Below are positions 1-46,494 of a stretch of DNA of 46,494 nucleotides, one piece after another. The notes below the pieces were generated by a model. It had not been told where the DNA came from. It saw nothing but the letters and a program-made list of their open reading frames with translations, and did no database searches. The DNA lies in contig JAKAQB010000022.1 of assembly GCA_021811865.1 (NCBI GenBank), positions 1-46,494 on the forward strand. The letters are read 5' to 3'. Numbering within the stretch: the stretch's first letter is position 1; every line of letters starts with the position of its first letter. The translations under genes and the position numbers were made by a program. The stretch is from Actinomycetes bacterium (GTDB lineage Bacteria > Actinomycetota > Acidimicrobiia > Acidimicrobiales > Palsa-688).

Positions 1-210
1 CCCGGCGCCGCCACCACCCGCAGCGGTCGCCGCCGGTCCTCGGCCGCAAACCTTGGAAGCTTGTCGGTGCCCAGCGACAACGCGCTTCCAAAGTTTCGTC
101 GGGCAGGTCGACCGCCGAGCACGCTGAGTGAGGAGGGGCGCGAAGGCTCGTCGGCCTATAGCCAAAGTTCGTCCTGGCCCAACCCGGCCTGACCCGGCCC
201 TAACCCAGGC
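1..210. other. Intergenic start of window, no gene seen
   Basis: No credible coding sequence is visible in these 210 bases. They lie downstream of the minus-strand AONS-family gene. The main structure is the long stem-loop at 48-96, annotated separately. The last 40 bases carry a short degenerate repetition of the type CCTGACCC, CCCTAACCC, GCCTAACCC just before the stop codon of the gene. Confidence 0.6.
48..96. repeat. Long imperfect stem-loop
   Basis: Bases 48-60 (AAACCTTGGAAGC) pair with 84-96 (GCTTCCAAAGTTT) with a single mismatch. Inside, 61-66 (TTGTCG) pairs with 75-80 (CGACAA), leaving an 8-base loop and a 3-base bulge. The total is about 18 base pairs. It lies about 115 bases past the stop codon of the minus-strand gene, so it could be a terminator of that transcript, although there is no clean U-tract. 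It could also be a small RNA or the end of a mobile element. The sequence alone does not decide. Confidence 0.5.
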
Positions 211-1440
211 CTAACCCCCGGCGGCGGCGGCCTCGAAGCCGGCGAGGGCGTCGTCGATGTCGGCCTCCGTGTGGGTGGCCATCACCGAGGTGCGCAGCAG
301 CGCCTTGGAGACGGCCGGGGCGACAGCGCAGTTGGTGTACACGCCCTGGTCCAGCAGCGACCGCCAGAGCGTCGCCGCCTTCCAGTCGTCGCCCACGAGC
401 ACTGGGACGATGGCGCTGCGGTCGTCTCCGCCGGCGTCGTAGCCGAGCTGGCGGAGCCCGCGGCGGAGCCGGCGTGCGTTGGCGACGACCGCCTCCCGCC
501 GCCATCCCTCGCTGCGGGCCAGGCGGGCGGCGGCAAGGGCGGCGGCAAGGGCGGCCGGCACCCCCGAGGCGGTGAACAGTAGCGGGCGGCACGTGACCTT
601 GAGGAAGTCGACGAGGGCGCGGGGCCCGGCGATGAAGCCGCCGCAGCTGGCGAGGGACTTGGAGAAGGTGCCCATGACCAGGTCCGGCTCGACGCCGGCC
701 TCCGGCGCCGACCCCGAGCCATCGGGGCCGACCACGCCGAGCGCGTGGGCCTCGTCCACGAGCAGGCGGGCACCGAACTCCGTGCAGGCCGCAGCGATCT
801 CCGCCAGCGGGGCGACGTCCCCCTCCATCGAGTACACGCCGTCCACTGCGACCAGGAGGCCACCCATGCCCGGCTGCTCCCGCCAGCCGCGTAGGCCGCG
901 CCGTAGGCTGTTGGGCCGGTTGTGGCGGAAGGCCCGCAGGGTTCCCTCGCTGAAGCGGCCACCGTCGACGAGGCTGGCGTGGGCGGTCGAGTCGAGGAAG
1001 ACGGCGTCGCCCTCGCCGAGCAGCGACACCATGAGGCCGAGGTTGGCGGCGTAGCCGGTCGTGAACACCAGGGCGGCCTCCTTGCCCACCCAGTCCGCCA
1101 GCTCGTCCTCCAGCTCCCGGTGCAGCGGCAGGCTCCCGTTGAGGAGGCGGCTGCCGGTGAGTCCCGTCCCGTAGCGCTCGACCGCCTCGACGGCGGCCCG
1201 GCGGACCCGCTCGTCCGCGGTCAGCCCGAGGTAGTTGTTGGAGCCGAGCATCACGACCGGCCTGCCCTCGAACGCCATGCGGGGGCCGACCTCGCCGCTG
1301 AGCTCCCGGAAGAACGGCAACATGCCCATGGACTCCGCCAGGTGCCACTGCTCGACGCGCTGGTCGGCGACCTTGGCGAAGATGTCGTCGACGGGTTTGG
1401 CCCCGCCGGCGCCGGGCTCCGGTCCGCCGTCGTCGCTCAC
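211..1440 (-). CDS. AONS-family PLP-dependent acyltransferase (BioF/KBL/SPT-like)
   Basis: This is a 409-residue member of the alpha-oxoamine synthase family, whose members condense an amino acid with an acyl-CoA with loss of CO2. Visible marks are GSNNYLGL near residue 66, GTGLTGSRLLNG near 91, the ring-stacking His in TAHASL (about 154), the DEAHALG motif (229-235) that holds the PLP ring nitrogen, and the Schiff-base lysine in TFSKSLAS (K261). I chose the GTG at 1440 because homology starts soon after it; the longer open frame upstream is Arg/Pro-rich and does not look like protein. The sequence does not tell 8-amino-7-oxononanoate synthase from 2-amino-3-ketobutyrate CoA ligase or a serine palmitoyltransferase-like enzyme. 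No biotin or sphingolipid genes are beside it, and its link to the phenol genes is unclear. Confidence 0.85.
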   Translation of the reverse strand: MSDDGGPEPGAGGAKPVDDIFAKVADQRVEQWHLAESMGMLPFFRELSGEVGPRMAFEGRPVVMLGSNNYLGLTADERVRRAAVEAVERYGTGLTGSRLLNGSLPLHRELEDELADWVGKEAALVFTTGYAANLGLMVSLLGEGDAVFLDSTAHASLVDGGRFSEGTLRAFRHNRPNSLRRGLRGWREQPGMGGLLVAVDGVYSMEGDVAPLAEIAAACTEFGARLLVDEAHALGVVGPDGSGSAPEAGVEPDLVMGTFSKSLASCGGFIAGPRALVDFLKVTCRPLLFTASGVPAALAAALAAARLARSEGWRREAVVANARRLRRGLRQLGYDAGGDDRSAIVPVLVGDDWKAATLWRSLLDQGVYTNCAVAPAVSKALLRTSVMATHTEADIDDALAGFEAAAAGG

Positions 1441-2042
1441 GACGCCGCCCGACCCCGGAGGGGCATGGGGCGCCGCTGCCAGGCCGCGTGCCGGTTTCGG
1501 GCTCCGGCGAAGAGCAGGCTCCTGCCACTTTCCCAGTGGGCCACCTCGCCGCCGACCCGGATCCCCGTTGCGCCAAGCGGACCAGGGACCTTCAGCGCAA
1601 GGTGATGGCGCAAGACCCCTCGCCACGGGCCGCGGTGGGGCGGGACGCGCTTGCGGTGGGCGAGGCTCGAGGACAACGCCGTGGTCACACCGGGGATGGG
1701 GACCTCGTCGAGCCCAGCCCGCATGGACTTACGCGCCACCTCGAGCGGCGGGTTCACGGGACGGTGTCGAGAGACAGGAAGCGAGTGGTGGGCACGACGA
1801 AGCGCTCCAATCCGTACAGGACCCGTGGCGCCCAACCGGTTGGTCGTGTACGGCGCGCGGGCGCGGGTGGTCGGCACGGCCTGCCAGGCTAATCTAATGA
1901 GGCACGCCCGGCGCCGGGGCGAGTGCCGCCCTCAGGCCCCAGGGCTCCGCCGGCTGGCTGCGGCGGAACTGGGCCACCGCGTCGGTCGGCGGGTCGATCT
2001 CCCGCCCCGTGTCGAGCCGGCCGCCCGTCGGCCTCCTCCGGC
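1441..2042. other. 600-base gap without a convincing gene
   Basis: Open frames exist on both strands, but their translations are Arg/Pro/Gly-rich and show no recognisable domain, so I treat them as chance. The gap separates dmpB from the AONS-family gene and should contain the latter's promoter. A 12-base perfect palindrome CCAACCGGTTGG is at 1832-1843 and could be an operator. Nothing else stands out. Confidence 0.5.
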
Positions 2043-2963
2043 TCAGGTGTAGACGGAGAGGAACGCCTCGTTGAGCTCGCGCTCGTAATAGAAGATCCCC
2101 TTGCCGAGCTGGTCCGCGCTCCACGCCCGGGTGGGGTTGTCGGGGTAGTACGTGTAGCCGCCGGCAAAGACCTCGTTGCGGTTGCCGGAGGGGTCGAAGA
2201 AGTAGATGGTGTAGCCCCGGGTAATGCCGTGACGCGTGGGTCCGATGTCGATCGGGATATCATACACTGCCATTACATCGCCCGCATGGGCCACGTCGTA
2301 CCAGCTCTCTTGGAAGAAGGCGGCATGGTGGAACCTCCCCGGTTCCTCATGCTGGACGAAGGCGATGTCATGGGCCTTGTTGGAGCACGTGAGCCACACG
2401 GCGATGGTTCCGTCGGGGCCGTCGACCTTCTCGGCGACACGGAACCCGAGCACGTCGCAGAAGAGGTCGGTCACGGCCAGGAGGTCAGGGCCGTAGAGCA
2501 GGGCGTGGTCGAAGCGCATGACCCGCATACCCCGAGGTTCTTCGTTCCAGACGTCGGGATTGAAGGTCTGCGGGTGGCTGTCTGAAAGGTCCATCTCGGA
2601 ATAGAGCTCGATCCGGTGACCGCTTGGGATCGTGAACCCGACACGCCGGCCCACGGCTGGTTGCTCGCCCTTGTCGACCTGGTCGACGGTGACGCCGTAG
2701 GCTTCGAGCTTGGAGGTGAGCTCGGTGAGCGTTTCGTCGTCGAGGACCTTGAATGCCATGAGATCCGCGCCAGCCTGATCCGCCTGACGCAACACGATGC
2801 TGTGATGGTCGAACTCGTCGGCGGCCTTGAGGTAGACCCGACCGTCGGGACCGGTCATCACCTCCCTGAGGCCGATGCGGTCCCGGTAGTGGACGAGCGC
2901 CTCCTCCATATCAAGCACTCGGATCTGGATCAGGCCGGGACGGATGACACCGGAAATGCCCAT
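2043..2963 (-). CDS. dmpB: Catechol 2,3-dioxygenase (type I extradiol), copy 1
   Basis: The enzyme cleaves catechol next to its hydroxyls to give 2-hydroxymuconic semialdehyde, the entry to the meta pathway. At 306 residues it matches the usual length of XylE/DmpB. The two-domain vicinal-oxygen-chelate fold is evident. The Fe(II) ligands are H153 (FDHAL), H213 (RFHHAAF) and E264 (NRNEVF). Second-sphere H198, H245 and Y254 are present, and the signature IYFFDPSGNRNEVF is intact. It is the last gene of a minus-strand run that begins at dmpK and lies 13 bases after the ferredoxin that should keep its iron reduced. The order K-L-M-N-O-P-Q-B is that of the Pseudomonas dmp operon. A diverged second copy lies at 8059-8970. 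Confidence 0.95.
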   Translation of the reverse strand: MGISGVIRPGLIQIRVLDMEEALVHYRDRIGLREVMTGPDGRVYLKAADEFDHHSIVLRQADQAGADLMAFKVLDDETLTELTSKLEAYGVTVDQVDKGEQPAVGRRVGFTIPSGHRIELYSEMDLSDSHPQTFNPDVWNEEPRGMRVMRFDHALLYGPDLLAVTDLFCDVLGFRVAEKVDGPDGTIAVWLTCSNKAHDIAFVQHEEPGRFHHAAFFQESWYDVAHAGDVMAVYDIPIDIGPTRHGITRGYTIYFFDPSGNRNEVFAGGYTYYPDNPTRAWSADQLGKGIFYYERELNEAFLSVYT

Positions 2964-2976
2964 GGCTTTCTTCTCC

Positions 2977-3309
2977 TTACGGTGCGGTGCTGCCCGCGGT
3001 GGTGGGTTGTGGTTGCTGCTTGGAAGGACGCGGTTCGACGATGATGTCGGTCAGGGGGATGAGGCGACACGCGAGGACGATGCCTGCGGCCTGCTCGGCC
3101 TCGGTGACGTGCGCCCTGCTCATGCGGCGCGTCAGGTAATCGCCCGAGAGCACCTGAACGCGACACACGCCACAGCCGCCGCCCCGGCACCCCACCGAGA
3201 TGTCACGGCCGGGACGTAGGAGCATCTCCCGCAGGACCAGGTGTCCGTCCCGGACGGGAAAGGTGACGGTGTCACCGCCGGGACCCCGCACTGTGCACCG
3301 GAAGCTCAT
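2977..3309 (-). CDS. dmpQ: Plant-type [2Fe-2S] ferredoxin that reactivates catechol dioxygenase
   Basis: This 110-residue ferredoxin has the chloroplast-type cluster motif CRGGGCGVC (C41, C46, C49) and the fourth ligand in LACR (C81). In the DmpQ/XylT family such proteins reduce the oxidised, inactive iron of catechol 2,3-dioxygenase; its place directly before dmpB supports that role. I chose the ATG at 3309 because it overlaps the dmpP stop codon (TGATG), the usual sign of translational coupling. A GTG one codon upstream is possible. A Pro/Gln/Thr-rich tail of about 15 residues follows the domain. A second ferredoxin of the same family is encoded at 8967-9368. Confidence 0.9.
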   Translation of the reverse strand: MSFRCTVRGPGGDTVTFPVRDGHLVLREMLLRPGRDISVGCRGGGCGVCRVQVLSGDYLTRRMSRAHVTEAEQAAGIVLACRLIPLTDIIVEPRPSKQQPQPTTAGSTAP

Positions 3310-4373
3310 CACACCCTCTTGAACAGCGGGCTCTTGGCGAGGCTGGCCGCGCCATCGGCCGCGGTTACGAACTTCTCCGTGAAGATGTCACGCTCGAAGA
3401 GCCGACCCTTCATAAGGATTCGGATGCAGGCCTCGATCATCGGTGGCGGTCCGCAAAGATAGGCGGACAGCCCTTTGAAGGAGCCACCGTAAAGCCGCTC
3501 GGCGACCTCGTGAACGAGCCCGGTGGCCCCGTTCCACGTGGAGTCCTCAACCGCTGGATCGCTGAGCGCCGGTATGTAGCGGAAGTTCGGGTGCTCGCGC
3601 TCGAGCCTGCGAAAGAGACCGTCGAAGTAGAGGTCCTGCCCGGTGCGCACGCCGTGGATCAGTGTGATGGGCAGGGCGCAGCCGGTCTCCAGCAGGTCAA
3701 GGATCATCGACTTCGGGCTCGACAACCCCGACCCCCCGGCAAGGAACAGCATGGGTCTGGCGTGGGACCGGCGGACGAAGAACCGGCCGTAGGGACCGGA
3801 GAAGCCGAGCCGGTCGCCGATCGCCAGGCGATCGTGCAGTAGCGGGGTGGCAGCACCTCCAGGGACGAGTCGCACGTGGAGCTCGACGGCGTCCGGCAGC
3901 GAAGGGGGACCGGCCAGTGAGAACGCCCGTGGCCCGTCCACGCCGTCAACCCGCACGTTGACGTACTGGCCGGCCTGGAAGCGCACTCCCTCGCCCTCGA
4001 CACCCAGCCAGATGCCGAGGATCTCCGGGGTCAACGGCTCGAGCCGGCTCACCGTCCCCACGAAGTCCCGCACCGGGCGGGCCACGGCATCGGCGTCCTC
4101 CTCGATGTCAGCCTCGACGGTGACGTCGGAACACAGTGTCGCGGTGCAGGCGAGAGCGAAGCCCTCATCCCGCTCGAAGTCCATGAGAGCAAACGGCGAC
4201 GCCCTGCCATGTTCGACCTCGCCGTCGAGAACCTCCACCTTGCAGGTGCCACAGAGACCGTGACCACAGGCGTAGGGGAGCCAGACGCCCGCCCGCAGAC
4301 ATGCCTCGAGAACCGTCTGGCCAGGCTGAACGGCCACGTGGTGCCCGACCGGTTCAACCGTGAGCGAATGCAC
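3309..4373 (-). CDS. dmpP: Phenol hydroxylase reductase, FAD/[2Fe-2S]
   Basis: This 354-residue protein moves electrons from NAD(P)H through FAD and a [2Fe-2S] cluster to the di-iron hydroxylase. It has an N-terminal ferredoxin domain with CGHGLCGTC (C36, C41, C44) and C76, a ferredoxin-reductase FAD domain with the flavin motif RAFSLAGPP near 150, and a C-terminal NAD domain with GGSGLSSPKSM and LCGPPPM. This is the domain order and length of DmpP. It follows dmpO by 18 bases and overlaps dmpQ. All expected motifs are intact. Confidence 0.94.
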   Translation of the reverse strand: MHSLTVEPVGHHVAVQPGQTVLEACLRAGVWLPYACGHGLCGTCKVEVLDGEVEHGRASPFALMDFERDEGFALACTATLCSDVTVEADIEEDADAVARPVRDFVGTVSRLEPLTPEILGIWLGVEGEGVRFQAGQYVNVRVDGVDGPRAFSLAGPPSLPDAVELHVRLVPGGAATPLLHDRLAIGDRLGFSGPYGRFFVRRSHARPMLFLAGGSGLSSPKSMILDLLETGCALPITLIHGVRTGQDLYFDGLFRRLEREHPNFRYIPALSDPAVEDSTWNGATGLVHEVAERLYGGSFKGLSAYLCGPPPMIEACIRILMKGRLFERDIFTEKFVTAADGAASLAKSPLFKRV

Positions 4374-4391
4374 CGCCGTGGCCTCCAGATC

Positions 4392-4754
4392 TCACGAGCC
4401 CGAGCCCTGATAGCCGTGTAGGTAGGGCGTCCAGAAGCGCAGGAGGGACTTGTGACCAAACCCCTGATCCCCGATGGCGGCCCCTGGGTCGGGCGTGAAG
4501 GGCTTGCCGTCCAGCTCCCAGCGGGCTTGCGACCAGTCGATCTGGCCGAAGTCCGGATGAGAGCCGTAGAACTGGGGCAGGAGCTCCCCCGAGATCGCAC
4601 CGAAGGGCATGTCGGTCGGCAGAGGGAACGCGAGGGCGGCGCAGAAGCTCAGGTGCCCCTCCCAGTGGAGATAGACGACGATGTTGCCGTGGAAGTTCTC
4701 GACGGCATCACGATTCGGTCCGGCGTATCCGGGGTTGAGCGCAACGGTGGCCAT
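4392..4754 (-). CDS. dmpO: Phenol hydroxylase small subunit (gamma)
   Basis: This 120-residue protein has the hallmarks of the DmpO/P4 subunit, including the N-terminal NFHGNIVVYLHWEGH stretch and a later PFGAISGELLPQFYGSHPDF stretch. Together with the DmpL and DmpN chains it forms the (alpha-beta-gamma)2 hydroxylase that inserts oxygen into phenol or simple aromatics. It lies between the large oxygenase subunit and the reductase, as in other phenol hydroxylase operons. No catalytic residues are expected here. The downstream spacing of 18 bases to dmpP supports one transcript. Confidence 0.9.
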   Translation of the reverse strand: MATVALNPGYAGPNRDAVENFHGNIVVYLHWEGHLSFCAALAFPLPTDMPFGAISGELLPQFYGSHPDFGQIDWSQARWELDGKPFTPDPGAAIGDQGFGHKSLLRFWTPYLHGYQGSGS

Positions 4755-4775
4755 GGTCGGTTCTCCCCTCTCTCC

Positions 4776-6290
4776 TCAGGCCCGGGCGCCCACGCGGCGC
4801 CGTGCCATCCACTCGTTCCAGAGCCCCTCCTCCGGGGAGCCCTCATAAGCCATGTTGTCGACTCCCGGGTTGAGGTGATACCACTTGAGGACATCGGGCA
4901 CCTGCGCTCCCCCGCAGTTCCCCTGGAAGATCTGGTGCACCGGAAGCCACGCCTGCACGTACTTCTCCGGTTCGTGGTCAAAGATGTACTTGCAGCCGTC
5001 GCTGCAGAAGTGGAAGCGCTGGCCCTGCCACTCGCTGGAGCGGAAGCAGATCGTCCCGGGATCATCCGGCTCGGTGAACACCATCGGAATCTGGCACGTC
5101 TGGCACAGCTGGGGTAGCGCCATGTTGTAGAAACGGTTGCCCTCGGCGGACCGTTGCCGCCACATCTCCAGGCGGGGCCGGTACCAGCGGTCGAAGGTGT
5201 CAGGATAGCTGGCCGACAGCCAGTCCATGTGCTCGTCGTCGATGTCCCAGGTGTGGAAGGCGGCTGCGTGCGTGTACTGATAGAACGTTGCCCAGACCTC
5301 GTGGCTGATACGGGTCTTCTCATTGGTAGCGATTTGGGCGTGCAGCGGCGGGCGGATGCCCAAACGCCCGAGGTCCTCGAACAGCGCCCCACCCTGCTCC
5401 TCGAAGTACATCTCCCACGCCTGCGCCCAGGACATGATCTTCTTCGGGAGCATGTAATCCATCATCATCCCAACGAGGCCCAACAGCCGGTGGCCCCGCC
5501 AGAACCACTTGTCGATCCAATGCTGGACTATCGGAATGTTGCCCTCGTCTTGCTCGAGCAGGAACTTGATGACCTCGAGCCCGAGCGTCATGTGTCGGGA
5601 CTCGTCGGATTGGGCGCTGAAGCCGAACGTCACGGTGGCGAGGTCGCCGTTGTAGGCTGCCCCCGACATGAACGGCACGAATAGCAGGTTGGTGAGCACG
5701 TACTCGAAGCTGAACGAGATGGCGGTGAAGAACTCGAACGGCCCGGCGGAGACGGCGTCGTCAAAGAATGACTTCGGCACCGACAGGTACCAGACCCGGT
5801 CGTGCATGTGAGCGAAGTCATGCAGCCCGTCGAAGTACTTGTTGTAGTGGCTGATCACGTGGATCTGGGTCTGGGCGTGCCGCAACTCGTCGAGTGACTG
5901 CATCTGGGCAGCCACCTGCGCACCGATGCCCCGCACGTTACGGGCGAGGTGGGCGAAATGGCGGTGGGCCTGGTACTCGAGTGGGGTAACCCCGGTGAGA
6001 AACAGCTTCACGGCTCCGAGGTAGCGGGCATCGCTGAGACCGAGCTGGCCATTGTTCTGGGCGAAGCTATCGAGGACCGCGTAGAGCTTGCGCTCCTTCT
6101 CCGCCTGGAACTTCCAGTACGCATCCTGCGTGAGCCGGAAGGGGTCTTCCCACGAGCTCCAGTCGTGCACCTTGATGCCCTCGAACCGGTCGTAGGGATA
6201 GACTTCGTCCATGTCCTGGTAGGTGGTGTCCCACGCCAGGCCCTCGGTCATCAGCTCGTACTTGCGCTTCAGGCTGATCTTCTTGGTCAT
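4776..6290 (-). CDS. dmpN: Phenol hydroxylase large subunit, di-iron oxygenase
   Basis: This 504-residue alpha subunit carries the carboxylate-bridged di-iron centre. The six expected ligands can be placed: E105 (TPLEYQAH), E135 and H138 (DELRHAQ), E196 (FSFEYVLT), E230 and H233 (SDESRHMT). The C-terminus (about 400-455) carries a YHS-type segment with paired cysteines (LCQTCQ, FHFCSDGC), as in phenol hydroxylases. Length and order match DmpN. The protein binds O2 and hydroxylates phenol to catechol with electrons from DmpP and gating by DmpM. The exact substrate range (phenol, cresols, toluene, benzene) cannot be read from the sequence alone. Confidence 0.96.
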   Translation of the reverse strand: MTKKISLKRKYELMTEGLAWDTTYQDMDEVYPYDRFEGIKVHDWSSWEDPFRLTQDAYWKFQAEKERKLYAVLDSFAQNNGQLGLSDARYLGAVKLFLTGVTPLEYQAHRHFAHLARNVRGIGAQVAAQMQSLDELRHAQTQIHVISHYNKYFDGLHDFAHMHDRVWYLSVPKSFFDDAVSAGPFEFFTAISFSFEYVLTNLLFVPFMSGAAYNGDLATVTFGFSAQSDESRHMTLGLEVIKFLLEQDEGNIPIVQHWIDKWFWRGHRLLGLVGMMMDYMLPKKIMSWAQAWEMYFEEQGGALFEDLGRLGIRPPLHAQIATNEKTRISHEVWATFYQYTHAAAFHTWDIDDEHMDWLSASYPDTFDRWYRPRLEMWRQRSAEGNRFYNMALPQLCQTCQIPMVFTEPDDPGTICFRSSEWQGQRFHFCSDGCKYIFDHEPEKYVQAWLPVHQIFQGNCGGAQVPDVLKWYHLNPGVDNMAYEGSPEEGLWNEWMARRRVGARA

Positions 6291-6305
6291 GGCAGAAGGT
6301 CCTCC

Positions 6306-6578
6306 TCAGTCCCAGGAGATGGCGAACAGATCGTCGTCTTCATCGATGTTCCCAGAGAGGGTGATGACGCTCAGGTGGATCTCCTGGGGGTCCCACTCCC
6401 TGCCTATGTTCCGGCTCACGGTCGAGGCATTGATAACCAGCCGGCCGGGGCACTGGATCTTCACCATCGCCGGGTAACGCATCATCACCGCGTCGGGATT
6501 GTCATCGACGATGGCATCGACAATCGACCGCGCATCGTCGGTGTTCTGCAGTGTGATCGAGACAGAATTGGTGCTCAT
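6306..6578 (-). CDS. dmpM: Phenol hydroxylase regulatory (coupling) protein
   Basis: This 90-residue member of the MmoB/DmpM family is a cofactor-free effector that binds the hydroxylase and is needed for efficient turnover. Typical features are the NTDDARSIVDAIVDDNPDA segment and the later YPAMVKIQCPGRLVIN strand region. It lies 15 bases from both dmpL and dmpN, in the position usual for this operon. Start and stop are clear and no cofactor motif is present, as expected. Confidence 0.92.
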   Translation of the reverse strand: MSTNSVSITLQNTDDARSIVDAIVDDNPDAVMMRYPAMVKIQCPGRLVINASTVSRNIGREWDPQEIHLSVITLSGNIDEDDDLFAISWD

Positions 6579-6593
6579 CCGTACTCCTCCAGT

Positions 6594-7586
6594 TCAGATC
6601 GTGAGACCGAGGCTCGCGGCCCGGGCATCGAGGGTGGCGACGATGGCGGCAACCGGCGTGGCGTCGCCCAGGACGGCAGAAGACAGCGCGCTCGCGGCGT
6701 CGGCCGCCCGGTCACGCCAGGTGGTGTACCAGCTGCCGAGGAGCTTGGCGTTGTGTTCGGACTCGGCTACGGCCGTCTGGATGAACGCGTCGACCCACCG
6801 GGCGTTCTCGGGCATCCAGTCGGCCATGAACTCGCACATCATCGAGATCGCTGTTCCGCCCTTGTGGAGACCAGCGTCGTCGAAGGTCTTGTACACGAGG
6901 GGGTGTAGGATGCCGTCCATTCCGAGGTACTGGGCCACCACCGTCTCGAACCAGTCTTGGACGACGAGGCTGTCCTCCACCATGTGACGAATCGGCTGCC
7001 ACTCCGCTCCCTCGAGCCACGCCTGGCGGGCATCGTCAAGTGTGGTGATCTCGTAGCGGCCGATAAGAAGGCCGATGCGGGTGAGGACCTGGGCCATACC
7101 GAGACGGTCCGCTGCCGCGAAGATCGCGGTCGAGGTGATCCGCGTCCCGTAACCGAAGTCACAGATACGGAGGCTGTTCAGATCGGCGGCCCACTCGTAA
7201 TGTCGCATGGGGACGAGCGCGCGGCACACGACCGCAAGCCAATCGGGCTCGACGTGATCGAGGAGCGAACGCTCCTCGACGAACTCGAAGGCCCTGTCGG
7301 CCGCCTGGTTCATGCTGGCCCGCGACATGTTGTACGTGGCGTAGTACAGCTGGCGGGGATCGCGGAAGGCGTACCAATCTGCCATCTCTATGGCGGTGCG
7401 CCGAGTATCGAAGATCTCGTACTCGGGCTGCCAGAGCGGCCGGTAATGGAAGTTGGTCCTGGCCTGCACGTCGAGGGTCCCCTCGTCGTACCGCGAGGCC
7501 GGCACGTCCTTGCCGTAACGAGCCGCTATGTGGCTGAAGGTCTGCCGCCGCGGCGTGATCTCTTCGGTTGTTATGTCAATCTGCAT
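6594..7586 (-). CDS. dmpL: Phenol hydroxylase beta subunit
   Basis: This 330-residue protein has the ferritin-like fold of the beta chain, which resembles the alpha chain but lacks metal ligands. The family pattern is seen in WQPEYEIFDTRRTAIEMADW, DPRQLYYATYNMSRA and the conserved C-terminal DAFIQTAVAESEHNAKLLG region. Length is normal for DmpL. Its start overlaps the end of dmpK by 11 bases, which suggests coupled translation. It provides scaffold contacts in the hydroxylase dimer. Confidence 0.93.
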   Translation of the reverse strand: MQIDITTEEITPRRQTFSHIAARYGKDVPASRYDEGTLDVQARTNFHYRPLWQPEYEIFDTRRTAIEMADWYAFRDPRQLYYATYNMSRASMNQAADRAFEFVEERSLLDHVEPDWLAVVCRALVPMRHYEWAADLNSLRICDFGYGTRITSTAIFAAADRLGMAQVLTRIGLLIGRYEITTLDDARQAWLEGAEWQPIRHMVEDSLVVQDWFETVVAQYLGMDGILHPLVYKTFDDAGLHKGGTAISMMCEFMADWMPENARWVDAFIQTAVAESEHNAKLLGSWYTTWRDRAADAASALSSAVLGDATPVAAIVATLDARAASLGLTI

Positions 7587-7851
7587 CAGCGGTTCCCCTC
7601 GTCGGTGATGGAATCAGTGCTGCGTCGAGCTCGGCGAGGGCCGGCGCGACGTCCTGGGCGGTCGGAAGCAATGAGACGGCATGTACCTCGCAGAAGGCGA
7701 GGAAGGCCTCGTAGGGAAGGACCATCTCAAGGGATAGGTCAGCGTCGCCGATCTGGAAGTCGAACTCCACGAACCGGTGACGACGCACCGCCGTGACCCT
7801 CGCAAAGGCCGGTCCCCAGTCGGCGGTAGGCCGGGCAACACGTGCAGCCAT
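7576..7851 (-). CDS. dmpK: Phenol hydroxylase assembly protein
   Basis: This 91-residue protein matches the DmpK family (RFVEFDFQIGDADLSLEMVLP, then FLAFCEVH). DmpK is thought to help assemble iron into the apo-oxygenase and is not part of the active enzyme. I chose the ATG at 7851 over an upstream in-frame start because a strong purine-rich ribosome site (AGGGGGG) precedes it and the residues further upstream are not family-like. It is the first gene of the minus-strand operon. Its end overlaps dmpL. Confidence 0.88.
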   Translation of the reverse strand: MAARVARPTADWGPAFARVTAVRRHRFVEFDFQIGDADLSLEMVLPYEAFLAFCEVHAVSLLPTAQDVAPALAELDAALIPSPTRGTADAD

Positions 7852-7880
7852 GCAGTCCCCCCTACGGACCTCCATCCTAC

Positions 7881-7915
7881 GGATCTTGATCCAGTTTAGC
7901 AGCCGAAACACTATA
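7881..7915 (-). promoter_or_regulatory. Possible promoter and small palindrome before dmpK
   Basis: On the minus strand a TATAGT hexamer (7910-7915) resembles a -10 box about 60 bases before the dmpK start; no good -35 is seen at 17 bases. Between it and the gene is the small inverted repeat GGATC-TT-GATCC (7881-7892), and CCTACGGA occurs twice nearby. The 7852-8058 gap is A/T-richer than its surroundings. No sigma-54 type GG/GC promoter of the DmpR kind was seen. Confidence 0.35.
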
Positions 7916-8058
7916 CATTTGCTTCAGTCTTCCACCTTTAGTTGTGGACACTAGGATCGAGGAGGGCGGCCCTCCTCGCGGTTCGCCTGTTTCCTCAGCC
8001 GGACAGGCGGAGGGCTCTCTCGAGCCTCCGCCCAGACTGTCGGCGCGCTTGGACGAGG

Positions 8059-8970
8059 TCAGGTAAAGACGGTGAGAAAGCGGTCGTTGAGCTCCCGCTG
8101 CACGTAGAATATTCCCTTCCCCAGCTGGTCGGCGGTCCACGTTATCGTCGGAAAGTCTTCGTTGGTCACATATCCGCCCGCGAAAACCTCGTTGCGGTTA
8201 CCCGAGGGGTCGAAGAAGTAGATGGTCTTTCCCCGGGTTATGCCGTGGCGAGTGGGGCCGAAGTCGACGGCCACGTCGTCCATGGCCAGCACGTCACCCG
8301 CCTTCAACACCTCATTCCAGTCTTCGAGAAGGAATGCGAAGTGGTGAAGCTTGCCGTTCTCCCCCTTGATGATCGCCAGATCGTGCACCGTCTGACCACA
8401 GAACATCCACGTGCCGATCAGACTCGGGTTGCCGACGCTCTCCACCACCCGTTCCGAGGGCCGCCAGCCGAGGCACTCGACGAACATCCGCTCCATGACG
8501 TCGACGTCCTCAGCGGTGATGAGGGCGTGGTCGAGGCGGTGCACGGCAGCACCCCGCTGGTCGCGGGGCCATGGATCGGGGTTGATGATGCCCGTATCGG
8601 TACCGACGTATTCGATGTCGTGGTACAGCTCGAAGACGTGGCCGCTCGGGGCAGTGAACCGGATTCCGTCACCGACCGCCATGTTGTCGCCCTTGCTCAT
8701 GCGAGAGACAGTCACCCCGAAGTTGCCCAGTGACTTCTCGTACCTGTCGAGATCGTCCTCTGCAGAGCATTTGTAGCCGAGCTTTATCAACCCGACACCG
8801 CCCTCCTCCAAGACCACGGAGTGGTGGTCCCACTCGTCCCAGGCCTTGAAGTACCTTACGCCCGCCGATCTCGCCACCTCGTTCATGCCGAGGGTCCCGC
8901 CGTAATGATCTGCCGCTTCAGCCAGGTCGGTCACCCGGGCATGGACATAGCCCAGTCTCATGATGCTCAT
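8059..8970 (-). CDS. Catechol 2,3-dioxygenase, copy 2
   Basis: This second extradiol dioxygenase has 303 residues. Fe(II) ligands H148 (LDHALI), H210 (LHHFAF) and E261 (NRNEVF) are intact, as are H196, H242 and Y251 and the signature YFFDPSGNRNEVF. It is clearly a paralogue of the enzyme at 2043-2963, but the N-terminal half and substrate-pocket segments differ, so a different preference (for example substituted catechols) is plausible. Its start overlaps the stop of the upstream ferredoxin by four bases (ATGA). It probably forms its own two-gene transcript from the IclR-type palindrome at 9438-9454, with possible readthrough into dmpK. Confidence 0.94.
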   Translation of the reverse strand: MSIMRLGYVHARVTDLAEAADHYGGTLGMNEVARSAGVRYFKAWDEWDHHSVVLEEGGVGLIKLGYKCSAEDDLDRYEKSLGNFGVTVSRMSKGDNMAVGDGIRFTAPSGHVFELYHDIEYVGTDTGIINPDPWPRDQRGAAVHRLDHALITAEDVDVMERMFVECLGWRPSERVVESVGNPSLIGTWMFCGQTVHDLAIIKGENGKLHHFAFLLEDWNEVLKAGDVLAMDDVAVDFGPTRHGITRGKTIYFFDPSGNRNEVFAGGYVTNEDFPTITWTADQLGKGIFYVQRELNDRFLTVFT

Positions 8971-9368
8971 CGCGGTGGCTCCTCACCGGGAAGCGTGGGC
9001 TTCGCCCACGACGGTCTGATTGTGGGCCTCACCCATGGGATGAGACAGGTGAGATGGTCTTCGGCCTCGAGGTGGACCACGACGTCGGTGGCCGGCTCGG
9101 CCCGGCAGCTGAGACACCAGCCGCCGACGCGCTCAGAGGGGCTGAGCACCTCGGGCGCGATCGTGACCCGGTAGCCGACCCGCCCCGAGAGGACGACGAC
9201 CTTGCACCTCCCGCACCCGCCCCTTCGGCAGCCCACGGCGTGCGTGTAGCCCTGGCGCTGGAGGGCGGCGAGGATCGTCTCGCCGGCGCGTACGGTGATC
9301 GTGACCCCGTCGGGCTCGAACACCACCGAGCGGCTGTCCTGATCCCCTCTTGAGACGACGGCCTCCAA
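8967..9368 (-). CDS. [2Fe-2S] ferredoxin paired with second catechol dioxygenase
   Basis: This 133-residue ferredoxin has the plant-type motif CRRGGCGRC (C47, C52, C55) and the fourth ligand at C88, with an extra cysteine at C85. It resembles DmpQ/XylT proteins that re-reduce catechol 2,3-dioxygenase. It is translationally coupled to the dioxygenase that follows (ATGA). It is about 20 residues longer than copy 1 and has a Trp/Pro-rich tail of about 28 residues after the cluster domain. It has the same ferredoxin-then-dioxygenase order as dmpQ-dmpB, so the pair may be a duplicated or separately acquired cassette. Confidence 0.9.
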   Translation of the reverse strand: MEAVVSRGDQDSRSVVFEPDGVTITVRAGETILAALQRQGYTHAVGCRRGGCGRCKVVVLSGRVGYRVTIAPEVLSPSERVGGWCLSCRAEPATDVVVHLEAEDHLTCLIPWVRPTIRPSWAKPTLPGEEPPR

Positions 9369-9437
9369 AGTTCGGCACCCCCTCGATGCGTCCTTCGGCC
9401 ACTATGGAACAACCCTGGACAGGCTGCCTACGTTGGT

Positions 9438-9454
9438 GTTCCGTGCAACGGAAC
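9438..9454. promoter_or_regulatory. Perfect palindrome, candidate IclR-family operator
   Basis: GTTCCGT-GCA-ACGGAAC is a perfect inverted repeat with 7-base arms. It lies 70 bases upstream of the minus-strand ferredoxin/dioxygenase pair and just past the stop of the IclR gene. IclR-family regulators often bind palindromes with TTCC and GGAA ends. A related site occurs on the other side of the regulator gene (10266-10280), which strengthens the case. The function is inferred. Confidence 0.55.
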
Positions 9455-9479
9455 GTGGTCCAGGCGTCCGGATCGGGGA

Positions 9480-10250
9480 TCAGCAGGGAGCGCTGCTCAG
9501 CACCCGCTGCAGCCCGAGGCCGGCGGTCCGGACCGCCGAGCCCACCCGCTCTTCGGAGATGCGCTCTCCGGGTCCTGTCACCGACATCGCTGCCACTGCC
9601 TCCCCGCCGACGAGGATGGGCGTGGCCACGCAGTGGATGCCGATGGCGTTCTCGTCGCGGTCCATGGACACGCGGGTCCGGCGGATGTTGGCCAGCTCCT
9701 CGAGCAGCACCCGGGGGCTCGTGATGGTGTACGGCGTTCGGGCCTCCAGCCCCCCGCCAGTGATCACCGCGGCAGCCGATTCGGGTGTGAAGGCGAGGAG
9801 CGCCTTGCCGACCCCGGTGCAGTAGGCAGGGAGCCTGCCACCGACCCGAGAGGCGAGCTGGCGCTGCTTGTGGTGGCCCTGGATACGCTCTATGTAGAGG
9901 ACCTCGGTGCGGTCGAGGACCGCCAGGTGGACCGTCTCGTGGGTCACCTCGTAGAGGTCCTCCATGAAGGGCAGGGCCGCTTCACGCAGATCACGCTTGC
10001 GCGGCACGTGCTCGCCGATCTCGAACATCCGCATGCCGAGCCGGTACTCCTGGCCAGACCGCTCGACGGCCCCCAGGCACACCATCGAGGCCAGGATCCT
10101 GTGGGCCGTGCTCTTGGGAAGCCCCGCACGGCGGGCTATCTCGGACAGGCTCAGCCGCTCGGCGTTGCCTTCGCAGAAGGCACCGAGCACGTCGAAGGTA
10201 CGGTTGAGGATCTCGATCCCCCCACCCTGCACGGCATCGGTGATCCCCAC
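9480..10250 (-). CDS. IclR-family transcriptional regulator of the aromatic pathway
   Basis: This 256-residue regulator has an N-terminal winged helix-turn-helix (LSLSEIARRAGLPKSTAHRI, about 34-53) and a GAF-like effector domain, with the family segments RLPAYCTGVGKALLA and ENAIGIHCVATPI. It starts with GTG at 10250. It is transcribed away from dmpE and ends next to the second ferredoxin/dioxygenase pair, so it sits between the two arms of the pathway. IclR members often control aromatic catabolism and their own gene. Candidate operators lie on both sides (9438-9454 and 10266-10280). The effector, perhaps phenol or a meta-pathway intermediate, is unknown. No DmpR/XylR-type activator gene is visible. 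Confidence 0.9.
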   Translation of the reverse strand: MGITDAVQGGGIEILNRTFDVLGAFCEGNAERLSLSEIARRAGLPKSTAHRILASMVCLGAVERSGQEYRLGMRMFEIGEHVPRKRDLREAALPFMEDLYEVTHETVHLAVLDRTEVLYIERIQGHHKQRQLASRVGGRLPAYCTGVGKALLAFTPESAAAVITGGGLEARTPYTITSPRVLLEELANIRRTRVSMDRDENAIGIHCVATPILVGGEAVAAMSVTGPGERISEERVGSAVRTAGLGLQRVLSSAPC

Positions 10251-10265
10251 GGGGCGAGCCTAGTA

Positions 10266-10280
10266 TTCCGTGACGTGGAA
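10266..10280. promoter_or_regulatory. Imperfect palindrome in the iclR-dmpE divergent region
   Basis: TTCCGTGACGTGGAA lies 15 bases from the IclR start and about 80 bases before dmpE. It shares the half-sites TTCCGTG and GGAAC with the perfect palindrome at 9438-9454. This fits autoregulation of the IclR gene and control of the dmpE operon from one site. It is inferred from the repeat and position only. Confidence 0.45.
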
Positions 10281-10361
10281 CGCCTCGATTGGCGCCGGCG
10301 GGCTTCCGAAATATGTTCATCCCGTGGGCGGACGACTTCCGGACGATCCAAGGAGGGCCCG

Positions 10362-11147
10362 GTGCTGAGCGAGGCCGACCGAGCCCAGGCTGCTGCCGCC
10401 CTCCGGGAGGCCGAAGCCAGCCGCCGGCCCATCGCCCCGCTGTCCGAGAGCTATCCCGGCATTGACCCTGTCGATGCCTACTGGATCCAGCTCGCCAACG
10501 TCGAGCACCGGGTATGCGCCGGCGCCCTCGTGAGAGGGCACAAGGTTGGCCTCTCGTCCACGGCGATGCAGGAGATGATGGGCGTGGACGAGCCCGACTA
10601 CGGGCATCTCCTCGATGACATGTTCGTCTACGAGGGTGCCGACGTAACCACCGAGCGCTACTGCGCTCCCCGGGTAGAGGTCGAGGTGGGGTTCGTGCTC
10701 GGCGAGGCGCTGCCAGGGCCGGGCTGCTCTGTGGCCGACGTGCTGCGCGCCACCGAGTTCGTGATGCCCTGCATCGAGATAATCGACAGCCGCATCGCGG
10801 ACTGGAAGATCACCCTGCCCGACACCATTGCCGACAACGCCTCTTCCGCTGCCATCGTCATAGGCGGTACCCGCACCTCGGTCCAGGCCATCGACCTGCG
10901 CACGGTGGGCGCGGTGCTGAGGCGCAACGGTGAGATCGTCGACAGCGGGTCTTCGGGAGCCGTGCTCAACAACCCCGCCACCGCGGTGGCATGGCTCGGT
11001 AACAAGGTCGCCACCTTCGGCGTGAAGCTCGAGGCGGGTCACGTCATCCTGCCGGGCAGCTGCACCAGGGCCCACCCGGTGAGGGCCGGCGACTACATCC
11101 GCGTCGACTTCGATGGCCTCGGCCATGTCGACGTCAACTTTGCCTGA
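10362..11147 (+). CDS. dmpE: 2-Oxopent-4-enoate hydratase
   Basis: The enzyme hydrates 2-hydroxypenta-2,4-dienoate to 4-hydroxy-2-oxovalerate. The protein has 261 residues, normal for the MhpD/DmpE family. Family stretches include GHKVGLSSTAMQEMMGV, PRVEVEVGFVLG (acidic metal-binding cluster), EIIDSRIADWKI and DNASSAAIVIGG. I chose the GTG at 10362, which follows AAGGAGGG at a good distance; the longer open frame upstream runs through the divergent promoter and is chance. It is paralogous to DmpH downstream and is first in the operon dmpE-F-G-H. Confidence 0.93.
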   Translation: MLSEADRAQAAAALREAEASRRPIAPLSESYPGIDPVDAYWIQLANVEHRVCAGALVRGHKVGLSSTAMQEMMGVDEPDYGHLLDDMFVYEGADVTTERYCAPRVEVEVGFVLGEALPGPGCSVADVLRATEFVMPCIEIIDSRIADWKITLPDTIADNASSAAIVIGGTRTSVQAIDLRTVGAVLRRNGEIVDSGSSGAVLNNPATAVAWLGNKVATFGVKLEAGHVILPGSCTRAHPVRAGDYIRVDFDGLGHVDVNFA

Positions 11148-11156
11148 GAGGACCCC

Positions 11157-12050
11157 ATGCCACGAATCCCTGCTGCCATCGTCGGTTCGGGCAACATCGG
11201 CACTGACCTCATGTACAAGCTGAGCCGCTCGGAGGTCCTGGAACCGGTCTACATGGTTGGCGTCGATCCTGACAGTGAGGGCTTGGCCCATGCCCGCCGC
11301 ATGGGGGTGGAGGCCAGCCATGAGGGCGTGGACTGGCTGCTCTCCCGCCCGGACCTGCCCACCGTCGTGTTCGAGGCGACCAGCGCCTCCGTCCACGTCC
11401 GCAACGCACCCCGCTACAAGGAGGCCGGCATCCGGGCGGTGGATCTCACCCCAGCGGCGCGCGGGCCGTACGTGATCCCCCCTGTCAACCTGGGCGACCA
11501 CCTCGACGCGATGAACGTCAACATGGTCACCTGCGGCGGGCAGGCCACCATCCCCATGGTCCACGCGGTGAGCAGCGTGGCCGAAGTGCCCTATGCGGAG
11601 ATAGTTGCCTCGGTCGCCTCCAAGTCCGCCGGCCCTGGCACCCGGGCCAACATCGACGAGTTCACCACCACGACGGCCCGCGCCGTGGAATCGCTCGGGG
11701 GCACGCCCCGGGGTAAGGCCATCATCATCTTGAACCCCGCGGAACCGCCGCTCATCATGCGTGACACGATCTACTGCCAGGTCCCCGAGGACGTAGACCA
11801 TGACAAGGTGGTTGCCTCCATAGAGGACATGGTGGTTTCCGTCGCCGAGTACGTGCCTGGCTACCGGATGACGGTGCCACCCCAGTTCGGCCGGTCAAAG
11901 AATGGGATCCCGAGAGTGGCCATATTCCTCGAGGTGGCAGGCGCTGGCGATTTCCTACCCCCTTACTCCGGCAACCTCGACATCATGACCGCGGCGGCAA
12001 CGCGGGTCGGCGAGCAGATCGCGCTTCACGCCGCAGGGAGGAGGGTTTGA
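11157..12050 (+). CDS. dmpF: Acetaldehyde dehydrogenase (acylating)
   Basis: It converts acetaldehyde, CoA and NAD+ to acetyl-CoA. At 297 residues it has the family length. An N-terminal Rossmann motif ([13 protein letters not shown], 7-19) binds NAD, and the catalytic cysteine is in [12 protein letters not shown] (C126). In this family it forms a complex with the aldolase DmpG, which channels the volatile acetaldehyde. dmpF is followed three bases later by dmpG, in line with this. No defects are seen. Confidence 0.95.
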
Positions 12051-12053
12051 CCA

Positions 12054-13097
12054 GTGCCATACTCGCCAGATCTCGACGTCAGGCTCACCGACACGTCGCT
12101 CCGGGACGGTTCCCACGCCCGGTCGCATCAGTTCACCGAGGATGAGGTGCGCTCCGTGGTGGCTGCCCTCGATGCCGTGGGCATACCAGTGATCGAGGTC
12201 ACCCACGGGGACGGCCTTGGAGGTTCGTCCTTCAACTACGGGTTCTCGGGCACCGACGAGCGGGTGCTGATGAAGGTCGCTGTGGCGACCGCCCGCCGGG
12301 CAAAGATCGCAGCGCTCATGCTCCCAGGGCTGGGCACCAAAGACGACATCCGCTTCATCGCGGATGCCGGGTTGTCCGTGGTGCGCATAGCCACGCATTG
12401 CACCGAGGCTGACATCGCTGTCCAGCACTTCGGCATCGCCAGGGATCTCGGCTTGGAGACCGTGGGCTTCTTGATGATGGCACACTCCCAGCCGCCGGAG
12501 ATGATCGCCGCTCAGGCCCGCATCATGGCCGACTCCGGCTGTATGTGCGTCTACGTGGTGGACTCTGCCGGTGCCCTCATCCTCGACGGTGTGACCGACC
12601 GCGTCGCCGCGGTGGTAGCCGAACTGGGCGCTGACGCCACCGCGGGTTTCCACGCCCACGAGAACCTCGGCGTCTCGGTGGCCAACAGCATCTACGCCAT
12701 TCGCGCCGGGGCGGTGCAGATTGACGGCTCAACCCGCGGCCTGGGCGCTGGCGCCGGCAACACGCCGCTCGAGGCGCTCAACGCGGTGGCCGACCGCCTC
12801 GGCATCACCACCGGCGTCGACGTCCCGGGTCTCATCGACGCTGCCGAGGACGTGGTCCGGGCGGTCATGGAAGAAGAGTGCATCAAGGACCGCATGTCGG
12901 TGACCATGGGCTACGCCGGGGTCTACAGCTCCTTCCTGCGCCACGCCTACGACGCCGCCGACACCTATGGTGTGTCGGGGGCTGCCATTCTCACCGAGTG
13001 CGGCCAGCGCAAGCTGGTGGGCGGCCAGGAGGATCAGATCATCTCCATCGCGGCCGCGCTCGGCGCGGCACGCGAAGAGGTTCCGTCAGGTGCCTGA
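12054..13097 (+). CDS. dmpG: 4-Hydroxy-2-oxovalerate aldolase
   Basis: It cleaves 4-hydroxy-2-oxovalerate to pyruvate and acetaldehyde. The 347-residue protein starts with GTG at 12054. A HMGL-like TIM barrel is shown by [11 protein letters not shown] (metal-binding D18 with R17), [15 protein letters not shown] (metal-binding His pair) and [17 protein letters not shown]. The C-terminal part pairs with DmpF in the known complexes. Its stop overlaps the dmpH start by eight bases. Confidence 0.95.
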
Positions 13098-13869
13098 TCT
13101 CGCCAAGCTGGCCCGGTACCTGGTGGACGCCGAAGCACGCCGCGAGGCGGTGACACCCATCACAGACGCCGAGCCAGGACTCAGCGCCGAGGATGGCTAC
13201 GCCATACAGGCCCTGGTGATCGATGCCAAGTTGGCGGCGGGCGAGCGGGTGGTGGGCGCCAAGCTCGGCCTCACCTCCAAGGCCAAGCAGGCCGCCATGT
13301 CGGTTGACCAGCCCGTCTACGGCGTCCTCACCTCTGGGATGGCCCTCGGTTTCGACCAACCCCTCAACTGCGACGAGCTCATACACCCCCGCGTTGAGCC
13401 CGAGATCGTCTTCATGCTCGCAGAGTCCCTCGCCGGACCAGGAGTCACCGGCCACGACGTGCTGGACGCCACTCGCTGGCTCACGTGCGGGCTCGAGGTC
13501 ATCGACAGCCGCTTCGCCGACTTCCGCTTCACCCACGCCGACGTGGTGGCGGACAACACGAGTGCCTCGCGCTTCTGCCTCGGCAGCATGCGTTGCTCCC
13601 CGTCCGAGGTCCCCGACCTCTCCCTCGTCGGTTGCAACCTTCAGGTGGGGTCCAAAGTGGTCGCCACCGCCGCGGGCGCAGCCATCCTCGGGCACCCCGC
13701 AAGCGCGGTGGCCATGCTCGCGAACTGGATGGGTGCAAGGGGTGGTTCCCTCGACACCGGGACAATCATCTTCTCGGGTGGCCTGACCAACGCCGTGCCG
13801 ATGCACCCAGGGGTGAGCGTGTCCGCCACCTTTGCCCGCCTCGGCACCATCACCCTGCGGGGGGTATAG
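13090..13869 (+). CDS. dmpH: 4-Oxalocrotonate decarboxylase
   Basis: It decarboxylates 2-oxohex-3-enedioate to 2-hydroxypentadienoate, the substrate of DmpE. The protein has 259 residues from the GTG at 13090, which overlaps dmpG. Family marks include [32 protein letters not shown] (acidic metal site), [20 protein letters not shown] and the C-terminal [14 protein letters not shown]. DmpE and DmpH are homologous. I call this one DmpH from its N-terminal [20 protein letters not shown] segment and its place after dmpG. Its substrate comes from the dehydrogenase/tautomerase branch: the tautomerase next door looks broken and no dehydrogenase is in the window. Confidence 0.92.
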
Positions 13870-14050
13870 ATGCCGCTGATCCGATCCAGGTCAACATGCT
13901 TCGATGGTCGCAGCCCCCGAACAGAGGACGGAGTTGCTCCGGTCCATCACCCGCACCGTCCACGACGAGTCCGCGACACGACAGCATCGGTGCCGATGGA
14001 GCCTCCTCGAGCGATGACACGTCGGCGCACAAGCTCTCGAACCCTCTGCT
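13870..14050 (+). pseudogene. dmpI: 4-Oxalocrotonate tautomerase remnant with frameshifts
   Basis: An ATG immediately after the dmpH stop opens with MPLI, then the family sequence continues in other frames. Removing five bases of a GATCC tandem duplication and two single C bases gives MPLIQVNMLDGRSPEQR, followed by a run matching TELLRSITRTVHDES. This has the catalytic Pro after Met and the conserved Arg of the GR pair, as in 4-oxalocrotonate tautomerase. Further shifts follow; DTTASVPMEPPRAMT appears in the first frame. It is either a decayed gene or a set of assembly indels. The end is approximate. In place and size it is exactly what a dmpI between dmpH and dmpD should be. Confidence 0.7.
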
Positions 14051-14108
14051 CGTCCGCCTGGAGCTTTGCTGGCTGCCTGCTCGATCGGGACGTCGTGGGG
14101 GCCGCACC

Positions 14109-14981
14109 GTGAGCGGGGACGCCGGCTCCCCGCCCGGCGCGCCGGGCGGGGAGCCCTACGGCCACGCTGGCAGCCCGGAGGTGGGCCGCACCGTTGACGC
14201 CGGCGGCATCGCCACCAACTATCACGACGCTGGCACGGGACCGGTCGTCGTCCTCATCCACGGCTCTGGGCCAGGTGTCTCGGCTTGGGCCAACTGGCGT
14301 CCGGTAATGCCGCTGCTGTCCAGCCGCTTCCGGGTGCTGGCACCCGACATCGTTGGCTTCGGCCACACCGAGCGCCCCAACGGCTTCGAGTACCGGCTCC
14401 CGTCCTGGATCGCCCACCTCCGGGCGTTCCTGGACGCCCTCGGCATAGAGCGGGCCCACCTGGTGGGCAACAGCTTCGGCGGTGCCCTTGCCCTGTGGCT
14501 GGCCGTGGAGACCTCCTACGTCGACCGCCTCGTGCTGATGGGCAGCGTCGGGCTCTACTTCGAGATCACCGCCGGCCTCGATGCGGTGTGGGGCTACCAG
14601 CCGTCGTACGAGAACATGCGCTCCCTACTCGACATCTTCGCCTTCGACCCGTCGCTCGCCACCGACGACCTGGCTCGCCTGCGCTACGAGGCCTCGACCA
14701 GACCGGGGGTCCAAGAGTCCTACGCCGCGATGTTCCCCCCTCCCCGCCAGCGGTGGGTGGACGCCCTCGCCCTGCCCGAGTCGCGCCTCGCCTCGCTCGC
14801 CAACGAGGCCCTGGTCATACACGGGCGAGAAGACCGGGTCATCCCGGTGGCCAGCTCGATGCGCCTTGGCCAGCTGCTGCCCAACTCCCAGCTGCACGTC
14901 TTCGGCCGTTGCGGACACTGGACCCAGATCGAGCACACCGCCCGCTTCGCCCGGTTGGTCGGCGACTTTCTGGGGGAGTAG
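14109..14981 (+). CDS. dmpD: 2-Hydroxymuconic semialdehyde hydrolase (alpha/beta hydrolase)
   Basis: This 290-residue serine hydrolase has the oxyanion motif HGSGPGVSAWANW (51-63), nucleophile S122 in GNSFGG, acid D242 in HGREDRV and His270 in CGHWTQIE. The HGSGPG motif is typical of carbon-carbon bond hydrolases of meta pathways (DmpD, TodF, XylF). It should turn ring-cleavage products into 2-hydroxypentadienoate and formate or another acid. I chose the GTG at 14109; there is no strong ribosome site, and about 30 Gly/Pro-rich residues precede the fold, so a slightly later start is possible. It is the only complete branch visible here from the semialdehyde to DmpE. Confidence 0.9.
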   Translation: MSGDAGSPPGAPGGEPYGHAGSPEVGRTVDAGGIATNYHDAGTGPVVVLIHGSGPGVSAWANWRPVMPLLSSRFRVLAPDIVGFGHTERPNGFEYRLPSWIAHLRAFLDALGIERAHLVGNSFGGALALWLAVETSYVDRLVLMGSVGLYFEITAGLDAVWGYQPSYENMRSLLDIFAFDPSLATDDLARLRYEASTRPGVQESYAAMFPPPRQRWVDALALPESRLASLANEALVIHGREDRVIPVASSMRLGQLLPNSQLHVFGRCGHWTQIEHTARFARLVGDFLGE

Positions 14982-14991
14982 GCGGACAAGC

Positions 14992-15247
14992 GTGGGCGTC
15001 TGCAGCGACGCGCTGGCGACAACGGTCGGTCCCGAGATCCTCGCCGCCCTCGACAGCGACCGGCGTCTCCGGGCACCGGCTGGGCGAGCACGACCGCGCT
15101 CGGTTCGCCGAGACGGTCGACCTGGCTTCCACGCTCACCCTCGACCGGGTCCTCGAGCACGTGCTCGGCCCCGGTGCCTGCGCCAAAGACCCGCGCGCCA
15201 ACGCCCTCGTCGCCCTCGAGCTGCTGCGCCTCCTCCCCGCCAGCTGA
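14992..15247 (+). pseudogene. Unrecognised short reading frame, probably frameshifted
   Basis: From a GTG at 14992 one frame gives VGVCSDALATTVGPEILAAL; about 70 bases on, protein-like sequence continues in another frame (HRLGEHDRARFAETVDLAST and a helical Leu-rich tail to a TGA at 15247). Neither half alone makes a full gene. It follows dmpD by ten bases and could be the remains of a small gene of that operon. I do not recognise the family. The region 14982-15296 holds nothing else. Confidence 0.3.
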
Positions 15248-15296
15248 CGCAGCGGGCACCGCCCTCCACGCAGACCGCAGACGCCGGCCAGCCCCT

Positions 15297-15668
15297 TCAG
15301 CGTGCCGCCCGTCGCCGAGGCGGCTCCGGACGCTCCACGAGCTCCAGGCCTTCGAGCTCGGCCAGGAGCTGGCGGGACTCCGCCAGCGTGCTCGTGAGGA
15401 TCGCCTTCGCCACCTCCAGCAGGTCGAAGATCCGGGGATCGGTCACCGAGTAGCGGACCGTCGACCCCTCCTTGCGGCTCTGCAGCAGGTTCGCACGCCG
15501 CAAGATCCCGAGCTGCTGGGACAGGTGCGACGCCTCCAGGCCTACCTCGGGGATCAGCTTTCCCACCGAGCGCTCCCCGTCGCGCAGCAACTCCAGCACC
15601 CGGATACGCGCCGGGTGCGCCAGGGTCTTGAAGAAGTCCGCCTTCACCTGGTAGATCGGTCGCGTCAT
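15297..15668 (-). CDS. ArsR/SmtB-family repressor without cysteines
   Basis: This 123-residue winged-helix protein opens with YQVKADFFKTLAHPARIRVLELL, and its recognition helix is in LEASHLSQQLGILRRANLLQSRKEG. It contains no cysteine at all, so it cannot use the ELCVC-type arsenic or cadmium site of classic members. It may sense something else or be constitutive. It lies convergent with the dmp lower operon. Upstream, AACT-CGTCA-AGTT (15750-15762) is a candidate self-operator. The nearest upstream relic is a thioredoxin-like fragment of a type often found near metal-resistance genes. Confidence 0.88.
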   Translation of the reverse strand: MTRPIYQVKADFFKTLAHPARIRVLELLRDGERSVGKLIPEVGLEASHLSQQLGILRRANLLQSRKEGSTVRYSVTDPRIFDLLEVAKAILTSTLAESRQLLAELEGLELVERPEPPRRRAAR

Positions 15669-15749
15669 CGGCAGCGACCGTCGATGTCGGGCGGCAAAGT
15701 CCGCGAGGCGGTCCGCCGAGCAATCGTGCCCAATCCTGAGGAAGGCATC

Positions 15750-15762
15750 AACTCGTCAAGTT
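15750..15762. promoter_or_regulatory. Candidate ArsR operator
   Basis: AACT-CGTCA-AGTT is a short inverted repeat about 85 bases upstream of the ArsR start. The minus-strand reading includes TTGACG, which resembles a -35 box. ArsR-family sites often overlap the promoter like this. Support is by position only. Confidence 0.3.
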
Positions 15763-15894
15763 ATCAGCTGGCGTGGGGCACTGCTGCCAGCGAGCCTGCC
15801 CGCTCCCTGGGGGGTGCCATTTACAGCACCACGCGCGACCTCTGGATCGCGGTTCGATGCATTGGACGAGCGGCGTCACCTCCAACCCGAGCGG

Positions 15895-16059
15895 CTACGC
15901 CGCGGAGAGCGCCGCAATGATCTGGTCGACCGACGGGGCGACTTCGGTCCCAGCCCCGGTGCAGTAGGTCCGGCAGGCGAAGGCTGGTGGGCCTTCGACG
16001 TCGGCGAAGGGGTCGAGACCGTCGAGGAGCAGGGTGGGCGATCCGTGGAAGTGGAGTCT
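15895..16059 (-). pseudogene. C-terminal fragment of a thioredoxin-like protein
   Basis: On the minus strand, a reading frame from 16059 to the stop at 15895-15897 gives FHGSPTLLLDGLDPFADVEG, then a CRTYCTG motif and VDQIIAALSAA. This matches the end of small thioredoxin-fold proteins common next to mercury or arsenic genes in actinobacteria (pattern GSPTxLxDGxDPF). The N-terminal half with the redox motif is missing, and a stop codon lies just before the fragment. The break is about 40 bases from the group II intron remnant, so an insertion or deletion there may have truncated the gene. Confidence 0.55.
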
Positions 16060-16098
16060 GGGCGTGGACGGTCACTGCCTGGTGATCAAGGTGACAAG

Positions 16099-16132
16099 AG
16101 CCCGGTGACGGGAGACTGTCACGCCGGGATCC
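16099..16132 (+). ncRNA. Group II intron domain V (remnant)
   Basis: A 34-base segment folds as group II intron domain V. It starts GAGCCCGG, has a GAGA (GNRA) tetraloop at 16113-16116, a two-base CG bulge at 16123-16124 and ends CCGGGATC. Length, GAGC start with the AGC triad, loop class and bulge position all match the domain V pattern. One pair usually G-U in the lower stem is G-A here (16101 with 16130), which may mean decay. A domain VI-like hairpin follows. No reverse transcriptase or earlier intron domains are recognisable upstream, so only the 3' end of the intron remains. Confidence 0.65.
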
Positions 16133-16170
16133 GTGGGCCGGGGGGTGAGAGTCCCCCCGGCGACCCGACA
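16133..16170 (+). ncRNA. Group II intron domain VI-like hairpin and 3' end
   Basis: Directly after domain V, GCCGGGGGG (16138-16146) pairs perfectly with CCCCCCGGC (16154-16162) across a 7-base loop. The segment ends GACCCGAC at 16170, which resembles the usual 3' boundary of bacterial group II introns. It would be domain VI, which carries the branch-point A. The likely 3' exon starts at 16171, but no coding sequence is recognised there. Confidence 0.5.
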
Positions 16171-16384
16171 GATCCGCCTGGGGTATCGCGAGGCCTGCAG
16201 AAGTCCGAGGTGGAGGATATCTCGATCGCCGTCGCGCGAGAGGACGACCGACTTCGCTCACGGCGCGTGGCGGGCCCGGCCGTGGCTCCCACCGGTCGCA
16301 CCGCTCCAGACGTCCCTCTCCGCCCCGCTCCTCAGCTTACGGCCTGTGCGACAAGTGCGGCTATCCTCGCCTCGTCGGCGACGG
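16171..16384. other. Gap without recognisable gene
   Basis: Between the intron 3' end and the DUF1801-like fragment no frame shows known features. A plus-strand stretch (QKSEVEDISIAVAREDDRLR) looks mildly protein-like but cannot be assigned. The region probably holds exon or flank debris. Confidence 0.35.
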
Positions 16385-16525
16385 TCAGCTCGCGCGCACC
16401 TCCCTCTCGCCTTCCTCCGCGCTCTGGGCCTTGGTGCGGTGAGCGGCAGCCTTCTGCTCTCGAAGGCGTTCCTTCATCGCGGCGCGCTCTTCGACGGAGA
16501 GACCCTCAGTGACGTCAGCGGCCAT
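16385..16525 (-). pseudogene. N-terminal fragment of a DUF1801/YdhG-like protein
   Basis: The ATG at 16525 opens MAADVTEGLSVEERAAMKER and then an Arg/Lys/Ala-rich helix, which matches the first 40-45 residues of DUF1801-family (YdhG, iron-chaperone-like) proteins. The frame stops at codon 47, where the family would go on for about 90 residues with the main domain. In another frame a short run (RELTVADEARIAALVAQAVS) continues to a stop but is not family-like. I read it as a truncated gene next to the intron remnant. Confidence 0.5.
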
Positions 16526-16703
16526 CGTGGATGCTCCACACAGGTTCCGCTTCGCGTGCTGCCAGCGCCGTGAACGTGGGGACGGCGAGGAGCGCGGGCG
16601 GACGTCAGGCGGGGGTTCGCCTCCCGGTGCAGGTGCGCGTGGGGGGCACCTGCCGCCGCCTGGTTGCGCGCTCGATGCCTCATCTCGAAGAGCCCCGGGA
16701 AGC

Positions 16704-18452
16704 TCAGTGCACGAACACGCCGAACACCTTGACCGCCACCAGGAGCGCCGAAGCGACGAGGTACACGCGGAGCACGAGCAGGCCCGCCCGGCGACTGGTG
16801 GACATCGATGGCCGGGCGAGCAGGTGCAGCGGGGGCATCCGCCAGGTGGTCCTGTCCAGCTGTCGCATCTCGGCGAGGCGGTCGGCTCCCCCACTGGCCG
16901 TGCGGCGTCGCGCCCGCAGGGCCAGCGGTACGACGACCGCGCCGACACCGCCAGCAGCAGCGAAGAGCACCTCAGTCAGCACCACTGCGTTCACCGAGGT
17001 GAACAGTGTCGAGACGACTAGGATCAACGACAGCACCACGAGCACAGCGATGATCGTGTAGTCGATGACGTTCTGCCAGGCAGTGTTCACCCAGGGCCCG
17101 AGGACCTCGGTGTCGTTGCAGAGCAGCACCAGGAACACGATGGCTGAGGGGAGCAGGATCCCCGCCAGCACCTGGACGTACTGGGTGAGCGTGCCGAGCA
17201 GGTGCGAGCTGCCCACCAGCACGACGGCGGCGGCGAGGAGGATCTGACCGGCGTAGGCGCCGTAGAAGAGGGGGGCAGAGCGTATGGAGCGGTGCAGCGA
17301 ATGACGCTGGTTGAAGGTGTCCCCGAAGGCGTAGGAGGTGGAGAGCGACACCGCCCCGGCACCCAGGATCGCAGCCACGAGCAGCAGGATGGCTGAGAGC
17401 GCGCCTGCGAACGGGCCGAGGGTGGCACGGATGGCGTCGTTGAACCAGCCCGAGTCGACGTAGGTGGCCGAGGGCCCGAAGGCCCTGGTGTGGTTCAAGG
17501 CGAACGCAGCGAAGGCGATCATCGCGCCCGCTGCGAGCGTCGTGAGGACGGCGCCCAGGAAGGTCTCGGTGCGCTCGTAGTTGAGCCAGCGCGGGGTGAT
17601 CCGCTTGTCCAAGATGTTGGACTGCTGGAAGAAGAGCTGCCAGGGCGCGACGGTCGTGCCCACCACGGCGACGATGAGCAGGATCGCCGGGCCGTTCACC
17701 CCGCCCTGGACCCCTGGGACCAGTCCCTGGAGGATGGGGCCCGCCGTGGGGTGGGCGAGGAAGAAGCACGGGACGACGACGAGGCTGGCCACCACGGTGA
17801 GGAGCATGAAGCGCTCCCAACGGCGGAACTTGCCGGTCGCTGCGAACGCGAACAGCAACACCGCGGCTACTGGGACGCTGTAGTACGGCGAGATGCCGAA
17901 GTAGGCGAGCGCGAAGCGGACCCCGATGAACTCGGTGAGCAGCGTCAAGAAGTTCAAGAGGAACAAGTCGCCCACCGAGAACAGGTTCCAGAAGCGTCCG
18001 AAGCGCTCCTTGATCAGCCTGGCGTGGCCGACCCCGGTGACGGCTCCGAGGCGGGTCACCATCTCCTGGGCCACGTAGAGCACGACGAAGAGCCCGACGA
18101 GCACCCAGAGCAGCGAGGTGCCGTAGTGCTGGCCGGCCTGGGTGTAGGTCTGGACGCCGCCGGCGTCGTTGTCGCCGGTCATGACGATGAGGCCCGGTCC
18201 CATGACAGCGGCGAGCGTGAGCAGGCGCTTCCGCCAGGTGCGGCGTGGCGCGTGGTCGTGCATCGAGATGGTCCCCAGGGATCCCTCGATGTCGCCGATG
18301 TGCGCGTCGTCGAGGACGGCGGGCGCGAAGTCGAGGGTGCCGTCCTGGCGAGACGCGACGGCGGGTTCGGTCTGGTCCCGACCGAGGGTCCCGTCGCCGG
18401 CCGCGGCAGGGCGGCGCGCGGCGCCGGGTGGTGCGAGCAGCTTGAAAGGCAT
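16704..18452 (-). CDS. NRAMP (SLC11)-like divalent cation transporter, atypical site
   Basis: This 582-residue membrane protein has a long hydrophilic N-terminus (about 75 residues) and then about 11 membrane segments with the NRAMP/LeuT-like pattern. The ATG at 18452 follows GAAGGAG at a good distance. In place of the canonical DPGN of the first helix it has TGDNDAGGVQTY, and in the sixth helix it has TTVAPWQLFFQQ where manganese transporters have a conserved Met. These changes resemble the NRAMP-related magnesium transporter branch rather than Mn/Fe carriers, but substrate is inferred. It is flanked by gene relics on both sides and has a hairpin-containing leader. Confidence 0.85.
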   Translation of the reverse strand: MPFKLLAPPGAARRPAAAGDGTLGRDQTEPAVASRQDGTLDFAPAVLDDAHIGDIEGSLGTISMHDHAPRRTWRKRLLTLAAVMGPGLIVMTGDNDAGGVQTYTQAGQHYGTSLLWVLVGLFVVLYVAQEMVTRLGAVTGVGHARLIKERFGRFWNLFSVGDLFLLNFLTLLTEFIGVRFALAYFGISPYYSVPVAAVLLFAFAATGKFRRWERFMLLTVVASLVVVPCFFLAHPTAGPILQGLVPGVQGGVNGPAILLIVAVVGTTVAPWQLFFQQSNILDKRITPRWLNYERTETFLGAVLTTLAAGAMIAFAAFALNHTRAFGPSATYVDSGWFNDAIRATLGPFAGALSAILLLVAAILGAGAVSLSTSYAFGDTFNQRHSLHRSIRSAPLFYGAYAGQILLAAAVVLVGSSHLLGTLTQYVQVLAGILLPSAIVFLVLLCNDTEVLGPWVNTAWQNVIDYTIIAVLVVLSLILVVSTLFTSVNAVVLTEVLFAAAGGVGAVVVPLALRARRRTASGGADRLAEMRQLDRTTWRMPPLHLLARPSMSTSRRAGLLVLRVYLVASALLVAVKVFGVFVH

Positions 18453-18899
18453 GGAAAGGCTCCTTCTCGAAGGCGCGCAGCAGCGCGCCAGAGGCGATCG
18501 AAAGGATCGAAAGCGACGTCGACGGACGTCTGCGGGCAGGCGCGACGGCGCCCACCGAGCCGAGCAGGATCCGCTCTCGTCACGCCGGGCAGGTCGGCCC
18601 TCTGGCGGAACGAGCTCAGCCTCCGCCTTCGGTCACCCGGAGGAAGCCGGAGGCGCCAGGTTCGTCAGGCCCGCACGGGGCAAGGAGAGCGCCAGGTACT
18701 GGGAGGTTCGGATTGCACCTGGATCACCTCCTCGTTCAGTCCTTCTCGGTCACGAGCCAGAGCAAAGCATAGCCGCGAGGCGCCTGCCGGCCGGCCCGAC
18801 GGGAACGACGGTCCGGGAGATCGCCTCGTTCGTCTGTCGCCGATGCGATCTGCCGGGCCGGCCGGAGCCCGCGTCTCCAACCGACCAGCGTGCGACGAA
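18453..18899. other. Leader of the NRAMP-like gene, no gene seen
   Basis: This stretch of about 450 bases lies between the transporter start and the methyltransferase relic. No credible gene is visible. It holds a strong hairpin (18619-18654). I looked for known metal riboswitch cores (M-box, yybP-ykoY) and did not find their conserved sequences. A short repeat CGATCGAAAGGATCGAAAG is near 18496. Confidence 0.45.
18619..18654 (-). other. Hairpin in the leader of the NRAMP-like gene
   Basis: GCCTCCGCCTTC (18619-18630) pairs with GAAGCCGGAGGC (18643-18654) with one mismatch and a 12-base loop. It lies about 170 bases upstream of the start codon on the transcribed side. It could be an attenuator, part of an RNA sensor or a terminator of upstream transcription; no U-tract follows. 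Confidence 0.4.
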
Positions 18900-19494
18900 G
18901 AGCGACGATGACGGCACGAACGTTTCGGCAGGCGCCTCAGCCAACCAGGAGCAAGAGCGGTTCTGGAACGACGTCGCTGGGCCGCTCTGGGTGGCGGCCG
19001 AGGAGGAGACCGAGCTCCACGCTGGTCGTTTCGGCGAGGCGGCACTCGCGGTCGGCGTGCGAGGCGTCGCAGGTCCGGTTCCGCCGCGCCGACGCCCAGG
19101 TCGCCGATCTCGGGGCCGGATTCTTCGATCTCGTGTTCAGTCGCTACGGGGTGATGTTCTTCGCCGACCCGGTCGAGGCGTTCGCCAACTTCCGCCGGGC
19201 GCTGCGTCCCGGCGGGCGGATGGTGTTCGTCTGCTGGCAGGCGCCCTCGGACAACCCGTGGATGGCCGCCGTGAACCGCGGTGCCGCCCGGATCTTCTCG
19301 TTGGAGACGCCGTCCTGCGCGCCGGTGGGTTCTCCTCGGTCGGGATCGCCGCGCACGAAGAGAGCTTGCGCCTCGGGGTCGGTCAGCCAGTCGACGACTG
19401 GGTCCACCAGCGTCTCTTGATGGGCCCTGCTCGCACGACGTACCTCGAGGCGGGATCCGAACGCCGGCGCGAGGTCGTGGATGCCCGCCCGTGA
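18900..19494 (+). pseudogene. SAM-dependent methyltransferase pseudogene
   Basis: Pieces of one UbiE-like methyltransferase lie in order but in different frames: NQEQERFWNDVAGPLWVAAE near 18945, then RADAQVADLGAGFFDLVFSR and ALRPGGRMVFVCWQAPSDNP in the next frame (about 19090-19265), then GFSSVGIAAHEESLRLGVGQ back in the first frame (about 19330-19390). The SAM-binding DVGCG loop expected between the first two pieces is missing, so there is an internal deletion as well as frameshifts, and a second piece is lost before the third. It cannot be active. Confidence 0.75.
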
Positions 19495-19787
19495 CCGATC
19501 GCCGTGCGGCGGCTCCAGGGCGCAAGGCGGACGGGTAGCCTCGGTCCCTGTCTTGTACCGCGGGCCGCCTCTTGGTGGCAGGGTTCGTCGCCCATGAGGG
19601 TCAACCGGGGCGCCGACGTGCGCGTGCTGTTCTTCAGACCGGCGGTGAAGCTGGCAGCCAGTGGCATCGAGGCGTACGCCCGAGGGCTACACCGTGCTCA
19701 GCTTCTGAACCCTGGCGGACCTGGAGGACCTGGCGGTGTGCGGTCAGTCAGGCGCGTCGAACCGTCTCGACGCCGGCTGGAGGCGGG
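19495..19787. other. Gap without assignable gene
   Basis: A short plus-strand stretch (VRVLFFRPAVKLAASGIEAY, about 19618-19680) looks protein-like but has no clear start, family or length. It may be another relic in the same decayed block as the methyltransferase. Nothing else is supported. Confidence 0.35.
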
Positions 19788-20078
19788 TCACATCTTGCAC
19801 GTGCAGCCGTCCCAGAACGCTGCCGGGCGCTTGCGGGCGAGCCCTCGGAGCTCGAGCACGAGCTCGTCTGGGCTCCCGTGCTCAGCCTTGAACAGCACGG
19901 TGATCGGGAGGTCGGCGTCGACGGGCGCATAGCGCTCGGCATCTCCGGGCTGCGTGGTGGACGCGCTGAGCAGCGTCAGCGCGCCGTGGCAGCACTGTCG
20001 TCGTGTTGATCGCACCCACAAGGTTCCGCCACGCGCCGCCACGTAGTCGCAGACCTCCCTGGCGGCGGTCACCTTCAC
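19788..20078 (-). CDS. Conserved small protein of unknown function, Cys-rich ends
   Basis: This 96-residue protein begins with the GTG at 20078. It reads VTAAREVCDYVAARGGTLWV, then a paired-cysteine segment RRQCCHGAL, and ends with FWDGCTCKM. The mix of CC and a C-terminal CxC suggests metal binding or redox activity, but I do not recognise a characterised family. It is divergent from the ABC transporter gene at 20183, with about 105 bases between them. The in-frame extension upstream of 20078 is Pro/Arg-rich and was left out. Confidence 0.55.
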   Translation of the reverse strand: MKVTAAREVCDYVAARGGTLWVRSTRRQCCHGALTLLSASTTQPGDAERYAPVDADLPITVLFKAEHGSPDELVLELRGLARKRPAAFWDGCTCKM

Positions 20079-20182
20079 GAACGCGATCCTACGGTTCGGC
20101 CGTCGCCGGGTGCCCGGCGGCGCCCAGGGCGGCACACGCCCTGCATCGGTTGCCGGTAAAGCGAGTGGTTAGCATCGCCCGG

Positions 20183-21145
20183 ATGGCGACGCAGGCCGCG
20201 GTGGGGATCATCCACACCGAGGAGCTCACGAAGATCTACCCGCAGGCCGATTTTGCCGCGGTCGACCACCTGGACCTCGACGTGAGAGCTGGTGAGATCT
20301 TCGGCCTCCTCGGACCGAACGGCGCCGGGAAGACCACCACGGCCGGCATCCTCACGACGAGGGTCGTGCCGACCTCGGGTCGGGCGACCGTCGGGGGGGT
20401 AGACGTGGCTGCGCACCCAGCGCTCGCGAAGCAGCTGAGCGGGATCGTCTCGCAGCAGAACACGCTGGACCGCCAGCTCACCGTATGGGAGAACCTCTAC
20501 TTCCACGGCCGGCTGTTCGGCGTGGGCGCCGCGCCCTCCCGGCGCATCGCCACCGACCTCCTCGAGCAATTCCAGCTCGAGAAGTGGGCCAAAGCCTCGG
20601 TCTTCGCGCTCTCCGGAGGGATGGCGCAGAGGTTGATGGTGGCGCGGGCGATCTTCCACCGGCCCGCGGTGCTGTTCCTCGACGAACCGACGGCCGGGCT
20701 CGACCCTCAGAGCCGCCTCGCGCTCTGGGAGATCCTCGAGAGGCTGAACGAGCAGGGCCAGACCATCCTCCTCACCACCCACTACATGGAGGAGGCTGAC
20801 AGCCTCTGCGACCGCGTCGCCATCATGGACCACGGACGGATCCTCGCTCTCGACACGCCGGCCGCCTTGAAGCGCGGGATCGGCGCGGACACCGTCGTCA
20901 CGGTGCGCTCGGCCGGCGACCTCGCCGTGCTCGGGGACCTGCTCACCCGGGACGTCGCGGGGGTCACCCGAACGCGCATCTCCGACGGGATGCTCCAGCT
21001 GCACGTGCGCGGCGAGCACCGGCTGATCCCCGAGATCGTCCTCGCAGCCGATCGGCACGGCTTCGACCTCCTGGACCTGTCGGTCGCGGAGCCCAGCCTC
21101 GAGACCGTGTTCATCTCGCTCACCGGAAGGGAGCTACGCGACTGA
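20183..21145 (+). CDS. ABC transporter ATPase, DrrA type
   Basis: This 320-residue ATPase has Walker A GPNGAGKTTT (about 44-53), signature LSGGMAQRL (about 142) and Walker B VLFLDEPTAGLDPQ (about 167), followed by the DUF4162-like C-terminal domain common in DrrA exporters. I chose the ATG at 20183; the upstream part of the open frame is not protein-like. It shares an ATGA overlap with the permease. Such pairs export drugs or lipids, and the substrate is unknown. Confidence 0.92.
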   Translation: MATQAAVGIIHTEELTKIYPQADFAAVDHLDLDVRAGEIFGLLGPNGAGKTTTAGILTTRVVPTSGRATVGGVDVAAHPALAKQLSGIVSQQNTLDRQLTVWENLYFHGRLFGVGAAPSRRIATDLLEQFQLEKWAKASVFALSGGMAQRLMVARAIFHRPAVLFLDEPTAGLDPQSRLALWEILERLNEQGQTILLTTHYMEEADSLCDRVAIMDHGRILALDTPAALKRGIGADTVVTVRSAGDLAVLGDLLTRDVAGVTRTRISDGMLQLHVRGEHRLIPEIVLAADRHGFDLLDLSVAEPSLETVFISLTGRELRD

Positions 21146-22047
21146 TGGCAGTCAAGACGCCGGCCGCCTCGCCTACACCAGCCGCTGCGCTGGGTGCCGA
21201 CGGGGCCATCTCCGTCCACCTCCGGCCGGTCGTCGCCGCCAGCTACACCGCCCTCGGTGCACTGCTGCTCCGCGACCTCCTCGTGCTCTGGAGGGACAAG
21301 TGGATCTTCGTGCTCCGCACGATCGTCCAGCCGTTCCTCTTGTGCTTCGTCTTCCTCTACGTCTTCCCGAAGATCGGTCAGGGCATCGGGGGAAGGGGCG
21401 CCGCAGCCGAGTCGGCCTTCGCCACGATCCTCGTCCCGGGCGTCGCAGGCATCTCGATCATGTTCCAGGGGGTCCAGTCGATCGCCCTCAACATGGCCCA
21501 GGAGTTCGGTTTCACGCGAGAGATCGAGGACAGGGTGCAGGCGCCCTGCCCGATCTGGCTCGTCGCGATCGCGAAGGTGCTCTCCGGCGCAGCGCAGGGC
21601 GTCCTTTCCGCCGCCATCGTGCTGCCCATCGCAGACGTCGTTCACGCCGCCGGGGTCCACGCCCATCTCGACCTGCACTGGTGGATCGTGCTCACGCTCG
21701 TGCCGCTGGCCTGCATCGCGATGGCGAGCCTGGGCCTCGTCCTCGGGACCAGCTTCCAGCCACGCAACATCGGTCTCATGTTCGGGTTCATCATCCTGCC
21801 GATCACGTTCCTCGGCGGCACCTACTACTCCTGGACGACGCTGGCGCCGGTCAAGATCGGCGGCTTCCACTGGCTCCAGACGCTGGTGCTGCTCAATCCC
21901 CTGATCTACGTGAACGAGGGCATGCGCGCCGCGTTCACCTCGTTCCCGCACATGCACCTCTACGTGATCTACCCGGTCCTGGCCGGCTTCGCAGCGCTCC
22001 TCCTCGCGGTCGGACTCCGGAACTTCCGCCGGCGCGTCCTCAGCTGA
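21145..22047 (+). CDS. ABC-2 type permease, DrrB type
   Basis: This 300-residue membrane protein has about six transmembrane helices and the ABC-2 family pattern. An N-terminal cytoplasmic stretch contains LLRDLLVLWRDKWIFV, and the signature region before the fifth helix contains LGGTYYSWTTLAP. It overlaps the ATPase gene and forms its membrane partner. It ends about 100 bases from the convergent SDR gene. Confidence 0.9.
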   Translation: MAVKTPAASPTPAAALGADGAISVHLRPVVAASYTALGALLLRDLLVLWRDKWIFVLRTIVQPFLLCFVFLYVFPKIGQGIGGRGAAAESAFATILVPGVAGISIMFQGVQSIALNMAQEFGFTREIEDRVQAPCPIWLVAIAKVLSGAAQGVLSAAIVLPIADVVHAAGVHAHLDLHWWIVLTLVPLACIAMASLGLVLGTSFQPRNIGLMFGFIILPITFLGGTYYSWTTLAPVKIGGFHWLQTLVLLNPLIYVNEGMRAAFTSFPHMHLYVIYPVLAGFAALLLAVGLRNFRRRVLS

Positions 22048-22146
22048 CCCGTGCCGGCTGCGCCCTCTCGCCCGGTGTCGCCTGCGGCGTCCCCGCTGCC
22101 CGGCGCCGGGGTGAGGGTCGCTCTCAGGCCCCGGGGAGGCCGAGGA

Positions 22147-22905
22147 TCACCGCAGCACCGCCCCGCCGTCGACCACGAGCGTGTGGCCCGTCACCCACGC
22201 CGCCTGGTCGGACACCAGCCAGAGGGCAGCGCCGGCGATGTCCAGGGGCATCCCGAGCCGGCGAAGGGGTAGCGCCTGGGCGACGGCGTCACCGTGGCTG
22301 TCGACCAGCACCCGGGCGAAGTCGGTGCGGACCAGGCCGGGCGCCAAGGCGTTGACCCGCACACCGGGGCCGAGCTCGGCGGCGAGGACGTGGGTCTGGT
22401 GGATCAGGGCGGCTTTCGACACGTCGTAGGCGCCGATGCCGCCCTCGGCCCGCAGGCCGCCAATCGAAGAGACGTTGACGACGGCGCCGCCGTTGGAACC
22501 CATCCACGCCCGCCACGCCGCCTGGGTCCAGACAAGCGGGCCACGGACGTTGACCTGCCACACCTTGTCCAGCCTCGGTAGGTCGATCTCCACCAGCGGA
22601 CCGAAGTACGGGTTGGTGCCCGCGTTGTTGACGAGGATGTCCAGCCTGCCGAAGCGCTCGACCGTGGCGGACACGCACGCCCCGGCGGCGTCGGGGTCGC
22701 CGGCGTTCGCCGGGAACGTCGCCACCTCTCCGCCGATGGCGGCGGCCGCCTCGTCGAGGGGAACCGGCTTGCGGGCGGACAGCATCACCGCCGCCCCGGC
22801 GCCGGCAAGGGTGGCGGCGATCGCCCGGCCGATGCCCCGGGACGCGCCGGTCACCAGGGCGACCCGCCCGGTCAGGTCGATGCTCGCGGATGCAGCTTCG
22901 GTCAC
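22147..22905 (-). CDS. Short-chain dehydrogenase/reductase
   Basis: This 252-residue classical SDR has the cofactor motif TGASRGIG near residue 20, NNAG near 94, catalytic Ser in NVSSIGG, the YDVSK pair, and the C-terminal PLRRLGMPLDIAGAALWL and TGHTLVVDGG. I chose the GTG at 22905, since the upstream frame is antisense to the membrane protein gene. The ARK segment after the second strand hints at NADP(H). Its substrate is not predictable from the neighbours. Confidence 0.9.
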   Translation of the reverse strand: MTEAASASIDLTGRVALVTGASRGIGRAIAATLAGAGAAVMLSARKPVPLDEAAAAIGGEVATFPANAGDPDAAGACVSATVERFGRLDILVNNAGTNPYFGPLVEIDLPRLDKVWQVNVRGPLVWTQAAWRAWMGSNGGAVVNVSSIGGLRAEGGIGAYDVSKAALIHQTHVLAAELGPGVRVNALAPGLVRTDFARVLVDSHGDAVAQALPLRRLGMPLDIAGAALWLVSDQAAWVTGHTLVVDGGAVLR

Positions 22906-22948
22906 CCCCGGCACGGTAGCCGCCACCCCGGTACCCTGCCGGGACGCC

Positions 22949-23533
22949 ATGGATCCCGCCGTCGCCGCCGCCGCCTTCGGGCTGGCCGCTCTCGGGGAGC
23001 TCCCGGACAAGACGATGTTCGCCTCTCTCCTCATGGCCACCCGGGGGCGCCCGCTGGCCGTCTGGTGCGGCGCCGCCGCCGCCTTCGTCGTGCACGTCGC
23101 CATCGCCGTCGCCGTCGGCGCCGCTGCCGTCGCCCTCGTCCCCCGCCGGGTGCTGGACATCGCGGCCGGCGCCGTCCTGCTCGGCTTCGGGGCCTGGGCA
23201 TGGCTCGCCCGTCGAGCCGCGCCGGACGACGACGAGGAGCTCACCGCCCGCCCCGGGCACCACGTCGCCCTGCGCGCCGCCGGCGTGATCTTCGTCGCCG
23301 AGTGGGGTGACCTCACCCAGCTGTTGACCGCCGACCTCGCCGCCCGGTCCCACCGCCCTTTCTCCGTCGCCGTCGGTGCCGTCGCCGCCCTCTGGCTCGT
23401 CGCCGCCCTCGCCGTGGTCAGCGGCTCCCGACTGCTCAGCCGCCTGTCGGTCCGCACGCTACGGACGGTCACGGCGGTCGTGCTCAGCGCTCTCGGCGCC
23501 TTGGCGGTCATCGGGGCGGTCACCCGGGGCTGA
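22949..23533 (+). CDS. GDT1/TMEM165-family (UPF0016) cation exporter
   Basis: This 194-residue protein has two homologous halves, each with the family motif. The first is ELPDKT (E17, D20, K21) and the second is EWGDLT (E118, D121), with six hydrophobic helices and a charged central loop (APDDDEE). Family members export Mn2+ or exchange Ca2+. The first motif has Leu-Pro where Gly is usual in eukaryotes, a common bacterial variant. It is divergent from the SDR and precedes zwf by about 50 bases. Confidence 0.85.
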   Translation: MDPAVAAAAFGLAALGELPDKTMFASLLMATRGRPLAVWCGAAAAFVVHVAIAVAVGAAAVALVPRRVLDIAAGAVLLGFGAWAWLARRAAPDDDEELTARPGHHVALRAAGVIFVAEWGDLTQLLTADLAARSHRPFSVAVGAVAALWLVAALAVVSGSRLLSRLSVRTLRTVTAVVLSALGALAVIGAVTRG

Positions 23534-23585
23534 AGCGGGTGCGGCCGTGCCCATCACCGGCCCTTCGATGGGAAAGAATGGAGCC

Positions 23586-25067
23586 ATGGTTGATCTCTCC
23601 GCGCCCAGCCTCGCTGACGCGCCGGCGGAGGTGGTGGCGCCACTCGAACCTCACGTGATCGTGCTGTTCGGGGCGACCGGCGACCTCGCCCGCCGCAAGC
23701 TCCTCCCCGGCGTCCTGCACCTCGCCGAGGCGGGGCTCCTGCCCGAGTACCGGCTGGTGGGCGTAGCGACCGACGACCTCGACGACGAAGCCTTCAGGGA
23801 CCTGGTGCGCCACGCCTGCGAGGAGTTCGCCCGCACGGATGTGCCCGACTCGACATGCAGCGACTTCGGCAAGCACCTGTCGTACGTGCCCGTCCCCGCC
23901 GGCGCCGGCACCCTCCACGACGCCGTCACCGCCCTCGAGGAGGAGCTCGGCGGCCAGCCCCGGCGCCTGCACTACCTGTCGATCCCCCCCAACGCGGCCG
24001 GGTCCGTCACCCGGATGATCGCCGCCGCCGACCTCGTCCAACGATCCCGGATCATCATGGAGAAGCCCTTCGGCACGGACCTCGCCAGCGCGCGGACCTT
24101 GAACGCCACCGTCCACGGGATCTTCCGCGAGGACCAGGTCTTTCGGATAGACCACTTCCTCGGCAAGGAGGCGGCGCAGAACATCCTCGCCTTCCGATTC
24201 GCCAACGGCCTCTTCGAGCCCATCTGGAACCGGGACCACATCGACCACGTCCAGATCGACGTCCCCGAGACCCTGTCGGTGGCCGACCGCGCCGTCTTCT
24301 ACGAGGAGACCGGGGCGTTCCGGGACATGGTCGTCACCCACCTGTTCCAGATCCTCGCCTTCATGGCGATGGAGCCGCCCACCGCCCTCGAGCCCCGGGC
24401 CATCAGTGAGGAGAAGAACAAGGTCTTCCGGTCGATGCGACCGCTCGACCCGGGCCACGTCGTCCGCGGGCAGTACGAGGGCTACCGGCACACCCCCGGC
24501 GTCGACGCGCGCTCGCAGACCGAGACGTTCGTCGCCCTGCGCGTCGACATCGACAACTGGCGGTGGGCGGGCGTCCCGTTCTTCCTGCGCACCGGCAAGC
24601 AGCTGGCGGAGGGCGCCCGGATCATCTCGATCGCCTTCCGCGAGCCGCCCAAGAGCATGTTCCCGGTCAACTCCGGCGTCGGCACCCAGGGCCCCGACCA
24701 CCTGACATTCGACCTCGCCGACTCGTCCAAGCTTTCGCTGTCGTTCTACGGCAAGCGCCCCGGCCCCGGCATGAAGCTCGACAAGCTGAGCCTGCAGTTC
24801 GCCCTCCACGAGACGGGCCGGGAGGCGGACGTGCTCGAGGCCTACGAGCGGCTCATCCACGACGCGATGGTCGGCGACCACACCTTGTTCAACACGGCGG
24901 AGGGCATCGAGCGCCTATGGGAGATCTCCCAACCCCTCCTCGAGCACCCCCCGCAGGTGCTGCCGTACTGGTCGGGCAGCTGGGGACCGGCGACCGTCGA
25001 CGAGCTCATCGCCCCCCGGGAGTGGCGCCTTCCCTTCCGGCGGGGCTGGCGCAGCGCCGACACCTGA
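23586..25067 (+). CDS. zwf: Glucose-6-phosphate 1-dehydrogenase
   Basis: This 493-residue enzyme makes 6-phosphogluconolactone and NADPH. It shows the nucleotide motif GATGDLARRKL (29-39), EKPFGTD, and the active-site RIDHFLGKE (about 187-195), followed by the normal C-terminal domain to residue 493. Start: ATG at 23586, with GAATGGAG close upstream; another ATG at 23568 lacks a ribosome site. No pgl, tal or opcA gene lies beside it, so it stands outside the usual pentose phosphate operon. Confidence 0.95.
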   Translation: MVDLSAPSLADAPAEVVAPLEPHVIVLFGATGDLARRKLLPGVLHLAEAGLLPEYRLVGVATDDLDDEAFRDLVRHACEEFARTDVPDSTCSDFGKHLSYVPVPAGAGTLHDAVTALEEELGGQPRRLHYLSIPPNAAGSVTRMIAAADLVQRSRIIMEKPFGTDLASARTLNATVHGIFREDQVFRIDHFLGKEAAQNILAFRFANGLFEPIWNRDHIDHVQIDVPETLSVADRAVFYEETGAFRDMVVTHLFQILAFMAMEPPTALEPRAISEEKNKVFRSMRPLDPGHVVRGQYEGYRHTPGVDARSQTETFVALRVDIDNWRWAGVPFFLRTGKQLAEGARIISIAFREPPKSMFPVNSGVGTQGPDHLTFDLADSSKLSLSFYGKRPGPGMKLDKLSLQFALHETGREADVLEAYERLIHDAMVGDHTLFNTAEGIERLWEISQPLLEHPPQVLPYWSGSWGPATVDELIAPREWRLPFRRGWRSADT

Positions 25068-25088
25068 GTCCAAGAGGGCCGCTCGAGA

Positions 25089-25102
25089 GTGACCAAGGTC
25101 CC
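25089..25102 (-). promoter_or_regulatory. DosR-like box, degenerate
   Basis: On the minus strand this reads GGGACCTTGGTCAC. It shares ATAGGGACCTT with the box at 25154 and fits the DosR half-site GGGAC, with a weaker second half. Paired boxes upstream of dormancy genes are common in mycobacteria. Confidence 0.4.
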
Positions 25103-25153
25103 TATCGCCCAGCTGGTGAGGCCGACGAACAACTACCTACTGCGTGTTGGATA

Positions 25154-25168
25154 GGGACCTTCGGCCCT
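25154..25168 (+). promoter_or_regulatory. DosR/DevR-like dormancy box
   Basis: GGGACCTTCGGCCCT matches the mycobacterial DosR consensus (GGGACTWWAGTCCC form) with few changes. It is about 52 bases upstream of the first gene of the stress block. The same 15 bases recur exactly at 26363-26377, before a second unknown gene. Two exact copies in front of stress-type genes make chance unlikely. Confidence 0.6.
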
Positions 25169-25219
25169 GCCGGGCCCCGGGTGGATCCTCCCAGGATGGC
25201 TCGGAGGAGGTGCGGAGAG

Positions 25220-25450
25220 ATGACCGCAGAGGAGGCACTGGTGACGGTGGTGGCTGAGTGGGCCCGAGGCGAGGCGCCTTGCGACCCGGGTGCCGCGGGG
25301 CACGCCGTGGCGATCGTCGTCGACTGCTACCGGAGTGGCAGGTCTGTGAACGAAGCCTGCGAAGCGGCTCGGGCGTTCGTCGGGAGCTGGACGCGCCACC
25401 CGGCGCACCCGAGGGCCGCCGCTCGGATGTCCTTGGAGCTGGCGTCGTGA
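25220..25450 (+). CDS. Small protein of unknown function, first gene after DosR-like boxes
   Basis: This 76-residue protein starts at an ATG preceded by GGAGGAGG. It has an acidic N-terminal helix, then HAVAIVVDCYRSGRSVNEAC and a C-terminal helical part with paired Arg residues. No signal or membrane segment is visible and I recognise no family. Its stop overlaps the start of the next small gene, so the two are likely co-translated. The upstream boxes suggest hypoxia or NO induction. Confidence 0.65.
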   Translation: MTAEEALVTVVAEWARGEAPCDPGAAGHAVAIVVDCYRSGRSVNEACEAARAFVGSWTRHPAHPRAAARMSLELAS

Positions 25451-25758
25451 CCCTCGTCGCCGCTGCGGTCGTTACTGATGCCGAGGAGGGTCACGGCTGG
25501 TCGACGGGAGCGGCTGTCGGGCGTGGTGAGGGACTGGCGAACCTGGTCTCCCGGCTCAAGGCGGTCGCCAGCGAACTGACGACGGGCCTGCCCGAGCTCG
25601 CCGACGGCTCCTCGTGGGTCCAACTCGACGCGGCTCTGCGTGCCCTGTACGGCGCGCTGGCGGCCCTCCGGACGCTCGACGGGCCCGCGCCAGCGTCCCG
25701 ACTGGCTGCTTCGCCGGCCGGCTTCGTCTCCGAACCTCCCCTGCCTGTCAGGTTGTGA
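25447..25758 (+). CDS. Small protein of unknown function
   Basis: This 103-residue protein starts at a GTG that overlaps the previous stop (GTGA). The centre is a helical Leu/Ala-rich segment (LANLVSRLKAVASELTTGLP, then LDAALRALYGALAALRTLDG). The C-terminus is Ala/Pro-rich. No domain is recognised. It lies between the first unknown gene and hsp20 and is probably in the same transcript. Confidence 0.55.
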   Translation: MTLVAAAVVTDAEEGHGWSTGAAVGRGEGLANLVSRLKAVASELTTGLPELADGSSWVQLDAALRALYGALAALRTLDGPAPASRLAASPAGFVSEPPLPVRL

Positions 25759-25836
25759 CTTTTGGCCCCACCGATCGAGCAGCTGGCGCTGTTGGTCTTG
25801 AACAGAGGGAGAAATCCAACGATCAAGGAGGTAGCC

Positions 25837-26265
25837 ATGTTGATGCGATTCGATCCCTTTCACGAGTTCGACCGGCTCTTCGAGCAGGCGCGCGACGCGA
25901 GGGGGAGCAGGACGATGCCGCTTGACGCTTACCGCAAGGGTGAGACATTCCACGTCGAGGTTGACCTGCCGGGCGTGAGGCCTGACTCGATCGAGGTGAC
26001 GGTGGAGAAGAATGTGCTCACCGTGAAAGCCGAGCGGCACTGGAGCGACGAGGGCACCGAGACCGTCGTGTGCGAGCGGCCACAGGGGACCTTCACCCGT
26101 CAGCTGTTCCTGGGCGACGGCCTCGACACCGCCAACGTTCAGGCGTCTTACGAGAACGGGGTCCTGCGCCTGCGGGTACCGGTCGCCGAGGAGGCCAAGC
26201 CCCGCCGGATCGAGGTGAGCGCTTCGCCCAAGGCGGAGGCCATCACGACCGTCAGCGCCGCTTGA
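25837..26265 (+). CDS. Small heat-shock protein, Hsp20/alpha-crystallin family
   Basis: This 142-residue chaperone starts at an ATG with AAGGAGG five bases upstream; a longer in-frame start is not needed. It begins MLMRFDPFHEFDRLFEQ, then the alpha-crystallin domain with FHVEVDLPGVRPDSIEVTVE and ends in YENGVLRLRVPVAE, the usual GxLxxxxP-like strand. It holds aggregation-prone proteins. In mycobacteria the homologue HspX is a main DosR target, which fits the boxes upstream of this gene group. A perfect 30-base palindrome follows the stop codon. Confidence 0.92.
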   Translation: MLMRFDPFHEFDRLFEQARDARGSRTMPLDAYRKGETFHVEVDLPGVRPDSIEVTVEKNVLTVKAERHWSDEGTETVVCERPQGTFTRQLFLGDGLDTANVQASYENGVLRLRVPVAEEAKPRRIEVSASPKAEAITTVSAA

Positions 26266-26281
26266 TCCCCCATGTTCCTCC

Positions 26282-26311
26282 CACGGCCGGCGGCAGCTGC
26301 CGCCGGCCGTG
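26282..26311 (+). terminator. Perfect 30-base palindrome after hsp20
   Basis: Starting 17 bases past the hsp20 stop, bases 26282-26296 are the exact inverse complement of 26297-26311. RNA would form a 13-pair GC stem with an AGCT loop. It is probably a terminator without a U-tract, as often seen in GC-rich actinobacteria. Confidence 0.6.
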
Positions 26312-26362
26312 TCGTGCACGAAAACGGCTCCCACGCCGATGTGCGCCACCGTCAGGTCCGGA

Positions 26363-26377
26363 GGGACCTTCGGCCCT
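26363..26377 (+). promoter_or_regulatory. DosR/DevR-like dormancy box, second exact copy
   Basis: GGGACCTTCGGCCCT is identical to 25154-25168. It lies 105 bases upstream of the next unknown gene (26482) and after the hsp20 terminator, so it should drive a separate transcript. Confidence 0.6.
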
Positions 26378-26481
26378 AGCCGCCTCGGGAGCACGGATGC
26401 AGGCTGAAGCCCAGATGGCCTCGACAAGAGCCCAGATAGCCTTGACAAGTCAATCCTGAAGGAGAAGGAGGGATCCCGGCA

Positions 26482-26970
26482 ATGAAAGCGTTCGTCTACC
26501 ACGGTGTTCGTCCCGGGGTGGTGGAGCCGCGCCTGGCCGAGCTGGCCGAGGCGCTCCGCTGCTCGGTGGACGCCCAGGGCGCGGTCCCTGCTGGCGTGGC
26601 GGGCCACCTCAGGTCCGACAACGGCTGGGGCGGCCGCCTCATCGACGTGCTCGAGGTGATCACCGAGAACCCCGAGACCATGGGGTACCTGGCCGGCGGC
26701 CGGCGGCCCGGAGAAGTGCTCACCTGGCTCCAGCCGTGGGCCGATTCGCCGCTGTCCGTAGAGGAGATCCGCCTGGTCGTCTCCTGCGGGGGCTGGGACC
26801 CCGAGCCCTTCGTCGTCCTGTCCCGCGCCGGGCTCCTCGAGAGCTTCCTGCTCCAGGCCGACGGCTCGCCGCGGCGCATCCTGGGCGAGCTGGCCGGGGG
26901 GTGGGCGAGCGACCAGCTCGCCCTGGCCGACGACGAGCAGGTCCTGCGCCGGGTCTGCCAGCTCCTCTGA
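26482..26970 (+). CDS. Protein of unknown function behind a DosR-like box
   Basis: This 162-residue protein starts at ATG 26482, after GAAGGAGAAGGAGGG. The first residues MKAFVYHG resemble the start of zinc alcohol dehydrogenases, but the rest does not: there is no Zn or NAD motif. It continues with NGWGGRLIDVLEVITENPET, LTWLQPWADSPLSVEEIRLV and SCGGWDPEPFVVLSRAG. I recognise no family. It is soluble and acidic. Its own upstream box and the hairpin after it (27010-27028) suggest a single-gene unit. Confidence 0.65.
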   Translation: MKAFVYHGVRPGVVEPRLAELAEALRCSVDAQGAVPAGVAGHLRSDNGWGGRLIDVLEVITENPETMGYLAGGRRPGEVLTWLQPWADSPLSVEEIRLVVSCGGWDPEPFVVLSRAGLLESFLLQADGSPRRILGELAGGWASDQLALADDEQVLRRVCQLL

Positions 26971-27009
26971 TCTGAAGACGACGTCTCCTCACCCCCACTG
27001 CAGGGCTGA

Positions 27010-27028
27010 CCGCCCCGATGGGGGGCGG
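27010..27028 (+). terminator. Hairpin after the unknown gene
   Basis: CCGCCCC (27010-27016) pairs with GGGGCGG (27022-27028) over a short loop about 40 bases beyond the stop at 26970. It is GC-rich and lacks a U-tract; a terminator role is likely but not proven. Confidence 0.4.
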
Positions 27029-27210
27029 CGGTGTCCAAACCGGACGACTACCGCAAGCGAGCCTCCCGGCTCCGAGCTGGTCACCGCAGGGCCGAAGCGC
27101 CCAACTTCCCGACCGCTGCGTAGGCGCCCCCGACTCTTTGCCTGCTGGTAGGAGGGGAGCCCTCTGGCATTGGGCCTAATGCCCCTACCGCCCGCCGAAG
27201 CTGGTACGTA

Positions 27211-27274
27211 TGGTGGGAACGACTCTTGGAAGCAAAGACTCGTGGAAGCAAAGACTGTTGGAAGCGGAGACGAA
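27211..27274 (+). repeat. 16-base tandem repeat, about four units
   Basis: Units TGGAAGCAAAGACTCG (27227-27242) and TGGAAGCAAAGACTGT (27243-27258) are nearly identical; a third (27259-27274) and a degenerate first unit (27211-27226) flank them. The array ends ten bases before the start of the flavoprotein gene. It could be a slipped-strand phase-variation site, a binding-site array or neutral microsatellite growth. Confidence 0.7.
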
Positions 27275-27283
27275 AAGAAGGAC

Positions 27284-28645
27284 ATGATGCGAAGCAAGGT
27301 ATTCGACGTGCCACACCACCCCGTGCCAAACGACCCCGTGCCACACGACCCCGTGCCACACCGGATCGTCATACTTGGCGCTGGAACAGGAGGAACGCTG
27401 GTCGCAAACCGCCTGCGGCGCCTGTACCAGCGAGACGAGGCGTTGATCACCGTCGTCGACCAAGACGATCGCCACGTCTACCAACCAGGCCTGCTCTTCG
27501 TCCCGTTCGGCCTCACGCATCCAGAGGACATCGTCCGGCCGCGGCATCGCCAGCTGGGTGGCGGCATCGACTTCCGCCAGGTCCCGATCGAGAGTCTCGA
27601 CTTGGACGCAAGCATCGTTCATCTGGGCGACGGGACCTCGCTCGGCTACGACGTCCTGGTCATAGCGACCGGCTCGCGGCTTCAGCCCGAGGAAACCGAC
27701 GGCCTCACCGGGGCGGGATGGATGGAACGCGTCTTCACCTTCTACTCACCAGAGGGGGCTGCCGCTCTCGGAGCGGCCCTCGCTCGCTTCGATCGGGGAA
27801 GGCTGGTCGTGAACATCGTCGACCTGCCGATCAAGTGCCCGGTCGCGCCCCTCGAGTTCTGCTTCCTCGCTGACTGGTACTTCCACGAGCGCGGGATACG
27901 AGACCAGGTGCAAATCAGCTTCGTCACCCCCCTCGATGGGGCGTTCACCAAGCCCGTCGCCTCGAAAGCGCTCGCGACAATGCTGGCGGAGAAGGACATC
28001 GACCTCGTGACCGAGTTCAATACGGGCAAAGTCGACGGTGCTAATGGCAAGCTCATCTCCTACGACGACCGCGAGGTTCCCTTCGACCTCGCGGTCATCG
28101 TGCCACTGCATGGGGGGGCTTCCTATCTCACCAGCGCGGCCGGCCTGGTGGACGAGCTCGGCTTCGTGCTGACCGACGAGCATACGCTGCAATCCGAGGC
28201 CAGACCCAACGTGTTCGCGATCGGGGATGCCGCTGGCGTGCCCATCTCCAAGGCGGGCTCCGTCACCCACTTCGAGGGCGAGGCGCTGGTCGAGAACGTC
28301 CGGCGCTTCCTCGAGGGCATGCCTCTAGATGCCTCTTACGACGGTCACGCCAACTGTTTCATCGAGACAGGGTTCTCCAATGCCCTCCTGATCGACTTCA
28401 GCTACGACGTCGAGCCACTCCAAGGTCACTACCCATCGAGCCTCGGGCTGCCTTTGCTCAAGGAATCTCACCTGAACCATTTGGGCAAGCTGATGTTCCA
28501 ATGGTTCTACTGGCACATCCTGCTGCCGGGGCGGCAGGTCCCCGGCGTGAGCTCAGCCATGCCGCGGGCGGGCAAGAAGGACCTGCCCCCGCCGGCGGTG
28601 CAGGGAGCAACGAAGCAAGGCGTCGCGACCGTGGACCGCGGGTGA
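27284..28645 (+). CDS. Sulfide:quinone oxidoreductase-like flavoprotein
   Basis: This 453-residue flavoprotein belongs to the FAD-dependent disulfide-reductase superfamily, SQR branch. The FAD motif is VILGAGTGGTLVANRL (about 29-44); later marks are VIATGSRL, the cysteine segment IKCPVAPLEFC and the flavin motif FAIGDAAGVP, with another cysteine in HANCFIETG near the C-terminal third. SQRs oxidise sulfide to bound persulfide or polysulfide and reduce quinone. The start is ATG 27284 (or 27287), after AGAAGGA. The N-terminus has a (VPHDP)-type repeat from 15-base DNA units. dsrC-like and dsrE-like genes follow, which supports a sulfur role. Confidence 0.82.
   Translation: MMRSKVFDVPHHPVPNDPVPHDPVPHRIVILGAGTGGTLVANRLRRLYQRDEALITVVDQDDRHVYQPGLLFVPFGLTHPEDIVRPRHRQLGGGIDFRQVPIESLDLDASIVHLGDGTSLGYDVLVIATGSRLQPEETDGLTGAGWMERVFTFYSPEGAAALGAALARFDRGRLVVNIVDLPIKCPVAPLEFCFLADWYFHERGIRDQVQISFVTPLDGAFTKPVASKALATMLAEKDIDLVTEFNTGKVDGANGKLISYDDREVPFDLAVIVPLHGGASYLTSAAGLVDELGFVLTDEHTLQSEARPNVFAIGDAAGVPISKAGSVTHFEGEALVENVRRFLEGMPLDASYDGHANCFIETGFSNALLIDFSYDVEPLQGHYPSSLGLPLLKESHLNHLGKLMFQWFYWHILLPGRQVPGVSSAMPRAGKKDLPPPAVQGATKQGVATVDRG
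27308..27367 (+). repeat. 15-base tandem repeat inside the flavoprotein gene
   Basis: Four 15-base units starting GTGCCA (27308, 27323, 27338, 27353) encode the repeated VPHHP, VPNDP, VPHDP, VPH at the protein's N-terminus. The unit length keeps the frame. It lies 34 bases past the 16-base array, so this start region seems prone to repeat growth. Confidence 0.75.
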
Positions 28646-28656
28646 AGGGAGAGGTG

Positions 28657-28974
28657 ATGCCGGAGAGAAACATCACAGGGACGACGGTAGAGGTAGGTGA
28701 GGACGGGTTCTTCCTCCATCCTGAGCAGTGGAAGGAGGAGATGGTGCCCGAGCTCGCAACAGAGCAGGGGATCGACCCGCTGACCGACCGGCACTGGCAG
28801 GTCATCCGCTTCATGCGCAAGCAGTACCTGGACAAGGGCGAGGGCCCGTCGGTCCGCGTCCTCGGGAAGACCTCGGGTGTGCCCATAAAGGAGCTGTACC
28901 AGCTGTTCCCGAAGGGACCGGCGAAGACTGCCGCCAAGCTGGCCGGTATTCCCAAACCTCGTGGGTGCATCTGA
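28657..28974 (+). CDS. DsrC/TusE-family sulfur carrier with a single cysteine
   Basis: This 105-residue protein shows the DsrC fold signature: GFFLHPEQWKEEM, LTDRHWQVIRFMRKQY, and the C-terminal arm GPAKTAAKLAGIPKPRGCI. The penultimate cysteine (C104) is present. The second cysteine of true DsrC, 11 residues earlier, is Ala93 here. It therefore resembles TusE and other DsrC-like proteins and could carry one persulfide but not form the DsrC disulfide. It starts 12 bases after the SQR-like gene and precedes a DsrE-like gene, so the three may relay sulfane sulfur. Confidence 0.88.
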   Translation: MPERNITGTTVEVGEDGFFLHPEQWKEEMVPELATEQGIDPLTDRHWQVIRFMRKQYLDKGEGPSVRVLGKTSGVPIKELYQLFPKGPAKTAAKLAGIPKPRGCI

Positions 28975-29095
28975 GGTCCGGTCACGCTGATGGGCACACT
29001 GATGGGCGCACGCTGCCGCTCTTCTGGATGGACCTGTGGACAGGGCTCTTGCCAGCACATTCGTTCATGAGGACGCAGATAATGAGGAGACAGAT

Positions 29096-29563
29096 ATGAG
29101 TGAGCAAATCGAGAAGGTTTCTATCATTATCTCCAAGGGATCGCTGGATGGGATCTATCCGGGACTGATAATGGCGAACGGAGCAAGGGCAGAGGGGATC
29201 GAGGCGAACCTCTTCTTCACCTTCTTCGGGCTGGATGCGATCCACAAGAAGCGGCATGAGAATATCAAGCTGGCATCGGTCGGAAACCCTGGTCTTCACC
29301 TCGCCAGCTGGCTCGGGGGATTCCCCGGCGTCTCGAGCTTGATGACACACTACATGGAGCGCCACATGGAGGAGCTGGACATTCCCGCGCTGCCCGAGTT
29401 CATCGAGATGATCGCAGACAGCGGGACGCCACTGTACGCCTGCAAGGCGTCCGTCGACCTCTTCGGTATGAAGCAGGATGACTTCATCGAGCAGGTCGAG
29501 GATATCATCACAGTGGGTGAGTTCTATGAGAAGGCTGGTGGTGGCCAGATCATCTTCACGTGA
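29096..29563 (+). CDS. DsrE/DsrF-like protein (DsrE2-type)
   Basis: This 155-residue protein has the DsrE fold: VSIIISKGSLDGIYPGLIMA at the start, FFTFFGLDAI after the second strand, and TPLYACKASVDLFGM with a conserved cysteine near residue 119. DsrE-family proteins transfer sulfur between carriers. The start ATG 29096 is preceded by GAGGAGACA. It follows the DsrC-like gene after about 120 bases and is most likely part of the same functional set. No membrane anchor is evident. Confidence 0.85.
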   Translation: MSEQIEKVSIIISKGSLDGIYPGLIMANGARAEGIEANLFFTFFGLDAIHKKRHENIKLASVGNPGLHLASWLGGFPGVSSLMTHYMERHMEELDIPALPEFIEMIADSGTPLYACKASVDLFGMKQDDFIEQVEDIITVGEFYEKAGGGQIIFT

Positions 29564-29988
29564 TCGAGCCGGACTGGCCCTCATCTCACCGTGCAGGAAT
29601 GGACGAATGGACTGTCGTCCGCCAGGCCGCCCACAGCGCCCTGCGCCCAGGTGCTGACGTGGACCTCGACGCTGTTCGGCCAGGATGAGCTCGGCCCGTG
29701 TACGTGGATCGCCCATCGCCGCCGAGCTCAGCGCGCCTGGATCCAGGGCCACCGCATCCGGGACTCCCCGGGGCCTCAGCTGGCGGCGCTGTGGCGCCTG
29801 GCCACTGGCGCACCTCCTGCATCATGTCCCCGGACACCGGGCCGTAGGAACGGTCCTGATCCGCGCGCCACTCACGTAGCCACCGGCCATGCTGGAATCC
29901 TTCCACCGGTGAGACTGTCCGAACGTTGTGTGCCGCAGCCTTCACCCATGGATGGACGCATCGAGCACGCGGTCCGCAACGCCATCCG
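29564..29988. other. 425-base gap without a supported gene
   Basis: A short plus-strand frame from 29599 (MDEWTVVRQAAHSALRPGAD) ends after about 30 codons, and a minus-strand frame (29586-29945) is Arg/Pro/Gly-rich with no domain. Neither is convincing. The gap lies between the convergent DsrE-like and O-methyltransferase genes. Confidence 0.45.
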
Positions 29989-30669
29989 CTATGCGGTCAC
30001 GACGGCGACGGCGAGGCCGTCGTAGCCCTTTCGCCCGACGGTCTGCACGGCGCTGGCCCGCACGCCGGCGTCCGATCCCATCGCCTCCAAGACGGCCCGA
30101 GAGCCGATGACCGCCGGGTCGGTCGAGTTGCCGTCGGCGATCGCCCCGCCGCGCACGACATTGTCGACGACGATCACGCTTCCCGGGCGGGTCAGCTGCC
30201 GGGCCCGGGCGTAGTACAAGGCGTTGGACGGCTTGTCGGCGTCGATGAACACGAGGTCGAACGGCTCCTCCCCCGCCGCCACCATCGCCTCCAGGCTGGT
30301 CGCCGCCGGACCGACGCGGATCTCCACGAGCCCGGCCAGCCCGGCGCGGCGGAGGTTGGCGCCGGCCACATCGGCGTGGCGCGGCTCGATCTCCAGGCTG
30401 ACCAGGCGGCCGCTGGCCGGGAGGGCACGGGCCAGCCACATCGTGCTGTAGCCGCCGAGCGTCCCGACCTCGAGGGCCCGGCGGGCGCCCACGGCGAGAG
30501 CCAGGACCTGGAGGAGGGCCCCCTGGGCGGGAGACACGTCGATGGGCGGCAGGCCCGCCGCCCGGGCATCGGCGAGGGCGGCGTCGAGCTCCGGGTCCGC
30601 TGGCAGCAGGACGGCCTCGAGGTGCTCGTCGACGGCGGTCCAGCTGGCGTCCGGCACAGGCAGCATCAT
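29989..30669 (-). CDS. Class I O-methyltransferase (CCoAOMT-like)
   Basis: This 226-residue SAM enzyme has the family segments ALEVGTLGGYSTMWLARALP (SAM motif I, about 65-84), LEIEPRHADVA, FDLVFIDADKPSNALYY (metal-binding Asp) and VIVVDNVVRGGAI. The order matches methyltransferase family 3, which methylates catechols and related hydroxyls with a divalent metal. It is last in the run esterase, FolP-like, O-methyltransferase and starts 7 bases after the FolP-like stop. Its substrate is unknown. A link to catechols here is possible but untested. Confidence 0.9.
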   Translation of the reverse strand: MMLPVPDASWTAVDEHLEAVLLPADPELDAALADARAAGLPPIDVSPAQGALLQVLALAVGARRALEVGTLGGYSTMWLARALPASGRLVSLEIEPRHADVAGANLRRAGLAGLVEIRVGPAATSLEAMVAAGEEPFDLVFIDADKPSNALYYARARQLTRPGSVIVVDNVVRGGAIADGNSTDPAVIGSRAVLEAMGSDAGVRASAVQTVGRKGYDGLAVAVVTA

Positions 30670-30676
30670 CGTGACC

Positions 30677-31582
30677 TCAACGGGGCTCCCGGCGCAGCTC
30701 CGGGGGCAGCCAGTAGTCGGGGGGCAGCTCCACCCGCCCGGTCAGGGCGTCTACGACGGCGAGGACATCGGCGGCGGCGCCGACATCGTGGACCCGGAAG
30801 ATGTTACCGGGAACCACCGCCGCCAGCGCGACGGCGGCGAGCGTACCGGCGTCACGCCCGAGGGGGCGGCGCTGGAGGATGGCCCCGAGGAAGTCCTTGC
30901 GCGAGAGGGGCAGCAGCAGCGGGCGGCCGAGATCGCGCAGCTCGTCGACCCGCCGTAGCAACGCCACGGTCTGGGCCGGCGTCTTCGCCAGGTCGGGGCC
31001 GGGGTCGAGGACGATCGCCTCCGGGTCGACCCCCATCGCGACGGCTTGGTCGAGCTTCGCCCGTAACGCCCGGTGCACGGACTCGACGATGTCGTCGTAG
31101 CGGACCGGGGCGGCCAGCAGCTCCTTGGGCCGGCCGTCCATGTGGGCGATCACGAGGGAGGCACCGGCCCGCGCGCACACCGACGCCATCTCGGGGTGCA
31201 GCAGCCCGCTGACGTCGTTTACGAGGTGGGCGCCGGCGGCGAGGGCCGCCTCGGCGACCGGCGGCTTGTAGGTGTCGACACTGATCCAAACCTCCGGCCA
31301 GCGCCTCACCACCCCCTCGATCACCGGCACGACGAGGCCGATCTCGGCCTCGGGCGCGAGCTCGGGCTCCCCCCGTATGAGGGACTGGCCGCCGACGTCG
31401 ACGATCGCCGCACCCTGGGCGACGAGCCGACCGGCCAGGGCCACGCGATCCTCGACGGTCCGGTACCGGCCGCCGTCGGAGAAGGAGTCGAGGCTGGCGT
31501 TGACCACCCCCATGAGCAGCGAGGAGCGCACCTCCACGGTCGCCCCGGCGATCCGCAGCGTAGGGGCGTCAGCGGGCGCCAT
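30677..31582 (-). CDS. Dihydropteroate synthase-like protein, divergent (FolP2-like)
   Basis: This 301-residue TIM-barrel protein has the layout of dihydropteroate synthase: MGVVNASLDSFSDGG (24-38), DVGGQSLIRGEPE, ISVDTYKPPVAEAAL, HLVNDVSG, IAHMDG, VLDPGPDLAKT and RVHDV near the end. Several usual residues differ: the first loop has ASLDSFSD in place of TPDSFSD, the second loop has GGQSLIRG in place of GGESTRPG, and the lysine loop reads LSRKDFLG. Mycobacterial FolP2, a paralogue without synthase activity, has similar drift, so folate synthesis is not certain. No other folate gene is nearby. The ATG at 31582 was chosen; upstream residues belong to another frame. Confidence 0.75.
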   Translation of the reverse strand: MAPADAPTLRIAGATVEVRSSLLMGVVNASLDSFSDGGRYRTVEDRVALAGRLVAQGAAIVDVGGQSLIRGEPELAPEAEIGLVVPVIEGVVRRWPEVWISVDTYKPPVAEAALAAGAHLVNDVSGLLHPEMASVCARAGASLVIAHMDGRPKELLAAPVRYDDIVESVHRALRAKLDQAVAMGVDPEAIVLDPGPDLAKTPAQTVALLRRVDELRDLGRPLLLPLSRKDFLGAILQRRPLGRDAGTLAAVALAAVVPGNIFRVHDVGAAADVLAVVDALTGRVELPPDYWLPPELRREPR

Positions 31583-31613
31583 CCCACGGAGGCTACCCGG
31601 GCCCCGCCGTCCC

Positions 31614-33236
31614 TCATACGAGCTGGCAGGGCCGGTGGTTCGCCTGCCACTCGCTCCGGGTGCACATCCGGGATCTCGGGGCCGGTGTCGGGACGTCGCC
31701 CGACGTCTGAGCCACGGTGCGGCCCTGGATGGGTCCGTAGCGACGGGTCGAGCGGCTTCCCGCCTCGAGGGACTCGGCGAAGGCGGGGTAGAGGTGCTTG
31801 AACGCCTGGCGGGCGAAGGTCCAGGTGTGGTGGCCGGGCGCCCACCAGGTGTGGACGTCGATGCCGGCGCGCGCCGCATCCCGCGCCAGGATGGGCTCGA
31901 TGAGGTGATGGCCCTTGTCCTGCAGACCGGCGGCGAACCACCCTTCCAGATGGGGATAGCGGTGCCTGGCCATGAGCAGCCTCGGGTTCCAGGCTCCCTC
32001 GCGGGCCACGCTGCCGTCGAAGAGGACCGGCAGGGTGAGGCGGCCATTGGTCCCGAAGTCGGGAGCGGCGTCGCCGGCGATGTCGATGAACCGGCCGAAG
32101 AGGCCGTGGTCCTTCAACGCGAGCACGAGCGCGCAGGTCCCTCCCTCGGAGAACCCTGCCAATCCCCAGCGTTGCGGCTCCTCGTGGATCCCGAGGACCC
32201 GTACGATCCAAGCGGGCACCGCCTCGGTGAGGTACCGGAAGGCCGGGCCCTCACGGCTGTCGAGGCACTCGGTGTCGTGATTGGGCAGGCCGTTCTCGTC
32301 CACCATCACGACGACGGGCGCCTCGCCGCCATGGCGGCGGGCCCAGGCCGCCGAGGCGCCGACCGCCCCGCCGGCGCGCGCCCAGTCGACGGCCCGGCCG
32401 GGGGTGCCCGTCAAGGTGACGATCACCGGCAGGTTGGCATGATCCACCCGGTTGAAGTCCGGGGGCAGCCACACGTAGGAATCCGACGGCCGGAACCCCA
32501 CGCTCCGGCCGGGGATCAGGACCGGACCGAACTCCCCGCTCGGTGGCAGGCCCCGCCGGCCGCTGATGTCGGCGGCGAGCTTCCGCTCGGACACCTGCCC
32601 GGGCAGTGGGTGCCCGAGGAGTGCCCCTACGCTCGGCCAGTACCCGTAGAAGGAGTCGATGACCAGGAACACCGCCAGCACGGCGGCGGGGCCGGCGAGG
32701 ACCCGCGTGGTGCGCAGCGCGAAGCCGCCATGCCGCAGGCCGGTGACCGCTGCTCCGAGGGCGAAGAGGGCCAGGGCGCTGAGCACCAGGAAGCTCGCCG
32801 GGTACGGCGCGCCACCCGTCAGCCCGGACGCCCGGACCCACGCCCACAAGGCCGTCACCACCACCGCCACCACAACCGCCAGCACCGGCGCCGTCGAACA
32901 CCACCATCGAGCCGGCCGGGTAGCGAGGCTGACCGCGACGCCCACGCCGGCCACGGCCACCACCACCCACAGGGCGGGTCCGCGGTCGACGACCACCGGA
33001 TCGAGGATCCCGGCCAGGGCCAGGCTCCCGACCACAGCTACGCCTACCAGCAGGACCACCGCACCCGGCCACCCCGACACCATCCGGGCGATGCGGAGGG
33101 TGAGGCTGTCGCCGCCCGAGGAGTGGCGGCCGGCGCGCGACAGCCGGTCCGGTCCGGGATGGTCAGCCGGGGTTGCTCCGCCACCCCGGCGGTCCCCGCG
33201 TGAGGCGCGGCGGTCAGCGTCCGGAGGCCGGCCCAT
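31614..33236 (-). CDS. Membrane-anchored putative esterase (alpha/beta hydrolase)
   Basis: This protein of about 540 residues has five N-terminal hydrophobic helices (for example GAVVLLVGVAVVGSLALAGI and VLAGPAAVLAVFLVIDSFYG) and a C-terminal extracytoplasmic esterase domain. The nucleophile elbow is LAGFSEGGTCAL, and a His lies in WWAPGHHTWTFARQAF. The layout resembles actinobacterial esterase-family proteins related to antigen 85 and esterase D. Substrates may be envelope lipids. The start is uncertain: ATG 33236 has GGGGACG close by, but the first 50 residues are Arg/Pro-rich, and ATG 33083 would begin just before the first helix. It heads the run to the FolP-like gene. Confidence 0.75.
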   Translation of the reverse strand: MGRPPDADRRASRGDRRGGGATPADHPGPDRLSRAGRHSSGGDSLTLRIARMVSGWPGAVVLLVGVAVVGSLALAGILDPVVVDRGPALWVVVAVAGVGVAVSLATRPARWWCSTAPVLAVVVAVVVTALWAWVRASGLTGGAPYPASFLVLSALALFALGAAVTGLRHGGFALRTTRVLAGPAAVLAVFLVIDSFYGYWPSVGALLGHPLPGQVSERKLAADISGRRGLPPSGEFGPVLIPGRSVGFRPSDSYVWLPPDFNRVDHANLPVIVTLTGTPGRAVDWARAGGAVGASAAWARRHGGEAPVVVMVDENGLPNHDTECLDSREGPAFRYLTEAVPAWIVRVLGIHEEPQRWGLAGFSEGGTCALVLALKDHGLFGRFIDIAGDAAPDFGTNGRLTLPVLFDGSVAREGAWNPRLLMARHRYPHLEGWFAAGLQDKGHHLIEPILARDAARAGIDVHTWWAPGHHTWTFARQAFKHLYPAFAESLEAGSRSTRRYGPIQGRTVAQTSGDVPTPAPRSRMCTRSEWQANHRPCQLV

Positions 33237-33405
33237 CGCGTCCCCGGGCACGTGAGAACCCCTCGATTGCTGCTGGCTCACCGGAGCGCAGCCTCGCGCC
33301 CTCGGGGTGCGGATGCCACGCGCCCGGCTCACCCACCACACGGCTGTGCCGGCACCGGCCCGGTGCTCCTCCGCCGCCGGCTGCGGTGCCGGTGTTACCC
33401 GAAGG

Positions 33406-33906
33406 CTACCCGCTGTTGCCGGAGCTGCCCGACACGCGGAGGGGGGTGCCTGCGGTGATCTCCACGAGCTGCTCGAAGGTGGTGGCGAACACGGAGTGAG
33501 GGGTACCAGCCGCCGCCCAGACAGTGGGGTAGCGGGCGAGGTCCTCGTCCACGATCGTCCGCAGCGGCGCTGGGTGGCCGACGGGAGCGACGCCGCCGAT
33601 TGCCTGGCCGGTCGCGGCCCGGACCTCGTCGGGGGTCGCCCGGCGCATGCCGCTGATGCCCGTCAGCCGCCCCACCAACGCCAGGTCCACCCGGTGGGAA
33701 CCGCTCGTGAGCACGAGCACCGGGCCGTCGTCGGCTGCGAACACCAGGCTGCTGGCGATGGCACCCACCTCGCAGCCGACGGCGGCGGCGGCCTCGGCGG
33801 CGGTGCGGGTGGATGCCTCCAGCTGGCGCACCTGCGCGCCCGGGGCGGCGACGGCGAGCACTTCGGCGACGGCCGCTACCCGTGGGTGGAGCTCGTGGGC
33901 GGTCAC
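33406..33906 (-). CDS. YbaK/EbsC-type aminoacyl-tRNA deacylase
   Basis: This 166-residue protein has the YbaK/ProX fold: TRTAAEAAAAVGCEVGAIAS, SLVFAADDGPVLVLTSGSHR, the GAIGG-like loop TGQAIGGVAPVGHPAPLRTI, and a final TFEQLVEITAGTPLRVSG. Members hydrolyse mischarged Cys- or Ala-tRNA(Pro). The GTG at 33906 was chosen because the family sequence begins there. It lies between the aldehyde dehydrogenase and the esterase, all on the same strand, but has no clear operon link. Confidence 0.88.
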   Translation of the reverse strand: MTAHELHPRVAAVAEVLAVAAPGAQVRQLEASTRTAAEAAAAVGCEVGAIASSLVFAADDGPVLVLTSGSHRVDLALVGRLTGISGMRRATPDEVRAATGQAIGGVAPVGHPAPLRTIVDEDLARYPTVWAAAGTPHSVFATTFEQLVEITAGTPLRVSGSSGNSG

Positions 33907-33952
33907 GCCCGCCGAGTCTACGACCCGGCGCCCGACCCCCGACCTGTCGTGC

Positions 33953-35323
33953 TCAGCGCCCGACGCGGATGAGCTTCTTGTTGACGAACTCGTCCATCCC
34001 GTACCGCCCGAGCTCCCGGCCGAACCCGGACCGCTTGACACCACCGAACGGCAGCTCAGCCCCGTCGGCGCCGACGATGTTCACGTAGACCATCCCGGCT
34101 TCGATCCTGTCGGCGACGCGCGCCGCCTGCTCGGGATCGGTTGTCACGAGGTACGAGCCGAGCCCGAACGGCGTGTCGTTGGCGATCGCCACCGCCTCGT
34201 CCTCCGACGCCACGCGATAGACCTGGGCAACCGGACCGAAGAGCTCCTCGCGGTACGCGTCGTTGTCGGGCGTGATGTCGGTCAGGACCGTCGGCTCGAA
34301 GAAGTTGCCATCCCGCTTGCCGCCGGCGACCAACTTCGCTCCCTTCGCGATGGCGCGCTCGACCTGGTCCTCGAGCCGTTCGGCCGCGACTGCCGACGAC
34401 AGGGGACCGATCACGGTGTCGGGCGAGCGCGGGTCGCCTGGCCGGACCGCCGTGAGCGCGGCGGTGAACTTCTCCAGGAACGGCTCGTAGAGCTCGTCGG
34501 CCACGATGAAACGCTTCGCGGCATTGCAGCTCTGGCCGGTGTTGTCGAGGCGGGCCGAGACGGCTTCCTCGACGGTCCTGTCGAGGTCGTCGGTGCTGAG
34601 GACGATGAACGGGTCCGACCCACCCATCTCGAGGACGACCTTCTTGATGTTGCGCCCGGCGATCTCCGCCACCGCTGCCCCGGCACGCTCCGAGCCGGTC
34701 ACGGAGACGCCGCGCACCCGCTGGTCGGCGATCATCCACTCGACCTGCTCGTTGGAGGCACGGATGTTGACGTACGCCCCCGGAGGGAAGCCGGCCTCGT
34801 CGAAGATCCGCTGCATCGCCTCGGCCGACTCTGGGCACTGGGGCGCATGCTTGAGCAGGATCGTGTTGCCGACAACGAGGTTCGGTCCCGCGAACCGCGC
34901 CACCTGGTAGTAGGGGAAGTTCCAGGGCATGATGCCGAGGAGCACCCCGACGGAGCTGCGGCGGACAACCGCGGAGCCTTCCCCGGCGAGCAACTCGATC
35001 GGCTCGTCGGCCATGAACTTCTCGGCGTTGTCGGCGTAGAACTCATAGATCGCGGCGGCGAAATCCACCTCGGCCAACGCCTGCTCGACCGGCTTGCCCA
35101 TCTCGGCCGTGATGATCCCCGCCAGCTCCTCGCGACGTTGGGCGTGCAGCTCGCCCACCCGGCGTATCAGCGCTGACCGCTCGGCAGCCGTGGTCGACGC
35201 CGACCAACCCCGATGAGCCCCGTCGGCTCGCTCGATCGCAGCTCGCAGATCTGAGTCAGAAGCCGTCGGATACTCCCTGATCGTCTCCCCGGTCGCGGGG
35301 TCGACGACGGCGTACATGGCCAT
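33953..35323 (-). CDS. NAD(P)-dependent aldehyde dehydrogenase, succinate-semialdehyde type
   Basis: This 456-residue ALDH has N135 in PWNFP, K158, general base E232 in LEMGGSDPFIV and nucleophile C266 in NTGQSCNAAKRFIV, with the C-terminal PFGGVKRSGFGRELG. The closest group is the GabD1-like succinate-semialdehyde dehydrogenases of actinobacteria, which act on short aldehydes. It could in principle oxidise 2-hydroxymuconic semialdehyde in place of the missing DmpC, but family resemblance does not suggest that. No gabT lies beside it. Confidence 0.9.
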   Translation of the reverse strand: MAMYAVVDPATGETIREYPTASDSDLRAAIERADGAHRGWSASTTAAERSALIRRVGELHAQRREELAGIITAEMGKPVEQALAEVDFAAAIYEFYADNAEKFMADEPIELLAGEGSAVVRRSSVGVLLGIMPWNFPYYQVARFAGPNLVVGNTILLKHAPQCPESAEAMQRIFDEAGFPPGAYVNIRASNEQVEWMIADQRVRGVSVTGSERAGAAVAEIAGRNIKKVVLEMGGSDPFIVLSTDDLDRTVEEAVSARLDNTGQSCNAAKRFIVADELYEPFLEKFTAALTAVRPGDPRSPDTVIGPLSSAVAAERLEDQVERAIAKGAKLVAGGKRDGNFFEPTVLTDITPDNDAYREELFGPVAQVYRVASEDEAVAIANDTPFGLGSYLVTTDPEQAARVADRIEAGMVYVNIVGADGAELPFGGVKRSGFGRELGRYGMDEFVNKKLIRVGR

Positions 35324-35426
35324 GCAGGTCTCCGTTCACTCGTGGTGGACTAGGCGTAGCACAGCTCGCACCGCCAGCCAAGCGGAGATCCCACCACAAG
35401 GAGCGTCGCCGGCGGAGGCGAGCAGG

Positions 35427-37677
<2,251 letters not shown>

Positions 37678-37706
37678 GCCCTGGCCGGCTGGGCCGGCCG
37701 GCCAGC

Positions 37707-38180
37707 TCAGCCGGCCAGCTCGCGACGCAGGCGGCGCAGGACCGGTGCACCCTCGAGCAGGGTGCCGGCGGCAGCGATGAGCCCGACGCCGAGATCGACC
37801 GACCAGCGCCCCTGCTTCTCCCAGTACACGTCCGCCAGGTCCAGGAGGAGCGCGAACTCGTCGACGATCAGCGCCATCCCGGATCCGTACGCGACAGCAA
37901 CGACCGGGTGGCGACGGGTCACGTCGGCACCCCTGACGGCAACGCCCCCCACGGAGGTCGTGAGCAGGATGCCCCAGAGGTAGTGGTGCAGGTGCATGCC
38001 CCGCGGGGCGATGTTGTGGAAGGGTCCGGCGCCATCCCTGATGCTCGTCGTGATCACGCGGACGGTCCCGAACGTGGCGGCGAAGGACAGCCAGGCGACG
38101 ACGGCGTTGCGCCGATACGGATGGAGCTCCTCGCGGAAAGCACGATGGACCTGCGAAGGCGTGGGCAGCGTGGAAGTCAC
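37707..38180 (-). CDS. Integral membrane protein with HLHH motif, unknown function
   Basis: This 157-residue protein has about four hydrophobic stretches and a conserved-looking motif, IAPRGMHLHHYLWGILLTTS, with several His next to a membrane helix. Another segment is GSGMALIVDEFALLLDLADV with charged residues inside the membrane region. I recognise it as an actinobacterial conserved membrane protein without known function; the HxHH cluster suggests metal or proton handling. I chose the GTG at 38180; the longer frame upstream is not protein-like. It is convergent with the CstR-like gene. Confidence 0.7.
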   Translation of the reverse strand: MTSTLPTPSQVHRAFREELHPYRRNAVVAWLSFAATFGTVRVITTSIRDGAGPFHNIAPRGMHLHHYLWGILLTTSVGGVAVRGADVTRRHPVVAVAYGSGMALIVDEFALLLDLADVYWEKQGRWSVDLGVGLIAAAGTLLEGAPVLRRLRRELAG

Positions 38181-38763
38181 AGCTGCATGGTGGCACTCGG
38201 CCGGGACGCTCGTCAGGCGCCCGACGCGACTACCACCGCGACGCCGGGGCCGCGGAGGATCCGGCGGGGGCGAACCGCGCGCGGCCAAGGGAACCGCGCG
38301 CATACGCAGCCCAATGCCGTCGTCTGTGCGCGCGGACCGCCCGCGTGCGCGCGGTCCTCCACCAACCACCCTCGTTCCTTCCCGGTCCCCCGGTTCTCCC
38401 GGCTCCGAACCGGCCCTCCAAGCCCTGGCTCCGGTGGTGTGCGCCGCCAGCGTCGAGGTGAGGAAGAAGCCGTTCTCGAGGACTTTCGGCGCTGGGTCCG
38501 CGAGCCTGTCACACCCGTTTGCCAAGCTGGGCCGGCAAGAGGAGGGTGTGGCTGCTGCTGGACGCCGGCCGACGGCGACGACGAGCGCCCCGAGACGCTG
38601 GCGGCTGCCCGGCACGACCGCGCCAGCGGCGTGGACCTCCCAGCTGGTCGACCTCGGCGTCGAATTGACGTCATTCCGGACACCTCCGACCCCGACAACC
38701 CGCTCCGGCTGGCGGCCGCTCTGGTCCGGGGCGGAGCTGTCGAGACACCACGCGCCGCGCTGC
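38181..38763. other. 583-base gap, possibly a decayed gene
   Basis: No intact gene is found between the membrane protein and the MFS gene. On the plus strand one frame has mildly protein-like parts (GEEEAVLEDFRRWVREPV near 38457 and IDVIPDTSDPDNPLRLAAAL near 38668), but they are joined by low-complexity sequence and have no start, so a degraded gene is possible and no family can be named. Confidence 0.35.
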
Positions 38764-40029
38764 TCAGATCGCCGTGGGCGGGTCCGCATTGGCAGCCACG
38801 AAGTGGCTGGGCGTCTCGTGGTGTCGCTGGGCGAGGGCGACAACCGACCCGGCGAGGAGCATGCCGACCGACAGGGCGAGCCCGACGCTCAAGCCGGCGG
38901 GTCCATCGGAGAGCACACCGGCGAGCACCGGGCCGAGACACTGGCCAACGGCGAAGGCAACCGTCAGCCCGGCGATCGCCGGGGTCCAGTGGTGCGGCTG
39001 GAGCGAGCGGCGGGCAACTGCGGTGATCGCGGTGACAACCGACAGGAACGACCCCCCGAACAGCAGCGCCGATCCCATGGCAGCCTCCGGCGATCTGGAC
39101 ATGAGCGGCAGCAGCGCCCCGGCTCCGAGCACGGCGAGCACCATGGCGGCTCCGTGCCCCCCGCGGAGGTTCGCGATCGGCCGGGCCCAGGCGAAGGCAC
39201 CGGCGATCGAGGCGGTGCCGAGCACGACCCAGAAGGCGGTGATCCCCGAAGGACCCATGCCGTGGCCTTTCAAGAATGCGACGATGAAGGTCATGTACGC
39301 GATGTAGCCCGCCCCGAAGAGGCCGTAGGAGACGAGCAGGGCTCCGAGACGCCGGGCTGGCCAACTCCTGTCGGCGACAGGCGGCGCCGGGGGCTCGGCG
39401 CTGGCCAGCGCGACAGGCGTCGCGACGCCGAAGGCCACGGCGCCGAGCCCTGCGAGCGCGACCCATCCCCACCGCCAGCCGTCTGCGAGGCTCGTTGCGG
39501 CGAGAAGGTACGGGATCGCGAGACCCGACGCGACGATCGCCGCCCCGCCCCCGGCGAAGTAGACGCCGAGCAGCGTGGCTGCCCGGTGGGGGGAGGTGGC
39601 CGACGCGGCCGCGGCGACGAGCCCGGCACCGGCGATGAAGGTGATCGCGCCAGAGGCCCCCGCTGCCGCGCGCAAGGCGACCAGCGCCACAGTGTTGGCG
39701 GTGGTGGCCGTGGCGAGGAGTGCGAGCACGGTGACCCCGAGGCTCGCGACGAAGACCCGACGCGTCCCGTAGCGACGTGCGACGACCGCTGCTGCCATCG
39801 CCCCGGCAAGGTAGCCGAGGGCGTTGGCGGTGCTCATCGCACCGGCGGTGGCAAAGGACCAGTGCAGATCGGCGCGCATCGAAGGGAGCAACAAGGCATA
39901 GGCGAAGCGCGCGAGGCCGATCGCGACCGCGGGTCCGAGCGCCAAGCCGAGAGCGGTCCTTGGACCTTGGCGATGGCTCGGGCTCCTCGCCGGCGAGGCG
40001 CGCCGAACCGTTCGGCTGGACGCCCTCAT
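38764..40029 (-). CDS. MFS transporter, YbfB/YjiJ family
   Basis: This 421-residue protein has 12 predicted membrane helices. Family hallmarks are GLARFAYALLLPSMRADLHW near the N-terminus and GAGYIAYMTFIVAFLKGHGM in the central region. YbfB-type proteins are uncharacterised major-facilitator carriers, often next to TetR or LysR regulators. It shares an ATGA overlap with the TetR gene before it, so both are likely on one mRNA controlled by that repressor. The substrate is unknown. Confidence 0.88.
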   Translation of the reverse strand: MRASSRTVRRASPARSPSHRQGPRTALGLALGPAVAIGLARFAYALLLPSMRADLHWSFATAGAMSTANALGYLAGAMAAAVVARRYGTRRVFVASLGVTVLALLATATTANTVALVALRAAAGASGAITFIAGAGLVAAAASATSPHRAATLLGVYFAGGGAAIVASGLAIPYLLAATSLADGWRWGWVALAGLGAVAFGVATPVALASAEPPAPPVADRSWPARRLGALLVSYGLFGAGYIAYMTFIVAFLKGHGMGPSGITAFWVVLGTASIAGAFAWARPIANLRGGHGAAMVLAVLGAGALLPLMSRSPEAAMGSALLFGGSFLSVVTAITAVARRSLQPHHWTPAIAGLTVAFAVGQCLGPVLAGVLSDGPAGLSVGLALSVGMLLAGSVVALAQRHHETPSHFVAANADPPTAI

Positions 40030-40607
40030 CCTCGCTGCCCCTGGTAGGCGTCGATGATGATCGCGGCCAAGCGCCGGGCGTCTGCCGCCGCTGCGAGGTC
40101 ACCATCGACGGTCACCCGGGCGTTCGCGCCGTCGACGAGGAGCATCAGGTCGGAACCCAGGCGCTCCGGATCGGAGATCCCGGCTTCGCTGGCGAGCCCG
40201 GCCAGGTACTCGCGCATCCAGCGCTTGTGGCGACGGGCCACCTCCCGGGCCGGATGTCCCGGGCCGGCGACCTCAGCGGCGGCGTTCACGAACGCGCATC
40301 CCCGTTCCCCCCCGACGCTCGCGTGCCAGGTCGCCAGCCAGTCGAAGACCGCGAGGAGCCGCTCACGTGGGCTGTCGCCGTGCGCGCGCACCCAAGCGTC
40401 GAGCATCGCCACCCGCTCGGCATGGCGTCGTTCGAGCACGGCGGCAACGAGGTCGTCCTTGGAGCCGAAGTGCGCGTAGAGCGTCGGCTTGGACACCCCC
40501 GCACGGGCCACGACCTTGTCCACCCCCGTCGCCGCGATGCCCTCCGCGTAGAACAGCTCGGTGGCGGTGTCGAGCAGCCGTGCGTGGGTGGCATCGGAAG
40601 GGCTCAC
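40026..40607 (-). CDS. TetR-family repressor
   Basis: This 193-residue regulator has an N-terminal HTH (ATGVDKVVARAGVSKPTLYAHFGSKDDLVAAVLERR) and a ligand domain with VGGERGCAFVNAAAEV. I chose the GTG at 40607. A longer frame with ATG at 40637 would place the palindrome 40615-40630 inside the coding region, which is less likely. The GTG has GGGAG directly before it, so a leaderless or very short leader is possible. It should repress itself and the MFS gene. Confidence 0.9.
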   Translation of the reverse strand: MSPSDATHARLLDTATELFYAEGIAATGVDKVVARAGVSKPTLYAHFGSKDDLVAAVLERRHAERVAMLDAWVRAHGDSPRERLLAVFDWLATWHASVGGERGCAFVNAAAEVAGPGHPAREVARRHKRWMREYLAGLASEAGISDPERLGSDLMLLVDGANARVTVDGDLAAAADARRLAAIIIDAYQGQRG

Positions 40608-40614
40608 CTCCCTA

Positions 40615-40630
40615 TACTGACAGGTCAGTA
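40615..40630. promoter_or_regulatory. TetR operator
   Basis: TACTGAC-AG-GTCAGTA is a perfect inverted repeat with 7-base arms. TetR-family operators often have this TGAC-N2-GTCA core. It lies 8 bases before the GTG start of the TetR gene, where a bound repressor would block the promoter. Confidence 0.75.
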
Positions 40631-40704
40631 AAGCCATCGCAAGTCACCGGGCTCGCCGAGCTGCATGGTCTCGGTGACCGCACGCTGCGCGGCCGCTGGT
40701 CGCA

Positions 40705-41667
40705 TCACAGGCTCTTCACCTGCACGAGCACCTTTGCGTGCGGGGAGCGGGCCTGGGCTGCCCAGGCCGCCGTCACCTCCTCGAGGACCACCACGTCGTG
40801 GTCCAGGCGCAGCCGGCCTTCGCTCGCGTGGTGGAGGAGAGACTCGATCGCAGATCGCTGCTCGGCTTGGGGCAGTGCGAAGTTCGTGTACCCGAGGATC
40901 TCCATGTGCCGGGAGCGCAACAGCGCCGAGGGCAGGCTCATGGTCGGACCAGCGGAGTCGCCAAGGTTCACGAGGCGTGCCCCGGGGGCAGCCGCCATCG
41001 CGCCGGCGAGCGCGGCCTCGCCCCACAGCGGGTCGATGATGACGTCAAGGTGGCCCTCAGCTGCGTCCACGATCGCCTCGGCAAGCGCCGCCGGGTCCCG
41101 CCCGTCGAGAACCACGGTCGCGTGCGCGCCGAGATCGACGAGGCTTGGGAGTGCCGCCGCGTCCCGGCCGGCAGCGACGACGCGCGCGGCGCCGAGCAGG
41201 GCTGCCACCTGGAGACCGAGGCGGCCGACCGCCCCGGTCGCCCCGAGCACGAGCACGCGGTCTCCTTCGTGGAGCCGGGCAGCCGCCAGGCTGCCCCAGG
41301 CAGCCATCCCCGCAACCCCGATACCTGCAGCGAGCGTGTCCGAGACGGCATCTGGCACAGCTACGAGCGAGTCCTCTCGCACCGCCACGAGCTCGGCGAG
41401 CGCCCCGGGGCGCGCGGATCCGAAGCGGACCCGCTGGCCGAGAGGCCAGCGCCGAGAGGCCCGCACCACCCCCATGCCCTCGCTTCCCACCACGTAGGGA
41501 ACCTCGGGACGTGCGCCGTAGAAGGTGCCCGTCGCTACCCGCAGGTCCACCGGGTTCAAAGCTGCCATGGCCACCTCCACGAGCGCCTCGCCTTGACCGG
41601 GCACCGGCTCTTTCATCTCCCCTGGCACAGGGGCCTCCCCGAAGTGCTCCAGGATCGCTGCTCGCAA
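40705..41667 (-). CDS. Quinone oxidoreductase-like MDR-family enzyme
   Basis: This 320-residue medium-chain reductase has the GroES-like N-terminus (AAILEHFGEAPVP, then ALNPVDLRVATGTFYG), the NADPH-binding VLVLGATGAVGRLGLQVAAL and no Zn-binding cysteine set. It fits the zeta-crystallin/QOR group. The start is the TTG at 41667: the good Shine-Dalgarno-like GAGGAGGAAGAG is just upstream and no ATG fits. It is divergent from the MerR gene, whose operator lies in the shared promoter region. Such pairs respond to electrophiles or oxidants in many bacteria. Confidence 0.85.
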   Translation of the reverse strand: MRAAILEHFGEAPVPGEMKEPVPGQGEALVEVAMAALNPVDLRVATGTFYGARPEVPYVVGSEGMGVVRASRRWPLGQRVRFGSARPGALAELVAVREDSLVAVPDAVSDTLAAGIGVAGMAAWGSLAAARLHEGDRVLVLGATGAVGRLGLQVAALLGAARVVAAGRDAAALPSLVDLGAHATVVLDGRDPAALAEAIVDAAEGHLDVIIDPLWGEAALAGAMAAAPGARLVNLGDSAGPTMSLPSALLRSRHMEILGYTNFALPQAEQRSAIESLLHHASEGRLRLDHDVVVLEEVTAAWAAQARSPHAKVLVQVKSL

Positions 41668-41721
41668 CGTCTCTTCCTCCTCGCTGTCTCGCTGTCGCCC
41701 CGGTCGGGCGCCGGCAGAGGT

Positions 41722-41754
41722 ACCGTAGACCTTGACATTGGTGTGAAGGTCAAG
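41722..41754. promoter_or_regulatory. MerR-type operator and promoter
   Basis: CTTGACATT (41731-41739) and AAGGTCAAG (41746-41754) are near-perfect inverse complements. On the minus strand TTGACC (41748-41753) and TACGGT (41722-41727) form -35 and -10 boxes with a 20-base spacer, longer than usual, as MerR-activated promoters have. The palindrome lies between or overlaps the boxes, so the MerR protein probably activates the reductase gene from here. Confidence 0.6.
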
Positions 41755-41785
41755 TGGAGCAGGCCAGGATCGAGAGGAGCGTCGT

Positions 41786-42148
41786 ATGCAGATCGGCGAG
41801 CTGGCGCAACGCACGGGCGCGAGCACGAGATCACTGCGTCACTACGAGACCAAGGGGCTGCTCGTTGCCGACCGGCTCGACAACGGCTACCGGGACTACG
41901 GAACCGACGCGATCGACCGGGTGAGAAGAATCCGGTCGCTCCTCGCCTCGGGGATGAGCCTGGCCGAGCTGGGGCCGCTCATCTCTTGCATGGCCGGCGA
42001 CGGAGCGACCCTGCTTCGCTGCAGGGCCACGATCGATGCCGTCGAGCATCGCCTCGGTCAGCTCGACCAGCGGATCGCAGAGCTGAGCGAAGCCCGAGCC
42101 CTGCTCGCAGCGCTGCTCGACGGGCCTGGCGCAGGCGCGGCCCATTGA
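41786..42148 (+). CDS. MerR-family activator
   Basis: This 120-residue regulator opens with MQIGELAQRTGASTRSLRHY, the family HTH, then LVADRLDNGYRDYG and a coiled-coil (AVEHRLGQLDQRIAELSEA). The ligand end has two cysteines (SCMAGDGATLLRC). They may sense a metal or electrophile. The ATG at 41786 follows GAGAGGAGCG. It is divergent from the quinone oxidoreductase gene and should control it. Confidence 0.88.
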   Translation: MQIGELAQRTGASTRSLRHYETKGLLVADRLDNGYRDYGTDAIDRVRRIRSLLASGMSLAELGPLISCMAGDGATLLRCRATIDAVEHRLGQLDQRIAELSEARALLAALLDGPGAGAAH

Positions 42149-42426
42149 GGGCTGCGGCACACCGTCCCAAGATGGCTCGAGCCGAGCACAACGATGGCCA
42201 TTCACCGTGCATCGGTCCCAGCGGCGCCGCGCCACCCCGCCCGCGATCGGTAAGCTCGGCGAGCACCGCCAGAGCCCAGTGACCGCCGACCAGACCAACG
42301 AGGCGATGCGGTGGGCGCCAGCGGTCAGGCATGCATGTCGGCGAACGATCCTGTGAGCGTAAGCACGAACCCGAACGGACCGGTCACCAGATCTGATGAC
42401 GGCCGTTCCCGATCACGAGGGTGCCG
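42149..42426. other. Gap with a possible HxlR-like fragment
   Basis: On the minus strand RLVGLVGGHWALAVLAELTD (about 42240-42300) resembles the first helices of an HxlR-type HTH protein (VGGxWxLxILxEL), but the rest of such a gene is missing. On the plus strand a short frame from 42335 (MSANDPVSVSTNPNGPV) reaches a stop at 42442, at the edge of the chrB-type gene. Neither is supported as intact. Confidence 0.35.
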
Positions 42427-42858
42427 TCAGGAAGGGTCGTGACCGGTCAAGCATGAACGACGACGGTGCTCGTAGAGACCGTCGAAGACCACGGCAGTGA
42501 CCTCGATGAGCTCGGGGTCGTCCAGGACGAACGACATCCCGCGCGCCAGCGCGTCGAGACCCGGTGCCTCTGGAGCGTCGAAGCGCGAGTCGGCGAGGTC
42601 AGCCTCATGGACGATCCTCGCGAGATCCCAGAGCACCGGGTCGTCCAACCCGTAGCGGCGCAGCATCGTTTCGAAGGTGCAGTCCGGCCCGTGGTGGGAG
42701 AGCTCCACACCGGGGACGTCGAACGCGATCGCGTCGCTTGGCAGCTCGGCGCGGTCCTCGACGAAGGCGAACGCCGCCTCGGCGTCTATGAACCGGCGGA
42801 TGAGCCAGGCACAGGCAATGCGGTCGACATGGCAGTGGGCCCGGGTCACCCAGCGCAT
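42427..42858 (-). CDS. ChrB C-terminal-type protein (chromate resistance), copy 1
   Basis: This 143-residue protein matches the C-terminal domain of ChrB: RWVTRAHCHVDRIACAWLIR, RFIDAEAAFAFVEDRAEL, FDVPGVELSHHGPDCTFET and a final IVHEADLADSRFDAPEA. In classical ChrB this domain follows an N-terminal regulatory domain in one protein; here they are separate genes with a TGATG overlap. ChrB senses chromate and controls its operon. A second version lies at 45650-46096. Confidence 0.85.
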   Translation of the reverse strand: MRWVTRAHCHVDRIACAWLIRRFIDAEAAFAFVEDRAELPSDAIAFDVPGVELSHHGPDCTFETMLRRYGLDDPVLWDLARIVHEADLADSRFDAPEAPGLDALARGMSFVLDDPELIEVTAVVFDGLYEHRRRSCLTGHDPS

Positions 42859-43382
42859 CAGGGCTGCTCCAGCCGGGCGGCGGTCGGCCCAGCGGGGCTC
42901 GGGGAATCAGTTCGCCGCTCTCGCGGATCGAAGGCGAGCGCCTCGATCGCCTGCACGGCACGCTCGCGCGCCGGCGGAGCGACGAAGTCACGCTGGCGGA
43001 CCTGCTCGAGCTGTCTCCGGAGCTTCGATAGCGCCCGCGCCCGTGCCGCACCGGTGGTCCGTGCCGCCTCGACGGCCTCGCGGGCCAGCGCCTCGTACTC
43101 GGCCGCGCGCTCCTCGCCCATGCGCTCCATGAGCAACGCCGAGGCCTGGGACGTCGTCGGGCGGCTGGTCCACACGCTGGCCTCGCCACCCACTTCGACG
43201 ACGCCGGCAGCCAGCCATTCGAGCTGCTCCTCGCCGCGCGCGCTGTGCGGCAACATTGCGACGCCGTCGGCGACTCGGAGCGCCCCGAGCTGGCGAAGTC
43301 GACGCCACAGGCCGATGCGGGGCGTCGAAGGCTCCCGCGGGAGACGGTAGACGAGCATCACCCACGAGCGCTCTCCGGCCAT
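42858..43382 (-). CDS. ChrB N-terminal-type regulator (split ChrB)
   Basis: This 174-residue protein starts with SWVMLVYRLPREPSTPRIGL and contains WRRLRQLGALRVADGVAMLP, the N-terminal domain of ChrB, a PaaX-like winged-helix fold. The C-terminal half is a charged helix with many Arg/Ala. It is divergent from the beta-propeller gene and is followed without gap by the ChrB-C domain gene. It is presumably the DNA-binding half. A candidate operator lies in the divergent promoter (43404-43437). Confidence 0.85.
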   Translation of the reverse strand: MAGERSWVMLVYRLPREPSTPRIGLWRRLRQLGALRVADGVAMLPHSARGEEQLEWLAAGVVEVGGEASVWTSRPTTSQASALLMERMGEERAAEYEALAREAVEAARTTGAARARALSKLRRQLEQVRQRDFVAPPARERAVQAIEALAFDPRERRTDSPSPAGPTAARLEQP

Positions 43383-43403
43383 CCCGTAAGCCTAGCCCGA
43401 CTC

Positions 43404-43437
43404 TTGACGAGTTGCGCAACCACGGTTACATTGACCG
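43404..43437 (+). promoter_or_regulatory. Divergent promoter with palindrome, candidate ChrB operator
   Basis: On the plus strand TTGACG (43404-43409) and TACATT (43427-43432) form -35 and -10 boxes with a 17-base spacer. Inside the spacer is the perfect 10-base palindrome GTTGCGCAAC (43411-43420), and ACGGT (43422-43426) and ACCGT (43434-43438) form an inverted repeat around the -10. A repressor here would block transcription of the propeller-MFS genes. Confidence 0.6.
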
Positions 43438-43477
43438 TAGCCGTCGGCTCACGATGGCACACCGGAGGACGCCACGC

Positions 43478-44359
43478 ATGGGGTTGAGGAGGATCGCGAC
43501 GGTAGAGCTGCCATCGGGCGGCAGCTACGACCCCGCCGACGTGCACCTGCGAAGCGGGCGGGTCCACCTGGCCAACACCGCCCTCGACCAGGTCGAGGTC
43601 CTCGACGGACCGGGCGCGAGCCATCTCGCCAGCATTGCGGGGTGCGCAGGCGCAAGCGGCGTGCTCGCTGTCGGCGAGGCGATGGTCGCCGCGGCCCGCG
43701 GCTCGGGTGAGGTGCTCGTCCTCGACGGCGCAACCGCGCAGTTGCTGCGCCGCTTCCCAGTCGGTCCCGCGCCGAACGGCCTGGCGTGGGATCCCGACCG
43801 AGCCCAGCTGCTCGTCGCCGACACGAGCGAGCACACCGCTCGTCTCGTCGACTTGGGCGGATCGGCGATCGCCACCGTGGCGCTCCCCGGTCGCCCCCGA
43901 TGGGCGGTCCACGACGCGTGCTCGGGCCACTTCCACGTGAACGTGAAAGATCCCGCCGGCGTCATCGCCCTCGACGCCGTCGAGCTTGCCACGGTCGGCT
44001 GGTTCCCGCTCGAGGCCGTCGGCCCGCACGGCCTCGGCCTCGACACCGAGCGAGGCGTGCTGCTCGTCGCCTGCGACGACGCGTCACTGCGCTTCGTGGA
44101 CCCGAGCTCCGGTCACGAGCGCCACGCCGTCGCGCTCGCGGGAGAGCCCGACGTCGTCTTCGTCGATGCGCGACGAGCCAGCGCGCACGTCTGCGTCGGC
44201 GATCCGCCGACTTTGCACGTCATCGATCTCGACGATCGCGCCATGCGCGAGGTCATCACGACGGGCGCCGGTGCGAAGACTGCCGCCCTCGATGCCGAGC
44301 GGGGGAGGTTCTACGCCTTCCTGCCGGCGGCGGGCCAGGCGTGGGTCTACGGGCTGTGA
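43478..44359 (+). CDS. YVTN/YncE-like beta-propeller protein
   Basis: This 293-residue protein has repeated blades of the kind LLVADTSEHTARLVDLGGSA and GVLLVACDDASLRFVDPSSG and ends with GRFYAFLPAAGQAWVYGL. No signal peptide is visible, so it is probably cytoplasmic. I chose ATG 43478, which follows GGAGGACG at a good distance; ATG 43454 lacks a ribosome site. It is not a known part of chromate operons. Its stop codon overlaps the MFS start (GTGA), a strong sign of coupled translation. Confidence 0.75.
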   Translation: MGLRRIATVELPSGGSYDPADVHLRSGRVHLANTALDQVEVLDGPGASHLASIAGCAGASGVLAVGEAMVAAARGSGEVLVLDGATAQLLRRFPVGPAPNGLAWDPDRAQLLVADTSEHTARLVDLGGSAIATVALPGRPRWAVHDACSGHFHVNVKDPAGVIALDAVELATVGWFPLEAVGPHGLGLDTERGVLLVACDDASLRFVDPSSGHERHAVALAGEPDVVFVDARRASAHVCVGDPPTLHVIDLDDRAMREVITTGAGAKTAALDAERGRFYAFLPAAGQAWVYGL

Positions 44360-45633
44360 TCGGCGCGCACGACCGCTCCGGGGACGAGGGGGACCTCCGC
44401 CGGATCCTTTTCGCCCGCGGCGCTCGGGGGCTCGCCTCGGGGTACTTCGCGGTGGTCCTCGGCGTCGAGCTGCACCACCAGGGACTGTCGGGCATCGAAG
44501 TCGGCCTCGTGCTCGGTGCCATCCTCGGCGGTGCGGCGTTCGCCCTTCTGGGGGTGCGTCGCTTCGCCGACGGCGCTGGTCGCCGGCGCTGCTACCTCGC
44601 CGGCTACCTCGTCCAGTCGGCGGCGGGCCTCGTCCTCGTCATCTCCCCGTGGTGGTGGCTGCTCGTCCTCGTCGGCCTGACCGGAGCGCTGTCGGGCGAG
44701 ATCATCGACTCGGGCCCCTTCAATGCGCTGGAACAGGTCATGCTCGCGGCCGCGGTCACCGAGGAGCGACGCCTGCGCACCTTCAGCCGCTACAGCGCGG
44801 TCGGCACCGCGACGGGCGCGCTGGGCGCGCTCGGTGCCGGGCTGCTCGAGCTCGCCGGCACCGGCGCGATCAGCCGATCGAGCTTCCTTCCGATCATCCC
44901 GTTGGCTCTGTTCGGGGCAGCATGCGCGTGGAGGCTCTCGACTCGCGTCGAGCATGACGCGGTCGACGTCATGAGCGCGTCGCTCGCGCCGGCCATCGCC
45001 AGCCAGCCCGCCGGCGGCGAGACCCGGCGGATCGTGCACCGGCTCTCGGTGCTGTTCGCCCTCGACTCCTTCGGAGCCGGCTTCACGGTCCAGGCTTTCG
45101 TCGCCTACTGGCTCGCCGCCCGCTTCGACGCGAGCACGCTCTCGATCGGCATGATCTTCCTCGGGCTCGGAGTGCTCCAGACCATCTCGATGATGGTGGC
45201 GGGTCGCCTCGGCGAGCGGTTCGGGCTGCTGGCCACGATGGTGTTCACGCACCTGCCGTCCAACGGGTTCCTCGCCGCGATCGCCTTCGCCCCAAGCCTG
45301 CCCGTCGCCGCGGTGCTGCTCTTCCTTCGTGCCTCGCTGTCGCAGATGGACGTCCCGACGCGCAACGCCTACGTCATGGCCCTCGTCCCAGCCAAGGACC
45401 GGACCGAGGCCGCTAGCACGACCGGCCTGGCCAGGCTCATCGCGCGCCCGCTCGGTCCGCTGCTCGCCGGAGCGGCTCAGAGCCTGGCGCTCGGCGCGCC
45501 CTTCCTCATCTCCGGGGCGCTCAAAGGCATCTACGACGTCAGCCTGTGGCTGTGGTTCCGGCGTGTCCCGCTTCCCGAAACAGACGATCGCCCGGCGGTC
45601 CCCGCGATGCAAGCCAAAGAAGCAACCACATGA
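44356..45633 (+). CDS. MFS transporter linked to ChrB-type genes
   Basis: This 425-residue transporter has 12 membrane helices and a central hydrophilic loop (about 205-225) of the MFS kind, starting LRRILFARGARGLASGYFAV. The GTG start overlaps the propeller stop. Chromate operons with ChrB normally carry ChrA (CHR family); here the exporter is an MFS protein with a different fold. It may export chromate or a related oxyanion, as MFS carriers between ChrB-type genes occur in some actinobacteria and proteobacteria. The substrate is not proven. Confidence 0.85.
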   Translation: MIGAHDRSGDEGDLRRILFARGARGLASGYFAVVLGVELHHQGLSGIEVGLVLGAILGGAAFALLGVRRFADGAGRRRCYLAGYLVQSAAGLVLVISPWWWLLVLVGLTGALSGEIIDSGPFNALEQVMLAAAVTEERRLRTFSRYSAVGTATGALGALGAGLLELAGTGAISRSSFLPIIPLALFGAACAWRLSTRVEHDAVDVMSASLAPAIASQPAGGETRRIVHRLSVLFALDSFGAGFTVQAFVAYWLAARFDASTLSIGMIFLGLGVLQTISMMVAGRLGERFGLLATMVFTHLPSNGFLAAIAFAPSLPVAAVLLFLRASLSQMDVPTRNAYVMALVPAKDRTEAASTTGLARLIARPLGPLLAGAAQSLALGAPFLISGALKGIYDVSLWLWFRRVPLPETDDRPAVPAMQAKEATT

Positions 45634-45649
45634 ACGAAGGAGCAACGAC

Positions 45650-46096
45650 ATGAGATGGATGACCCGTGCCCGCCCGAAGACCGACCGGATCGCGTGCCCC
45701 TGGCTGATTCGGCGCTTCATCGACCCCGACGCGGCTATCATCTACGTCCCCGCCGGCGAGGTGATCCAGCGGGCCGGAGCACAAGGCGCGCGCACCTTCG
45801 ACGCACCGGGAGCGGAGTTCACCCACCGCGACAACAAGTGCAGCTTCGAGGTGCTCATCGACGAGTTCGACCTCGCCCGCGACGACCCCGCGCTCGTGCG
45901 GCTCGCCAAGATCGTGCACGCCGCCGACATCGCCGCCGACTCGGGCTCGGACCCCCTCGGAGCCGGGCTCGAGGCCATCGGCATCGGCGGACTTGACGTC
46001 GAAGCGGACGACCAGCTCCTCCTCGAGCGCGGCTCGTTCGTCTACGACGCGCTCTACGCCTGGTGCCGGCGCGAGGCTGCCTCCCCTACGCCCTGA
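45650..46096 (+). CDS. ChrB C-terminal-type protein, copy 2
   Basis: This 148-residue protein is a paralogue of 42427-42858: RWMTRARPKTDRIACPWLIR, RFIDPDAAIIYVPAGEVI, FDAPGAEFTHRDNKCSFEVL and IVHAADIAADSGSDPLGAGL. Start: ATG 45650 after GAAGGAG. The Asp/His/Cys residues conserved in both copies suggest metal binding or catalysis. It is encoded last on the plus strand and directly follows the MFS gene by 16 bases, so a shared mRNA is probable. Confidence 0.88.
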   Translation: MRWMTRARPKTDRIACPWLIRRFIDPDAAIIYVPAGEVIQRAGAQGARTFDAPGAEFTHRDNKCSFEVLIDEFDLARDDPALVRLAKIVHAADIAADSGSDPLGAGLEAIGIGGLDVEADDQLLLERGSFVYDALYAWCRREAASPTP

Positions 46097-46171
46097 ACCC
46101 GCCCACACCCGCCGGCGCCGTCTCGAGCACCGAACGAGCCGGCCTGCTGGCAAACGCCCCCCTGCCAGCGC

Positions 46172-46494
46172 GTGCGTAGGGCACGACAGGTCTTGGTGGC
46201 GGGGGTTCAGGGCCATCGCGCGACCGTCGGGTTATCGACCCGACGGAGTTGCTGGTCACGGCGCCGTGCCCGTGTACTGCATAGGCAGTTGCCCTACCAG
46301 GCCGACGCCGACGCGGTGGAGACGTGGAAGCGTGAGAAGTTCCCGGCGATCCGGGCTGAGGCGGCCAAGGTCGGAGCCGTGGTGTTGTTCGAAGGCGAAG
46401 CGTCGCTGCGCTCGGAGCTCCACTCCGCCACGACGTGGGGGGTCGTTGGTCAGACCCCGATCATGAAGACCACCGGAGCCCGCTATCGGGTCAA
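46172..46494 (+). mobile_element. IS630-like transposase fragment (runs off the window)
   Basis: An open frame to the window end has the clear part PYQADADAVETWKREKFPAI, then VVLFEGEASLRSELHSATTW and GVVGQTPIMKTTGARYR, which match the catalytic-core region of IS630-family transposases. The usual acidic motif (xDExG) reads FEGEAS, so the first catalytic Asp may be lost. The N-terminal half is not found in the 75 bases upstream; codons before about 46292 are Arg-rich and doubtful. It looks like a truncated or decayed copy. The 3' half is outside the window. Confidence 0.6.

Follow-up and report, generated by a model that had tools for sequence, protein, structure and literature searches.

A split-ChrB gene cluster with an MFS transporter in the place of ChrA and a predicted operator shared with chrA operons

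We propose that five clustered genes in the window (the whole stretch of 46,494 nucleotides that was analysed) form a split-ChrB regulon that responds to chromate and has an MFS transporter where ChrA would be expected. We consider this reading probable. Accounts of chromate efflux in bacteria place ChrA at the centre, and ChrP-type MFS proteins, in those parts of the literature consulted that name them, appear without a tested function. The cluster offers a way to ask whether chromate can leave the cell without ChrA: ChrB, its predicted operator, the MFS protein and ChrF are kept in genomes that have no ChrA match, so the function of the transporter can be tested free of a ChrA background. 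What is new in the cluster is the combination without ChrA, together with its control.

The cluster and its genes

The cluster (42427..46096) holds ChrB-C, ChrB-N, a divergent YncE-type propeller, an MFS transporter and a second ChrB-C protein. All five genes lie where the original prediction had placed them, four scoring above Pfam cut-offs and the propeller being recognised by its relatives.

42427..42858, minus strand: chrB-C, C-terminal (sensor) half of split ChrB, 143 aa (PF09828, E 3.4e-49; in the tree with FB24 ChrB-Cterm)
42858..43382, minus strand: chrB-N, N-terminal half of split ChrB, 174 aa (PF20229, E 2.9e-11; fold)
43404..43432, plus strand: predicted promoter TTGACG-17-TACATT towards propeller and MFS (motif search against shuffles; layout in relatives)
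43416..43429, no strand: predicted operator palindrome GCAACCACGGTTAC, consensus GTAACCRYGGTTAC (conservation across loci)
43464..43469, plus strand: ribosome-binding site GGAGGA of the propeller gene (read from sequence)
43478..44359, plus strand: YncE-type beta-propeller (chrK/chrZ-like), 293 aa (relatives; absent or reduced in four related loci)
44356..45633, plus strand: MFS transporter of the subfamily holding ChrP, 425 aa, GTG start (MFS_1, E 5.3e-21; relatives; tree)
45650..46096, plus strand: chrF, stand-alone ChrB_C protein, 148 aa (PF09828, E 5.6e-44; clade with pMOL28 ChrF)

The MFS start and the propeller stop overlap by exactly the four bases predicted (GTG 44356-44358, TGA 44357-44359), and the overlap recurs in L008, L010, L012 and L015, the last three of which are mutually identical. 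The chrB-N stop and the chrB-C start have one base in common (TGATG).

In Pfam, ChrB-N scores 44 bits (cut-off 23), matching only profile positions 1-79 of the 159 in PF20229, and ChrB-C, in the adjacent gene, scores 167.1 bits (cut-off 25). Because stand-alone ChrB-N proteins of this length recur in relatives, the split cannot be put down to sequencing error, and a frameshift origin was rejected on the same ground. PF20229 is the sole domain in 120 ChrB-N relatives among the matches listed; that search admitted proteins of up to 1.75 times the query length, because of which fused ChrB is mostly missing from it. It was correct, then, that ChrB-N and ChrB-C are separate genes, but not that this is unusual: the split has been studied in Arthrobacter sp. 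FB24 (PMC2751784) and is common in Actinomycetota. The claim that ChrB-C is present twice holds in the sense of two PF09828 genes and fails as an oddity, since the second groups with ChrF. The first clusters in the tree with C halves of split ChrB, FB24 ChrB-Cterm among them (support 93/95), and the second falls in a clade with pMOL28 ChrF (support 97/93), by which we identify it as ChrF. The two proteins are 42-43 percent identical and lie in separate clades, and a recent duplication was rejected.

The Ochrobactrum ChrB protein needs R180, R187, H229 and H258 for its response to chromate. Seven mutated residues of that protein match the spacing of ChrB-C positions 1, 6, 13, 21, 22, 55 and 84, and six of the seven, all except position 1, have the expected R or H in the window's ChrB-C. 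Its R6, R13, H55 and H84 stand in the register of the four required residues, as judged by spacing rather than by alignment, and the chromate-response residues are kept in both ChrB_C proteins of the cluster. In gel shifts Ochrobactrum ChrB also bound a mutated repeat, and chromate gave no release.

The predicted structure of ChrB-N begins with a ferredoxin-like bab-bab domain (Cas2/PaaX-like), continues with long helices and contains no recognisable HTH. Its best Foldseek match is PaaX (8a39, E 1.7e-3), the next rows being mostly Cas2 proteins. PaaX carries an N-terminal winged helix; this is absent from ChrB-N, whose model starts with the ferredoxin-like domain. PaaX_M, the Cas2-like domain, gave a sub-threshold match in one fused ChrB. 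Foldseek returned no significant match for ChrB_C, so its putative resemblance to DHH phosphoesterases comes from a second aligner only. PDB sequence searches (ChrB_C and MFS as sequences, ChrB-N and ChrB_C as profiles) gave nothing convincing, and in NCBIfam the ChrB proteins had no match and the propeller and MFS protein sub-threshold matches only. Searches of the open-access literature found nothing linking ChrB with DHH and, for ChrB with PaaX, one comparative genome paper.

A predicted operator shared with chrA operons

There is a palindrome in the divergent promoter, as had been claimed, but the perfect 10-mer put forward, GTTGCGCAAC (43411-43420), is not conserved in relatives and was rejected as the operator. 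The conserved element is GCAACCACGGTTAC, two mismatches from GTAACCATGGTTAC. It sits in the spacer of the TTGACG-17-TACATT promoter and overlaps the -10 box; one such promoter was found, against 0.0 expected from shuffles. We take this element to be the operator bound by ChrB, a prediction drawn from its distribution.

With sites called within 2 mismatches of GTAACCATGGTTAC, the operator is present in 11 of 11 MFS clusters with ChrB-N (the window and 10 loci; three loci are identical and two nearly so, leaving 8 distinct). It lies at or just before ChrA in all 11 testable loci where ChrA directly precedes ChrB-N, out of 13 such loci, two being left out because their contigs begin inside ChrA. 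Among named actinobacterial plasmid loci with split ChrB it precedes ChrB-N in 10 of 11, the eleventh having 3 mismatches, and the FB24 cluster has four copies. (There are 46 plasmid records with ChrB-N; 10 were examined by match, and FB24 and Chr15 in addition.) Even with 3 mismatches allowed, the operator appears in none of 10 fused-ChrB loci (L003, L036, L044, L046, L050, L051, L098, L099, L105, L107) and none of 10 MFS loci without ChrB-N, and at 2 mismatches in none of 2000 shuffled 460-base stretches. Two loci outside the fused-ChrB ten, L106 and L108, encode a rhodanese-ChrB_C fusion and are likewise without it. The 30 ChrB-N loci comprise the MFS cluster of G001 again, the 13 with ChrA before ChrB-N, and 16 lower-scoring ChrB-N-like genes; one of these 16 has the operator (L078), and two are fused ChrB (L073, L077).

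The promoter layout recurs as well. A TTG hexamer, 17 or 18 bases and the TAC of the operator end are found in 8 of 8 MFS operons and 10 of the 11 chrA rows listed, FB24 chrA being the exception; these rows were hand-picked from sites already found and omit L060, L063 and L083 (longer copies were used), L071, L095 and near-identical loci. Plasmid operator sites before chrB-N mostly have no clear -35. The main text of PMC2751784 on FB24 mentions no palindrome, inverted repeat, operator, promoter or binding site, and none of the papers found in the open-access literature concerned a split-ChrB operator by its title; GTAACCRYGGTTAC as a trait of FB24-type determinants is defined in the present analysis. 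The 14-base operator offers a starting point for predicting regulons under split ChrB in Actinomycetota, that of the already studied FB24 cluster among them.

The transporter and the missing ChrA

That the MFS protein stands in ChrA's place was part of the original prediction, and the operator comparison upholds it, as does the lack of PF02417 (ChrA) in related genomes. The transporter matches MFS_1 and not PF02417 in Pfam, and ChrA is absent among the genes of the cluster, though one may lie elsewhere in this organism's genome. None of the 21 genomes with the window's MFS family has a PF02417 match (MAGs whose completeness is not stated, several of them close relatives), and 17 of them have ChrB_C. 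In a draw of 296 genomes of the phylum, PF02417 occurs in 104, among them 22 of the 27 with ChrB_C; the two sets overlap in G001 and G014, and the ChrB_C match of G046 is a fragment. One surveyed genome, G066, has the MFS gene adjoining ChrB_C and ChrA elsewhere.

An alternative view is that the cluster answers chromate while the MFS protein moves a secondary product or ligand (for instance a Cr(III) or thiol complex, or another anion) as a ChrP-like accessory, tolerance resting elsewhere. The subfamily does lie downstream of intact chrA in plasmids of Burkholderia, Stutzerimonas, Sinorhizobium, Methylocystis and Rhizobium, and it includes the ChrP of pMOL28; because its members in Pseudomonadota chr operons usually occur together with ChrA, the MFS protein need not be an exporter. 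Most of its conserved positions, moreover, are common to members with no chr gene nearby. The family also occurs outside chr clusters: no chr gene was seen at 6 of the 22 loci from actinomycetes or at 18 of the remaining 25 (some contigs being short). Of 9 plasmid records examined from 75 with an MFS relative, 7 have chrA or chrB-type genes nearby and 2 do not (L007, L109). Against this view are the 21 genomes with no ChrA match, 17 of them with ChrB_C all the same, and the retention of MFS and ChrB where the propeller has been lost. We regard it as rather unlikely, and prefer the MFS protein as a putative chromate exporter.

The window's MFS protein and ChrP belong to one subfamily (79 shared conserved positions; 39.2 percent identity over 80 percent of the query) but to separate clades, and in the tree chr linkage is not of one origin. 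ChrP orthology as a settled matter was rejected: the clades are separate and the chr-linked members do not form one. An MFS gene beside chr genes proves less unusual than first thought, pMOL28 having chrP in the available portion of PMC2864759.

The propeller stays under the Pfam threshold, with 21.6 bits to the SGL profile where 26.3 are required, and the call rests on relatives, which are often named 'DNA-binding beta-propeller fold protein YncE' or 'YVTN family beta-propeller protein'. It is missing or a remnant in L009, L013, L014 and L029, where MFS and ChrB are kept. An obligate propeller-MFS pair was rejected on this account, which weakens the expectation that the two should act together; with the propeller largely or wholly absent from these four relatives, its role here seems accessory. 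Against a mere accessory, FB24 chrA expression was higher with chrB plus chrK, and deletion of accessory regions lowered resistance (PMC2751784); a regulatory role for the chrK propeller has only been suggested so far. Nor is a propeller beside chr genes the novelty it had seemed, since pMOL28 has chrZ (PMC2864759, part available).

A model for control and efflux

The gene identities, the operator and promoter layout, the conserved sensing residues and the want of a ChrA match in related genomes are the sequence evidence for the following model. ChrB-N and ChrB-C would jointly repress at GCAACCACGGTTAC, in the spacer and over the -10 box. Chromate would be sensed through R6, R13, H55 and H84 of ChrB-C, so that the propeller-MFS-chrF operon, and probably chrB too, is derepressed. 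The MFS protein would then lower cytoplasmic chromate, most simply by export, with ChrF modulating the response and the propeller serving as an accessory. The presence of the MFS gene in chr operons of Pseudomonadota too speaks for the model. Against it stand the gel-shift behaviour of Ochrobactrum ChrB, the rise of some FB24 genes under other stresses, the lack of a recognisable HTH in the ChrB-N model, plasmid sites before chrB-N that mostly have no clear -35, the genome G066, and an MFS family that extends beyond chr clusters and whose chr-linked members are not one clade.

More tentatively, the ChrB operator may have passed from ChrA to the MFS protein in a group of Actinomycetota, leaving the latter as the only dedicated chromate exporter and efflux independent of ChrA, and the oxyanion pocket of ChrB-C and ChrF may derive from a DHH-type phosphoesterase site in which arginines replaced metal ligands. 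We offer this broader idea as possible, with the balance somewhat against it.

The original prediction spoke of a possible chromate or other oxyanion response system of a little-described type. A ChrB-type system with MFS for ChrA is supported; chromate is a more likely inducer than an unspecified oxyanion. A re-tuned ChrB could handle molybdate, tungstate, selenate, sulfate or arsenate, chromate not being the natural inducer: differences between chr loci have been taken as a sign that some may be selective for 'another metal-oxyanion' (PMC2864759), and the MFS family occurs outside chr loci. Yet the operator is that of FB24, most of whose genes respond much more strongly to chromate than to lead, arsenate or peroxide (PMC2751784), and both ChrB_C proteins keep the chromate-response residues, which makes another oxyanion improbable. 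Least credible of all is a decaying chr island that lost chrA and has no useful function: four relatives have lost the propeller and several lack both ChrB-N and propeller, but in the closest relatives, whose MFS proteins are 83-91 percent identical to the window's, the frames are intact, and overlap, promoter and operator are conserved while flanking genes differ among loci.

Comparison with known determinants

The chromate-responsive regulon that we favour is close in build to the FB24 determinant (chrL, chrA6, chrB-Cterm2, SCHR, chrK, chrB-Nterm, chrB-Cterm, chrJ; PMC2751784). Both have adjacent, separate chrB-N and chrB-C, a YncE/WD40 propeller gene transcribed divergently from chrB-N, a further ChrB-C reading frame and the same operator palindrome. 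Unlike the window's cluster, FB24 has chrA, SCHR, chrJ and chrL and no MFS annotated in the stretch examined, and its propeller has a signal sequence (PMC2751784), whereas no hydrophobic leader is visible at the start of the window's. All eight FB24 genes are induced by chromate; peroxide induces chrL 12.5-fold and chrJ 6.6-fold, and arsenate chrB-Cterm 5.3-fold (PMC2751784).

The pMOL28 chr1 cluster of Cupriavidus metallidurans CH34 (chrI, B1, A1, C, E, F1, O, N, P, Y, Z; PMC2864759, order from PMC11647585, each as far as available) also unites chrB, chrF, an MFS gene (chrP) and a YncE propeller (chrZ). It differs in its fused ChrB, the presence of chrA, gene order, the want of the operator in our search, and a ChrP from another clade. 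The five genes chrO to chrZ are reported there as chromate-induced, 'no data given' (PMC2864759, same portion).

On an MFS protein with ChrB or without chrA, one of the papers found in the open-access literature, on emrAB, was relevant, and the search there for acid-mine chromate clusters found nothing. EmrB is an MFS protein. In a Staphylococcus strain the efflux operon emrAB reportedly contributes to chromate resistance, which makes it, like the proposed system, a non-ChrA efflux route; it is a multidrug operon, for which the abstract of PMC5033799 mentions no link to ChrB.

Split ChrB and the same operator are found together in chrA operons of Actinomycetota (Miltoncostaea oceani, Dietzia, Rhodococcus opacus PD630, Streptomyces mirabilis and others), and the window's promoter layout recurs in such operons of the genomes other than those four taxa. 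There, unlike in the window, the regulated transporter is ChrA.

An MFS transporter in place of ChrA

I propose that the right end of the window carries a novel form of a known type of system, a split-ChrB chromate regulon whose target transporter, judging from gene order and promoter sequence, is an MFS protein (a putative chromate exporter) and not ChrA. Gene calls and Pfam place two divergent units there:

42858-43382, leftward unit: chrB-N
42427-42858, leftward unit: chrB-C, with one base in common with chrB-N
43478-44359, rightward unit: YncE-type propeller
44356-45633, rightward unit: MFS transporter, overlapping the propeller gene by 4 bases
45650-46096, rightward unit: chrF, a second ChrB_C gene

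Coordinates and Pfam agree with the original prediction, which described the genes accurately: a split ChrB, two ChrB-C, and propeller and MFS genes that overlap. Directly after chrF an open frame (46172-46492) continues past the window's end. It has no match in a Pfam search, and presumably resembles part of an IS630-type transposase.

The split itself turns out to be ordinary. By sequence comparison, split ChrB is a usual actinobacterial form: Arthrobacter sp. FB24 has it, and a ChrB_C gene follows chrB-N on plasmids of Arthrobacter, Rhodococcus, Dietzia, Tsukamurella, Nocardia, Streptomyces, and Miltoncostaea. A protein search, under a length limit that shuts out most fused ChrB proteins, gave 284 ChrB-N relatives at E 0.001, with PF20229 (ChrB_N) alone in the 120 matches listed. 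ChrB-C had been said to be present twice. There are indeed two ChrB_C genes, but in a tree of 40 rows they fall in separate clades, the first with the C half of FB24 (support 93/95) and the second with ChrF of Cupriavidus metallidurans plasmid pMOL28 (97/93), so the pair reads as ChrB plus ChrF. A ChrB_C structure model (m8d5cc308470a) suggests, by a second-look structural alignment, a likeness to DHH-type phosphoesterases; a search of the open-access literature found no paper joining ChrB, DHH, and chromate.

The FB24 cluster, subject of a published genetic study (PMC2751784), resembles the window in its split chrB, divergent propeller (chrK), and extra ChrB-C frame, and the chromate cluster of pMOL28 does so in its MFS (chrP) and propeller (chrZ). 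Chromate induction of chrP and chrZ has been reported, with no data given (PMC2864759). In excerpts of later work on the host strain, CH34, a transcriptome has chrP among the transcripts that rise with a mixture of metals (PMC11647585), and the matching proteome did not detect ChrP or ChrZ (PMC11647595). A rhodanese is encoded by chrE of pMOL28 and, together with an ArsR-type HTH, by a frame that follows chrF in an actinomycete MFS locus (L008, 7894-9390); relatives of this frame lie in L010, L012, and L015.

Distribution of the MFS loci

A scan of GTDB genomes with the MFS query gave 47 loci; L008-L029, 22 in all, come from actinomycete MAGs. The full five-gene arrangement recurs in six of the 22 (L008, L010, L012, L015, L026, and L027, which ends at a contig end). 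Four (L009, L013, L014, L029) have ChrB-C, ChrB-N, and MFS but lack a complete propeller gene, and six (L011, L016, L018, L021, L025, L028) have MFS with ChrF; no ChrB gene was seen in the remaining six loci. ChrA (PF02417) is found in none of the 21 genomes holding these loci, and ChrB_C in 17. In a draw of 296 genomes from the phylum, 104 have ChrA and 27 ChrB_C, 22 of the latter with ChrA too and five without (G001, G014, G071, G073, G081). Fisher tests, rough because the genomes are related and two are shared between the sets, give p 2e-4 for ChrA overall (104/296 vs 0/21) and p 7.7e-8 among ChrB_C genomes (22/27 vs 0/17). Fourteen of the 27 drawn ChrB_C genomes have an MFS relative (E 1e-20 or better), beside ChrB_C on one contig in three (G001, G014, G066); G066 has ChrA elsewhere.

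The MFS subfamily, on alignment and tree, extends beyond chromate, and its members seem to have joined chr clusters, or to have lost that linkage, more than once. The 14 rows of the window's clade have 79 conserved positions in common with the 8 rows of chr-linked proteobacterial members, most of these positions found also in 11 members without a chr gene nearby, and chr linkage takes eight changes on the MFS tree, at least seven by starred branches. In Stutzerimonas the MFS gene lies directly after chrF, whereas in the window it lies directly before. In L020 (6001-7266) an OmpR-type response regulator precedes an MFS that has 85 percent identity to the one in the window; no ChrB_C match was found in that genome.

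The propeller looks accessory here, since four loci have lost it or reduced it to a remnant: 59 codons remain in L009 and 47 in L029, the MFS frame of L013 starts at the expected propeller position, and L014 has about 400 bases in its stead with at most a ten-codon trace. The window's propeller has no leader at its start, unlike chrK and chrZ. Against the accessory reading, chrA of FB24 was expressed more strongly with chrK and chrB both present, according to the study of that cluster (PMC2751784).

A shared operator

An alignment of the divergent intergenic regions has a single conserved block, the palindrome GTAACCRYGGTTAC (43416-43429), bearing out the prediction of a palindrome in the divergent promoter. 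At a threshold of two mismatches to GTAACCATGGTTAC, with controls read also at three, it is present in each of the 11 clusters, the window's among them, that combine MFS and ChrB-N. It also precedes ChrB-N in 10 of 11 split-ChrB plasmid loci (L001, L002, L089-L097; the eleventh, L095, has two copies at three mismatches), and it lies at ChrA or a short way ahead of it in all 11 testable loci where ChrB-N directly follows ChrA (L060, L061, L063, L065-L071, L083; L062 and L064, which begin inside ChrA, were left out). FB24 has four copies, one each before chrA and chrJ, one between SCHR and the frame after it, and one between chrB-N and the chrK side. The main text of the FB24 paper (PMC2751784), by word search, does not mention palindrome, inverted repeat, operator, or promoter. 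Even at three mismatches the operator was not found in the 10 MFS loci without ChrB-N (L016-L025; the upstream stretch of L011 and L028 is too short), in 10 fused-ChrB loci (L003, L036, L044, L046, L050, L051, L098, L099, L105, L107), or in L106 and L108, with a rhodanese-ChrB_C fusion. Among 16 lower-scoring ChrB-N-like loci, one (L078) has it. Mononucleotide shuffles of 460-base stretches gave 0/2000 sites at two mismatches and 0.3 percent at three, and the whole 46.5 kb window has one site at two mismatches, the operator itself, and one at three. On a Streptomyces mirabilis plasmid (L092, 4726) a copy with two mismatches also precedes a row of ATP-binding, fetB, and YncE genes.

In the MFS operons the last bases of the palindrome are the TAC of a -10 box, and 17 or 18 bases ahead of it lies a TTG hexamer (8/8 rows). 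The same layout holds in 10 of 11 chrA rows, the exception being FB24 chrA, so the switch of chrA stands here before the propeller-MFS-chrF operon; chrB-N and other plasmid rows mostly have no clear -35. A repressor on the palindrome would block polymerase. ChrB control of the operon is well supported by these comparisons, and chromate is its likely inducer. The Ochrobactrum ChrB is described as behaving like a repressor that chromate relieves; in vitro it still bound a mutated repeat and chromate gave no release (PMC3817168).

Four MFS-chrF pairs (L016, L018, L021, L025) have no ChrB-N, propeller, or operator. Just upstream of that in L018 is a divergent MarR-type gene, related to one in L025, so control may have passed to a different regulator.

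Neighboring genes

Adjoining the chr cluster (38764-42148) are MFS_4 (YbfB-like) and TetR genes whose ends overlap, along with a zinc-type alcohol dehydrogenase/quinone reductase-like gene and a MerR gene. Aromatic-degradation genes occupy 1-13100:

2043-2963 and 8059-8970, minus strand: two catechol-2,3-dioxygenase-like genes
3309-4373, minus strand: ferredoxin-type reductase
4776-6290 and 6594-7586, minus strand: two Phenol_Hydrox subunits
12054-13097, plus strand: DmpG-type aldolase
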